NCBI GenBank assembly: GCA_024663395.1
Contig: JANFAH010000014.1
Location: 930,001 to 994,000, forward strand
Source: Pisolithus tinctorius
Lineage: Eukaryota; Basidiomycota; Agaricomycetes; Boletales; Pisolithaceae
DNA length: 64,000 nucleotides
Direction: 5' to 3'
Part shown: in pieces, positions 1-64,000 of the stretch
How positions within the stretch are numbered: position 1 is the first letter of the stretch
Layout of the letters: every line of letters begins with the position of its first letter
The notes under the pieces: model-generated
Database searches by the model: none
What the model saw: the letters and a program-made list of their open reading frames with translations, nothing else
Told to the model about the DNA's origin: nothing
Program-made: the position numbers and the translations under genes

Positions 1-1
1 G

Positions 2-1805
2 TCCCAACAGGCTGAAACATCCCAAACCACCACCACCACTCCCCCCATCACTCTCCCACATGAAATAGTCACTAATGCCACAGACATTGTCATGGCAGAG
101 CTTTTGACACTCCATGACCATAGGAACAAGCAATACTGGAAAAAAGCTATGCATGTCATTTGGGAGCAGTTGGTTTGTGGCCTGCCAATCTATTTTTCCT
201 CTGATATTTACAACATTCCAGACCCATGTGCGCCCTTTGGTAGAGGAACTGCCCTCAAAATTCACCATCCCCACCCACATCATCGCCACTGAAATGGTTA
301 TGAGAGATCCAGTGGTCCTTATGGTGGTGAAGGAGTGGCCAGACTTTGACAAGATCAGAGATGCAACTGATGCCAATGTTGCAGACCATCCATGGTACCA
401 GATTGGCTGGCCAGTCAACAAGGGTAAAGGGCATGCAGTTCCATTGGAACCACTTCAGATAAGTGACACTGCTGCCACCACTGCTGAAACTTTGGAAGAA
501 CCTCACAGCCGATCAACCAGTCGTGCTGCTCCTACAGGCACTCGGCCCAGAAGTAGAAGGCTGCAGAAGTGTACAAGGTCAGTGGCAGCAATTGATGCAG
601 ACATTTCGACAGTGACTGCTGGAGCATCCACCAGTTGCAGCCACTCGATTGCAGGTCTTGCAACCCCTGCCACTGGCTATATACCTGTTGCTGAAGAAGA
701 CCAATGCGATAGGTGCATGGAGAAAAACCTGCCATGCATGGTCAAGCCTGGTTCTGCTTGTTGGCAGTGTAGCTGCTGGAAGTACAGGTGCAGTATCTTC
801 ACTGGAGTGAAGGCTGTGCAGTCACAGTCAAGGCGGCCCTGCAGTCACACTGTAACTGAGGTGCCTGATGGAGCAGTGGAATGTCCCCAAACTGTCACAG
901 CCAACCATCCCCCCAGCCAATGCTGTCCTCAAAGCCCTTCACCAGGGCCATCAGCTACAATATCCTCAGAACCCACCACTCCTGCATGGCAGACCTGCAA
1001 GCAGTGGGCAGCCACTAGAGGTATGACACCCACTGCTGGCAAGGCAACCACCTCAGCCACTCCAAGCTCCTGCAGGCAAAGTAAGTCCTCCATTTCCTTC
1101 ATTCTGCTATTCTTATTCAAGCCTAACATAGTTTTCAATGGAGTGGTCATCATCACTCCATCCTGGTGGCAGTCAGGTCAGCAGACATCAAGCCCAGCAT
1201 CTCAGGGGGCAGCAACATCCCAAAGCCATCTCACTACCCCATCACACCCAGTGATACCCAATGCCACCCCCATGGAGCATGTGGAAGAGGAGATTGCAGC
1301 ATTGCAGCAGCAGCATATGGAGATGGCACAAGATCTCCTAGATACCTGCTGTGAGCTTGCTGATACCCAACGGGCCCTTGCAGATACACAGACCAAGTTG
1401 CAGATGCTTTCTGATGTTGTTGAGGCCTTATGCCAGTGCCTGTACCTGTTGCCACACTCCTCACCCAATGCACCTGGACCCTCCCACCCCTCCACCATTG
1501 GCTTTGCAATTACAAGTCATCAAGCAGTCATTCCCACTGATGGTGCAAGGATCCTTGACCTTGCACCAACTACCATGGTCCAGGAGGTTGTGATCGATAC
1601 TGGCATCCTCCAGAGCCTCCTGGGTGATATGCTTTTAGCCCCTTCTACTTTTCTGCCACCCACCCACCATTTTCTATACTCATCCACCCCTGGAGTAGGA
1701 GAAGCCCCACCCCCTATCTATGTCTCTTTGGGGGCTGTTGCTGATGATGCCAGTGGAGATGATGCCAATGATCAGAATGCCACTAATTGGATGGATGTAG
1801 ATTAA
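2..1805 (+). CDS. Zn2Cys6-like coiled-coil protein, 5' partial
   Basis: The reading frame enters from the left window edge (frame of base 2) and must move to the frame of base 114 somewhere around 150-260, by an unseen intron or an indel. The protein has a Pro/Ser/Thr-rich body, a cysteine cluster at 705-791 with exact C-x2-C-x6-C-x7-C-x2-C-x6-C spacing (the Zn2Cys6 binuclear pattern), and a coiled coil at about 1272-1430 rich in E, Q and L. It ends in an acidic tail at TAA 1803-1805. A probable in-frame 96-base intron (1081-1176, GTAAGT to CAG) lies inside the open frame; its translation is hydrophobic and unlike its flanks. Similar cysteine-cluster proteins are multicopy in mushroom genomes and sit near transposons. 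The basic residues typical of Gal4-type DNA binding are sparse, so a transcription factor role is not claimed. Confidence 0.5.
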
Positions 1806-2087
1806 CATGTCCATAGAATGTACTATTACCATTTCATTGTCGCCATTCCTGAGAATGATTATCCCCACTCACTTTTGCTTTACATGGTGCAGATATGGTC
1901 TCTCTGGTGTGTGCCATCCCATTGAGTCCAGCCAGGTGACTGCCCTTGTGATTTGTAAATCCACTGGTACAGCTAAGCTAGTGCACACTGGCAGCACCCT
2001 CAAATCATGCATGATACTTTCCACATATGTCCTGCACAATTGCAGGGTTTAACCCTCTGACCCAGGTTGAGGCCATGCAATCATGGC

Positions 2088-2092
2088 CTATG
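2088..2092. repeat. Target site duplication, left copy
   Basis: CTATG immediately precedes the 5' LTR and is repeated immediately after the 3' LTR. A perfect 5-base duplication is usual for Ty3/Gypsy integration and fixes the element boundaries. Confidence 0.95.
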
Positions 2093-2281
2093 TGTTACGA
2101 TACATACTCTTTTCCTTTCTCCCTTTTCTTTTCATCTTATCTTATCTCATGGCCTAGGCCTCACCTCACCTTTGCCATGCCTCCCCCTTCTGGTATGTTC
2201 TGCTCCACTATGATATCATCATGACATCACTATGATGTCATGGACCTCATGTACGCCTCACTGTTACCTCATGTACTATGG

Positions 2282-2287
2282 TATAAG
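2282..2287 (+). promoter_or_regulatory. LTR TATA box
   Basis: TATAAG lies about 30-35 bases upstream of the segment (from 2312-2317) that is complementary to the putative primer site. That is the spacing expected if transcription starts there. The start itself is inferred from TATA spacing and from the self-priming geometry. Confidence 0.6.
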
Positions 2288-2306
2288 TACCGTTGCCCAA
2301 TCACCC

Positions 2307-2325
2307 AACTAGCTCTAAGCTAGTT
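2307..2325 (+). other. Hairpin at the predicted transcript 5' end
   Basis: AACTAGCT (2307-2314) and AGCTAGTT (2318-2325) form an 8-base stem with a 3-base loop. The right arm overlaps the self-primer, so the primer could fold on itself or pair with the downstream site. The sequence is unchanged in the 3' LTR. Confidence 0.6.
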
Positions 2326-2451
2326 CATTTGGGTCTACGAGTCCTAAATCTGCCTGCTTCTAAGCTGTCCCCTCTTCTCTTCCCTTTCTCTTCTCTGTTG
2401 GTTCTTGGTGTGAGCCTACAACAAACCCTGTTGTTTAGGTCTTGTCACACT

Positions 2452-2462
2452 TGAACTAGCTT
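2452..2462 (+). other. Putative self-primer binding site
   Basis: The 11 bases TGAACTAGCTT start 3 bases after the 5' LTR. They are the exact reverse complement of AAGCTAGTTCA at 2317-2327 inside the LTR, near the predicted transcript 5' end. Tf1/sushi elements prime minus-strand synthesis with the first 11 bases of their own mRNA rather than with a tRNA, and this layout matches. I saw no obvious tRNA-like primer site here, but did not compare with all tRNAs. Confidence 0.65.
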
Positions 2463-2757
2463 CTTTATCGTTGTACCCTCGCACCGTCCATCACCATTCC
2501 TTGCTTCCTCCGTGAAGGCTTGTGGGTGTACTCGCCAAGTCCCCCAGCCTCAGAACCCAACCCCAACCTCTACATCCCATATATCCCTGAGCGTCGCTCA
2601 CTCACTCCACTCTTCGACCACAACCTCTACTCCCTTCCACCACCCCCCTCATACCCCTTCTCCATTGAATCTGTCTTCCTCTGTTCGCTCCCCACTGAAC
2701 CACAGCAACCCCATTACAATCTCCGCCCCCATCAGACTCTAAGATGCCCCAATTGCT

Positions 2758-3816
2758 ATGGACAGAATTCAGGACCAGCTCACCGACCTTCGCGACACTC
2801 TCGATGCTCTCTGAGAGGAAAACTACTGATTAAGCAACGAGCTAAGAGACACCCAAGGAATGATCATGACCATCGAGGGTCAGCGCAATCAGTGGAATGC
2901 CCTCCCTGCAGATGTAATTCAGAGGAGGATAGAAGTGATGGCTGACCTGGGGCAGTATGCCAGTGATCGTGCCAAGTTTTCCGAATGGTGGGTCAAGATG
3001 AAGGTATGGGTCACACAGAATAGGACCACCCTGCCGACAGCCCAAGACAAGTGTACCGTGGTGTGGTCCCGCATGACAGGCCCTGTAGCTGGAAGATTCG
3101 CTCAGGCCAAGTTCTCACTTGCCATCGTTATGGGAGTATGGCCTGATATGGCCGAGATGATCGAGGATATTGATAAATTCTTCGCCCCTCAAACAGATGT
3201 TGAGTGGGCAAAAGCACAGATGCACATGATGCGCCAAGGGAACTCTCAGTACAAAGAGTTCTATGCAAAGTTTGAGTCCCTAAAGGTTCAGGGACAGGTC
3301 ACTGATGAAACTGCTGGTTTCATTTTGGAGAATGCCATCCACCCCGCCATTGTAAAGGAGGCCCTAAGGAGGGGATACACTCAGGGAAATTACCTTCAGA
3401 TGACCATCGCCTTCTGTGAAGCCACCCTTGCTAGGGATCGCTTCAAACTCCTCTACAATCACTTCCCTGATGAACCCACTCCCTGCTCTTCTTATAATCG
3501 CCCCTCATACTCTCCCTGCTTTACTCCTACCAGCACTCAACCTGGTCGCAGCGCCCCCATGGAAATCAGCGCTGCTCGCTTCCCTCCTCACCCCGTCCCA
3601 TCCCACATCAAGTGCTTCGACTGCCAAGGGAATCACTACAAGCATGATTGCCCTCATGCTAAAGGAAAGGGTCCCGCTAGACCCGGCATACGAGAGGTGA
3701 TGCAGGAAGCACAGGAACTCACTCTCTGTCAAATGTTGTTTGAAGAAATGCAGGCTTTCTTCTATGACAAGCAGATCAATGAGATGAAGAGCCAGGGAAA
3801 AGAGTTCGGCCAGTAG
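2758..3816 (+). pseudogene. gag: gag of the chromovirus (two in-frame stops)
   Basis: The frame starts at ATG 2758 with a short heptad-like segment and continues to TAG 3814-3816. It is broken by TGA at 2812 and 2827, both readable as former CGA codons. From 2860 it is open and encodes a capsid-like helical region, a Pro/Ser-rich linker and a zinc knuckle at 3613-3651 with spacing C-x2-C-x3-H-x4-C, one residue shorter between the second Cys and His than the usual C-x2-C-x4-H-x4-C. ATG 2860 could still start a shortened Gag. Its last 22 or so bases overlap the pol frame. Confidence 0.85.
3795..3801 (+). other. Candidate -1 frameshift heptamer between gag and pol
   Basis: In the gag frame the bases read G GGA AAA, fitting the X XXY YYZ slippery pattern, five codons before the gag stop codon. 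A -1 slip here enters the pol frame, which opens only after a TGA at 3780-3782, so the shift must lie in 3783-3816. The heptamer is the only site of that form I see in this window. A downstream stimulatory RNA structure was not computed. Confidence 0.65.
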
Positions 3817-6800
3817 AGGATCGGGTCTCCACTGGCTACATTTATAACAAGTTTTCTGTCTTAGGCATTGACAATCTCTCTACTGAGCAGGATATATTTG
3901 ACTCGGAGACTACTATACCATCTGAAGAGGCAACCTCAGTAGGTGCAGCTGCAGATGTAAAACTATTGGTGCTTAATTCCTCTTGCGACAAAAATAAAAA
4001 CACGCCTATCCAGAAAACAAAAGAAACCCTGAAAATAAGGATGGCAGATCCAAAGGCCGAGTTGGAGTTGGAAGTGGTATTGGAAGGATGAGAAAAGAAG
4101 TGGAAGGTAAAAGCGTTAGTGGATTCAGGAGCCAACGATACGTTTTTGGATAAAAAGTGGGCTGATGAAAATGATGTCCCTCTGATCAAGCTTGGTCAGC
4201 CTGTCACTGTCCTCAACGTTGATGGAACCCCTAACATGGCAGGTAACATCACACATATCGCTTCCCTTGTCATGAACTATCAAGGACACCAAGAGTCTGT
4301 CTGGGCTCAGGTCACCATGCTCGGCATGCATCCCCTCATACTTGGCTACACCTGGCTATGAGAACATAATCCAGAGGTGTGCTGGGAAACCAAGCAGGTG
4401 AAGTTGTCCCGCTGTCCCCACGAGTGTCATGATCTCACTCCAAAGACAAGGGCAGAAAGGATAGCAGAGGAACAGGAAGCACAAGACATGGAGTATCTGT
4501 ACCTGAAACTCCGTTCTGCCAGGGTTCGAACCGGTGCTGTCAAGGAGCTCGTCCCAAGGGAGTACCATCAGTACCTAAAGGTCTTTTCAAAGGAAGAGTC
4601 GGAGAGGATGCCCCTTCATAAGCCATGGGATCATGCCATTGACCTCAAGGACACCTTCACTCCCAAACGTGGTCGCCTCATCCCACTCTCTGTAGAAGAA
4701 CAAAAAGAGGTGTCAGACTTCCTTGAGGACCAACTGCAAAAAGGATACATCTGCCCCTCAAAGTCACCACAAACCTCGCCAGTGTTCTTTGTGCTGAAGA
4801 AAGATGGAAAGAAACACATGGTTCAGGATTACCGCTACCTGAACGAGCACACGATCAAAAATGTGTATCCTCTCCCCCTCATCTCCCAACTCGTGGATAA
4901 ACTCAAGGGCTGTAAGCTCTTCACCAAGATGGATCTTCAATGGGGATACAACAACATTCATGTCAAGGAAGGAGATGAGTGGAAGGCTGCCTTCGTCACC
5001 CATAAGGGGGCCTACAAACCACTGGTCATGTACTTTGGCCTCTGCAACTCGCCGTCTACCTTCCAGAACATGATGAATGACATCTTCGGTGACATGGAGG
5101 ATGTCCTCATGGTCTATATTGACAACCTAATGATCTTCACAAAGACAGATGATGAAAGGGAGCATGACAGGATCATCCTGGAGGTGTTAAGGAGGCTAGA
5201 GGAGAATGACCTGTTCATCAAACCAGAGAAGTGCTTCTTCAAACAGAAGCAGGTGGAGTTTCTGGGCATGGTGGTTGGAACCGAGGGAGTCAGCATGGAT
5301 GAGAGCAAGGTCAAAGCCATAACCGAGTGGCCAGTTCCTACGAAGGTTCGCTTGGTACGGGCCTTCTTAGGACTAGCAAACTTCTATCGCTGCTTCATCA
5401 AGGACTTTGCACAGATCGCTTGACCTCTCAATGACCTCACAAAAAAGGATCAACTCTGGACTTGGGGTCCCCGAGAGCAACAGGCCTTTGATGCCTTGAA
5501 GCTCGCCTTCACCACTGCTCCTGTGCTCGCTTTCCCAGATCAGGATAGAGAATTCTGTTTAGAAATGGATGCCTCAGACTTTGCCACAGGGGCCGTGCTC
5601 TCCGTAAAGTGTGATGACGACCTCTGGCGACCCGTCGCCTTCTACTCCCATTCCATGTCCCCCCCTGAACGAAATTACCAGGTCTTTGACAAAGAGATGC
5701 TGGCCATAATCCGTGCTCTAGAAACATGGCAGCACTATCTCGAGGCCACTCCTTACCAGTTCGAAATCTGGACAGACCATTCAAACCTCCAGTACTTTAT
5801 GAAAGCACAAAATCTGGATCATCGTCAGGCACGTTGGGCCCAGTACCTTTCCCGGTTCAATTACCAACTGGTGTACAAGCCTGGCTCTTCAATGGCCAAG
5901 GCTGATGCTCTCTCTAGGAGAGAGGACCATGAACCAGAAAAGGGGTCACATTACTCAATCCCTCTAGGGTGGCAGCTACCTTGGTGGTAGGGGAGGATAT
6001 TGACCTTGTCCTTGCTCTGAAGTCTGCCTCCTCGGTGACACCGCAACTGGAAGGTTCCACCCTCAGGGAAGGGCTGTACATTTGTCAAGGGAAGGTTTAT
6101 GTCCCACCTGCCATCAGGATTCATTGTCTTGAAAAGCACCATGACACCCCACTTGCAGGACATCCTGGATGGAAGAAAACTCTGGAGCTTGTTTCCCACA
6201 ACTATGTCTGGCCTGGAATGACTGCCACTGTCAAAGACTACATCTTGGCATGTCACCATTGCCAGATGGCAAAAAGCTCTAGGACCCCTCCTGCAGGAAA
6301 GCTTCTTCCAAACCCCGTCCTGGAGCACCCCTGGGCCGACATCTCAGTTGACTTCATGGAGTTACCAGAAGCACAGGGTTTTGATAACGTCATGGTGGTG
6401 GTAGACAGGTTTTCGAAGGAGGTGGTCTTTGCCCCTACTACCAAAGAGGTTTCCTCACTTCAAACCGCAGAACTCTTCTGAGATCATGTGTGGACTCAAC
6501 ACGGATTACCTTCCTCTGTTGTTTCTGATCACGGACCCCAGTTCACTAGCACCTTCACTGCTGAACTCTGCAAAATGCTTGGGGTCAAACCCAAGCTCTC
6601 CACTGCCTTCCATCCCCAGACAGACGGCCAGACAGAACGTCTCAACCAAGATCTACAACAGTATCTCCGCCTCTTTGTCAATGACCGACAGGGTTCTTGG
6701 CCTTCTTGGCTGAAGGTTGCCCAGTTCTCCTACAACAACAAGAGGCAAGAGTCCACTGGCAGAAGCCCCTTTTTGGTTACCCGCTCCTATGTTCCCAGAA

Positions 6801-7489
6801 TGGGCATGGAACCCTTCCTTTCCAAGGCGGAAGCAGCCACAGATCATGCCGTTGATCTTGCTAAGGTTTTGGAAGATACAAAAAGGGCTCTGGGCAAGGC
6901 TGCAGAATGGATGAAGATGTCTGTGGATGTCTCCCAGTCGAATGCTCCTTCTTACTCTGTTGGCGACATGGTTTGGTTGGAAACTTCTCGTATCTCCCTC
7001 TCCAGTTGCCCTTCCTGGAAACTCACTGAATGATGGATCAGCCCCTACAAGGTTGTTTCACTCAAACCCAATGTGGTAGAGTTGAAACTTCCCAAGACCC
7101 TCAAAATCCACCCAGTCGTTAATGTTTCTCGGGTAAAGCCATACAAGGGACCTTTGGAGGGCCAAACTGTCACCCGCCCAGGACCAGTGGTAGGACATGA
7201 AGGCGATGAGGAGTTTGAGGTGGACTATGTTGCTGACTCTCGTCTAAAGAAGGGAAGGCTCGAGTACCTCATCCATTGGAAGGGATATCATGACGAGGAT
7301 CGCACCTGGGAACCTGAGTCCACTTTAAAGTCTGCCCCTGGTGCTGTCAGAGACTTCCATTGTCACAATCCTTCTGCCCCTCAGAGACTCCATGGAATGG
7401 ACTCCTCTCTCTTTTCCTCTCTCTTCCATCCCCTGGAAAACTTTACCAACACTGTCCCTACCTTCAATCACCTGGAAGTCGATTTCTAA
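3802..7489 (+). pseudogene. pol: pol of the chromovirus (PR-RT-RNaseH-IN-chromodomain, broken)
   Basis: Protease has its D-S-G at 4122-4130. The RT block runs about 4600-5330 and its catalytic box at 5115-5126 reads YIDN in place of Y-x-D-D. RNase H (about 5535-5930) keeps its acidic residues. Integrase has the H-H-C-C finger (about 6140-6265) and the D, D, E core (about 6340-6690). A chromodomain follows at about 7207-7330, and TAA is at 7487. TGA codons at 4089, 4359, 5421, 6479 and 7031 each stand where Arg (CGA) is expected. Near 5938-5945 the frame moves by -1 in an AAAAGGGG run. No functional polyprotein can be made. Confidence 0.92.
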
Positions 7490-7500
7490 GGAGGGGATAG
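7488..7500 (+). other. Polypurine tract
   Basis: A run of purines with one T (AAGGAGGGGATAG) abuts the 3' LTR, the position from which plus-strand DNA synthesis is primed in LTR retrotransposons. Confidence 0.85.
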
Positions 7501-7835
7501 TGTTACGATACATACTCTTTTCCTTTCTCCCTTTTCTTTTCATCTTATCTTATCTCATGGCCTAGGCCTCACCTCACCTTTGCCGTGCCTCCCCCTTCTG
7601 GTACATTCTGCTCCACTATGATGTCACAGACCTCATGTATGCCTCACTGTTACCTCATGTACTATGGTATAAGTACCATTGCCCAATTGCCCAACTAGCT
7701 CTAAGCTAGTTCATTTGGGTCTATGAGTCCTAAATCCACCTGCTTCTAAGCCGTCCCCTCTTCTCTTCCCTTTCTCTTCTCTGTTGGTTCTTGGTGCGAG
7801 CCTACAACAAACCCTGTTGTTTAGGTCTCATCACA
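7501..7835 (+). repeat. 3' LTR of the chromovirus
   Basis: 335 bases, beginning directly after a polypurine tract and ending TCACA before the CTATG target duplication. It carries its own copy of the TATAAG box at 7668-7673, so it could in principle drive transcription into the right flank. Confidence 0.97.
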
Positions 7836-7840
7836 CTATG
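7836..7840. repeat. Target site duplication, right copy
   Basis: CTATG directly follows the TCACA end of the 3' LTR and matches 2088-2092 exactly. Confidence 0.95.
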
Positions 7841-8850
7841 CCACTTCATGCTGATGCTGCCCACAAATAGCACTCAATGTTGCCCATTCTTGTCTATGCC
7901 ACTTGATGCTGGCAACACCTGACCCATGCCACTACCATTCCCATGTATGCCACCAGATGCCATCGATACCCACCCCCTGCCAGCACCTCATGTCCATGCC
8001 ACCAGCTGATTCCCATCTATACAGCTGCTCATTTCTGTCTATGCTGCCCGATGCTGTTACCCCATTCCCATATATGCTGCCTGATGCTGCCGACACCTGC
8101 CCTCTGCCAGTACCTCATATCCATGCCATCACACCATTCCCATCTGTGCCACATGATCCCACTGCATGCCAGCCATCCCACCAGCTGCCACTCAGTGCCA
8201 CCAGCTTCTGCTCCAGACTAGTGATTACTGCTCCCTTCCTGCTACTGCTGTGTCATGCTGGTGAGTTCTGCTGGCAATGCATGTTGCACTCTCCTCACTA
8301 CCCCTCCCTGTCTCTATATGCAAAACTATGCTGTTGCATACTAGTGTATGTGGCCATATGCTTTTGCATCTTCACCGGCTTACCACTTACCACACTGTCA
8401 GATGCAAGAAAATGCCACTTTTGCCTCAGTCATGCTCAGATGGTCCTTGCCACTGGTACTTGCCACTCCAGTAATCCACCCAGCATTTGGTGCAATGGCA
8501 TATCATGTTTCCACCATGTGCCAGGAGTTGCTGCTGTGTGCCACTGTATGCCCCAGACATACTGTGTTGTCATGTTGGGCTGCCCTATGTACACAATGCA
8601 GATCTAGTCTGGGCTATGCTATATATGTCCCTATGACATGATGATATTCTATTTGAAGCCTCTCCATGTGACACCTAAAAATATAATTGTAGCCAATTCT
8701 GGTGTCATGCATGACAATACAATTGTAGCTGATCCTGAGTGACACATGACAACATAATCACAGCCAATCCCTATGTTACAGTGACAACTCATAGGTCAGC
8801 TTGACCTCCACTGGCCATGTCACATGGCCTAACTAGGTACATGGGCTTGT
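7841..8850. other. Low-complexity DNA without a supported gene
   Basis: About 7841-8240 is made of degenerate, tandem-like ATGCCAC and GATGCTG words. These leave open frames with biased His/Cys/Pro content that do not resemble a protein family. About 8665-8790 has three imperfect copies, roughly 36-40 bases each, of a unit containing TGACA, AATTGTAGC and CAATCC words. The original target of the chromovirus insertion lies in this kind of sequence. No conserved coding signal was seen. Confidence 0.55.
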
Positions 8851-8859
8851 CAGTCCCCA

Positions 8860-11647
8860 GAAGTATTTAACAATACCAAGAAGAATAGTGTGGAGGATTT
8901 CTGTTGGTGTATCCTGATGGATGTTGACACCAGGCATTCCAAGAAGTGGATTTATATGGTCATCAATGTTGGAGTTTGACATATTTACCTTAGTCATGTT
9001 CCAGCAAGCACAGGATTATGTAATTGAAAAAGTGTACACTTTGCAGTTACTTATTTATCTGCACCTCAGCTTCAACCAACTTGAAGTCTGAGGTGAGACT
9101 CATACTTTCTTTCTACAGGACATTTACTTACCTACCTAGAATAATCCTTCTTTTCAGTCCAGTACTTGACTCCCTCTGCAAATTCATCAACCTTCAAAAA
9201 TCAAGAGACAGTCCACCCAATGCCAGTTCAAATTCCTTTTCCAGCTGCACCTGAACCTCTGCTTCAGGCTTGGCTGGTACTCCTGCCTTGCACTTTCTCA
9301 ACTGCTTCCCAAGCTCCAATAAACAATTTATGATAGACATTGACACTGGGTCACATATGCCAGAACTGGCAACTGCACCCTTGAGTTTCTCTGTTCCCCC
9401 AGGCAGCTTAGCCAACTCCACCTGCTTCTTGATCTCTGCTAATGTTCTTTCAGGGGTGCAGAGTTCACCACACTGGACTAAAAGTAGGTCAGTCATCCAA
9501 TGTGACATGGACTGTACACACCTCAAATACATAGATTCATATAGCCAGAGTCAGACATCTTCTCTTGATTTGTTCCACCAACATTACATGTCCTGCAGAA
9601 GTAGTTGCAATGAAGTCCTGCATGGCTGCACTCCTCTGCCTGCATTGGATTGTCTCCTGCAATGAAAACATTGTATGCAATGAGCATGACCTCTGTTTTG
9701 TATTTGCAGTCCCAGGTGATGACTCCCTCCTCCATTGTTTTCCTAATTATGACAGAGTCAGAAATCAATTGAACTCTGGACAATTTGGTACTCACCATAC
9801 AGATTTTGACACACCATTCATGAGCTCCAAGGGTGTATCATGTGGTGATGATGTAACAAAGCAAATGCAAAATTCCTTCTCAACCATTTCCCTTGGCATG
9901 GATGCATTGGACATATAGACGACATGATGCTTGTTCCATTGTTTTGATATGTTGCCTGAGACATCATCCATGAACAGGATGAGAGGGACAGAAAGCACTA
10001 AACAACCTCCAGACTTGATACAGAGTGGATTTGGCATAAGTTTTCCAAAGCATGCTGAGGACTCTACAAAAACATTTCCACCAATAAACAACATGCCAAA
10101 AGGAAAAGCTCACCTGTAAAGCCATTTTTGAATTCATCATTGTTTGCCTGGATATCTGTAAAGGTATGAAAAAATGTTGTGATGGGAGTAATGACTTTTT
10201 CTGGATCAACAGAAAAGCCAATCTATCCAGTGTCAGTCAGTCATGCAGCAGCTCATCACAACTCAGGTCACTTACATCAGTGCATGAAACTGAATGGCCA
10301 ATTGCCAGGATCTCTGGGTCTTGCTCAGCATTCTTCTGCACACAGAAGAACTTTGTTGGAATAAAATAAGCCCCATTGCTTTTTTGCAAAATTTCATCAA
10401 CAAAGTATACATTGCTTCCAACCTTAACACTTGGTGGTGCAAGACCTTGTGGAAGACCATGCAGCATTTTCTCCCCATGATAAACCTGAGACATTTTTCC
10501 TTCACCTTCCTCTGGGAAGTCCTGCATAGTAAGGCATGTAAGTGGGTTGGAATAATCCTGAGAAGAAATACAAGTTAGCACTGGGCTGGGCATGAGTGAT
10601 TCATACTCTTACCATTGCAATTAATTTTGCAACTGAATTCATGTAGAATGTTGTGCCAGATGGCACTGTAACCTTTTCAGTTGGATCCCCCATCAACTTC
10701 TTCATCCTTTGGTATGTTTTCTTCATACTGTAGAGAGATGGGATACCAGTTACCCCAATGGCACATGCCCAACCTAAGATTGCTCTTTTCTGGACCTCAG
10801 AGAAACACAGACATGGTGAGCTAAACAGTAGATGAGTTCTAAACTCCTGTAAACTCCACTGCTTTAACAACTCATTATCTTGAATAAGACAATTTAATTC
10901 ATACCATCATGTTTGACCATGGATAGGTTGGGCAGTCAGTGGGTACTTCTTCTGGTGAGACAAATTGGTTTGGAGTGTTTGGAGCTGCAGCAGAAATATT
11001 AGTCTTGACCCCTAAAGACAAAGGTAAACATACTTATCACATCCTCACATTCAAGATCACTCCAGTGTGGATCTCCATCTTCATCAAAACTTGTATCCAT
11101 CTCAGTCCCCAATTCTTCACCTGATGCTGGCAATGGGCATGAGAATAATGACTCTCCCCTCTCAAGCATCCCCATAATTTCCTCATAATAGTCAGTGGAT
11201 GTCAGCTCAATGGTTTTTTGTGGTTTATCCTATATGACATCAATGGCATTACCATCCACATCTCCCCCACTTCCATACAGTGAAATGCCAGGAATATCTG
11301 CAAGTAGATCTGGAGGCACCTGCAATGGGGGTGAGCTGATATTCATTGGCTCAGGTGATACCAGTGATCTATCCATTCCATGGGACTCCTCAACATCCAC
11401 CAGATTTGACTGATGCTTGCTTGTGCTGGCATGCTTAGGGACATGACAGCAGCACATTGTCAAATATTCACCATGCTTCCCTGGACAAACCAGGCATTGA
11501 ACCCTGTCTGCACCAGGAACAGTCCTGAACACTGTATTTGAAAGTTCATTTTCAAACTTACAGTACTGTTCAAGCTCACCTTTGGAGTCTGCCAATGCCT
11601 GGTGCTCTGCTGAATATCTGGGCTTTTTGCAGAAAGGTAACTGTGTA
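8860..11647 (-). pseudogene. Basidiomycete mobile-element (transposase-like) gene, decayed
   Basis: Read right to left, the exons give a Cys/His-rich N-terminal segment (11595-11370), then about 10870-10610, 10593-10240, 10230-10110, 10060-9790 (containing FMDDVSGN and QWNKHH), 9755-9530 (DNPMQAEECSH and CRTC), 9530-9200, and a last block at about 8961-8863 (INPLLGMPG and PTEILHTILLG). Clear introns are present, for example 50 bases from GTGAGC to TTTGTAG near 10110-10060. I know this arrangement from a large multicopy family of mushroom mobile-element proteins often annotated as hypothetical; CACTA-like relatives are possible, but I cannot name the superfamily. The 3' part after the last block is missing and the 5' part is separated by the palindromic element at 11648, so a remnant is likely. 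Confidence 0.6.
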
Positions 11648-11864
11648 CAGTGAGGGACAAAAGCGTTGCAATGTTTGTGAGGTGTGACTTGTTGCTGATG
11701 TAGCTCAGGCTAATCTGCACAGATAATGATGATACCTATACCATTGGAAAGGGGTGACTCTAAGCTTTCCAGAGCACTAAGGTTCAGTCAAAACAAAGCA
11801 ATACATGCTGAGATACACCCTATTCTTTCTGAAAGGTGCATTGCAATGCTTTTGTCCCTGACTG
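11648..11864 (+). repeat. Nested mini-element in the left arm
   Basis: The outer terminal repeat at 11648 has an inverted, slightly diverged copy at 11839-11864 (ending CCCTGACTG rather than CCCTCACTG). The outer 217 bases of the arm therefore have the structure of a small MITE with its own terminal inverted repeats. Confidence 0.75.
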
Positions 11865-13004
11865 GTGAAATCATGAAATGAGACCTTTTGATGGGATTGG
11901 GGGCATGGAGGATGGAAAAAAATGATTACATAATAAACCACATGATCTTAGAGATGATTTGTCAGCATGTAAACAATGACAAACATTGGACTTGTACCAT
12001 TAATCCTCCCTCTTTTACCACAACTCATGAAATCATCTCTCTAGCTCACATGGTCATTTTCTCAAGGAATTCTTATCAAATACTGGTGGCCACCACAGTG
12101 CCATCAGTATAACATGCTCTCAGAACCATCAGCCCCTTAAAAAACCTGCTGTCAGTCATTTCCTGGACTGTTTCCCCCTGCATACCTGATGTGTTCTGGG
12201 ACTAATCAGTACTTGGAAGGCTGAAAATGTTATGGAGGTCAATCTGGCACCTCAGAACATGATGTACAAGCCAGTCCTCTCTCAACCAATGCATTTCTGG
12301 CACAGGAACACTGATATGGAAGTTGGGGTGAGACAAAACCTCCTTGTGCTCTGAGCACCATAAAGAGGGTTCACTAGATCTTGCTCTGATCTGAACTGTA
12401 GATGACTGGGGAAGGATTATTTGGTCATGTGTGACCAAAGGCAATATTCAGGGCCAGATGGAAGCACAGGATTCTGCTCCATGGCAGCTCAGTAGCATAT
12501 CCTTCTGATGACTCCCAGGGGTAAAGAGGATTTTGTCTTTCCCTAACTTCCATACCACTGTCCCTGTGCCAGAAATGCATTGGTTGAGAGGGGACTGGTT
12601 TGTACATCATGTTCTGAGGTGCCAGATTGACCTCCATAACATTTTCAGCCTTCCAAGTACTGATTAGTCCCAGAACACATCAGGTATGCAGGGGGAAACA
12701 GTCCAGGAAATGACTGACAGCAGGTTTTTTAAGGGGCTGATGGTTCTGAGAGCATGTTATACTGATGGCACTGTGGTGGCCACCAGTATTTGATAAGAAT
12801 TCCTTGAGAAAATGACCATGTGAGCTAGAGAGATGATTTCATGAGTTGTGGTAAAAGAGGGAGGATTAATGGTACAAGTCCAATGTTTGTCATTGTTTAC
12901 ATGCTGACAAATCATCTCTAAGATCATGTGGTTTATTATGTAATCATTTTTTTCCATCCTCCATGCCCCCAATCCCATCAAAAGGTCTCATTTCATGATT
13001 TCAC

Positions 13005-13221
13005 CAGTCAGGGACAAAAGCATTGCAATGCACCTTTCAGAAAGAATAGGGTGTATCTCAGCATGTATTGCTTTGTTTTGACTGAACCTTAGTGCTCTGG
13101 AAAGCTTAGAGTCACCCCTTTCCAATGGTATAGGTATCATCATTATCTGTGCAGATTAGCCTGAGCTACATCAGCAACAAGTCACACCTCACAAACATTG
13201 CAACGCTTTTGTCCCTCACTG
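13005..13221 (-). repeat. Nested mini-element in the right arm
   Basis: Mirror copy of 11648-11864, beginning CAGTCAGGGACAAAAG at 13005 and ending at the outer terminal repeat at 13221. The two copies are in opposite orientation. Confidence 0.75.
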
Positions 13222-13717
13222 TAAATTGATTAAAGCTAGGAAATTGTGAGCAGTACACTGGTATGTACCACTGCAGGTATGAAGGGTACAGTAATTTACT
13301 ACTCACAATTGGAATTGCACCCCCTCAGGTGTGTGGCTCCCTCTGGATCTGATCAAGTGCTGCAGGGGCTGGTGGTACACACACTTGTGTAGATCAATGC
13401 AACCTGGGGGGGGTGAGTACATCAACACATACATACATGAAAAGTGGCCCATTACCTGCCTACAAGCTGACTTGTCTGGGTAATCTGCAAGTCTGCTGAA
13501 CTGCTTATCAGTAGTGTTGATTTTATTGAAACTGAGACTGAGTTAGGGTGTGATTCCCACTCAATTATTGACAAGGGAATTGATGGGGATAAATTGACAA
13601 GCTCAACTCACATTCATGACCTATTCTTGAAGTTTAAGGAGCTTGATGAGGTGCTGGACATCTGCTGGGGAGCATATGTTATCACACACTGATCATCCAG
13701 CATGGTGGTGATGTCAC

Positions 13718-14494
13718 ATGACTGATGCCAACTGCTGTTTGGCATTTTGTGCCATCAACAACACCACCAACCCCATGTCCACCAGAATGGCTATGGCCTC
13801 CATCAATGTGTCTACCATCCAATGTGTCAATGGCATCAGTCTCAGTCCAGTAAATTGTTCAATCTCATTTGATGGCCACTTGAACATTGTTGATGCACCA
13901 CCTTGCATTGTGAGGCACCTATTTCTTTCACCATCTACTGACACATTTTACCATTCACAGCCTATGCAGATATCTATCCATGTCCCTGAAGAATATTCAC
14001 ACCTTAGGCCATCTTTGCACACCTATGATGCAATGCCTCATACCCCACTTCAACCTCTGTCACATGTAAGTGGCTCATATGGTGTCATGTGTTGCTGCTG
14101 ACAGATTTCACAGACAGATTTTCCTTACCTTCCACTTTCCCCTACTTTTAACCACCTTGATGGCACAGCATGGGCTTCCCTTGCTGATGAAATTCAATTT
14201 TGGTTGGTCCACAGCATCACTGAGAAGCATTCACCCAACTGGCTATGGAGTCAGGAATTTTTCTGGATGGTGTTCATTGCAGCCTTCCCTCAGTTCCCCC
14301 ACAATGTGTGGCTGACCTGGAATCCATTGATCCCAATGGAGGGTCCATTCATTTGTAATTGGGTTTCAGAGCTCAACTCAGGTATGGTCAGCTTTGATTT
14401 GCCATCGTCCATCAGAGAGCTTGTGTGGGAGAAAGTGCAGAAATTGTCCACTATATTAATGTTGTCATACAAAGACTATCATGTACACTCTTGA
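13718..14494 (+). CDS. Unrecognised ORF fragments in the transposon island
   Basis: Open frames at 13718-14060 and about 14115-14494 can be joined through a candidate intron (GTAAGT at about 14066, CAG near 14116). The result is a Trp- and Pro-rich peptide ending at TGA 14492-14494. A minus-strand frame overlaps at 13714-13944. I do not recognise the family. The position beside the decayed mobile-element gene suggests another transposon-borne gene, possibly inactive. Confidence 0.25.
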
Positions 14495-15217
14495 GTGCCT
14501 GTAGGGTAGCAATTGATTGCCATTTGTTGTCCTTGTGAAAATTCACTCCCTACCTCTGAGCAAATCACAAGTTTGCATTAATACTGGTGTTGATGTTACA
14601 GGTACAGTAGATCTAGACTTGATGTTACTTTAATATTGATAGAAGGTTAAGTATTATATCAACTTGACTGTGTGCTGCTTCATTAATGTAGCATACAAGC
14701 ATAAGGACTGTGGTGATAGAAATCTGAGGCACCACTGACCCCCGAGCGACCTAAAATTGATGTTCAAAAACTTGGGATAAAACGGCACAAGAGAATTTTT
14801 CTAAAACAGATACTTGGCCTAACATTCATGAATTGGCTGGGAAATGTCTATTTCAAGGCCAAGTTCCGATTAAATATATAATTTTCGTCAAATGTTAGGT
14901 AACTGTTAGCTACATTTGGCCGTGTAGATGTCTTCGTCCGTTGCCTCAAAGGCTTGATGGGCCTGGCAAAAATAGATAATTATATAATAACATTTCCTTA
15001 TTTGGTATTATCTTGGCATTATCCGACTATCCCTATGGGTTATCACACTCAAGATAGGTATGGGTTATGGGTTATATATGTGAAATCCCAGCAAACCAAC
15101 TTGGGAAATCCAAAAAGCTATGGGTTCTCAGGGAGTATGGGTTATACAGGGTATGGGTTAGGAGGGAGTCAACTGTAAGTACATCATGGGTGGTGAAAAA
15201 TAAACAATGCCAAATGA
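14495..15217. other. Intergenic junction between transposon island and host genes
   Basis: No gene is supported. Base composition changes near 14,740. Between about 15,035 and 15,175 the word TATGGGTT recurs about seven times at irregular spacing. This stretch is the upstream region of the dioxygenase gene at 15218. Confidence 0.5.
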
Positions 15218-16522
15218 GTGGTGTTTCGAACCGTGGACTTCTCGACTACCACAGTCATGCTATTGCCCGCTGCCCGCTCGCTGTCCCGCCCAACGAGTCT
15301 CCAACTGAAACTGCCGCAGATCAATGCCAGCTTCCCTTATCTCTGGCTCCGCGATGCCTGCCAGTGTCCAAAGTGTGTCCATCCATCGACACGGCAGAGG
15401 CTTCACAGACTCTCCGACATCCCCGCCGATATCGGTCCTGCAACCGACGACAGTGTCGATCTCAAGCAGGACGGTGTCCACATCAGGTGGACAGACGGAC
15501 ACGAGTCATTCCACTCGTTCACCTTCCTCGAGCGGTACTCCTCTGCCTCGAGTCTCTCTTCTTTCCACCGCGACATCCCCGCTGAGCCGTGGGATGCATC
15601 GACCATCTCCCAGTCTCCCGATCTGTTCGTGCCGTACGACGATCTCTCCCAGCCATCGCGTCTTCTCAGTGCCATCACACAGCTTACCCGCTTCGGGCTG
15701 CTCCTCGTGACAGGCGTCCCAACTAATAATACCGACGATGCGACTTGCGAAACTCGCAAATTAGCGAATCTGTTCGGGGAAATTCGACCCACTCTTTATG
15801 GGGAGGTCTGGGAGGTGAAGCATATCGTTGACAGTCGAAACATTGCATATACAAACCTCGACCTCGGATTACATTGTGATCTACTGTAAGTGAGCCATTT
15901 CCGATCCTAAGACCGCTACCTGAATGACGTGATTTGTAGATACCTTGAGCATCCCCCGCGATACCAGATCCTACACTGTCTCAGAAATCGAGCCGTTGGC
16001 GGCATGTCTATCTTCGCAGATGGACTGCACACAGCAAATACCCTTCGCAGAACCCATCCCGAGGACTTCAACATTCTAAGCACCACCCCGGTCCCTTTCC
16101 ATTATATCAACGATGGTCATCATCTTCACCACGAGCATCCGACTATCGAGCTCGAACCGATCCCCACATCACCATTCGCAGAACGTACTGTGAAATACAT
16201 AAACTATTCACCTCCATTCCAAGCGCCACTGCTCTTGAGCCCTGGACTACTGGAGTTCCATACTGCATTGAAGCAATTTGCGACCCAGCTCGATGTTCCA
16301 GGGAACCGCATGGAATATGTCTTGCGTGAAGGAGACGCCGCACTGTTCGATAATCGCAGGGTCCTTCACGCGCGTACAGCATTTGCAGACATTGGCTGTG
16401 ACGTCGACGGAAAGCCTAATCGTTGGCTGAAAGGGTGCTATTGGGAGGCAGACCCTGTTCTCGACCGTGGAAGAGTCCTTCGTGCTAGCGCCGAAAATGC
16501 GAAACCAAAACCTGTCAGCTGA
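15218..16522 (+). CDS. Gamma-butyrobetaine/TauD-type 2-oxoglutarate dioxygenase
   Basis: Two exons (15218-15885 and 15940-16522) with a 54-base GT-AG intron give about 416 residues. The N-terminal region has the DUF971-like zinc-binding signature of this family (WLRD, then C-x-C-x2-C and HPSTRQ). The C-terminal part is a TauD/TfdA fold with the iron-binding H-x-D at 15872-15880, split from its context by the intron, and the distal His in LHAR at 16367-16369. The family contains gamma-butyrobetaine and trimethyllysine hydroxylases of carnitine synthesis; sequence alone does not separate them. A second ATG at 15257 starts a more mitochondrial-looking N terminus and may be the true start. It ends 108 bases from the convergent hydratase gene. 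Confidence 0.85.
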
Positions 16523-16630
16523 AACATGTATTACCTCGAGCTATCGGCAACTACTGAAGATACAAGCATTGTAAGCTCACGCTTCGCAAGGTACATTGCA
16601 CATGATATTCTGCATCGTATACCACAGGCA

Positions 16631-18102
16631 TCACAGCTTACTCTTCTCCACTTTCTTAACAAACGCTATACCATTACTCAGTGCAACCTAGGACGGGGTA
16701 CGAGTGTATGAATAAATATAACAACTTCACAAGTCTGTACTGGATAACTACTCACTTTGCCTGTGGTCACGTCCTTTGTGACAAAAGCAATCTCTGTCGT
16801 GCCGTTAGGTCCAGGCCCAACTTCCCAAGCCTGCGTTTCAAGTTCATCACCAGGTGAAACAGGGGACGAGAATCTGGCGCAGATAAGCTTAAGCGCGCGT
16901 CGGTCACCCTTTCCCACGGCCTGGATAAGCGCTCTCGCGGCAAACCCATACGATGACAGTCCGTGGAGGATAACATCACCGAATCCCAGAGCCTTGCCTA
17001 CTTCAGGATCTGCATGTGTGTGTACGACAAGGACGATCAGGAACGCAGTTACAGTGCACTCATTGAAATCCCACCGATGTGCAAAGGATTGTAATCGCCA
17101 CTGAGGCGATAGATGAGCGCTTGCTCGGGGGACGTCTTTTCACGGACGACCCAGTCTGGCTTGCGGTCTTTCGGGATTGGCTTTGCTTGTGGAGCGCTGG
17201 CAATGACTTTGGAAAATTTCCCGCCGTTGGCCTTGGAGCCTAGATAAAATGCGGAGCCCTGGTCGCGAAGTCTCTGGTAAGACACGACGAAAGAGAGTGG
17301 CGGTACTACGGTCCTGTCCAACTCACATAGAGTTTAGCGTAAATGGTGCCTTTGGGATCAAGTAGTAGCGACTCCGTTTCAACAATGATACCTGACTCTA
17401 TAATCAAGTCGCATCAGACTACAGTACATTCCTTCGTTAGGCGATGGAGGGCTTACTATTTTCGTGCACGCCAACAATCCTGTTAGACAGTTTCCAGCCT
17501 AGACCACTCTCTGGTGGCAGATCCCGCAGCACCTCGATGCTCTGAGTGGCGTGAACCTATGAGATAGGTCCATTAAAAATAGTACATAGGTCAGGGTCGT
17601 AGCCACATACAACCCTCCTAGAATCGAGTTTAGGAAGTCCAGGAATAACCTCATTGGCATGTTTGGAAGCAAATAACGACACGTCGGTGTCCTCGCCTGC
17701 GATTATGATTCGAAGTACTTAGTGTTCAAGTACCTTGGAGACGCGAAACATACCCTTAAATGAGAGAACTACTGGAAATGTTGGCAACGGACCCCAAGAC
17801 TTGTCTGCGAGATGTCCAATTGAAGCTCTCGGGCACGACCGACGCTGATAGATCGCTCACCGAGTTCTGCCAAGTATTAATTGGAGTTAGGCAGGAGGAC
17901 ACAAGGAAAGAAGTACCGTATACTAGTGGTAGCTCATCCCGCTTAGCCCCGACGCCTAGCGCATACGTGAGGAGGTCTTTGCGTGTCCAAGACACCTAGG
18001 AACCACGGCATCAGTGATCGTATGTAGAACGGGAGAAGAGCCTTCAAATACTGGTTTGTCTCGTAACTGAAAGCCAACAGCTTTAGCAAGGTCGTATCCC
18101 AT
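16631..18102 (-). CDS. Peroxisomal MaoC-type 2-enoyl-CoA hydratase
   Basis: Ten exons can be joined: 18102-18052, 17995-17917, a 6-base micro-exon 17866-17861, 17804-17754, then from 17696, and so on to 16687-16631. The N-terminal half-hotdog starts MGYDLAKAVGF and contains the KRDELPLVYEL segment. The C-terminal half has the hydratase 2 motif (GDYNPLHI, DP, GFGDVILHGL) with the catalytic Asp and His. The protein ends in SKL, a type 1 peroxisomal targeting signal, so it should hydrate enoyl-CoA to (R)-3-hydroxyacyl-CoA in peroxisomal beta-oxidation. It is a stand-alone hydratase without the dehydrogenase domains of Fox2. Confidence 0.9.
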
Positions 18103-18906
18103 CGTCTATGGTTGAGTTCAGAGCAAGGAAGTGAGCTTGTGATTAACCACGAAGTTGCCGGTCACGGCATCTGGAGGTGGCGGCCACGTGGTTATCTAAT
18201 CACTCTACACACCAACCACGCTACCCTACGGTCAGTGACTACAACCCAAGTGTACGTACATACCAACTGGCAACAGGATGGTACTGACTTGGGGTAATAC
18301 ATAGTCTCACGGGGACAGTTCTCTGCTTTCGTAGAGTCAGACGGCAATTCACGGGCCTATGTCCACCAAAATCCGGTTCGCAGGTTACGGCATGTTGTCG
18401 AGCGCGACAATTCGGGCGACAGGCCTACAGTGAGTTCCGCAGTAAGGAAGCTTGGCCGAAAAGGAGAGGGAAAAAAAATTCTTCCTCAAGGTTGTGGTCA
18501 GAACGTTGTTGTAATATATATGATCCTAAACGCCGGGGTTGTTCATATAATGAGGCTCTGACAGTTCCCCCATCCAGTTAGCTGTGGGAGGAGGGAGGGA
18601 AGTCGGTATACGTCAACTATTAGGGTGTCTCGGGCCCTGGACCTTGCCAGCTGTCACAAGTCAAGCCCTCCAGCCCTCCGATGCCCCACTGATAACCGTG
18701 GAATCCAAACCCTATACGGTATCGTAACGATACTTGGTGGTATGTAATACCAAGCCCTCGATAATAGCGTGGATATTGAATTCATCCTGATGGCCGAGCC
18801 ACTGCGTCGTGTCTTCTTCTTCCCACGTTTTTCCCTCAAGTTGCGAGCGTTTTTCCACTGGCCAGGGATCCGATGACCCACTAGGGTGACTTCCCGTTGC
18901 TGTTTG
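18103..18906. other. Intergenic region, no gene seen
   Basis: This 804-base region separates the divergently transcribed hydratase and 7-TM genes and should hold both promoters. It has an A-run near 18470 and no convincing coding or RNA gene signal. Confidence 0.5.
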
Positions 18907-20172
18907 ATGTCGTCGTACGCCCCCGACGAGTCTGCTTACCAGCTCTTCGCTGAGGCGACATGGCTGCAAGGCGCCATCGTCACATCCGTCTTCTATGGTG
19001 TCGCACTCACCCTTACATCCATGTGTGTCCGCTCCCTCTGGAATCGCATCCGCTCCCGTGGGTCAGGTTACAAAAGAGACATCTTCTTCCTTTGCTATGT
19101 CATTTTCGTCTTTGCGTGTGCGAGTGTCTACCAGGTTGCCAACGCCCAAATAACACAATTAGGCTTTATCAATCGTCGCAACTACCCCGGCGGTATGTGT
19201 CTCCTCGACACTCCCACCCACACTTACTGTTGCTCACTTTAATGCTTAGGTCCCGCCGCATTCGAGGAAAGCAATGCCTCCATACCCATCAACCTCACAT
19301 TCGTTCTCATGGACTGGTGTGCGGACCTCCTCATGGTAAGCTCTCCCGTATCCCCTTGTCAATTTTCGAAACTAGATTTCGACATAGATTTGGCGCTGCA
19401 TCGTTGTATACCGTGATACCAGGTTTCGCATTATCATCACACTGTTTGGAGTACTGATTTTCGTCGCTAGCTTCGGTGCGTACATCACTGTTATCAATCC
19501 CCCACTCACTCACTGACACCGCGTAGTTACCGGTCTGTTCTGGCTCATTATCATATCCATCCCTGAACGAGCATCCGACGCGTGGATGTCCTACTCCCTA
19601 CTCTTTCCCTACCTCAGTGTATCGCTTGCTAGCACTATGTTCATCAGTGGTCTCACAGTCCTCCGCTTCTTGTACCACCGCCGCCGCGTATCCAACGTCC
19701 TCGGCCAAGCTCTCGGTTCCGTTTACACGAATTTCGTAACCATGATCATTGAATCTGCAGCGATATATTCGTTGTGTTCTTTACTTTATATGATCCCCTA
19801 CGCTACTGGAAGTCCCCTTGCGAACGCGTTCATGCAAATCCTTGGAATGGCTCAGGTAGGTCCTTGTAGTGAGTTTTCCAGCTAAGCCAGCACTAATTTT
19901 TCCATCAGGGAACCGCCCCCCTCCTCATCATCTACCGCGTTTCGGAGGGCAAGGCGTGGACAAACACCCAGTCTCGAAACACGCTAACTTCCGCTTCTCT
20001 CCGAATGCGCCGAATGTCCGCTAATCCCACTAGTACTGATGCAAGCACCACGTCTCATATCCGCACTAACCCGATGAACATCCAAGTTACGTTTGATGTC
20101 CATAAGAGTCGGGATGAGTCGGTGATCAAATCTGTCGAGGAGGATAAGGATGAAGTCTGCCATGCTGTATAG
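18907..20172 (+). CDS. Seven-transmembrane protein of unknown function
   Basis: Five exons: 18907-19192, 19250-19335, 19388-19475, 19527-19855 and 19909-20172, with introns of 51-57 bases. The product is about 285 residues with seven predicted hydrophobic spans, the first two in exon 1 and the last ones in exon 4 to 5. A conserved NYPGG motif is split by intron 1, WCADLLMIWRC is in span 3, and YRVSEGKAW precedes a hydrophilic Ser/Thr-rich cytoplasmic tail. Mushroom genomes carry large families of such proteins, often listed as hypothetical membrane proteins; their ligand and function are unknown. The upstream in-frame codon at 18886 is GTG, so ATG 18907 is the better start. Confidence 0.75.
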
Positions 20173-21089
20173 TGAACTGTGTAGTGGGTTTTAGTGCGAT
20201 ATCATGCCATCAAGGTGGATCCGTATCGCTTGCCAGATGCTGGTCCTGTCTTCCGAAAGTGGGGTTTCTAATGACGGAGCGATTCCAGCTCGTTTCACAA
20301 TTTACGTTCGACCGACGTCCCCATTTTGATCCCCCAGGATACCGCTCATTGCTATGCAACTCGCGAGCGAAGATAATCGGGAAAAAGATCTGGATGGAGC
20401 AAGGATGGAGATGGTGGGGAATTTTTTTATATAGCATTGCACGACTGAATGGAATATTCCTGGTTGGATCTCACCGTATCTTGTACAGATATGTATACCT
20501 TGTAGACTCTTGTATCTCGTGATGTTTACCGTGCAGCAATATTACGACTTCTGTATTACATCATCCATCTTACAGTTTTGCGCCGTGGCGTCGTTGAGCG
20601 AACTAACCCTTCCCTGGACAGCGCCCATTAGCACCACCGCACCTTCAACCAGATCTGGAATTCCGATTGCATCGTCCGTTTATGGCGATCTCGGAGGCTG
20701 AACTCCACAACCGGTCTGCACGGTGGTTTTTCAATAAAATTCCGTGGCAAAAGGTGTGACCCAGGGTCGACGAAAGTGAATTTCCAAATGATCGGTCCTC
20801 GATCGGGGTGCCCGCCACCGCATCGACGACAGGCAGGAAGTACGAAGTGGTCAAACCTGCCAGAAAACATATGTTTACATGTCATTCAGTACACCGGGCG
20901 TGTATCGTCTACATCCTCTACATAGTAAGCCATACAAAAATTGATGCTCTCACGGATCATCGAGCGGAAAAACGACAGTATCAAACAAGGACTCGGGTAC
21001 CTCATGCACGCCTCCAGTGGAAGCAAACATCCCAACGTCCGCCACCACAAGTGCCATCGGTCCCGCATCATGAGGTTATCTTCAGATTT
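20173..21089. other. Convergent intergenic region, no gene seen
   Basis: The 917 bases between the stop codons of the 7-TM gene and hexokinase contain only short overlapping open frames without family resemblance or matched splice signals. Both 3' untranslated regions must lie here. Confidence 0.5.
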
Positions 21090-23318
21090 TCACACGTTGG
21101 GGTACAAGCCAGCCTCTCGTCTGGCTTTTGTCATGGCTGTTGGACGAGGCACGTGAGTAAGCACGCCGACAGAACGGGACTGAAAAAAAATCATGCAGTA
21201 AGGACCCACCCGCAATAATAGCGCTGCCAACTCCACTTCCATCTTCGGCATGGTGAGTGACGACATTTCTGCGACATGTACAAGAGAAATTGAGAAACAA
21301 CACAACACAACGATTGAACAGAGAACATTCAAGAAACGGCCTTACCGTCCTCTGTCCCCGAAGATGTCAACAAGACCTTCGTGGACGCGTTCCGCAAACG
21401 AAGGGTATTTCTAGAAAGCCACAGGATGTTAGAAAAACCGAGAACTGTTGACGCTACGGAACGCACATACATTGTACAGTGAACCGTCCGCGCCGACGGA
21501 GCAACCATCTTCCAACAGGCCCATTTTATTAACAATAGCTGCAATACCACATGCGCTCAGACGGGCCGCTCGGCGCCCGACGAGCTTGGCGAGCGCACGG
21601 AAAAACTGGCGTTCTGCAAGTGTCGTCTCCAAAGCAAAGAAGTGTGTGAATATTCCAATAATCATGAGAAGTTCGTCCGTTGGGTCGCTGGAAAAATAAT
21701 GAGAACATTCTCGAACTGGGAGGGGCTACAGCGGTACCTCTCCATCAGTGACAAAAACGCCGTGTCAAAGCAGTACGGCTTTTCGACCTTGTACGTATTC
21801 TGACCCAGGAAGAGCACACCTTCATCAATCAGTTCACAAATAACTAATCGGAATATCTCTCCCAGATATCGGCCGGATATGAGTTTCTTGCGAGGTTTGC
21901 ATCAGACGATGGTAAAAATGGTGACGAAATGGGTACCTCAAAGGCTTGCTCCCCAGGCTTGTTTGACGTATCATCCACGATGGCGTCATACTTAGTACGG
22001 GGCAAGTGCTCATGCTCAAAGGAGTCAAATGCGCCCTGTCAAATGACTGGGTTAGCCACAATGGTACTAGCAAAAACGCCCTGATTGACGGCACGCACCC
22101 ATTCACAGTTGATGGCCATCTCGGCGTCTGAAGCAATGCCAAGGTGCGCTATTTTAGGAATGTCTGGGACACGCTCCATGTACGCAGCGTTGCAACCCGT
22201 TCCGAAGATTACAGCGATCTTCGTTCTTGGGCTCACATAGTGGGATGCGATGAGGGTTCCAGTAGTATCGTTGATCAAAGCCGTAAGCTCTACGGGCAGT
22301 TGCTGGAGAATGCACTGAGAATAAGTGATATATGAAGGAGCAGGAAAGACGCACGTATTTTTCGAGGGACTTCTTAAACATGTCTGCTACATCCCGTCCT
22401 TCCGTGTTCGGAGCTCCGAAACCTTTTGTCCATCTGATAAGTTCTCCATGATCAATCCGCTCTTGCCTGTGAAGTCCGAATAAGATAACAATAGCTTCAA
22501 ATACACATGATACCGACGTGCAAGGATATGAGAACTGCGGTGGATATGAGTCGCCTTTAGTGAAATGCAAAGCAAACCGGGAAGGAGGGACCATACCGTA
22601 AAGCCAAGGGGGAGTAGTTGGTTAGGGCGCAGCTGCCCGGGACCGTCTCCAGTGTTGGATTCAATGAAGGTCTGGAGACACTCTGCGCAAAAATCGAATA
22701 ACTTCTGTCCGTCATCTTGTTTCTGTTCCTCACTCAAACGGTACTTTGTCTGAGTGATTTCGAACTTTCCCTCTCCCTGGAGAGTAACAAGACAGACACG
22801 GAGATTAGTGCCACCTGCGTGGGACAGTCGGCGGCGGGTCATACTGCGTCAGTGGGATGCCTAATCACAGCGCTCGGAAACTCAAGGGATCTTACACACC
22901 CAAGTCCAATGCAAGGTAGTCACCCGTTTCCTTACCGGTGGGCCAGCCAAAGACCCAAGTGGGAATCATAGGCTGCAAGCGACATTTCAGAATTTGTGTT
23001 AAATTCAAAGCGAGAAGCTCGAAAGATGCGCAGTGGGTGGATATAGTTCCTCCGGACACCCCGATATATCCATCGACTCGCAATCTACAGGCTTCCTCCA
23101 TTAACGGCAGAACAATAGTGGAAGACGTACCACAATTTGATTCGGCTTGCTGAGCCCCAGCTCCAGGCACTCAGTAAATGCCTCGACGATCATGCGCATC
23201 CTCTGGGGTGTTAATGTGAATCTGGGGGATTATCGTTATCGCTTAGCCGATGTAGTCAACAGCCCCTGATCATAGTGTGTACTGACAGACTCTCGTACTT
23301 GCGCAGATGATCGGCCAT
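21090..23318 (-). CDS. Hexokinase
   Basis: The spliced protein starts MADHLRKYESL at 23318 and ends at TGA 21090-21092. It carries the ordered hexokinase signatures: a phosphate-binding segment (ALDLG, then TNLRVC), the sugar-binding LGFTFSYPC (split by an intron), TKGFGAPNTEG, INDTTGTL, and the second nucleotide-binding block with FGTGCNAAY. The C terminus keeps GSAIIAA and ends GLYPNV. It phosphorylates glucose and other hexoses with ATP, the entry step to glycolysis, in the cytosol. About ten short introns interrupt it. An open frame upstream (ATG near 23490) could add an N-terminal extension, but MADHLR matches the usual fungal start. The uL14m gene is divergent, 383 bases away. Confidence 0.92.
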
Positions 23319-23640
23319 TGTCCTATATCGCCCAACGGTTCAGACAACATGTGCTGCTGTTCACGACGCCTGAAAACGTACTTCTTGGTTGCATGGGGGA
23401 GGTCCTCTTCATCGTGAGTTCGGGTGTGGATGGCGAGGGTCTGCCCAGAGGGCAGGATGACGCTGCCACTTCCGCGACGCGAGGCAGGCATTGTGGAACT
23501 ACTGACTGGTGCAAAGGAAAGATCGGACCAGACTCTCAGCGCTACGGTAGGCCGATATAAACTGCAACCCTGCATCGACCGAAGTCGTGGGAAGCTTGTC
23601 TCTTAGGAGGTTTGAATTAATTAATTAATTTTGAATACAA

Positions 23641-23675
23641 TATTATTGCTTTTTTTTTTTTCTTTTTTCTTTTTT
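23641..23675 (+). promoter_or_regulatory. Pyrimidine tract upstream of uL14m
   Basis: A T-rich run (about 25 T with a few C) lies 25-60 bases before the start codon of the mitochondrial ribosomal protein gene. Pyrimidine tracts near start sites are common in fungal housekeeping promoters; function is inferred only from position. Confidence 0.3.
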
Positions 23676-23701
23676 GGTTCCATGCTTTTCAGCTGCACGA
23701 C

Positions 23702-24210
23702 ATGATTGGACTCAAGGGATGTCTGAATGTGAGTTTGGCTTGCTTGCTTGTATGGAGTCCTTTGACAAGGTGTCCAAGGTAATCGATAACTCGGGTGCTC
23801 TTCTCGTAGAATGTGTCAACGTGCTCAAGCAAAAGGTCAACAATGGGTGGGGGTCCGTAGGTGACGAAATTGTCTGCGTCGTCAAACAGGCACGTCCAAT
23901 ATCAGAAGCCGCTCAAGCATCTGCCACTGCTGTCAAAGTGCGACGCGGTGACGTGCGACGCGCCGTGATTGTACGGACGAAGAAACCTATTCGCAGACCC
24001 GACGGTCGTTTCATCCGTTTCGACGACAACGCAGTCGTTTTGCTAAACAACAAGCGGGAGATGCTGGGTACCCGCATAGGTGGCGTCGTTAGCGCAGATC
24101 TGAGAATGAAAGGATGGTCCAAGATCGTGAGCTTGGCACCTAAAGTAGGCATTCTACTCGTTTTGCCTCCCTTCCCCCCTGGTGTTTAAGGTGATGCATA
24201 GGTCGTTTGA
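23702..24210 (+). CDS. Mitochondrial large ribosomal subunit protein uL14m
   Basis: Three exons, 23702-23728, 23779-24144 and 24202-24210, give 133 residues, the usual length. The protein begins MIGLKGCLN and has the L14 signatures [18 protein letters not shown], and KGDVRRA-like [21 protein letters not shown] and the ending LAPKVV. The last exon holds only GTC GTT TGA and is needed to restore the family C terminus. L14 binds 23S-type rRNA at the subunit interface. Lack of an obvious N-terminal presequence is common for this protein. Transcribed away from hexokinase. Confidence 0.93.
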
Positions 24211-24865
24211 TTGCACGGGCGGCCCCAACTACCCACCCATGAGATATCCCAAGTGTCCTTGTACCTAAAGCCGGTGTCCTGATTGCCCTTGAATCGTTTG
24301 GCCCTTTCCCCCAAACTCGACATCCCGATGACGGTCTCTGGAGAATCGCCCGTCGGCATCTTCTAGTACAATTGTATCGCCCCATTGAATAGTGGAGCGG
24401 CAAGCACTTTCCTGTCTTTGACTGCTCTAGTGTTGTAACTACTTCTACCCGTAGACATCAAACGCCTAAATTCGCTCGTGCCTTTGTCAAACTCGTCTAG
24501 ACTGTAACGTATGACTCCTCAGCGGGGAGCATCCGTGTTGTAGGCAGTGTGAATGTTTGATACTGGGTGGTATTCCGAGTCTCTTGGTACTAGAATATAG
24601 TATCGGAGATCAAGTTCAAAATTCGGAGAAACCCCCACTGGAGCTTTGTGATTGGAACACGAGACCGATGGAAACACGCATATTGTACGAGTTCAGATCC
24701 CCCTCAATGGTAGCTATTGTGACCCTGCAGTTCCTTACACGCGCGAAAGCCAAAATCTGAACCGCGGACTGCAGCCAGGTTCACTCATGCATACCAAATA
24801 GGAGGAAGCGGGTCGAGGTTCTCTCACTAACGAGGTCTGTATGTATTCTATGTGATAAGGTGGTA
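24211..24865. other. Convergent intergenic region, no gene seen
   Basis: The 655 bases between the stops of uL14m and the ATP synthase gamma gene contain only short open frames without conserved motifs. Presumably 3' untranslated sequence and terminators. Confidence 0.5.
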
Positions 24866-26044
24866 TTACAGAGCACTTGCACCTGGTTATCGTCAAGACC
24901 GCGTGAGCCATTTTGAGTGGTCAAGTGAGTTACGAGATACGAACCGGTGATAATGTCGACCAACTCGTTGGTTATGGCAGCCTGGCGACCACGGTTATAT
25001 TGCAAAGTCAGAGCACCGATCATGTCCTTCGCATTGTTGGAAGCGTTGTCCATGGCATTGCGGCTGTCAAAAAAAAAGAAAAGGTGAGTAGTTGCCAACA
25101 ACGGACAACAGGTAATTTACCGAGCACTCTGTTCACAAGCATGAGCCTCGACCAGTGCAGCATAAATAGCATTCGCAAGCGAGAACTCTGCAAGGTCTTT
25201 GGCGAAATCATCCTCCATCTCGTATGCCCGGAATCCAGCTGCGGAGTAACGATTAGTTTGTATATGGATGATAGTCACAAGGAGAGCACTAACAGGACTC
25301 CTTGAGAAGCTTCTCGGTGGTGACCTCGACAGTAGCAGCCTCGTATGATATAGCCGAGACGAACTTGTTGTACACGATAGTGACACTGTCATACTCGACA
25401 CCGCTCTTAACGATCAAGTCGGCAACACCAGCAGCATCAGCGAATGTGGGGATGTCGCGGCCAATTTGGTTGAAGCTCATGGCCATGTTCTGCCCGAGCA
25501 CGCGAGACAACTGGCCCTTTGACTTGTCACCAATGACCATGACGGGCGAAGCTGGATCAGCTTGGTCGGACTCGGCCAGTGCACGGCGGGTGGCTTTGGA
25601 GACAGACGAGTGGATACCGCCACAAAGACCCTTGTCAGACGAGACGACAACGAAGAGCTTGCGCTTTGATGGGGTCTCTGGAGGAGTGTGCTGGAAGATT
25701 TCTACGAGCTACATGAGTTGCTAAATCCACGCGGTGCTGGAGGGCGGAGCGCACCGGAGTTAGCTGAACCGTACTCCTTGCCAGCTTGCATGGCGCGCTG
25801 TGCTTTTGCAAGTTTCGTCGAGGCAATCATTTTCATCGACTTTACGATACCAAATGTCAATTGTGCTCATTGCAACCCGGTGTACAAAAACCAAACATAC
25901 TTTGGTGATTTTTTCGATGTTCCTGACGGACTTCAGACGCAACTCGATTTCGCGCAGGGTAGCCATGTTGCGGGCATTTTGAGGAGCAGCACCCAGCGTC
26001 GGACGCTGAGACGCGATGCGACCGAGGGAACTCCTTGCAAACAT
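24866..26044 (-). CDS. ATP3: Mitochondrial ATP synthase subunit gamma
   Basis: The spliced protein starts [14 protein letters not shown], an Arg/Ser-rich mitochondrial presequence, then [22 protein letters not shown], the N-terminal helix of the rotor shaft. The middle holds [11 protein letters not shown], and the C-terminal helix has [11 protein letters not shown] and [25 protein letters not shown], the most conserved part of the family. The final exon (24882-24866) supplies ASAL. Several short introns are present, including 24883-24944. Gamma couples rotation of the F0 ring to catalysis in the alpha3beta3 head. The ATG at 26044 is only 195 bases from the divergent eIF2-beta start. Confidence 0.95.
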
Positions 26045-26239
26045 TGGGGATCTAGTCAACCTGCGCTGGTCAGCCCGTCTTTGGGAGTATCGGGAAGCCT
26101 CGGCGACGAGCGAGCGGAGATGCAAATCACCTGCCGATATTCGGTCGCCGACTCGAATCTCGGCATCTGATGGCCTCTCCCAAACCGATCGACGGGCTTG
26201 ACTCATCGACTGCAACGACCACCGCGATCGGCGCGAAAA
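26045..26239. promoter_or_regulatory. Short bidirectional promoter between ATP3 and eIF2-beta
   Basis: Only 195 bases separate the two divergent start codons, so both core promoters and 5' leaders must share this space. No TATA box is evident on either strand. Both genes are housekeeping, which fits a shared constitutive promoter. Confidence 0.6.
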
Positions 26240-27479
26240 ATGGCTTCGGAAGAGCCGCTGTTTGATCCTTCGCTGAAGAAGCGCAAGAAAAAGACCGTCG
26301 CTTTCACAGAAGACCCACTGGGCCGTGATGCTGACCCTACAACCCCTGCACCGACCACGATCGACAACCACACGACAGATGGTAGTGCTGTCGACTTGGG
26401 GCCAGCTACCCTACATGAGCAGATGAAGCGGAGTGAGAGTACGGCTGTTGAAAAAGATGATGCAGACGAGGGAAAGGAAGCCGATGACTTCAAGGCAATG
26501 TTCCCTGAAGGCCTCAAGAAGAAGAAAAAGAAGAAGGATATTCCAATGGATCTTGTAAGGTTATACTTTCTCTTCTGTTAATTGCGATGCGAATGCCTTG
26601 TTCAGGGCGAAGATGCCTCCGAAGGCCTGCCACCAGCGATCGCTCCTACAGAGGACCTTGACTTCTCTGACGTGAAAAAGAAGAAGAAAACTAGCAAGAA
26701 AAAGGCCATGGAGGATTTTGAGAAGGAGCTTAATGAGGCAAAGGCAAAGGAGGATACAGAGGATGTCGATGTAGATGACGGAGAGCATCTGAATGACATA
26801 GATGAAGCGGATCTAGGCGACGACCCCTTCGCTCGCCCAGAGGCACCAACAGGGGTCGATAGTGGTACGGAGCCCTGGCTCGGTAGCGATCGCGATTATA
26901 CTTACGATGAGGTGAGTGAGCACCTTCCCCAATCACCGCCAACATCCTGACATTATTCACTCAGCTCTTGCTGCGCTTCTACGCGTCTCTTCATGCATCG
27001 AATCCCTCTTTGCTCACATCTGCCGGAAAACGGTACACAATTGCCCCACCTCAAATCCTTAGAGAAGGCATACGGCGATCTATATTCGCCAATATCGCCG
27101 ATATCTGCAAGCGTATGCACCGGTCACCAGACCACGTCATCCAATTCTTATTTGCGGAGATGGGTACGACCGGATCTGTGGATGGTATGGGACGTTTGGT
27201 AATAAAGGGTCGTTTCCAACCCAAACAAGTAGAAAACGTTCTCCGTCGATACATTGGTAGGTTTCTTTCGCCTGTGCTATCCCAGAACGCCCTTTCTAAG
27301 ACGCTGCAGTCGAGTATGTCACTTGCAAGACTTGCAAGTCACCCGACACCATTCTCACGAAGGAGAACCGCATATTCTTCATGTCTTGCGAGTCATGTGG
27401 TTCGCGGCGGTCTGTCAATACCATCAAGAGCGGATTCCAGGCACAAGTAGGGAAGAGAAGCAAAAACAAGGTAGCCTGA
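26240..27479 (+). CDS. SUI3: Translation initiation factor eIF2 subunit beta
   Basis: Four exons: 26240-26554, 26606-26911, 26965-27256 and 27310-27479. The N-terminal half has three lysine blocks ([13 protein letters not shown] and KKKKK...KKK), which in the family bind eIF5 and eIF2B-epsilon. The C-terminal half has the conserved eIF2B/eIF5 fold and a C4 zinc ribbon (C-x2-C in TCKTCKS and C-x2-C in SCESC). Together with alpha and gamma subunits it carries initiator Met-tRNA to the 40S subunit. The last intron splits the Val codon before EYVTC. Ends SKNKVA at TGA 27477-27479. Confidence 0.95.
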
Positions 27480-27747
27480 TGTGGCTGCTATTGCCTCCCC
27501 TTGTCAGTCGATTAAGACCACCACGCCACGAGTGTATGTAATCTGGCCACACTGTACGACATTGACATTACATCACAACGAATGAATACATGCACGACGG
27601 AGACGGCCCGCAAAAACATAAATAAGCGTGCACAGAAGAAATCGAGGACGGCGCGGGGTCGCGGAAATTCCACCGATGAGATTAGACTAGTCATAAAGTA
27701 AAAAATCGTTCAACAGAATACGCGTGATCGTTGTCGCCAAACCTATA

Positions 27748-30268
27748 TCATGTTTCAATATCCCCCACGTGTGTCAGGGCAAGACGGCGCTTTTTCTTTG
27801 GAGGTCGCTCGTCGTCGAGTTTCTTCTCGACCGCGCCTCCAGTGGCAGAAGAAACAGGGGGAGGATTCACTTGGGGGTTGTCAAGGCTTGGCAGATTCGC
27901 TGCAGATGACTCGGTCCGCTTGGCTGGGACAGTTGGTGCGGAAATGATGGGCAGTGCCGAACCACTGTTTGACGAAGTAGACGTTACTGTAAGTGGCACA
28001 AAGTTATGCTGTGCAATGGACTGAAGTTGAAGCGTGGATTGTTGTGTATGGTGCGCAGGAAAAATCTCGTCAAATATGATGATCGTGCAATAACCATCTC
28101 TAGATGACAAGATCAAGCACTGGCCATCTGGCGACCTATTGAAGCAACGATCAATAAGGGCAGTAGTTTCAGAACCAGTTGTCACAAACCATGTTATGTC
28201 CGTGAATTCATCATAATGCAACTTGGTGAGTAGGCAAATTGGTCCACTCTGCTGTGTATCATATATGGCGATCGTATCCATAGTCAGGACGGCGTAAAGC
28301 ATACGATAAGGTAATGCAAAGACCGAGCCTGTGCTTTGGGCAGTGCCTGTCGAGGGCCTAGACAGCTGGGAGGGTGTTAGTTGCCTTGGTGGAAGAGTAG
28401 TTGACAGCGCTGCCGTGGATTGAGCGTCAGCGGGCAGGGGAGCAACAGACGCTGCTGAGAGACTATCCTCCGCACGCGGGGGTGGTGCATCGTGGCTCTT
28501 TCCAAGGATGTCAACTACAATCTTGCCTTCCTTCTTTTCCAAGTTGATCGTTTTAGCCTCCCCAATTCCTTCGGAGCCACTAACACTGCTACGTAATTCG
28601 CATAAAATGGGGGAAAAGCGAACCGCCACGCTTGCTTTCTTGTGACCAGGAAGTTGAGCTATGGGGGGCCGAGCGAAATTAGCACGTGAGTAGATGAACA
28701 CCGACGACGCAGAATTGGGATTGCTAGACTCGCTGGTGGTGTCCGAGGATCGAGAGGTCTTCTTCTTAGGTGTTCCTTCGGCCTTTTTGGGCTCTGGCGG
28801 GAATGATGGGTCCTCAAATTGACCAGCTGGAGTCAAGAGTAAACCACCGTCAGGACTGAATGTCAAACGTCTAAAGAAGTTAGTGAAGCCCTCGTCTCCG
28901 TATAGCTTGATAGTCGACCAAGCCGGCGAAGGAAGCGCACGGATCGCAGGAAGAGGGGGCATAGGTGATGGGGACCTCCCATATCTTGAGAGATGAGAAG
29001 GCGAGCACGGGGCATTCGATCCACTAAACGAGGATCGCCTGGACGGTGGCCATTCGACGTTAGGTGGTGGGAACATGGTAGACGGGGTGCTGGCGACAGA
29101 AGTAGCAGGTGTTGGAGGTGCATAGTTTGCCTGGCTTGTGGAGCACAGGGCGTCCTCCTTGTGATCCCCAGAACCGGTGGTGACTGACTCCACATCGCTG
29201 GCAGATTCACGCCGAATGCTCTTTCCGCGGCTTTGGGAGCTGGGCGTCCGGCTGTGATTGTAGGACAGACGCGTATTCTTTCCCACAGCGTGAACTTCAA
29301 AAGAACCTTGTCTCGTGGAAATTTTGTACACGTGCATCGACCTGTCGCTGCTTTGGGTTGCGATATACTCGTTCAATGGATCCCATGCAACACCTTGTAC
29401 GTAGTGATTGTGCTCGGCGATTTCATGTATACATTTGCCTGAGCACGGGATTAACCATGGCAGCGAATTAATACCAGGCAGTTTCCTCACCATCAGCAGC
29501 CGTGAATACACGAGCACAGTTGTCCGTGCTACCTGCCAAGATGTATTCTCCCGTTGGGTTCCAGGCAAGATCATAGACCTGCATTGTCGTGCATCTCCAC
29601 GCAGTAGACATCAAGACCCCGGGCGCTCCCGAAGATAAAGATGCATTACCTGAAAGTCGTGCGCGGTTTCCAAAACTCTTTTTCATACTGCAGGTCCTCA
29701 GCAGATAGATCCCCTGAATACGTAGCAGGTGGTGGTGTGCTCGACTGCACCCATATTATGATCATGCCATCTACACGAGAATTGCAGCACAGGACATGAA
29801 ACTCGGTGCTCAGACATACCATCGCCCGCTGATGCAATTAATTCTCCTGAAGAGAAGTTGCGCTGTCAAGTACACTTGCACATTAGACAAAACCGGACGC
29901 GTACCGTTGGGCGACCAGCGCGCTACGTTAACTGGCGCTGTGTGACGGCTTAGCGTCGCGAGATATTCAACGCGAGGTGGGCGTGTAACGGTCGCGTTCT
30001 CAGTCTCTACCAAGGTTGGCGGCAAGATATTCGGATGTACCATCCAGATCTGCCAACATAATGAGACCCGAGGGGGGGAAATTTTGCAGCAGAAAACAGG
30101 ACACACCCTGACATGGTTGTCCTCTCCGCCAGTTGCAAGCTTGTACGATTGGGAAGCAAAGTTCTTCTCCTGGGAAGGACGCGCTTTTTTGAATGGGATT
30201 GGCTGGAAGTCGCATGTCGAGATTGGCTTCGAGTCGTGCCACCGTATCTCGAGCGTACGGTAGCGCAT
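27748..30268 (-). CDS. CAC2: Chromatin assembly factor 1 subunit Cac2/p60 (WD40)
   Basis: The protein starts MRYRTLEIRWHDSKPISTCDF at 30268, the N terminus typical of the p60 subunit, followed by WD40 blades (LATGGEDNHVRIW, VNVARWSPNG, KEFWKPR, VYDLAWNPTGEYILAGSTDN, VQGVAWDPLNEYIATQSSD, LTKLHYDEFTDITW). A long Ser/Pro-rich insertion sits between the blades at about 29270-28700 and a low-complexity tail precedes TAG/TGA at 27748. CAF-1 deposits H3-H4 behind replication forks; p60 forms the WD40 subunit. Most of the C-terminal two-thirds is one large exon (29400-27748 region), with introns concentrated upstream. Confidence 0.9.
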
Positions 30269-30510
30269 TCTTGGATGGTCGTTTGATGGATCAGGCTGAA
30301 ACTGCGTGGCTAATGGCGGTCTGCAGGCTGCGGTGATCGATAACAAAACAAACGCCGTGTCAGGGTGAAGACGGACTAAAGTACTTTGTATTATGTAGAC
30401 AAACCAACAGCAACAACCAGGTACTCCTATCTATGTAAGAACTACACAGTTGCCATTTGCCACGCCCCATTTGTGCTGGTCATGGAACAACACAACAATA
30501 ACAATGGTCG

Positions 30511-32515
30511 TCAACGCAAGGTACTCGCGTGAAGCGAAGAAGTTGAACTAGAAAGTTTTTCTGTGCTCAAGTTTTCCCCCTCAGTTCCTTTTCCCGTGAC
30601 CACACGGAGATCTTTGAGGCCCCGTTGTAAAACTTTAGTGAGGTGTTCCAGGCCCGCATGCTGGTCAGCCAGTATCTGCTCTGCAGGTTAGATAGCTGTC
30701 GCGATCCGCGGCTAAGCAGATAACACACCTGAGCGATCTGCTTTAGGCCATCCTCGTCGACCACGGTCCACTCCGTAGGACCATCTGCCCCTACCTTTTT
30801 GCCCCTTTCTCTCGCAGCATTTACTGCACCAACCAAAGCCCATAACTCATTTAGTTTACCACGCATCTTGCTAGTCCCGCCTGGCCGGCGAACCTCTTCT
30901 TCGATCTCCTCAAGGGCCGCGCGAAGTGCCTCTTCTTCGGGGCGTATTGCCGAAGAACGAACAGCAGGTATTAAGAGGTGCAGGTGTTGAATTAACTTCA
31001 ATAGTCGGTGTGAAATTTGGGTGTTCTGGGCTATAGCACGTTGGATCCGCGCCATATTGTTGTCATTGTGGACCGCTTTCAGCGACACCAATCGTTTCTC
31101 GAGCTCCTAATTCCCTTTCAGCAGATGCCAAGCAACTCGAAGAAAAGACAACACGCCTTCAGCTTTTCTTGTTGAGCAGCTGCTTGTTGAGTCTGCGCTT
31201 CAACGCGCGTATGGAGTGCATCAAAGCCCTGTGCAAGAACAGGAACGAGGCTACAACAATCAATAGTGACGGGCCTCCTACAGAGTTCCCTACTCACCAA
31301 GTAGGGTCGGGGTTGTCACGCACAGCCCTTTGCCATAAGGCCTCATTGGTGGCATTAGGCGGTCGGCCATACAGGCTTGCCTGGCTAGGGTCGACCAGAT
31401 TATAAAAATAATGCTACCACTACTTGTCAGAGCTTCCTTATGAATAAAATAGAATGAACTCGCACTTGAAAACAGCACTGCGACGAATATGGGTTCCATG
31501 CTTCAGCTATGGCATCTATCCTCTGTGTCAGCGCAGCAAACTGAGATTGTGGGTCGCTCTGCTGTTGATTTGCAGCTGTCGAGGATGACCTTGATCCGAG
31601 TAGTGACGAAGTAGAGGTTATCGGTGGTGCTAGGGAACTACCAAATAGGCTTCCAGTTCTAGTGGGCTGGGTGGTCGAGCCGAAGAGGTTTCCCGAAGGC
31701 TTTGCCTGGAATTGTCCAAGAAGCGAGGTAGCTGGTTGCGTAGCCGTACTAGACTGCCCAAACAACGAAGGTGTCGTAGTCGTCGTCGTCGTCGTCGTAG
31801 GGACGGCTGGTGTAGCCTGGCTCCCAAATATACTGGACGGGCTTTTATTCCCGAATAACGGATTAGTGTTGCCAAACAAGCCACCTGTTGCGGGTGCGGA
31901 AGTTGCCGTTGTGCTTCCGAAGAGACCAGTGGCAGGTTGTTGTTGCGTCGGTGTACTCCCGCTGGCTCCAGCAGTTGTACCGAACAAGTTCCCTCCAACC
32001 GGTTGTTTGGTGTTGGTGTTTCCGAACGCAGATCCAGCTGTACTCCCGAACGTTCCGCCGTACAGATTCCCACCCGTCGGTTGTGCTGGCGCCGGCGTAG
32101 GCACATTTCCAAATAGCGATCCGTTTGCGGGCTGCTGCTGCTGCTGTGCACCGAGGTTCCCAAACAAGCCGCCACCGAAAGGTTGGGTGGTTCCAGATGA
32201 CGGTTGCTGCTGCCCGCTCGCGGTACCTCCAAATAAACCACCGGGAGCTGGCTGCTGTTGCTGTGTGCTTGTGTTTCCAAACAAGCCGCTGCCACCACTT
32301 GGGTTGGAGGTGTTCCCAAAGGGTCCCCCGGGTGTCGTTGTAGAATTCATTGAGTTGGACGCGGGCCCTGCAGCCCTGAAGAGGGAAGTGCCAGACTGCG
32401 AATTGTTTTGTTGGGGATTACCAAAAGGACTTGTGCCAGCGTTTGATGTGCTTGTGCCACCAAACAAGGTCGTCCCCGGCTGGTTCTGAGTCCCGAATGA
32501 ACCAAATCCCGACAT
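30511..32515 (-). CDS. FG nucleoporin Nup54/Nup57
   Basis: The start MSGFGSFG at 32515 opens a roughly 300-residue FG domain with many GLFGN and SLFGN repeats separated by Gln-, Thr- and Pro-rich spacers (32500-31600). It is followed by the Nup54 signature (LTQRIDAIAEAWNP, then CCFQ) and, after introns, a coiled-coil domain (ALHTRVEAQTQQAAAQQEKL, LEKRLVSLKAVHND, and LLKLIQHLHLL) ending at TGA 30511-30513. The C-terminal coiled coils build the Nup62-Nup58-Nup54 channel complex, and the FG part forms the permeability barrier. The FG region shows strong antisense open-frame potential, which I treat as codon-bias artefact. Confidence 0.92.
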
Positions 32516-33070
32516 TGTCACAGTATATGCAGAGAAGGAGCGGCCAGCTGCTCATCGAGCCTGTCAGTCCGTGCTATGTTAGCCAGTGGTGGGCCTTACT
32601 GATGGGCCCTTCTTGATCGAGGACTTGGAAATTGAGCCCAGACGGATAACGACCTACGGTACATGAGATTCATCGTGGACATCGCACTTGACAGTGTTGG
32701 CGCACTCTTACCTTGGCACGTTACACTGGCAGTATCATCCTTGGAGGGTTGTCGTCTCGCACCGGTGGATCACGTGACCATGTAGGCTTTAGTCCCGCAT
32801 TTTCTGGTGCTACAACCTGTCTATCTATTGGGGACTTAAAACCCCTGCAGTGAGCAAAGATTGTGGTCTTCGAGTTACCGGCTTGGGTAGTACTGACTTG
32901 TTGAGTTCACGCTCAACAGCAGTCAATAGTATGTACTAAAGTTTCATCTTAACGGCATATTCCAAAGAAGTACGATGCATATTGTGTGATGCGTTATGGA
33001 AAAAGCATGTAGGATACATGGACTTTTGTGTCATCTCCCCATCAATAATCTCAAATGGACGGCAGCGGGA
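32516..33070. other. Upstream region of the Nup54 gene, no gene seen
   Basis: The 555 bases between the eL27 stop and the Nup54 start contain no supported gene. Candidate splice signals just upstream of the start (GTAAGAG near 32712 on the minus strand) would allow a 5' untranslated exon, but this is not shown. Confidence 0.4.
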
Positions 33071-33733
33071 TCAGAACTAAGGTAAGCAATACGCAAGCAG
33101 TTGAGCTCGATTTTCCATGATCTTGTAAAAGGCACTTACGCGGAGGGGTTGGAAGAACCACTTGTTCTTCCCACCTTGGTACCGTTCCTCGAGGAGTTTC
33201 TTAATCGTCTTACGAGCATCCTCTCGCTGTGACGGCTCCTTGAACGTATCTGGCGAGATCACACCCTTCAGCCCCTCCAACTCCAAAGCATAACGCGTAG
33301 GGAACAAATGCGAGTAGTTCACGATCTGCATTCGAGATTGCGGAAAGCCGGAACGTGAGCCCGCTTCTGGAATATGTGCAGAAGATAAACAGACCTTTAT
33401 GAAAGGCTTAACCCGACTTCTTCGTTGTACTTTCTTCGTGCCCATAGCACGCGTCACTTTCCGGGGGTAGCGCTCAACACCGGCTACGATTGCATGAGCG
33501 TAAGGTCTTTCCTTCGTACCCTCATCGACCTGCTTGATTATCACAACCTTCTTGCCTGCCTGACGGCCCTGCAAGACGATAGCAACCTAGGAAATATGAC
33601 ACTACAATTCAGCATCAGTCCCACCATAGCAATCAACTACCCATATTCACTTTTCCTGGCTTGTAGACTGATGAACGTGGGCGTTATTAAGTTGAATTTT
33701 GCCCATGAAAAAACGCAGCTTACTTTTGGGCAT
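33071..33733 (-). CDS. RPL27: 60S ribosomal protein eL27
   Basis: Spliced from five exons: MPK at 33733, then IYKPGK (about 33678-33660), then the large exon from [19 protein letters not shown], one from [11 protein letters not shown], and a last exon of two codons (TTC TGA, 33076-33071). The joined protein matches eL27 along its whole usual length of about 136 residues, including [15 protein letters not shown], and [11 protein letters not shown] at the C terminus. Frequent introns near the 5' end are typical of ribosomal protein genes. It is a structural component of the cytosolic large subunit. Confidence 0.95.
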
Positions 33734-35128
33734 CTTGACGTCGGCGATGGCGTTGGACTTAACTAGCCTTACTGACGGTCACTGAGCTAGCAGCCACCCG
33801 GCAGAATCCGAGCGTACTGTATAGTTTACGTAAATGTAGTAGGCATACATACCAAATCCAATCTGCTGGTTCCTAACAACCCCCCAAATAAACCTCAAGC
33901 TAAAACACTGCGGCACTGTCTGAGTCGGCACCGGCGCACCTACCTCTGAACGTCGCCTCCAGTCATTTCTCAACATCAAGTCACTCTAATACTCAACGAG
34001 AATTATTTCTTTTGGCTTGTTGGCTTGGAAGGTGCAGACAACTAGGTCACAAGTGGGAAAAATATTATGATTTCCACTTGTGCTACGGTTTATTGGCACC
34101 TGAATATTTGAATATCGTCCCATTGCCACATTCAGTGGAAGCTTCAAGTCCCGATTAATTATAGAAGTTCCACAAGTACCGCCGTCGTATCAGGGCATCC
34201 TCTGACAACGCACAACACTGCTTTTATCTGTGATATCTGGTTGCAAGGTGATGAAAATATTTACCCTGACACGTTGTTAGAATCACCAGGACCCGAACTC
34301 CCACTTCCTCACCGAACGCTTGGCACCTTGTTTTAGAGCGTGGTTTCCATCGGAGACGCCGTTGAGCTTCAGCTTATATAACAGGGGTGGTACTCCTCAT
34401 ATGCCCCGTAACCCCCGCATTTGATTATTGAAAGTTATCAAGGATCAATCCATCATGCATCATGACGCACCGTTGCCAACCTGTAGTCAATCTGATAGTG
34501 CAATCGGCGCGTAAACTGCGAGGCGGTAAAGCGGGGTGTCTCAGTCTCATCACTTGAGAAAGGCCGCCGATATATAGAACCCTTGCTTGGGAATTGAGTT
34601 GACAAGGTCATCTTTGAGAAAATATGCATATCATCGGTGACAACTATAGAGGAACGAAACCGGGGTGTGCGCGTGAGGAGACACGAGGATGCGGATCATC
34701 AATCGTGGACGTACCACGATGAGGGACGAGAAGAGAAGACTTAACGGTCGGCAAAATTCGGTGAGTTGGTTCCCAAGCGTCATCTTATTTCCGCTTTGCG
34801 CGTGGATGATCTGATCCAGTCCTCGGATAACACTGAGCTAGCTGATTCGAGAAAACACGTAATTATGCAAAAACACCCTAACGTGAAAGAAATCCTAAGA
34901 ATGATGATCACAATTGTGTCTACCCACTTTGTGCAATGACAATGAATCTTTTCGCGATTGCTATCTAAAAGTGCCAGGTATTATGCATTACGGACGGTAA
35001 CCAACATGTCAACGCATTGCATGGGCACATCCAACAAAGACAACCTAAAAATGGACCAAGGGTATTGAACAAGGGATACGATGCGCAAAAGTAGAATTAG
35101 GTATGAAGGGTCTATGACCTCTAAGAAG
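33734..35128. other. Intergenic region, no gene seen
   Basis: About 1.4 kb between the eL27 start and the hydrophobin end contains no frame with recognisable homology. An imperfect inverted repeat (CACAAGTGG near 34047 and CCACTTGTG near 34074) lies at 34045-34085. The part next to 33733 must hold the eL27 promoter. Confidence 0.45.
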
Positions 35129-35785
35129 CTAGGTCAACAAGAGTAATGAGCGGAACGTGCGAAGCACGTCGATAGATGGGCGAACTAGGCGTTTATGTTG
35201 ACTACTCGAACTATGAGCAACTACCCACGCAGACTTTGAATGAATTAACTTACCGGGCATGCATCCAACGTTGATGAGGCCATTCCAATCATTTTGCTCG
35301 CAGCAAACAGTTTGGCTGGAACTAAGAAACGCATCAACAATGGGCAAATACGCAGGTAAAGGATGGTATCTACCATTGTGCACCACTGCCGGTGCCCACC
35401 GCTGTAATTGGAGAACAACTGGCACCAACCTGCGTGCCAATGGGCACTGAAAGGCCAAGCACACTGATAAGGTCGTCGATGCCTTGATGAGAACCACAGG
35501 CAGCGACGGTGTTGCAGCACTGAATGGGCCCAGTGTTGCATTGGTTACCACCAGTTGAGGAAGGCTGGCCTCTCTTCGCCGCTACATGAAAAGAAAAAGA
35601 CATGTACAGTGAACTAGAACGATGGGAAAACAAACAACTGATGACTTACTGTCAGCGGGAGTACCAGAATGGCCGCGGCGGAGGGGGGCCTTGGGAGGGA
35701 GACCACGAGCCATACGCTCAGCATTGGTCTCAGCAGAGACGATGGCGGCAGCAGCAGCCAGGACAACGACGGCGGCGAACTTCAT
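35129..35785 (-). CDS. Class I hydrophobin
   Basis: ATG 35785 opens a secretion signal (MKFAAVVVLAAAAAIVSA) followed by a short Arg-containing spacer. The mature part has C-x6-CC, then a long loop, C, C-x5-CC (if the acceptor CTTAG is used so that CSSQTVCC results) and NDWNGLINVGC, the class I pattern. There is one extra Cys (NTVAAC) five residues after the first CC pair. Hydrophobins self-assemble at air-water surfaces and coat aerial hyphae and fruit bodies. The end is uncertain: after the last Cys there is either a short exon ending soon after, or a longer tail to 35129. A TATA box lies 128 bases upstream. Confidence 0.88.
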
Positions 35786-35912
35786 TATGGCCTAATGTTA
35801 ACTGGAGTGACAACTGGCAAGGGAACGGTGGGTGTGAACTTGCAGTTCAACAAAAAGGACCTAAAGAGAGATGGGAAAATAAGAAGATTAGCAGCGTGTT
35901 TTTAACAACCGT

Positions 35913-35918
35913 CTTATA
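35913..35918 (-). promoter_or_regulatory. TATA box of the hydrophobin gene
   Basis: TATAAG on the minus strand, within AAATATAAGAC, 128 bases before the start codon. A consensus TATA fits a strongly regulated, highly expressed hydrophobin gene; no such box is evident for the neighbouring housekeeping genes. Confidence 0.55.
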
Positions 35919-37407
35919 TTTATTGCCAACGTTCGGCAAATGCTTGATTACGGCGTCAATGCTGTCATCGTTGTGTGGGCGAGGTTTGACAGCATCCGAC
36001 GCTCTGCGCCTAGAACACACTAAGCTTCCTCGCGGGCGCGATCTTGAACCCCGACAGCCCCTGGATTATTTTCTCCATGGCCTATCGCTGAAAGGTCACC
36101 AGGAAGACAGCTCGGGGCATATACAAGCACGGAAGGGAGACATTGATGAGCAACGGAGCATGTGGGTGTTACTTCCATATGTGGGAAGTCCGCCATCGCC
36201 GGCCGGCTCGAGGTTGATGGGCTTGCTACGTGTTCAGTCGAGACCCGCACCGAACGTCAAGTGATGTCAACCGGCTTCCCTGGCCAATCGAAGTGAGGAA
36301 TCTTTGACCGGCACCTCGGCAGCAGCTGTTGTTTCCCGTCTCGAGGACTGTTTCTGCGCAAATTTAATCCCAAAAAAGTATATGCTCGTGGTGGTGGTCC
36401 GTGGCTCCTTGCAACCCTTCCCTTCCCCATCTTGCCTGTTCAAGCGCTCAGCGTTTCAACCATATATAGTATGACTTGCCTGAAGTGTGAGGTCATATCC
36501 GTTCATTAATAGTACGTAAGTGGGTTCCATTGGAAAACAGCAAAAAAAAATTCAGCCCAGTGGGCTTTGCTCGGCCAACCAGACTTTCGGTTCTGCCGAG
36601 TGGGTCGGCACCAGCACGAACTTGAACTTTGCGAGAACTGAGGTACTCGCCTTAGTAAGCTATATCTATCTTTGATCTATCTGCCTTCCAGAAGAACTCG
36701 GAAAGACTCACTGTCTTTCCGAGTACCGAACGTGACACGGCAGCACCCCTACGTCAGGAACATGAACGCCACCGACATACTGTGTTTCACTTGTATGGCA
36801 GGTACGAGTTCGGCTTCAACTGACCGCATGGCAGGAAAGCAGATTGTCACAACCTTAAATCGTTTTAAGACCTTTTACAGTGTCAAAGACCTTTGGCGCT
36901 TTCGCTGAGATGGTTCGGCTAATTGAAATAGTCCAAAATGTGCGCGGCGGCGAAGTCGTTCATTTGACTACGCAGAACCCACGTCACAAGGATTTCTCAG
37001 GCGTAGTTGAGGTCACCATGCAGCGTAGTTGCCCCTCGGGGGCACAGCCATAAACAGCATTAACAGCAAAATGGTGAAGTAGGGGCACGATTCTCTGGAG
37101 GCCGTGGAGGTATCCCCAAAATAAATACCCAAGCGGAAGCACCACGGCGATCGAATGCCTGTAGGAATGCACATATCTCTGTAGCCAAGGCCTGTGGCAT
37201 CGGGGGGTCAGCTCACTTACGTTGATCAGTGGAGATAGTTATTTCTTACGCCGTAGATACACGTTCGAACGGAAACCTTTACCAAGGGAAGAGGAAGGTG
37301 TCCTATTGCATTACTCGTACCTTCTAGTAGCGGACCATTGTCACATCAATTGGGGAACGTACGGCACAGATCCCAGGCTATCTACGCCAAGGTTAGCAGA
37401 TAGCGGC
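35919..37407. other. Intergenic region, no gene seen
   Basis: About 1.5 kb upstream of the hydrophobin gene and downstream of RPB9. Open frames here are short or overlap without conserved motifs. An imperfect palindrome-rich stretch (GCCCAGTGGGC, TCGGCC, GCCGAGTGGGTCGGC) lies at about 36555-36615. It may include distal hydrophobin regulatory DNA. Confidence 0.4.
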
Positions 37408-38085
37408 CTACGTATCTGGTCTGCCTTCAAGCGGTAGCGTGGGATCTGTGAAACTGTGATTGCACTTCGTGCACACGAAGAAGAGGATCATCCGCGTCTC
37501 CTTCCGTTTAGACTGGTCTTGATAGAAGACCGCGCTGGTTTGCGAAATCAGTAAACGGTTTGAGATTACCCAGGTTCACGCACTCCTCATGACCACAGCG
37601 CGGACATGTAATGTTCTCATGGGCCTGTAATCGGGTGATTTGTAAACGCAAGGGTCAAACAAGGGTAGTAACGTACTAGGGTCGAATCGGAACCCAAGTC
37701 GGTTGTAACGCCAACTTGCTCCCTTTTGTGATAGGCGAATAGCTTAATAAGCCATCATACGAGAAGGTGCAATGGATCGCGGATGCGTCTCACACCGCGC
37801 GAGTGAACCCAACGAATGAAACTTACTTGGTGACAGTGAGCAAATCGTTGCGGTAAACACATTTATTGTCCCCAATCTCGTCATAGGTGCATATCCTGCA
37901 GGCGTATACCATTATACGACGTTGTGGATCGGCTTTGGGGTAAAGGAGATTGTTGCACTCCGAGCAAAAGTGAAGAGAGGCCTATTGTCGTAAACCGTTG
38001 ACAGAACGAAGTAAATGTAGTCCGGAACGTTGCGCGATGGTAACGCAGAACCCAATTGTTGTCAGTGAGCACCTCGGCGGACCAT
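37408..38085 (-). CDS. RPB9: RNA polymerase II subunit Rpb9
   Basis: No long open frame marks this gene; it is found by its two zinc ribbons. The exon from 37981 downwards encodes ASLHFCSECNNLLYPKADP, RRIMVYACRICTYDEIGDN and NDLLTVTK (first C4 ribbon). After a long intron (GTAAGT to AAAAG) comes EQVGVTTDLGSDSTL. Then AHENITCPRCGHED, and after a GTGCGT intron AVFYQDQSKRKETRMILFFVCTKCNH (second, TFIIS-like ribbon), ending at TAG 37408-37410. The start codon is probably a one-codon exon, ATG at 38085 or 38105, since the family begins M-A-S-L/x-x-F-C. Rpb9 affects start-site choice and transcription fidelity. Divergent from the SMP3 gene. Confidence 0.85.
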
Positions 38086-38246
38086 TGAACAGCTGCACAG
38101 ACCATAGCGACTTGTTGGAGGCCAAATGTGTTTGGAACTCCGCCAGGTCCGGTGAGTGTACGAAATGGCTCAAAACAACTGCTAACGCATTGATCAGGCT
38201 ACTACATAACAGTGTCGGACGACCTCGACAGCGAGGTTAAAATCGT

Positions 38247-40186
38247 ATGGTGGACTTCCGTCACTCATTCAGTCGGATATATGCTGCTCTCTGGGTGGCT
38301 CGCATACTATTCGCGCTTTATGGCACTGGGTACATTCATCCCGACGAACACATGCAAAATGCGGAAATCACAGCTGGTGCGTATGAAGTCCGGTGGGATC
38401 CAGGCCGTGGGGACCTGACGTGGGATCTAGCGGATATCCTTGGATACTACACTTTCAGATCATGGGAGTGGGACCCTACTTTCCCTCTGCGGGCCGTCAT
38501 CCCAGTATATATGACCACCGGACTACCGTTTTTCGTTGCTCAAAAAATTTACTGTGAGAGCTTCCTTCAGGCCTGTGGAGCATAGGAACTTGAATGAAGG
38601 TAAACAGTGGCACTGTCCGACCAAACCCTGAGCCCGGCGACCCTTTTCCGGCTCGAGAGGCTGTCCTTCCTTTGCTTGTCTTCGCTCCTCGGTAAGGTGT
38701 GCGTGTTCTGTAGTCGTTTGGGTCTGAATTTCGCGCAGACATGAGTGTGGCCCTACTCGTTCCGCCACCCATGCGTTCCTTCGCACTTCTACTCCTCTCG
38801 TCATCGTATGTCACGCATGCCTTCTACATCCGGCCTTTCTCCAACTCGCTCGAGTCAGTGATCGCAGCCCTTTGCTTGGTATTCTTGAACAATATAGTGG
38901 GAATAGTTTCATCGGATTCGCACGAGCATAGCGCGAAGAGCGGAAATGCGGCTCTGCATTGGAATCTGCATGCCCTTTGCACCTTGGGCGCGTTCGGAAC
39001 TTCCATGAGACCGACCTTCTTCACCTTCGCACTTCCAATAAGCTTTCAGGCGCTTCGATATTCGTACAAAGCTGCAGGGTCTATAAGTCGGACGGGAAGA
39101 CTCTTGGCTCTGCCGTTGTGTTCTGGGATTCTCACGGTGCTTTGTTTCGCCGTTACGGACGCGCTCTATTACTGGGGAACTCCTTTTCACCCAGTATTTC
39201 CATGTCTCAATTTTCTCAGGTATAATTCCTCTGCGGATAATTTGGCCGAACATGGGCTGCACCCGCGCTGGTTGCATCTATTTGTAAACTTGCCGATGTT
39301 GCTAAGTCCGTGGGTCTGGTTTCTCACAACTTGCAACATATACCATTCTTTCAAGGGCTCAATACACGGTGCTGTGGGTAGGGCACGTGCGCTTGATGTT
39401 ACACGAGAAAGTAAGAGTGGAGCAATGTAAGGTGCTTGTACATTTCTGATCCTTTTTTATATAGCGATATCTCAAATAATTGTTCTTTCTCTTGCGATGT
39501 TGTGTGCTGTCCCCCATCAAGAGCCCAGATTTTTATGCCCCATAGTTCTCCCAGCGATAGTGCTCGTTGCCACTTCGTCTCGGTGGCCTAGAAAAGCATT
39601 TTGGGTAAGCCCCTCTGTCCCGAGTGGAGGTAACGATAATTCATAGAATGTTATCGCAAGGTCACATGGATTATGTTTAATGTCGTGTTTGCGGTGGTGT
39701 TCGGCATCATGCACCAGGGCGGGGTTGTCCCTTCGCTACTTTATCTCAATACTCGAATGACGGATAATTTTGCAACGACTACCCATATCGTATATTGGAA
39801 GACATACATGCCGCCTCGCCGTTTCCTCGGGATTCCCCAGCAAGGTATTCTCCCGTTTTATCGCTTTTGAGTTTCAACTTGCTCACACACGCGGATCAGA
39901 CGTCCCTTCTGGAAAAGTGGCAATCACAGATCTCGCAGGTGCCGCTGAAAGTGCCTTGATAGATACCCTTGTGTCCACAAGTTCCGATGTGGTGTACGTG
40001 GTGACCCCCATCGCCGTATACAAAACTCTGCCTGGACAAGTTGCCCCGTGTTTCACTTTGCAGAAGCGCATCTTCCCGCACCTTGACTTGGATCACATCC
40101 GGGAGACTTCCGAAATTGGGTGGTATGACGGACTTACACTGGGCGTATACACTGTCGAGCAGAGTTGTATTGGATCTGCTTCATGA
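38247..40186 (+). CDS. SMP3: GPI mannosyltransferase 4 (Smp3/PIG-Z type)
   Basis: The N-terminal exon encodes WVARILFALYGTGYIHPDEHMQ, the GT22-family DE motif in the first lumenal loop. Later exons give RPFSNSLES, MRPTFFTFALP, YNSSADNLAEHGLHPRWLHLFVNLP, PHQEPRFL (the HQE-x-RFL hallmark) and FGIMHQGGVVPS, and a C-terminal lumenal domain ending at TGA 40184. Introns include about 38551-38609, 38694-38740 and 39605-39661; the acceptor CGCAAG at about 39661 is needed to keep frame. The enzyme adds the fourth mannose to GPI precursors in the ER, which is essential in yeast. Multiple membrane spans are evident. Confidence 0.9.
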
Positions 40187-40795
40187 TATGCACATGGTAG
40201 CTTTGTTGCGTTCTGAGCTAGGCCTATGTGTTGCTATATACGCTACCAAATAGCTCTGGCATGACCACCTGGATGGCTCCAGCAGATGAGGGTACAGTAA
40301 GGCGATTGACAAAATCATGGAAGACTTTCCCCTTTGCAAGCGCAAGTGTTACATGCTATCGTTCGCTTTCACTCTCCCCTCAACTCGTGACACGATGTAA
40401 GTCAAGGTACGTACTCAAAACTCAAATTCAGAACATAAAACATATTTGCCAATCACGATGGGCTTTTTGAATTTGTTGGACGGCTGTCAACGTCTTGCTC
40501 CATCATGTCATCAGCGCCAAGTCGAAAAGGCTAAATTTACATGCTCCACTATGCACCCGAACGGCACTAAAGATGTGATGTGCGGCGCCCCGCGCTCACA
40601 GTAACTCTGCAGCGTTCTATTGTAAATACGGGTGCCCACTCAGGTTAGTACGGATGCCAACACCAAGTTGAGTTTACCAATCGGATATCGTCGGTTCATC
40701 TTCAGTAGAGCTACAAGGTTGTTCTTGGCAGCAGCTTGACAAGAAACACGGTCCATATTGAGGAGCATATCGCTTACCGCGAAGATGGGCTAGTG
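40187..40795. other. Intergenic region, no gene seen
   Basis: 609 bases downstream of SMP3, ending at a MITE. No coding signal beyond short frames. Confidence 0.45.
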
Positions 40796-41415
40796 TATAT
40801 ATATGACGCTGCATCTGTAACATTAAACAAACAAAAATAAAACAGCTGATTGCGCAACTTTTTATACTACCCCTGCATGATTTTTAACACAGCCACCTTG
40901 CACCACTTTGCACTAGCTAGGAGGGCAGATAAAATAGATAAATGTAGGCAGGACGTGAACACAGTTCGTCGGCACCCTCCCCAGTCATCCCGCCCAATCC
41001 ACGAGGCCGTGATGCCCCACAGGGCCCGCTCGAACGCTCGACTCCCTCCCCCGCCCCTCCCGCCTGGTGGCGGGATTGCTCCTTCGGGAAATTCCCACGG
41101 CATCGCCACCTGGAAATTCGTGTGACCGCACTCCGCGCCACAAGTCATCACTGGCCTAGCGAATTTGGGCCCGTTTCTTGGCAAAATACCAATTATCACA
41201 TGAGTTATGTACAGTAGCATCGAAACGAGTCCCGAGGAACGGGCGAGGAGTGCGTGTAGCCCTGACTCGCTCGCTCCCCCGTGCACGTGCCCTGCTTAGT
41301 CAGTAGCTGTGGGCACTGCCACCTGCAAATTTTCTGCGCATTACTGCAAAAGTCGCGCAATCAACTGTTTTATTTTTGTTTGTTTAATGTTACAGATGCA
41401 GCGTCATATATATAT
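40796..41415. mobile_element. MITE with about 62-base terminal inverted repeats
   Basis: Left 40805-40866 and right 41344-41405 are inverted copies (GACGCTGCATCTG, AACATTAAACAAACAAAAAT, AACAG-TTGATTGCGC) with only a few mismatches. They are embedded in TATATATA runs on both outer sides, so the exact ends and target duplication cannot be fixed. The internal 470 bases are GC-rich and encode nothing recognisable. The structure is that of a non-autonomous DNA transposon of about 600 bases. Confidence 0.8.
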
Positions 41416-42050
41416 GGTGTCGGTCAGCATTTGGGAATGTCGGATGCAATAGTATGATAATCCACGCTGCTAGCTATTACTCCCTTGGTGAAGCTTTGAA
41501 CTCTTTCCGACGCCGCGAGGTGGCATATACACCCTTGGGATTGCCCTGGAGGGGTGAATATTTCCTCGTGTAACCGATGGGCTAACCTCGAACCCTGATG
41601 ATCTCCGTTTGGGACCGATGCGCTCTCTCTGGCCCTCCGCGCATGGATGCCCTCGGTGAAGAAGGAACCTTTAATACTCCGAGCTATTCTGCCGCTGCGT
41701 CACGCGATTGCATGCAGAACTCGTGCCTGCCCACTTCCCTGGATCACCGCGGGTTTCGAAACATGACAAAACTGCCCCATGGTAGCGCACTGCCTTGCCT
41801 GCTCTTCCGCAAATCAATTAATCATACTTGAGGTAGTGCCTTGAGAAGGTAGACAGTCGCCGTTAGGGTGGCAAAGACGTGCTGGCATATATTTTCAGCA
41901 TGTACCTCAATATCTGCCAAATGATATATAGCGCCTTCTTTGAAAGGGAAATTCCTTCTGATTCAACACAATAAATTCCGACCCAAAAGAGGGGAACAGC
42001 ACTCTTGCCAAGGCAGCTACCAGACAGCATCATGTCAAAATGTTCGAACA
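41416..42050. other. Repeat-rich intergenic region, no gene seen
   Basis: No conserved frame is supported; a 77-codon plus-strand frame at 41598-41831 has no family features. The stretch lies between the MITE and an orphan gene on the minus strand. Confidence 0.4.
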
Positions 42051-43362
42051 TCAGACGAATAGGTCCCAATACTGAGTGCGCGCGTCGATACTCTTGACGA
42101 ATCCTTGAATAAAACAAATTCCGCAGGCGTCGTATTCGCCTTCAACTTTCTTCGCTACGAGCTTCGTCTCGACACGTTCCGTGTGCTTTGACGCTCTGTA
42201 CGAGTCAGCGTTCCCTCCGCATACCAAATGTTCTGCCTCTAGACTGCACGCGAGCAACTCGACCGGTCTATCCTCCGCCTTTGACACAAACAACTCGTTC
42301 CTTAACTGCCGTACTTGCAAGTCGACCGCGGGATTCTCGATAGCGCTTTCTTCGACCCCTTGATACCTTGGGTAGAACTCCTCAGCGTTGCCAGGACAGC
42401 GACCATCACTCATTGTCTCCTCAAACGAACTCCATGGCTGCGCGTGACCCGTTTGCGCTGATGGCGCCTCGATACGGCGTTTCTCGTCCGTACGATATCT
42501 CGATCCTGTCACCTTAGTTCCTTCGTGCTCTTGCAGTACCGTAGTCTTCTGTGGTTCCATAGTCAGTAACTTATCATGCCCGAAGAAAATTCCGCCATCT
42601 CGAAACACGGCATCTCTGTTGGTTCCTCGATATTGCCCGGACCAACAACCGATATTTCTTCTTGACATGGCACCGTTGAATGCTCGTCGGAATTTTCTAG
42701 TCGCGCGTACTCGCTTCTTTCGTTTGTCCGGGATGGCCATTATTTTGCTTAGTACGAACGCCTCGTTAGCCACCACGAAAGTACCTGTAGAATCTAAACA
42801 GTCAGTGCGTGAACGGTCGAAATAATGAATCGTATTGTCACGTATGCCGCTGGTCTTCGATATTTCCGCCTTCGGTGCCGGTCTCAGTATCCTGACCTCG
42901 CAGTCTTCACTACTGTGTACCACGCGTGCCGGAATTATCTCTATACCTAGGAACAGATCGTCAGTAACATCAGGTAGTCGACTTCATACCTTATCACGCC
43001 CAGCACTCTCCATACACGCCTGTACGTTGTTGACCTTGTGCTCTTGGTGCGTCGTACTTGTCTTCGTAGCTAGAGACGGATCGTCAGTAATGTGAGACGG
43101 CGAGCTATGTACTGTGTCCTGTCTTGCTGCTAGCCCATCTCTCGCGCTGTCCACGCATGCCCATGCATCGGCTTCGACCTTGAGTTCTCGATGTACTGTA
43201 CTTAGTTCCATGTGCCGTTCCCGCTGTGGCAAGCTACTACTCTTGACTTCCGAGGTTCTGGCTTCGAGCCTTGCGCCTTCTCGCCCCGTGCCTAGAAGTA
43301 GACTATCAGTAACACTAGCACCACCTCACAACGCGACTTGCAAATATTTGGCTATTTGACAT
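42051..43362 (-). CDS. Orphan multi-exon gene with internal exon-intron duplication
   Basis: A minus-strand reading from ATG 43362 can be spliced through three very short introns (43292-43329, 43070-43112 and 42947-42989) into the long frame 42923-42051. The product is hydrophilic and charged, without signal peptide or membrane span. Two consecutive exons encode related segments (STVHRELKV...ACVDSARD and STTHQEHKV...ACMESAGRD), and the two introns that follow them are both 43 bases and share TTACTGACGATC before CTAG. I do not recognise the family. The repeat-rich setting suggests a lineage-specific or young gene. Confidence 0.4.
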
Positions 43363-43951
43363 CTATGTCACTGCGTCCGTCCAGGGCGAGGTGAGTGCCC
43401 ATCACATGGCAGGGCAACGGAGGCGCCATAGCTGGTTGGATCCAGCGTGGTTACCACATGGTAGCGAGGAGATCCAGAAGGTTCTCGAAAGAGAACCACC
43501 CTCACTCGAGGGCTGGTCGCTGACCTGGGAGTGCGCATCACGTCGCAGGCCTTAAAGGCTGGGGCGGGAAGCTTCCCTCCCCCCCTTCTCGTCTTATTCC
43601 CAACCCATGTATACCAGACCTGGGATGGGTCACCCTTAGCACCACGAGCATCATGCCTCGTCGGTCGCCCCACTGGGGTAAGGGCAACTCCCATCGTTGG
43701 TAGTCCTACTGGTAGCTACCTAAATGGCTCGGGATAGGAGGTGGTTGGGGTAGCGGTAGCCCCTGACGAGAGCTTTCGCAGGCTCGAAACCACCGCCCTC
43801 CCTCCCCTTTACCTACCCCTATGCCTCTATGCTTACTGTACACGGCCCTGACCCTCAGGGAGGGGCGAAGTAGTAAATAGATGAACAGCCCCGATACCTC
43901 CCTAGCACATAGATCTAAAACTACCCCCCAAAGGGCGGTGGTTGGCTAATA
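43363..43951. other. GC-rich unassigned segment, possible repeat element end
   Basis: About 590 bases of high GC content with C-runs and G-runs, very different from the flanks. It contains imperfect internal complementarity (CCACCGCCC near 43790 with GGGCGGTGG at 43934) and no coding pattern. It resembles the untranslated part of a non-LTR element or another structured repeat, but nothing proves this. Confidence 0.35.
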
Positions 43952-44668
43952 ATGCTGCGCCCCTCCGAAGCAGGCGCGAACGAGTGCCACCAAGAAGCAA
44001 CCCAGCACCCCCCCATGCGTGTCTTTCGGAACAGTTTCGATGACTACATGTGTCGTGTGTACCCCAACATGTTGCTGCCCTCCTCGCCAGCAGACATGAA
44101 GCAAGTATTGTACGCTATGGGTGCCAGTGATGCAACTCCGCTCAAGTACAATGACATGCTGAACAAGAAGTGGGACGACATATTTTCCCGGGCACCCAAT
44201 GGGAGGCTTCCTACACTTGGTGTATGTCACTGTTATATTGTTGTCCGTGCAAGCGCTAACTATCTCCAGGTCAAGCCACTGCCGCACGACAAGAGCGTCC
44301 AATACTACCCGATCCGCAACTCCCCCTTGGTCATCCGCATCTGGGATGGCGGCATGGAACAGTATGGACAATACTGCCTCGACTTTTTTGACCCAGTCAA
44401 TGACATAGCTGTGAACGCCCCCGATGATTACAAGATTTGGCACAATCCCTACCACGGTCAGTTTACTTATGGAGAGCAGCTTGTGTCCTGGGAGGCAGCC
44501 ATGCACGTGACAAAAGTCCCCACAGGCGAGGAGAAGTACGGCGTCCAGGAGGGATCGTCGCTTGTGCTCACCCGTTCAAACGCAACTCCTCTCAGTTTCC
44601 AGATTCCTTGCAGACAAAGATCTGTGTATGGGATGGACTTTGCCAAACCTTACGCTGCCATCCCCTAG
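43952..44668 (+). CDS. Unrecognised protein gene next to GC-rich segment
   Basis: The open frame 43952-44668 contains a convincing in-frame 48-base intron (44222-44269, GTATGT, GCTAAC branch, CTCCAG); removing it joins LPTLG to VKPLPHDKSVQYYP. ATG 44014 (MRVFRNSFDDYM) may be the true start. The product is about 200 residues, Tyr/Asp/Pro-rich, with no signal peptide or membrane span. I do not recognise the family. A real spliced gene is likely from the intron structure; it could be a fragment of a multicopy repeat protein. Confidence 0.5.
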   Translation: MLRPSEAGANECHQEATQHPPMRVFRNSFDDYMCRVYPNMLLPSSPADMKQVLYAMGASDATPLKYNDMLNKKWDDIFSRAPNGRLPTLGVCHCYIVVRASANYLQVKPLPHDKSVQYYPIRNSPLVIRIWDGGMEQYGQYCLDFFDPVNDIAVNAPDDYKIWHNPYHGQFTYGEQLVSWEAAMHVTKVPTGEEKYGVQEGSSLVLTRSNATPLSFQIPCRQRSVYGMDFAKPYAAIP

Positions 44669-44974
44669 GCATGTTGGCTGTATGCTTGCCGAGGAAGATG
44701 TGAAGGCCGTTCTGTTTCAGTGATGGTGTGGTTGTGTGTCATGGCGCCCAGGGGTACCCAGAGGGCTTGTGTATTGTAATATCAACTGCAACAGGCAGAA
44801 TTTGTTATAGCGATACGAAGAAAAAATCGCAAATACTAAGGTTCATTTGTTTTTATAGCATACATGATAGGTTACTTGGGTCACAACGTCAACACTAATA
44901 CAGAGTCTGCGGGCTATGTCGGACAAGCTAAGGCAACCAGAAGAGCAGAGTAGCCAGTCGCGTCTTCCGATGGA
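44669..44974. other. Convergent intergenic region, no gene seen
   Basis: 306 bases between the stop codons of the unrecognised gene and the small HABP4-like gene; presumably both 3' untranslated regions. Confidence 0.5.
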
Positions 44975-45556
44975 TTAAATTGACACGGTGCTGGACGTCT
45001 AGCGAGAAACAGTCGGTCGAACGTTGAAACACAGGCCAAACACCAACTTACCTCTACAGATGAGAGATCACTGAAACGAGGGGGAGAGGTGGAAACAGCA
45101 GAGGAAGTACGAGCTATGGTAGTAAGGTCGATATCTATCATCAAGACCCCCACTTTAATATCTCGGATTTTCAGGAGTGTACAAGAACTCACCATCACCC
45201 TTGAGGGCGTTCTTCCTAATTTCCTTAGCCCGTTGGACATCTTCCTCTGACAGTGAACTTGACCGTTCCTTCGTAAGCTTGGGGGCATTGACTTTCTTAC
45301 CTATACCTGGCGTAAGGATGGCACGAAACCCGAGACAACGCTAACGTGATTGCACACCGTGCTCGTCGGACTCCTTGGAGAATTCACGGGCGCTATCCTC
45401 CCTTGCTGCAGCCTCGAGGTATTCTTCCTCTGCAAGCCTTCCCCAGTTGTGATGACCACCGCCACCCTTGCGGATGTGATTGTCCAGACCCGACTTGGAT
45501 AGGGAACGGTCCCTCATCGCAGCACGAGGGTATGTGGCGCGCTCCGTACGAGTCAT
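44975..45556 (-). CDS. Small HABP4/PAI-RBP1-like (Stm1-type) protein
   Basis: Four exons give about 135 residues. Exon 1 from ATG 45556 encodes MTRTERATYPRAAMRDRSLS, KSGLDNHIRKGGGGHHNWG and an acidic helix. Exon 2 gives GKKVNAPKLTKERSSSLSEEDVQRAKEIRKNALKG. The last exons are Ser/Thr-rich and end at TAA 44975-44977. The N-terminal pattern with GxGxHNWG is the hyaluronan/mRNA-binding (HABP4/PAI-RBP1) type found in small fungal proteins that associate with ribosomes or mRNA. Family assignment rests on that motif only. It is divergent from the 5-phosphatase gene, 287 bases away. Confidence 0.7.
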
Positions 45557-45843
45557 GTCAAACTACTACGACGTGGAGGATGTGGTATAAGACAAGGATA
45601 CAGACGAGAACAACCAGACGCCGGGACCCTTTTATGCTCCGGAGACCAGTGGGAAGTGCCACTTCGAGATAGTTCTAGTTGCTCGCGTGATCTCTATGTA
45701 TGACACGTTGACGTTGGCACAAAGACGTACTACATCCCTACGCGCAGACAACGCAACCTTTAAGACGTCAAGCACAGAGCACTTCCTTTGTTATCTGCCT
45801 TTACGCTACTCCACGCATTGTGGAGTCTCGCTGAGTGAAAGAA

Positions 45844-48800
45844 ATGCGGGGTAACGTGGGAAAGAATGTGTCAATCACTCCACGTGGCCAAATCGAGCAA
45901 CTCCAAATATTCGGCGACTTGACTTGCACTGATTTAACAGGAATGAGCCATCGACAGGACGATCTGGTCAAGTCGTTTCTTCGACCATCTGAGAACACGA
46001 CGGTTACATTGAACGTCGAGGTGGAACCCGGAAACGTAGAAAGCTACGGTGGTGGTCAAGCGGACACCAACACGGAGGCCCTACAATGCAGCCGACGACT
46101 CCTTTCTATAGTGACGCACGATGACGGGGTATTTGAAGAGGCAAGGTGGGTACTAGCTCCTCTGAGAAAACCTGGTACGGTAGGTGCAATGCCAGGTGTT
46201 CGAATAGAGCGTCCGTTTCGCTGTGCTTACGGGAGTTATCTGAAGCTTCATCGTCTTCAAGTTGGACGAAAGTAACAACCAGTTACAAATAAAAACCACT
46301 TCTCCGATCACTGGTGATGTGTCATTGACTGTCGCTCAGGCGAAACAACAATCACTTGAAAATTTGCCCTCCCCTGCATCACCGACTATCCCAGGTGTCT
46401 CTGGTGTGTGTGTGACGTCTGAATGCATAATCATGTCTTCTTTCCTGAATATGTCCAACTCAGTCTTTACACTTACAATCAATTCCAATTCCGAAGATGT
46501 TTCGTCTCAGACTTTTATCACCAGCGACATACAGAAGTTACGGAAATTTTCAGCCGAGTATCGTCGTTTGAAAGCCATAGCTGGTAAGACCACCGAATGC
46601 CAAAAAAAATGAGGAAAATCTCATTCTGTCGTATCTTTACAAGCCTCCAGGAAGTTGAACACGTCTGACAACTTTCTTTGGCTGCACCCCTATCAAATGG
46701 CTCTACGAAGTGCGCGGTGTGCTGCTGCAGTGTTACCGTCATTGACGTGCCAATTTGTGACCCCCGCGCAGCCAAGGTAGTTGATCTCCGTACCAAGATA
46801 ATACCTCTGCACGAACGGCTCTCAAAAGCAACTGCCGGACTCCCTGGAAATGATCTTCGAGACATCTCAACAGTGCGCGACGAATGGATACGCAAAGCCT
46901 CAACTGCAAAGGCTACTGTAGGAACCAAGTCTTTGCGGTATTTACCGTCCTCAAGTTGGTTATCCCTTTATTCAAAATTGTTCATCCAGCTTGCGCTTGG
47001 GGTCTTTCAATGTCAACGGGAAGATTCCCTCACAAGACTTGTCGCCCTGGCTTCGGGGGGTCGCGGCTAAGAAATCCACTGGGCAGCCCTGGATTTCCCC
47101 TCTGGAGCCGCTATCTCCTTTGGGGCCTTTGTGCGACTTGCTGCCAGAAGGTGAGGTTACACTCTTGATTCCGAGTGGTACCAGTGTGACGTCTCTGTTT
47201 AGAGAAAGATGAAGATGACTTGTTAACCAAGTCCTCCGCCAACGCCACCCCCGAAATGAAAGGGGTGGACCCTGATATTTTCGTTCTGGGATTTCAGGAA
47301 CTTGATATGTCGACTGAGGCTCTTCTATATGCAACAAGTCCCATAAAGGAAGAAATGTGGACGACGGCAATCTTTGCAGGACTTGGCGAAAAAGGCATAC
47401 TCTATGAGAAGGTAACGTTCCCAGCTGCCAGAGCAACTTTCGATCATTGAGAACGTATCATAGTTGGTTTCGACGCAGCTGGTTGGAATGCTACTGATAG
47501 TAATTGTCAAGAAGGCACTACGTTCGTGCTTCAACGACGTCCGGTTCTGTTATGCAGGCGCAGGCATCATGGGTTTTATGGTAATCTCTCAGTCGTCCGT
47601 CAATTTTTGCCCACACAACCTACTATAGGGGAACAAAGGTGCCACAGCTGTGAGATTAGAGTTCACTCCAACTTCATCCGGAGTATCAGAACTGGCGTCC
47701 ACACAACCCATTGCATTGACTTTTGTGAACGCACATCTGGCTGCGTTCGATGAGATGGTGGAAAGGCGGAATTACGACTTTCATGATCTCTCGGCACGCT
47801 TGACTTTCCCGTCTGCCGGAGGCACCGGGTACGATGACACGCTCAATCTTTACCAATCTGATGTGCTTTTCTGGATGGTGAGCTAGTACATACTTGTCTT
47901 TCCCTCACTAACGGCCTAAATCATTCGTGGGCGCAGGGTGGTAAGCCACATCCGAATTGGAGTGGCCTCTCGTTTAATGTGATATGACCTTGATCAGATC
48001 TCAACTATCGGATAAACTTGTCAGATTCAGACATTAGAGCCATCCTGACTTCCTATCCTGACGGTGATAGTGGCGTGCAACACATTGTTGCATATGATCA
48101 GGTAGATTCCTTGTTCGGTTTTCAATAAAGATACTAAGTCTAATCTAGCTACGGAATGCCATACGCTCTAACGAGGCTTTCTCTCACTTTGTGGAGCACC
48201 CTATCACCCACTTTCCGTCCGTCCCCTATTCATTACTGTGAGACAGGATACTGAGATATAATACAGGACATATCGATATGGCGCAGGTTTGTCGAGAGAT
48301 CTGCTGGGTTACGATACCAAGTGGGTAGTCCAGAGATTACCTTTACACGAGCAGCTCAACCAGATGCAGGCGTAAGCCCGCTTGGACGGATCGGATAATG
48401 TATATGCCGTCGCCCGACATCGATCTCAAACAACTAGGGTATGGAAGCCACCCGGAGATCACGTTGAGCGATCACCAACCTATATCCGCCGACTTTCACA
48501 TACCGGTGCGCCGTGCCAGCGTGCTGCATTGTAGTATTTGACTGGTTTTGCAGGTAGCGATCATCAATAAAGGGACATACGAGGAACATACATGTGGACT
48601 CCACCGAGAGCTGTCTGAATACGACCAATCTAAGAAACCACGCATCAAAGTTCAAACGGCGAACCTCGATTTCGGTCCGATCTTGTATGCACTCATCGTG
48701 TTCGCTGCGGCTGAATGTTCCGCTAACAGGGGCATCGCAGTTATAGACGTCCTACTAAAAAAGCTCTAGTCTTGCTGAATGACGGTGATGTAGTAGACAG

Positions 48801-50155
48801 ACGGTTGCCTCATTGCACTCAGGAGCTCACTATGATTGTATTAACAGATACCCTGCGTGTTTCGGTTCTTGAGTGCTGCGCCCGATACGCCTGTGGGTGA
48901 GTGGTAACGTCGGCTCACATTGGCGAACTTGTTTGATAGGTTTTTTCCAAGCTCCGTCTTGGCTTCACATCGAGCCCATGGTGGTATGTGGGAAGTGACA
49001 CGATATCGATCCATTTTGCATAGCGTATTCGTAGGGTTTACTCCGACCAAAGGAGACGGTGGCAGTTACCACTGTTGCCTACGTAGATGATGCTGCCGCG
49101 TCGAAGCTCAACCTCCGTCCACCTAAACTAGAATGCACTCTCATCCTGCACACTGCTCTTGGAAAAGACCACTTCATCTCGGTAAGCGGATATTACCGTA
49201 AGTCTCAGCTCTCGCCTGTCCGATGCCGTTGGTTTATTTTGCGACCTGCAGAATACACGTGTTTCGTAAACACGCTGGAGCGACTTGCACGCTTGCCGGG
49301 GCCCATTAGGAATCTGAAGACCCCTGAAGACCTCATGCCGAGCACGCAGGCTCTCAATGCACCCAGAGAGATTATGAGACTCATTAATTGGATGATGACC
49401 AACTCGTTGTCAGAAACTGTCTGGACATTCATCTACGAAAGGTTAGAGATCACTGATGTTTAACATGTGCAGGACACGTTTTTTGGACGACCAGCCAGGC
49501 GGAAACTGTGTACAGTCATACGCGAGGTTTGTTGCATGCCATCGTCGCTTGCTGCACTTACAACACCCCCCTTTTCTGAAGTGTCTCGACACGGGAGAAG
49601 AGTTTCCAACCGTAACTGCCGAAAGTGATCGCAGTGATCTCTGTGCAGCAGTTGCTTCTACGCTTGTGGCATTCCTGGACTCCTTAGTGGTCCCGGTGAT
49701 CCCTCCGTCTCTCCATGCGAGATGTCTGCAAGTGAGGGACAGGGAAACCGCCTTTGAAGTACGTTCATGGAATTTCTGTGCAATGTCCGCATCTGAGTAG
49801 TTGTGTGCAAGTTGCTGGACGAGTTCCCTCGTGAATCTATCAATGTATGTAACATTTCCAGATCTTGTGGAGATCGCAGACACTCAGACACCTTTCACCA
49901 AGGTTTGGATATCACTGACGGCTTTCCTGCATTACGTCGGGCAGCAAGGTTCTGCGTCGGGGAAGGCCGGGTCCCGGAGCATCAGTTCCAAAGCTCTTCA
50001 TCTTGGTATGCATCGATTTCGGCGTCATTTCCATTTGACTCATCTGTTCAGCCATGCTCTTCGCACCTATTTTACTTCGAGATGACCCATCCGGAGAATT
50101 TCCTAGGGTATCACTCATTGGAAAACGCGACTTCCTCCTCTATTTCATTGCTTAG
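45844..50155 (+). CDS. Type II inositol polyphosphate 5-phosphatase (OCRL/INPP5B-like)
   Basis: A many-exon gene. The N-terminal segment (to about 46900) is poorly conserved and its start is uncertain. The 5-phosphatase domain begins LRLGSFNVNGKIP (about 46990) and has DIFVLGFQELDMS, FMGNKGATAVRL, VNAHLAAFDEMVERRN, WMGDLNYRI (catalytic, including a 4-base micro-exon at 47937-47940), RKPAWTDRIMYM and LSDHQPISADF. It is followed by an ASH domain (LDFGPI, CVFRFLS, LGKDHFISVSG, about 48640-49190) and a RhoGAP-like domain (CLDTGEEFP, FLDSLVVPVIP, VWISLTAFLHY, ending KRDFLLYFIA at TAG 50153). OCRL-type enzymes dephosphorylate PI(4,5)P2 at trafficking membranes; the RhoGAP part of this family usually lacks GAP activity. 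Confidence 0.88.
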
Positions 50156-50260
50156 CATAGACAGCTTCAACAATGATTTATAGATGTCGGTATTCATTAA
50201 CTCGCGTTATTAGTTATTGTACAAGGTATGCTGCTTCTTCTGTGTCCAAGGGCGTCTAGT

Positions 50261-51824
50261 TTAGAACATCTTCCTGTATCGTCTCTTCTCTTTTTCCTCC
50301 ATCTCTCTCACGTGTGCCTTGATCCTAGTAATCTCGTTCTGGGTACCAGGGTCGGGGAATATCTTGTTGGCCTCCGCGAGATCATTCAATGCGAGGTCAT
50401 GATCTCCACGCAAATTGTGAGCCAATGCACGGCGATAGTATGCCATTGCTGGGGAGAGATCACTCGGTGTAGGATACCAACAAGAAAATGACGAACCTTG
50501 GAACTTTGGTTCTAACAAATCCAAGTATTCCTCTATTACCTGATTCGTATTATCCAATACGATTGCAGCATCGGGTGGCTGCACGCGCAGAGCAGCTTGT
50601 GCGGTTGTGAGCATCATCTTAGCATAGGCGACACGGTATCCATTCGAATCCGGATAATCCTCTGGTAAGTCGGCGTGAGTGAAAAGCTGAAGGTACTTCT
50701 GTGCCTCTGCAAGAATCTGGTTAGGTACGCATTATCCAACGAAGCAGTAAAGATGCATACTTTGGAATTTCTGCAAGGCCAAGTCTGGTTGTGGTGCCTC
50801 AATTATTGTGCCATCTTCCGCTTTTTTACCCGTGAAATAACCGATACCGATCTGTTTAATTTTCTCTGCAATATCGCGGGCTAATTTGGGGTCTTGGTCG
50901 GCGCCGGTCTCATCGTCTACAGCCTCGTCTTCCCATATGTCTCCGTCAGATGCACCTGCGTTTACCAAGCAGGGGTCATCGGGAGAAAGCACGCCAGACG
51001 CGGAGATGACAATGGGTACAGTGGGAACGTCCTTTCCATCCGTCGGATGATTTTCGATGGCACGAACTTGGGTGAATGTACGATCAGGGCTGCAAGCTAC
51101 GTGACGAAGAACTTGGTGAAACCAGCATACCGACAGACTTCCCCTTGATGACTTCACCGAAAACGACGTGTTTGTTATCCAAATGAGGGGTTGGGACTGT
51201 GGTAATGAAAAATTGCGAGCCATTAGTGTCTTTCCCTGCATTTGCCTGTGGAATCCCTTGGTCATAGAGACATCGAGGGGAAAGTATTTGAGGACTAACC
51301 ATAGAAAGTAGGAAGGGTTTTGAATGTTTCATGGTGAAGTCCTCATCTTCAAACCGTTCCCCGTAAATGGACTCGCCACCGGTACCTGATGGGATGTTGA
51401 GAAACGCGTTCAAGAGCGGAAAGAATGGCGAACCATTGCCAGCAGTGAAGTCCCCTCCTTGGCACATGAACCTGACAGTTAGCAATTACAACCGGTCAAG
51501 CTGATCTGCATCTGAATGAAACAACTGGGTGCGCAAGGGAAAACCTACCCTTTGATGACACGATGGAAGCCCGAACCAGCATAGTGAAGTGGTTTGCCAG
51601 AGTTGCCAACCCCCTTCTCACCCGTACAGAGGGCACCTGTGCTCGTGATGAGAAGGGAGATACTCGCCAAAACAGCATCTTGCTGAGCACTCACGGAAGT
51701 TCTCGGCAGTCTTTGGTACGAGATCAGCGTAGAGTGAGAAGACGATGCGCCCCTTCGGTTTCCCACCGATCGTGATGTCGAAGTAGGTGAGCGGCCTTTC
51801 TTTCTGTGCCTCCGACTCTGCCAT
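50261..51824 (-). CDS. Cyclophilin 40 (peptidyl-prolyl isomerase with TPR)
   Basis: The protein starts [21 protein letters not shown] at 51824. Exons supply the cyclophilin core: [74 protein letters not shown] (with the active-site residues R, F, Q, M and N), [21 protein letters not shown] linker leads to a helical TPR region ([60 protein letters not shown]) ending RKMF at 50261. Cyp40 proteins bind the C terminus of Hsp90 through the TPRs and act as co-chaperones. Eight or so short introns interrupt it. Confidence 0.93.
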
Positions 51825-52204
51825 GGTCTGTGCAATGAACAAAAGCAAACGAGAGTGTTGGATCGAATGTAGGTGAGGAACCGGGAATCAGCCCATCATG
51901 ATATGTATCCTCTTTACGTAACTAGTCATCGCCAGAAAATACTAGAACAACCAATACAACAGTAGTACCAACACCATCGAAGCGTGTAATACATACTCAA
52001 CCCACGCTGTCGCTCGTGTCAGCCAAATACGTTGTATTGTATTAAAAACAGCCTTCACGGCGTGATTCGGTGAGTGTGAACCTGTCAGCAAATGTTCCAA
52101 ATGCACGTGGAGATTACAAACTGAAACTCGAAGCCCATCGGCGCCCATCATCAAATGATATGTAACCGAAGTAGTCTTTGATCAACTTTCTCAACTGTTC
52201 ATCC
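51825..52204. promoter_or_regulatory. Divergent promoter region between Cyp40 and the FMO-like gene
   Basis: 380 bases separate the two divergent start codons. No consensus TATA is seen close to either start and no other gene fits. Confidence 0.45.
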
Positions 52205-54772
52205 ATGTCTTCGTCTCCACCGTTCGATATCCCGACGCTTGCCGATCTTGGCGTCGACCCAACAGCGTTGGAGGAACTTTCCCCTATTGCAGAAGCTAAC
52301 AAGTGGTTAACCGCGTTCAGCGCGAATGTTCGCAACAAGGCCACTGGGCTGACAACTGATTTGTTTCACCCGTTTGGGTTTTGGAAAGACATTCTAGCTC
52401 TCACCTGGGATTTCCGTACCATACGCGGTACAGAGGCCATTAGAAAATTGCTGGATGACCGCCTTGACCTGATTGGACTGGCGCCACTCTGCCTCGCTGA
52501 AGATCATCTTCGTGCTCCGGTGTTGGTGAAACCGATTCCCGGAGTGGTCTTCCTACGACTTTGCTTTGAATTCGAGACTAAACAGGGTAAGGGCATTGGG
52601 ATTGCCTTTCTCGTGCCAACACCGGATGCCCGATGGAAGGCATGGTCCCTTCTCACACGTCTGGGATCACTGAAAGACTATCCAGAAAGAGTGAGTTGTG
52701 TGTAAATCCGTGGAAGACTCACCAGAAGTCAGGCAGGCAGGCACGTTACGCGACCATACAATCCGTCATGATTGGAGTGAGGAGCAGTCTCATGAAGTAA
52801 TTGGGGACCCAACAGTCCTTATTATCGGTGCTGGGCACAGTGGTCTGGATATCGCTGCTAGACTAAAGTATATGAACACTTCGGCCCTTGTCATCGACCG
52901 AAGCGCACGCATAGGAGATAATGTAAGTGCTCATCCGATGTCTTTCGAACTCACAAACAACCAGATATTAGTGGAGGAAACGTTACAAATCACTCTGTTT
53001 GCATGATATAGTCTGTGGGTATCATATCCTTGCAATCTTCGTAATTCATCCATGTATGTCCGTGTTTAGGGTTTAATCATCTGCCTTACCTCCCGTATGT
53101 GAAGTCATACCTTCATGTCTTCCACCTGTGATCCCATCATTGTAAGCAGGTTTCCATCCACGTGGCCTGTGTTTTGCCCTGCTGCAAAGGTTTGTGCTTA
53201 AGGCCCACCAGATCTCAACTCTGAGCGAATGATATTGTGCTAGCTCGCAGACTGGCTTGAATTTTATGCGAAAGCTCTAGAATTGAATGTGTGGTTATCG
53301 TCTAGAGTGGTGAAGACAAGCTGGAATGAAGACACAAAGACCTGGGTCGTTTCTGTCCTGCGTGGGGGTGTTCTAAAAACAATGACGGTCAAACATCTCG
53401 TCTTCTCCACCGGTCACGGTGGTGGATTCCCCAAAATGCCAGATATCCAAGGAAAGGTAAGGACGTCCACGGCATGCTTCGCCCGTGACCTCATATCCTT
53501 GACAGGCTATTTTCGGCGGAACGGTCTTGCATTCCTCACAATACCATTTGGCCGCGGAGTACGCTGGAAAGAAAGTTATCGTGGTCGGTTCTGCGAACTC
53601 AGGTAGGAAACCATGACTAGCCTGCTTTCCCATAGATCATATTTTCAATCTGCGCAGGGCATGATATTGCAATGGACCTGTATCGACACAACGCTGAAGT
53701 GACATTGTACGTTGTGAATCTATTCCAGACCAACTCGTGAACTTGACGGGAGTTGACAGGATTCAGCGATCATCAACATACGTTATCTCCTTGGATGCTA
53801 GCATTTCCTCTTTAAAAGGTTTCCGATGTGTTTTTTTGCTACGAAGTTGCTCCAGCTAAATCTTGAAATGAACGCTTCTCAGAAAGGTACAATGAAAACT
53901 CTTCAGTTGAATTTTCAGATCTGCTTGGCTCTGCACTCCCCTGGCCAAGTCTTCTACCGTTGCTGCGAGCCGAGACAGCGCGTGCCGCGAACGTTGACAA
54001 GTGCGTCCCCCACATGGTCCCCAACGTGCTGTTCTAAGAGGTCTGCCAAGGAATCTGATTAAGGATCTTGAAAGCGCTGGATTCAGAACCAACCTTGGGA
54101 TCGATGATGCTGGGCTGTTACCTTTGATATACGCAAGAGGAGGTGGCTTTTACGTTGGTACGGTTGGCGCTCGAACCTCGGAAAACGCATCCTGATACCA
54201 AGACAGATACTGGCGCTTCTGGGGAGATCATCAAAGGGAATATCAGAATCAAAAGTGGTTGTTCCATCCAGCGGTTCACTTCTGACGGTCTGGAGTTTGA
54301 CGACGGGTCTCACGTGGGATGTGACGCTGTTATCTTTGCCACTGGGTATGTTGCCTTGATCCGTTACATGAGGCATACGTATCAGGGGCAGAGAGCTAAT
54401 CGGTTTCCTCGCAAAGATTTGGTGAATTACGAGACTCCATAAGGGAAGTGTGCGGATCAGAGATAGCAAATCAGGTTGGTCCAATTTGGGGGTTAGATAA
54501 CGAGGGCGAGCCCCAAGGTGTGTGGAGAAGAACGGGGCAACCGCGTCTGTGGATCGGCATGGGTAAGTAGGCTCCGCAGTATCGATTCTGTTGTACATAA
54601 TAACACTTCTGCAGCAAGTCTAGGTCGTTCTCGTTTCCATAGTCTGCACCTTGCGCTCCGTGAGTCGGATTTCGAATTTCCTTCATGTAGGAGACGTTGC
54701 TAACCGTTACTTCAAGAAATTAAAGCGTTGGAGGAGGGTGTAATCACTGATGATGGTGTCTATGCAAAGTGA
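52205..54772 (+). CDS. FMO-like FAD/NAD(P)H-dependent oxidoreductase
   Basis: Starts at ATG 52205 (MSSSPPFDIPTLADLGVDP). After an N-terminal SnoaL-like segment, a Rossmann motif GAGHSGLDIAARL (about 52830) binds FAD. Then WRKRYKSLCLHD, FNHLPYLP and FPSTWPVF, LADWLEFYAKALELNVWLSS, FSTGHGGGFPKMP and GGTVLHSSQYHLAAEYAGKKV, followed by the second Rossmann motif VVGSANSGHDIAMDLYRH (NADPH), STYVISLDA, RTNLGIDDAGLLPLIYARGGGFY, and VIFATGY. Introns are numerous and some exons tiny, for example FNHLPYLP near 53070. TGA is at 54770. The architecture fits flavin monooxygenases of the YUCCA/FMO type common in mushrooms; substrate unknown. Around 53810-53910 the splice path is unclear. Confidence 0.8.
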
Positions 54773-55340
54773 CCAGCGCCTGGAAACGTATCTCTACACC
54801 CGATAAGAATTATTGAATGCAAGCGTATTACCGCCCTTCCCCTTCATTTGCGCGTGTATGTACATACTTACAAATAGGAACGGCACGTCGCTGATGGGAA
54901 GTGGAACCAGCGGATTTTGACAGAGTTTAACTTCAGTGACGAGGACGTCTGATCACCAGCTCTTCCAATATTGATCAATGATACCCGACAGAAGATGGCG
55001 TGATCAATAAACATGTTGCGTAGGGGGCGAGAGGGTGTCTACTAGTATGGCGCGATAACGCTATCGCCGGACGACCGGCATACCCATGTTGTTCAGAGCA
55101 GCGTGCGTGCCATGGGAAAGGGGGGGACGCATACGTGGTCGATTCCACAGGGATGACATAAGCGGCCGGGAATAGCCGGTCGGATAAGGGTGTTGATATT
55201 TGGAGGAGCTGTGCCATTGCCAAAGGTTCCCTCGCTCCAGCCAGTCGCCCACACCGACGAGCACGACTACCTGGCGGCCTTCATATCCGTTGTGGTTCTT
55301 TATAACGGATTTCGGCTCTCTCTTTAACGTACATACCACC
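54773..55340. other. Intergenic region, no gene seen
   Basis: 568 bases with no conserved frame; holds the 3' end of the FMO-like gene and the promoter of the small membrane protein gene. Confidence 0.45.
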
Positions 55341-55888
55341 ATGTCTGTTCTCGTCGTCGCCAAGTTCCCCAGCGTCGCTGCTGTCTTGATGGCTTTGGCT
55401 GCTTCGTTCTTCCTTCTGTTGCTCGCTCACTGCATGTTCTCCTTCATGCAGCTATGGTCTTGTCCCTTAACTATCCCAGGAAACCAAGAGAAAATGCGCA
55501 TGGTTCCTTTGTCTCTGTTTCCAAAGCTTCGAACGCCCCAGCAGTGGAATGCTCCTACATCGTTGCCTTTCACGTTTCGTCTCCCCGAAAAGACACCACA
55601 ACCTGAGAATAACATCGATGTACTACCGAGACGCTCAGTGTCGCTACCTGTGGTTAGTTGGCAGCCCCGTACTCCAGGACCCCGATTTCAGCCACCTCGT
55701 GAGTCCAGACCTCTCCAGAAATCCTTTTCCCCTTAAACCCTCCCATGCAGCACCAGCATTGTATGAAAACCCTATGCCGCTATCAATGGCAAAGCTGATC
55801 ATGTCGCGGCATGTATGTTGCGTCGTCCTTACTTGTCTCTCATTCTTACTCAGCGTTCGACCCACAGACGTTTCGAAAACCGAACCCT
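55341..55888 (+). CDS. Small single-pass membrane protein, unknown function
   Basis: ATG 55341 opens MSVLVVAKFPSVAAVLMALA, a hydrophobic span to about residue 40, then a Pro/Arg/Ser-rich tail. The unspliced frame stops at 55736. Likely introns (55695-55751, GTGAGT to GCAG; and 55810-55850, GTATGT to CTCAG) would extend it by PALYENPMPLSMAKLIMS and a short basic end; which frame the last exon uses is unclear. No family recognised. Confidence 0.45.
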
Positions 55889-57201
55889 AATCGACCACGG
55901 AGAACTTCCGTAACATCGTCGAAGCGGCCAATGTCATCGCCACAAACCCCATCACGCCTCTATCACTCAATAGCATAGCCCGCCCCTTTAATCCTTATTT
56001 CCCGCCCCGCCCTTTCTGCCTTGCCGCTGGGGCAGTGCGCCGGAAATAACTTATACCACCCAATCCAATGCCTCAAGACATCTTGGACACTATTTACGTA
56101 GCAACTACTGTAATCACGAGACATCGACGGACCGTTGAGACACGACTTTTCCCCTCCACGAGTTGAAGACGATATCCATGGGAATTCTTCCGGATTTATT
56201 TATGATAGCACGTGTGAGGCGTGTCTCTTACGGTGGGCGACCAGCGCGCCAACGGCTACGTCGAGGTGGACTGACAAATGGATATTCCTTTTTTTGTATA
56301 AGGACTTCGTACATTTCCCTTATTTCTGTGCACACTTTTTTTTGCTCCAGGCGTATGACTTTACGAATTCTTTTTACTTGCGGCTGCATTTACATACCGG
56401 CTACCCGCACACCTTACCTAGACATACTTCCTGTCTTGGGCCACCTGCGACGAGTATAATGCGAAACCTTGTGCAAAAGACAATCTTGGACACAGCGCTT
56501 GGATCAGTTGAGCCTTTACTTCACAATTCAGATTGTCATGCAACCTCTGACATGGTGGACGATGTTACTGAATTTACTGCGTATCATATGTACACAACGA
56601 GCACTCAGCGCTGGGAATAACTGGGCATCATTAGTGGTGTGCGCGCTAACCATCTCATCTCAGCGAACCGGACCAGCATTCTGCGGGCGTATGGGACCGT
56701 CTTCCCCGAGTTCATTGGTTATCGACAGCTGAGCCGCCATTGCGCCGAGTTGGACCATTTCTATGCCTCAACGCTCTGCGGACAGCACGCCACGGTCGCG
56801 TTTTCCCCATCTTATGAATATTCGGTTTAGAGGTTCTAGGTATGGTTATTTTACTAGCGTGGCTCAGGCATAGCTGCTGAAACGGTTTCTTGAGGCGCAG
56901 TGCAGACCCTCTCCTCACGGAGACCCCTCGGGCTCGTCCTCCGGTACTATGGTCGTCAACCTCGCCGCAGGTTCTTCGTATCCTGGGACAGACGGATCCA
57001 TTGTTTTCCCGAGCTGCAGAAATAGTATAGTTGGCATCAAGTCCACTGTTGGACCTGTCTCGCGCAGTGGAGGTTGGGACTTGTTGGCAGCGCAAGATCT
57101 GGAGCTTGACTTGACTGCTGACGTGGTGTTTGCTACTGTTTATGCCTAGTACGTCGATCTCTAGGAATACACAACCTACGTGCTTGGCTTCCGAGTCCAT
57201 C
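55889..57201. other. Intergenic region, no gene supported
   Basis: About 1.3 kb with several open frames on both strands (56135-56620, 56712-57227) that lack conserved motifs, membrane spans with flanking structure, or consistent splice signals. The last 200 bases should contain the NOSIP promoter. Confidence 0.4.
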
Positions 57202-58520
57202 ATGACAAAACACAGTAAGAACAACACAGCGTCTTCCGTGTTCTCGTACGCAGAGAAGCAGAAAACAGAGTATGGTACGAAACGAGTGTGTATTTGGTGC
57301 TGTTCCTACTTCAGTGGGCTCAGATAGACTAAGGGTGTGCTCTAGCAACGACTGGGCAATGAATCGATGCGAAATTTTGATGCCTGTGCTCTCTGTTTAC
57401 AGAGGGCGAGGGATCCTGTGGCTTGTGACCAAGGACATTTGTTCTGCAAGGAGTGTGTGTATACCGACCTCCGTGTGTATCGTACATTTTCCTGGCTAGT
57501 CCTGGACTAACGATCGCTCCTAGTGACCCAGAAGAAGGACATGAAGAGGCAGAAGGAGCGGTTAGAAAAGCTGAGGAAAGAGGCAGACGAGGAGAAGGAA
57601 CGGGCATTGGAGGCTGCGAGGGAACGCGTGTTAAAGGATTTCGAGCAGGGGCAGCTCACTTTGTCTTCCGGTGTAGCGAATGCAGCGACGACCTCTGGAT
57701 CGAACGCGAAGGAAGGTGCGGCTCTTCTTTCTATCTCTCGTCGGGTAATATATCCTCCCACAGCTCGACCAGGAAAGCGAAAGCTCGACTTTGATTCCAC
57801 TACCGTCCAGACACTCATGAGAGAGGCCGAGGAGGCGGCGCTCAGACAGATTGAGAGGGAGCAAGCGGAGGCCCTTCGAGCAAAACTCCCGGACTTTTGG
57901 CTTCCGTCACTCACGCCTACCTACACATCCAAGGGACCGCCATCTTCATTACGGGATGTCAAGGTGCAAACGATGTGCCGAGGGGGACACCCATCGCACT
58001 CTATCAAGTAGGTCCGCCTTTCTGATTTAAGGTGCCTGGACCCAAATTTATGCGCAACCTTGAAGCTTGAAGTCATTGACTCCTGTCCAATTCTCCTTCG
58101 TGGCAGCATCAAACTCTCGTTCGACAGAGTCAACCCCTGCAACAAGCCACAAAGGCGAAACGGAAGAGACTGCAATATGTCCTTCCTGCAAGAGCAACTT
58201 TTCCAACAATAAAGTTATACTCCGTATGTATTTCTTTTGTGTCCATGAACACTGTTCAACACATGCAAACAGTAATGAAACAATGCTCTCATGTCGTTTG
58301 CAAAGTTTGCACGGACTCACTGGTGCGGCCTGCCAAACAGTGCATAGTTTGTGACAAAACTTTGGACTCTGGGGATATTATAGAATTGAAAAGAGAAGGC
58401 GGGTGGTTGGATTTGACCTTTTCCATGCCGCTATCTGACCTTCGTAATCCCATAGGGACTGGTTTCGCTGGTGGTGGGCTTGCCGAAACAACTAAACGGG
58501 GCCTCGCTTTCCAGGGTTAA
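57202..58520 (+). CDS. NOSIP-type RING/U-box protein
   Basis: The first exon encodes MTKHSKNNTASSVFSYAEKQ, nearly diagnostic for nitric oxide synthase-interacting protein. It is followed by NFDACALCLQRARDPVACDQGHLFCKEC (N-terminal half RING), then VTQKKDMKRQKERLEKL, a charged helix, and the C-terminal zinc-binding half (CPSCKSNFSNNKVIL, MKQCSHVVCKVC, QCIVCDK) ending at TAA 58518. NOSIP in animals is an E3 ligase; in fungi, which lack the animal NOS pathway, homologues are linked to the spliceosome. At least four introns, for example near 57300-57360 and 58224-58265. Confidence 0.9.
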
Positions 58521-59496
58521 TCCGGGGAACGTTGGAAATCTCACGCGAACAACCTTCCCATCGTTTTGCCTTGGCAACACCCTCCCTATATCATTTGATG
58601 CCTCATCTTGTCCAGTGTCTACTGTAGACGTTTGTCGCGTGCTGATTACTGATATTTATTGGGACGGGTGCAAGGACAGACTTTCGAAGTAAGTGGCTCC
58701 TGCTTATTCGACCTGCAGGATGCGATTCTCAACGTGCTTCTTCTCGCAAGATCGGTTATTTGCCACAATGAGTTAGACCCAGGTAGTGACCTCGCAATTA
58801 GACGTTCTGTGGCAGTTGACCGTATTTCAATTTCATACGACGGAAACACTCTTGCTGTCGATACAGGATGTAATTCGGCCGCTTTCCGCGCGTTGATGGT
58901 CCTGGAAATTCACCCGAGTTTGCGATGTTTCAAGGCGTGACCATTGTTACCCAGTGGGTTCAAGCCCCTTACAGAGCTTGAAACTAACTCTCAGCTGCAA
59001 AAGATGTACATCATGCCGCTCGCATGCCTGAGACCTGGCTGCTGAGTTCCCTTTTTGGGAACAAAGACGGTGGAACCATCCGCATGTTGCTTTGACAATT
59101 TATACGCTTTGACTCTCGACCAAAGATCATTGCTTTGTTTGCGGTGTCTGTGACAAAAAGTGGCACAATCAGGGAAGCCCACGATGACTTGATCGATATT
59201 TGTGCTTTGGCGCTACTCCGCAAGGCTTGTGTGCACTGGAAACGAGTCGGACGGACTTCCGACGGCAACGCGGCCAAGTTAGTCCCGTTGTCAATACCCC
59301 TGTCTTTTGGGATATTCGTTCACAGCCAATTCCTTATTCTGTCGTTTCCACCTGCCTCGTGCTCATGCGTTAAAGCACCGTCCACAGTGGCGTTCGTCCA
59401 CTCACAATTTCTGGCGTATATAAACCGCTGTGGCGGGCTTCTCTGGCAGAAGCATAACTCCCGTTGTACCTCGTCTCATCACTAATATCCCTCTTC
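58521..59496. other. Intergenic region, no gene supported
   Basis: 976 bases between two plus-strand genes. An open frame at 58659-58940 has no recognisable features; a fragment of an unknown spliced gene cannot be excluded. Confidence 0.35.
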
Positions 59497-60898
59497 ATGC
59501 TGTCCCCCATCTCAGTCACCCCCGCCACAGAATGTTACTTGCGCAGCCGTTTCCAGGATTATCTTCTCGCCAATGATCTGCAGGTCAGGGCAAAGAAGAT
59601 GATGGCTTGTTTTACGGAGAGTTTCCTTCCGGTGCCCACCGACGACCTGAATTCCGCTTGGGACGAGCTGCCCAACGACACGGTCGACGTCATGCCTACG
59701 TCATCTAAAGCTGACAAGATGTCTCTTCGCGCTCCGCCGCCTACGCCTAGATCTGATGCTAATTCCTCCGTGGATGGAGGCTCTAGCTACTGTGGCCCAT
59801 CGTCCTCCGACCGCAGTGACGAGGGGAAGTCGCCATTCGTATATGAAACGGACTCTCCGACTCCCGACGTCGTAGCATTCAAAGTTATTGCTCTGGAACC
59901 CTCTGACTCGCGTTATCCGCTACTCGACGACAGCGGCGACGTGTGCCACCGTGGTACCAACGAGAAGCTGTGTGGCGGACTAAACACCGGTGTCCCGGCA
60001 GAACCCCCGCAAGGTTCTGAAATATCGTCATTTGTGTCGGACTCGGACGGCATTTTAGCGGGTCACAGAAGTTTGCCCAGGCCGTTTCCGGATTTTCAAA
60101 AGATGGTAGACAGGGGTGTCGCTGATATTTGCCAACGGGGCATCCAGCCTTTTGTCCATTCTTTATTGCTCAGTGGGGTGGAAACCATCCAGTCAGCACC
60201 GCTTGTGTCTAGGCTTGCGAATGCTGCCATTCAACGAATTTCAAATATATCATACATGGAAGCAAAGGAATTGACGAAGGCTATTCGTGTTGGAGCTTTG
60301 GAGATGTTCCAAAATCATTGGAAGCCTGTACGTGGGTCCGACATGCTTACGGCTCCGGATGGCAACGCCGACCACCTGCAGGACGGAGACTGGGGTCAAG
60401 TCTCGTCGACATCAACAGGCTGCTCAACATTTGCTTCGCGAGGTCTCAACACGGCTGGATTGATGGGCTCGTTATTCAACGCAAAAGTCGTACCAGCTGA
60501 AGACATCTTCTTATGCTTATTCTTTCTTCTGGAAGGGGAGAAGCGCTTCGACCGCTTGTGCGCCATGCACGCACTTCTTGTACAAGCCAATGATCAGCTA
60601 TGCAAAAGTCGCAACCTTCAAGAATTAACGCGGTTTACGAATATGTTAAGCATTAGGGATCCCACGTCCGGCTGTTTCGCCTGGGCACCTACACTGCATG
60701 CTCACGCTATACTTCAGGTTTGTTCGTTCTACATTGAATTGGCTGTATCACACCAACTTAACATTTCCTTCTCAACAGGACATATTTGACGGCATTAGAG
60801 GCTGGAAGCGTATCCAGGCCATCAAGAGCCAACGATACGAAGCGAGGGTAAAGAACCGCTTGATACCCCCACATGCTGCCGGTCCAAGACTGCGGTAA
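59497..60898 (+). CDS. Conserved-looking protein of unknown function
   Basis: Two exons, 59497-60717 and 60779-60898, give about 446 residues. The N-terminal 40 residues are helical, residues 60-190 are Ser/Pro/Asp-rich and likely disordered, and the C-terminal 250 form an alpha-helical domain (FPDFQKMVDRGVADICQRGI, VPAEDIFLCLFFLLEGEKRFDRLCAMHALLVQA) ending IKSQRYEARVKNRLI. No signal peptide or membrane span. The helical domain has a MIF4G or HEAT-like feel, but I cannot assign it. Clean splice sites (GTTTGT to CAACAG) argue for a real gene. Confidence 0.7.
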
Positions 60899-60996
60899 TA
60901 CCCACGTTAATCCGATCACCTGATCCACAATATACCACCATTACGCATAAATCGCGGTTATGCAACAGATTACACTAATGGACCGCTCATTTACAT

Positions 60997-61873
60997 TCAG
61001 AGAATGTCGCTGTTGTGTAGAGTAAGGGACCAAATATGAGTCGTACGTAGTTGATGCTTATGTACGTGAATGACGATGGATGGCTCAGTGGACTCTGGCG
61101 GGTCTCCTGGTCCACCCCCATTCATCACTGCTAGAGTAGTAGCAGCGGCCTTCTGCGCCGCAAGTTGCTGTGCAGCAACATTTTCCTGCGACGAACTCCC
61201 CGCCGAAGGCTTGCTACTACTCACCCTCTTAACTTTGCATATGCGGGCGGGTTCCTTCTGGGAAGTTGCGTTCAGATCCTTGATCACGTCATTTGCCAAA
61301 TTATTCGAGTGTTTTAATATATTATCCACCAACTGGCTTCGTTTCGGTTAGTTGACGGTCTCTGAAGCCTTGCCCTCGAGATCGAACGCCTTAAAGGCAG
61401 CCATGGAACCTAAACCGCAAGAGAGGGCGAAAACTTGCCCTGGGTCTAAATTGATAATAGCTACCATCCGGATGCTCGAATTCGTTGCTAAAATCTCCAG
61501 CTCGACGTAGCAAGCCCCCGCACTCAGTTAGCTTCCCGCTACATCGAGGTTCCCTTCAAGCGCAGGAACGTTCCTGTTGAGCCATCCAACAAACTCGGCG
61601 TTGAAGCCGAGAAGGGGAAATCGCACTGGCCGAAGGTGCATTAAAATCGATGTAGCCGAAGGCGGGAAATGGGACTTCAATCATTACGGTCGGGACTGTG
61701 CCTGCCAGAGGTTGCAATGGTAATGATGTGGCCAGTTTCGCAGGTGGCAATGGAAGAGACATCGGAGGTGGTGAGGGCAGTTTCGTGGCCTTCCCATTAC
61801 CTTTGTCCACCTTTGGGAGTTCATGCTCGGCGTTGAATTTCTTTAAGTCTGTGTGTGATTCGTTCGGAAACAC
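60997..61873 (-). CDS. Hypothetical spliced gene, low support
   Basis: Two minus-strand open frames (61873-61556, Lys/Pro-rich, and 61332-60997, Ala/Gln-rich with MNGGGPGDPPESTEPSIVIHVHKH) lie head to tail. Between them, fragments such as LNRNVPALEGNLDVAGS and ATNSSIRMVAIINLDPG look like coding sequence interrupted by stops, so either several introns or a decayed gene are present. No family recognised. Confidence 0.3.
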
Positions 61874-62086
61874 TTGCGGAGTGTTACGGCGTACATATTA
61901 CTTCACGAGTGTAATAGTGATCGCTCACACCGAACCGCACTCTGAAGGTATCGTTCAGAGTGGAAGGGGAGCACTAGTTTAATGACCAATTTGTTTCTGT
62001 GGCCCAGTCGGCAAGCAGTCCGGACCCGGTCACGAGACCCGTTGAATTGAGTTTCCGAGAATTTTGCAGTCGTCTCTGTATTCTCA

Positions 62087-63304
62087 ATGGGTCATGTTTC
62101 CAGACGGCTGTACTCGTCGCTGGCTGTTTCGACAGCGCACCTGAAACACTTTCCACCCAGAGAAGCAACGCTCAGAACAAAAAAAGCCACCTTCGATCCC
62201 GAAACATGGGCTGCTCTTCAACCGCCCCCGCCTTCGGCACTCGTGGCCTTCTCTCATCGAATAGGTCTCGGAGCCGTGCTGACGACACCAGCAGCCGTCC
62301 AACGCGCTTGCACGCACAAGTCGTTCCTGAATTTGCATACAAGATATTACCCGTTGAGCCCACCGCCTCCCAATAACGCGAATTTGGCCGTCCTTGGAAA
62401 CGCGCTCATGGGTCTGTTTGCATCAGAACACCTGCATGCCACATATCCCCACCTCCCCACACGTGTCTTAAAAGCCGCTGTCAGCGCACATGTTGGTCCG
62501 TTAACGTGTGCAAGTGTCGCACAGGAAATGGGTGCCGTGCCGCTCCTTCGTTGGCATAGACAGGTTCGTCCTCCCAACAGAATGTGCGTCGCCAATGCGT
62601 AATAAAACATATTTATATAGCCTTCAACGCCTACTTCTCCGGCATTGTTGCACTCCGATGCACTTGCTTCAATACCACGTGCATTGACCGCATTGGTATA
62701 CCAAGAACGATGTCTTGCTTCCGCACGCAAATTCGTCTACTCGTTCTTCCTCGGTCGGCGTGTGGACATCCGAGCTATGCTAAAATTCCGTGATCCCAAA
62801 CGTGCACTCATGGAAACTGTGGCAAAATTCCAACGAGAGCCTCCTAAATCCAGGTAGGTCGATCCATTGGCACTTAACTATAAGTGTTCGGAACTGACCA
62901 TGTTGCAGATTGTTAAAGGAAACGGGTCGATTCTCCAACTCTCCAATATTCTCCGTTGGGATTTATACTGGCACAGACCAACTAGGGGAAGGCTTTGGTA
63001 GTTCGCTGAAAATGGCCGAATACAGGGTATGTTTCTTCCTTACATTCTCGATTGCGTTGTTCAGTTTATGTATTCCTACCAGGCCGCAGAGGATGCGCTA
63101 CATAGATTGTACCTCACTCGTACACCCGCCCATCGCCTTACGCTTCCCTCATCAACGTTTGGTGAAGATGCTAATATTTACAACCTGACCAATCCGGCTC
63201 CTTACACACCAGGTGAACTGGGAGAGTCGGAGGCCTTATATGCCAGCTCGGGCCGAAGTGGGATATTGGCACCTAGGCGGCGGGTACTTGAGGTAGAGTC
63301 GTAA
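62087..63304 (+). CDS. Mitochondrial large ribosomal subunit protein mL44 (Mrpl3)
   Basis: ATG 62087 (MGHVSRRLYSSLAVS) opens a mitochondrial presequence. An inactive RNase III-like domain follows (LVAFSHRIGLG, VQRACTHKSF, NANLAVLGNALMGLFASEHLHATYPHLPTRVLKAAV), then SIPRALTALVYQERCLASARKFVYSFFLGRRVDI, and a dsRNA-binding-like C-terminal part (LLKETGRFSNSPIFSVGIYTG, AAEDALHRLYL) ending at TAA/TAG 63302. The catalytic acidic residues of true RNase III are replaced, as in the mL44 family. Exons are 62087-62561, about 62642-62853, about 62909-63027 and about 63083-63304. Confidence 0.88.
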
Positions 63305-63506
63305 GGACCGCAGAGATTGTAGATTCGGTTCACTGCTTACAGTAAAGGAAACGGGTCAATTCTCTCCGATATCCGTCGCAGGGGATATACTGCTACCTGT
63401 GATATCTAATGTTGCCCACAATGCAATTGCTGTATACCAGATGAAGTAAATGTACACACGAGAAGTCACTACACGAACAACGTAAATGCACCAACGTCCA
63501 ACCTCG

Positions 63507-64000
63507 TCACCGTAACATCCATCCTACGCCTACTCCGATACAAAAACTACCCACCATAGCTATCCGAACCTGACAGTCCGAGACCAATTGCATGAAAGTC
63601 GAGACGCTATTCATCACCCGAGCCTTTGCAGGATTAAGAAGCGAGAATGAAAATGCAATCAACGAAGAAAAATGCAACGGGTCGACCATTGAGGGAACCG
63701 GTCGGTGGACCATATTTACTGGCCTGCTCGTAACAGTGTCCTCGCGTGACCGAGTTGCGACGTCATGGGAAAGACGTGATTCCCACTCTGCTTGCCATTT
63801 CGCCTTGTCCCACGAAGGCGCACTTGCCAAGAAGCGGTGAGCAATCTCGCGATTGGATGTGTGGATACTCTCGACTGCACGCTCGACTTCCCTCCAGTGT
63901 AGGAAACGCTCGGCTGCTTCGTATCGCAATGACAGGAGAGTTTCTGGAGAACGGAAAAGGCCATTTCGTAGGGCGCTGGCGGAAGAGGGACAGAAGGAGG
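63507..64000 (-). CDS. Partial protein with C-terminal transmembrane span
   Basis: The gene enters from the right window edge. The visible C-terminal part includes SPETLLSLRYEAAERFLHWREVERAVESIH, a charged helical region, and, after a likely intron (about 63704-63625) or a readthrough, a hydrophobic C-terminal segment (IAMVGSFCIGVGVGWMLR) before TGA at 63507. That suggests a tail-anchored membrane protein. Family not recognised; the rest lies outside the window. Confidence 0.5.
   Translation of the reverse strand, partial: SFCPSSASALRNGLFRSPETLLSLRYEAAERFLHWREVERAVESIHTSNREIAHRFLASAPSWDKAKWQAEWESRLSHDVATRSREDTVTSRPVNMVHRPVPSMVDPLHFSSLIAFSFSLLNPAKARVMNSVSTFMQLVSDCQVRIAMVGSFCIGVGVGWMLR

Follow-up and report, generated by a model that had tools for sequence, protein, structure and literature searches.

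The chromovirus at 2093–7835 and its neighbours

The window, a stretch of 64,000 nucleotides of Pisolithus tinctorius DNA, carries near its left end a retrotransposon whose parts all lie on the forward strand. A gene farther right, at 27748–29610, has as its best match a Pisolithus orientalis protein (94% identity over 91% of the query), with other Pisolithus proteins next, in keeping with a Pisolithus host. Alignment and a family search delimit a 5' LTR of 357 bases (2093–2449), with TG...CA ends, and a 3' LTR of 335 bases (7501–7835), each with 4 CpG left. The same five bases, CTATG, lie at 2088–2092 and at 7836–7840, so both LTRs belong to one insertion. Between them lie an aspartic protease piece (4092–4361; PF13975, E 1.5e-6), a reverse transcriptase piece (4362–5423; PF00078, E 1.1e-29), an RNase H piece (5424–5990; PF17919, E 2.5e-35, and PF17917, E 4.8e-35), integrase pieces comprising the zinc-binding part and the core (5933–7033; PF17921, E 9.5e-21, and PF00665, E 4.5e-5, the latter below the curated cut-off) and a chromodomain (7034–7489; PF00385, E 1.8e-14). 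A purine-rich run adjoining the 3' LTR (7491–7500) is a candidate polypurine tract, and GGATAG stands directly before many LTRs of the family. Ty3/gypsy chromoviruses have the order protease, reverse transcriptase, RNase H, integrase and chromodomain, direct LTRs with TG...CA ends and a short target duplication, the chromodomain behind the integrase being their hallmark. As the pieces follow one another in that order, the element is a Ty3/gypsy chromovirus with its pol broken into pieces. Seven frame-ending stops were inspected: all five within the pol frames are TGA, and the two upstream are one TGA and one TAG. TGA is the codon that a decayed CGA would give.

Other repeats surround the element. 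An unrelated dispersed repeat at 1–2085, with 36 matches in the genome, shows CpG-dominated decay against two relatives, with 80 CpG-type and 24 other sites against the first (L092; CpG-to-other ratio 340) and 99 and 42 against the second (L093; ratio 151), while the two relatives compared with each other give a ratio of 105. Against one relative the repeat at 9200–11653 shows 40 other and 8 CpG-type differences, and against a second relative 17 other and 12 CpG-type ones. At 11646–13223 lies a foldback repeat with 723-nt arms, present in many copies and nearly CpG-free (0–6 CpG in each of five copies compared), whose copies differ mostly outside CpG (32–53 other against 2–10 CpG-type sites in six comparisons). 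Judged from its copies, the foldback repeat probably spread when already nearly CpG-free, and so would have offered little target for CpG decay. Both of these older repeats, at face value, speak against CpG-dominated decay, but non-CpG differences may prevail in them because CpG was already spent. No tandem repeats were found in window 1–16000.

CpG-type differences between LTRs, in the window and across the family

We realigned 2093–2449 with 7501–7835 using MAFFT, which gave 335 aligned columns with 16 base differences, falling into 11 dinucleotide sites, and one 22-base gap. The first-pass annotation, made by eye, had reported the same indel and 12 substitution sites, one too many. Its more striking statements, that every site pairs CG with TG, CG with CA or TG with CA, and that five sites are TG in one LTR and CA in the other, are borne out on realignment: six sites show CG against TG or CA, five show TG against CA, and none falls outside these classes. 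A single CG is common to both LTRs. Simulated random substitutions in this LTR hit the CpG class with a chance of about 0.10, or 0.16 if only transitions are allowed, so that 11 of 11 would arise by chance with P ~1e-11 (~1e-9 with transitions only).

The family was sampled from the assembly (92.5 Mb, 221 contigs) by taking the best 40 of 362–370 first-look candidates for each of four LTR queries, and the sample is therefore non-random and favours copies resembling the queries. From 26 measured LTR pairs we counted 23, all with a matching 5-base target duplication. One of the three excluded pairs, C143, is a near-identical copy of C16. The other two, C125 and C31b, have unmatched target duplications and each show 58 non-CpG and 3 CpG-type differences in pairwise alignment; as their two 5' pieces are identical, both probably represent a single insertion, and retaining the two would add 116 non-CpG and 6 CpG-type sites. 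Two pairs, C94 and C3a, with target duplications CTTGA and CCCAA taken from their flanks, were entered with the two LTRs swapped, also in the test of LTR balance; the totals do not depend on this order.

Over 8778 columns the 23 pairs hold 178 shared CG, 132 one-sided CpG losses, 39 TG/CA sites and 34 other substitutions. The CpG bias thus extends to the other copies sampled, with 171 of 205 difference sites being CpG-type, but its total purity does not, given the 34 others (20 transitions and 14 transversions). Twelve of these 34 come from a single outlier, C2b, which has only 7 CpG-type sites, and nine of the 23 pairs, that of the window included, lack any non-CpG substitution.

A simple model lets a CpG change only once, with probability p per LTR and with either strand equally likely to be hit. 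It predicts shared, one-sided and opposite-strand sites in the proportion (1-p)^2 : 2p(1-p) : p^2/2. Fitted pair by pair and summed, it gives 174/140/35 against the observed 178/132/39, in agreement with the earlier proposal that ancestral CpGs were lost independently on opposite strands. For the window pair the fit yields p = 0.76 and 16.9 ancestral CpGs; across the family p is graded from 0.03 to 0.96.

The mean loss per LTR is 0.61 per CpG against 0.0021 per other base, a ratio of 287 (bootstrap 213–497), or 341 without the oldest pair. Pairs that have lost more CpG also carry more non-CpG substitutions (rho 0.50, P 0.016). When these substitutions are modelled as a clock that scales with the loss of CpG, their scatter shows no significant excess (P 0.15), and this proportional model beats a constant one by 16.4 log units. 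From the clock, 3.1 other substitutions are expected in the window pair against 0 observed (Poisson ~0.05). Simple deamination would lead one to expect a ratio lower than about 290; we count this, the shortfall in the window pair and the outlier C2b against plain methyl-CpG decay.

A single pass of Neurospora-type repeat-induced point mutation (RIP) leaves a run of mutations that is coherent in strand. In the 23 pairs the direction of loss is even (109 CA, 101 TG), and no strand runs were seen: 75 of 167 adjacent losses are alike, against a permutation mean of 84, and on this ground we reject strand-coherent RIP. Losses are balanced between the two LTRs as well (P 0.34), although individual pairs may lean (C3b, for instance, with 6 and 0). 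Even directions, balanced LTRs and the clock-like rise are marks of gradual independent loss and not of strand-coherent bursts.

Losses were also counted by the preceding base. In this count the window's own LTRs took the place of L001 and L009, while L072, L073, six extracts that nearly duplicate others and all extracts outside 330–400 bases were left aside. ACG was lost in 79 of 423 cases (0.19) and TCG in 37 of 366 (0.10; P 0.009), a difference that is confounded with position in the LTR. TCG being the least lost context, a TpCpG preference of the Pucciniomycotina type is not seen, and the CpG-type LTR losses do not fit a CpA preference of the Neurospora type.

The edge of the block and candidate methylation genes

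The assembly holds two haplotypes at least in part, as contig C66 matches window 24001–29000 at 97–98%. C66 is collinear with the window from 15253 onward, and this position is the right edge of a block absent from that haplotype. Left of the edge C66 continues with DNA found at C14:806256–811340 and with a 38-base piece, C14:827585–827622, and the C14 DNA that it lacks there amounts to about 118 kb (C14:827623–945252) and a 16-kb piece (C14:811341–827584). We saw the larger block as window 1–15252 and less than 0.7 kb at its far end, and the smaller piece as about its first kb and its last half kb.

CpG depletion stops at this edge. Observed/expected CpG per kb is 0.00–0.43 up to 15 kb, with stretches at 8–14 kb almost entirely without CpG, and 0.70–1.42 beyond; the 600 bases at 14601–15200 hold 9 CpG and the next 400 hold 31. 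The first kb of the 16-kb piece (L096) is not CpG-poor, with 49 CpG per 1000 bases, and DNA absent from C66 is hence not all decayed. To the right of the edge, a 13.7 kb haplotype alignment contains 51 and 54 CpG losses, 2 TG/CA sites and 197 other differences, with 5 and 6 CpG losses on the two haplotypes in the first kb, and within this alignment no leak of CpG loss into the single-copy DNA was found. The CpG-to-other ratio between haplotypes is 8 in single-copy DNA right of the block and 5 on its far left side, a measure that counts CpG gains as losses.

A profile search gave three matches to PF00145 in the genome. One lies in a DNMT5-like exon (E 1.9e-73 to a chain of 7r76 that the PDB calls Rad8), and 7r76 is presumably one of the Cryptococcus DNMT5 cryo-EM structures. 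The other two have equal frame length and score, and the one that was compared is a DNMT1-like exon (E 2.7e-20). Exons of DNMT1-like and DNMT5-like CpG methyltransferases are thus encoded, which speaks for their presence and not for activity. As for the enzymes RID and Masc1, the two of three PF00145 matches that were typed are DNMT5-like and DNMT1-like, and introns may hide others. According to PMC13297926, DNMT5, whose cryo-EM structures come from Cryptococcus, is an SNF2-methyltransferase and a relative of Rad8, and DNMT1-RFD plus DNMT5 make up the basidiomycete maintenance set.

TET/JBP domains have at least 150 matches, from 150 scored out of 186 candidates, and at least 149 of them pass the cut-off. 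In 54 of these 150 there are in-frame stops, by hand count 61 TGA, 8 TAG and 1 TAA, some shared by related copies. No UDG-superfamily domain was found in the genome by a search that ignores introns. Loss of base-excision repair is for that reason only a lead, all the more since lost uracil repair would also raise C-to-T changes outside CpG.

Probable methyl-CpG decay and its alternatives

What process removes CpGs from these LTRs? We regard decay of methylated CpG as the best and a likely reading of the LTR differences, one in which methylation itself and the chemistry of deamination are what we infer. When the element inserted, its two LTRs would have had one and the same sequence, with about 17 CpGs per LTR as fitted, and it would have entered repeat-rich DNA, very probably kept CpG-methylated via DNMT1 and DNMT5. 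Each methylated CpG would then be lost once, on a random strand, by a change of 5-methylcytosine to thymine that leaves TG if it strikes the top strand and CA if it strikes the bottom strand, other bases meanwhile being hardly altered. The LTRs of the window element would by now have lost about three quarters of their CpGs. Mammalian methyl-CpG decay likewise yields TG and CA products on either strand and depletes CpG. Unlike in mammals, the loss here strikes repeats strongly and the compared single-copy DNA weakly, and relative to other mutation it is roughly ten times stronger, the human methyl-CpG ratio on the same measure being roughly ten times lower than ~290. Passive deamination may fall short of such hypermutability, and we also propose, as a possibility to which we give a minor share of our belief, a methyl-CpG mutator in which methylation is combined with missing T:G repair or with enzymatic conversion, for example TET/JBP oxidation.

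The first-pass annotation had left the choice between intense CpG methylation and a RIP-like process. In the latter, the premeiotic dikaryon would recognise repeats and mutate their CpGs in bursts; CpG signatures in basidiomycete repeats have indeed been termed RIP-like (PMC4014442, PMC5381629), and the single-copy DNA right of 15253 shows no excess CpG loss, as targeting of repeats would have it. In its strict form this part of the suggestion is not supported, as we find no strand runs, clear bursts, LTR asymmetry or leak into the single-copy DNA beside the block, the loss being strand-incoherent, balanced, clock-like and graded from 3% to 96% between pairs. The two of three PF00145 matches that were typed are, moreover, DNMT5-like and DNMT1-like, and PMC4352252 found RID/Masc1 in none of the basidiomycetes it examined. 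Many small passes on either strand could still mimic decay, and on balance we hold a CpG-directed RIP-like process to be improbable. A base-calling artefact, by which the assembly would read TG or CA where methylated CpGs stand, is very improbable: the same local context received different calls in the two LTRs, CpG loss tracks ordinary substitutions, the in-frame stops in TET/JBP domains are mostly TGA (61 of 70), and the stretches at 8–14 kb have almost wholly lost CpG. Comparison of seven loci with a near-identical second contig adds an argument, a weak one since identical loci may be assembly duplicates: five show no substitution, one differs at 7 CpG-type sites besides 2 others, and one at 22 sites outside this class along with 22 gaps. 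Ordinary neutral divergence with a CpG bias of single-copy size hardly deserves credence, for although CpG is more variable than other sites beside the block too (ratio 5–8), the bootstrap range of the LTR ratio, 213–497, lies far above this.

CpG-biased decay of basidiomycete transposons is already published. A CpG signature of C-to-T decay is described in Microbotryum and, weakly, in Melampsora and Puccinia, where it was linked to a Masc2-like Dnmt1 and methyl-cytosine deamination was proposed (PMC4352252). Our case shares with these the C-to-T changes and their complement at CpG in repeats and a DNMT1-type enzyme, and differs in concerning an Agaricomycete, in the tests of strand, clock and edge, in the additional DNMT5-like exon and in being measured within LTR pairs, so that no consensus is needed. 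The TpCpG RIP-like hypermutation reported for Pucciniomycotina (PMC5381629, and Horns et al. 2012 as cited there) has the CpG core and the gypsy-type elements in common with our case, which shows no TpCpG preference. Two Agaricomycetes, Rhizoctonia solani AG8 (PMC4014442) and Heterobasidion parviporum (PMC5870257), likewise have CpG-biased SNPs with an excess of CpG-to-TpG change. In these two, CpG accounts for ~40% of C-to-T changes, and in R. solani genes suffer as repeats do; here 171 of 205 LTR difference sites are CpG-type, although the measures differ. Zymoseptoria offers a methyltransferase-linked mutation of transposons without meiosis, a mitotic C-to-T process dependent on Dim2 (PMC8016269), and both the methyltransferase link and mitotic action may apply here; its CpA target, its ascomycete host and the Dim2 enzyme, which is absent in Basidiomycota, set it apart (PMC8016269, PMC13297926). 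Neither CpG decay nor LTR dating in Pisolithus came up among the open-licence titles and abstract openings listed. Our case contributes the purity of the pattern, its clock-like behaviour, the size of the ratio and the four tests.

Whether basidiomycete transposons undergo a RIP-like process or methylation decay was left open by the earlier papers, as far as the parts cited here go. LTR pairs make strand runs, LTR balance, clock proportionality and leakage measurable, and all four tests point to gradual decay. If a methyl-CpG mutator is indeed at work, it would act gradually on transposons, spare adjoining single-copy DNA and form a slow, clock-like counterpart of RIP.

Decayed CpGs make an insertion appear older than it is. 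As the first-pass annotation had anticipated, LTR divergence is inflated: in the window pair it is 16/335 (4.8%) raw and 0/~301 outside CpG, and across the family 244/8778 (2.8%) raw against 34/~8010 (0.42%) outside CpG, a ~6.5-fold overstatement. Unless CpG-derived sites are masked, LTR dating in such genomes will give ages several-fold too high. The loss of CpG is itself a clock, and one that runs very fast, suited to young insertions.

Length differences and possibly mosaic LTRs

The 22-base indel between the two LTRs of the Ty3/gypsy element, which the aligner places at window 2206-2227, falls at a repeated CACTATGAT motif, and indels of 18 and 22 bases also occur in four other pairs of the same family (C22, C77, C3a and C15a). 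In L072 and L073, the 5' LTRs of pairs C125 and C31b, 58 non-CpG changes and several gaps separate each LTR from its 3' partner. Perhaps these 5' LTRs are exchanged or mosaic.

A block that the other haplotype lacks at this site

On C66, the contig of the other haplotype, a block of approximately 118 kb (C14:827623-945252 on the contig holding the window) is missing at the corresponding place, C66:8117/8118. Window 1-15252 is part of this block, and a second piece of C14, 16 kb in length, is likewise lacking from C66 there. The dispersed repeat at the start of the window contains an open frame of 565 aa (window 108-1805), for which a Pfam search returned no match, and the counterpart of this frame is broken in L092, a relative of the repeat.

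Modification domains and the foldback repeat

Across the whole genome, at least 149 matches to the TET/JBP dioxygenase domain lie above the cut-off (150 of 186 candidates were scored), and TGA makes up the majority of the in-frame stops within them. A whole-genome search for the UDG-superfamily domain, positive in 13 of 14 control genomes, gave no match here, where introns may hide one. The foldback repeat at window 11646-13223 has arms of 723 nt, and the genome matches listed include about 30 or more copies at 96-97%. Each of the five copies compared carries 0-6 CpG sites, and this low CpG target may be a reason for the spread of the repeat.
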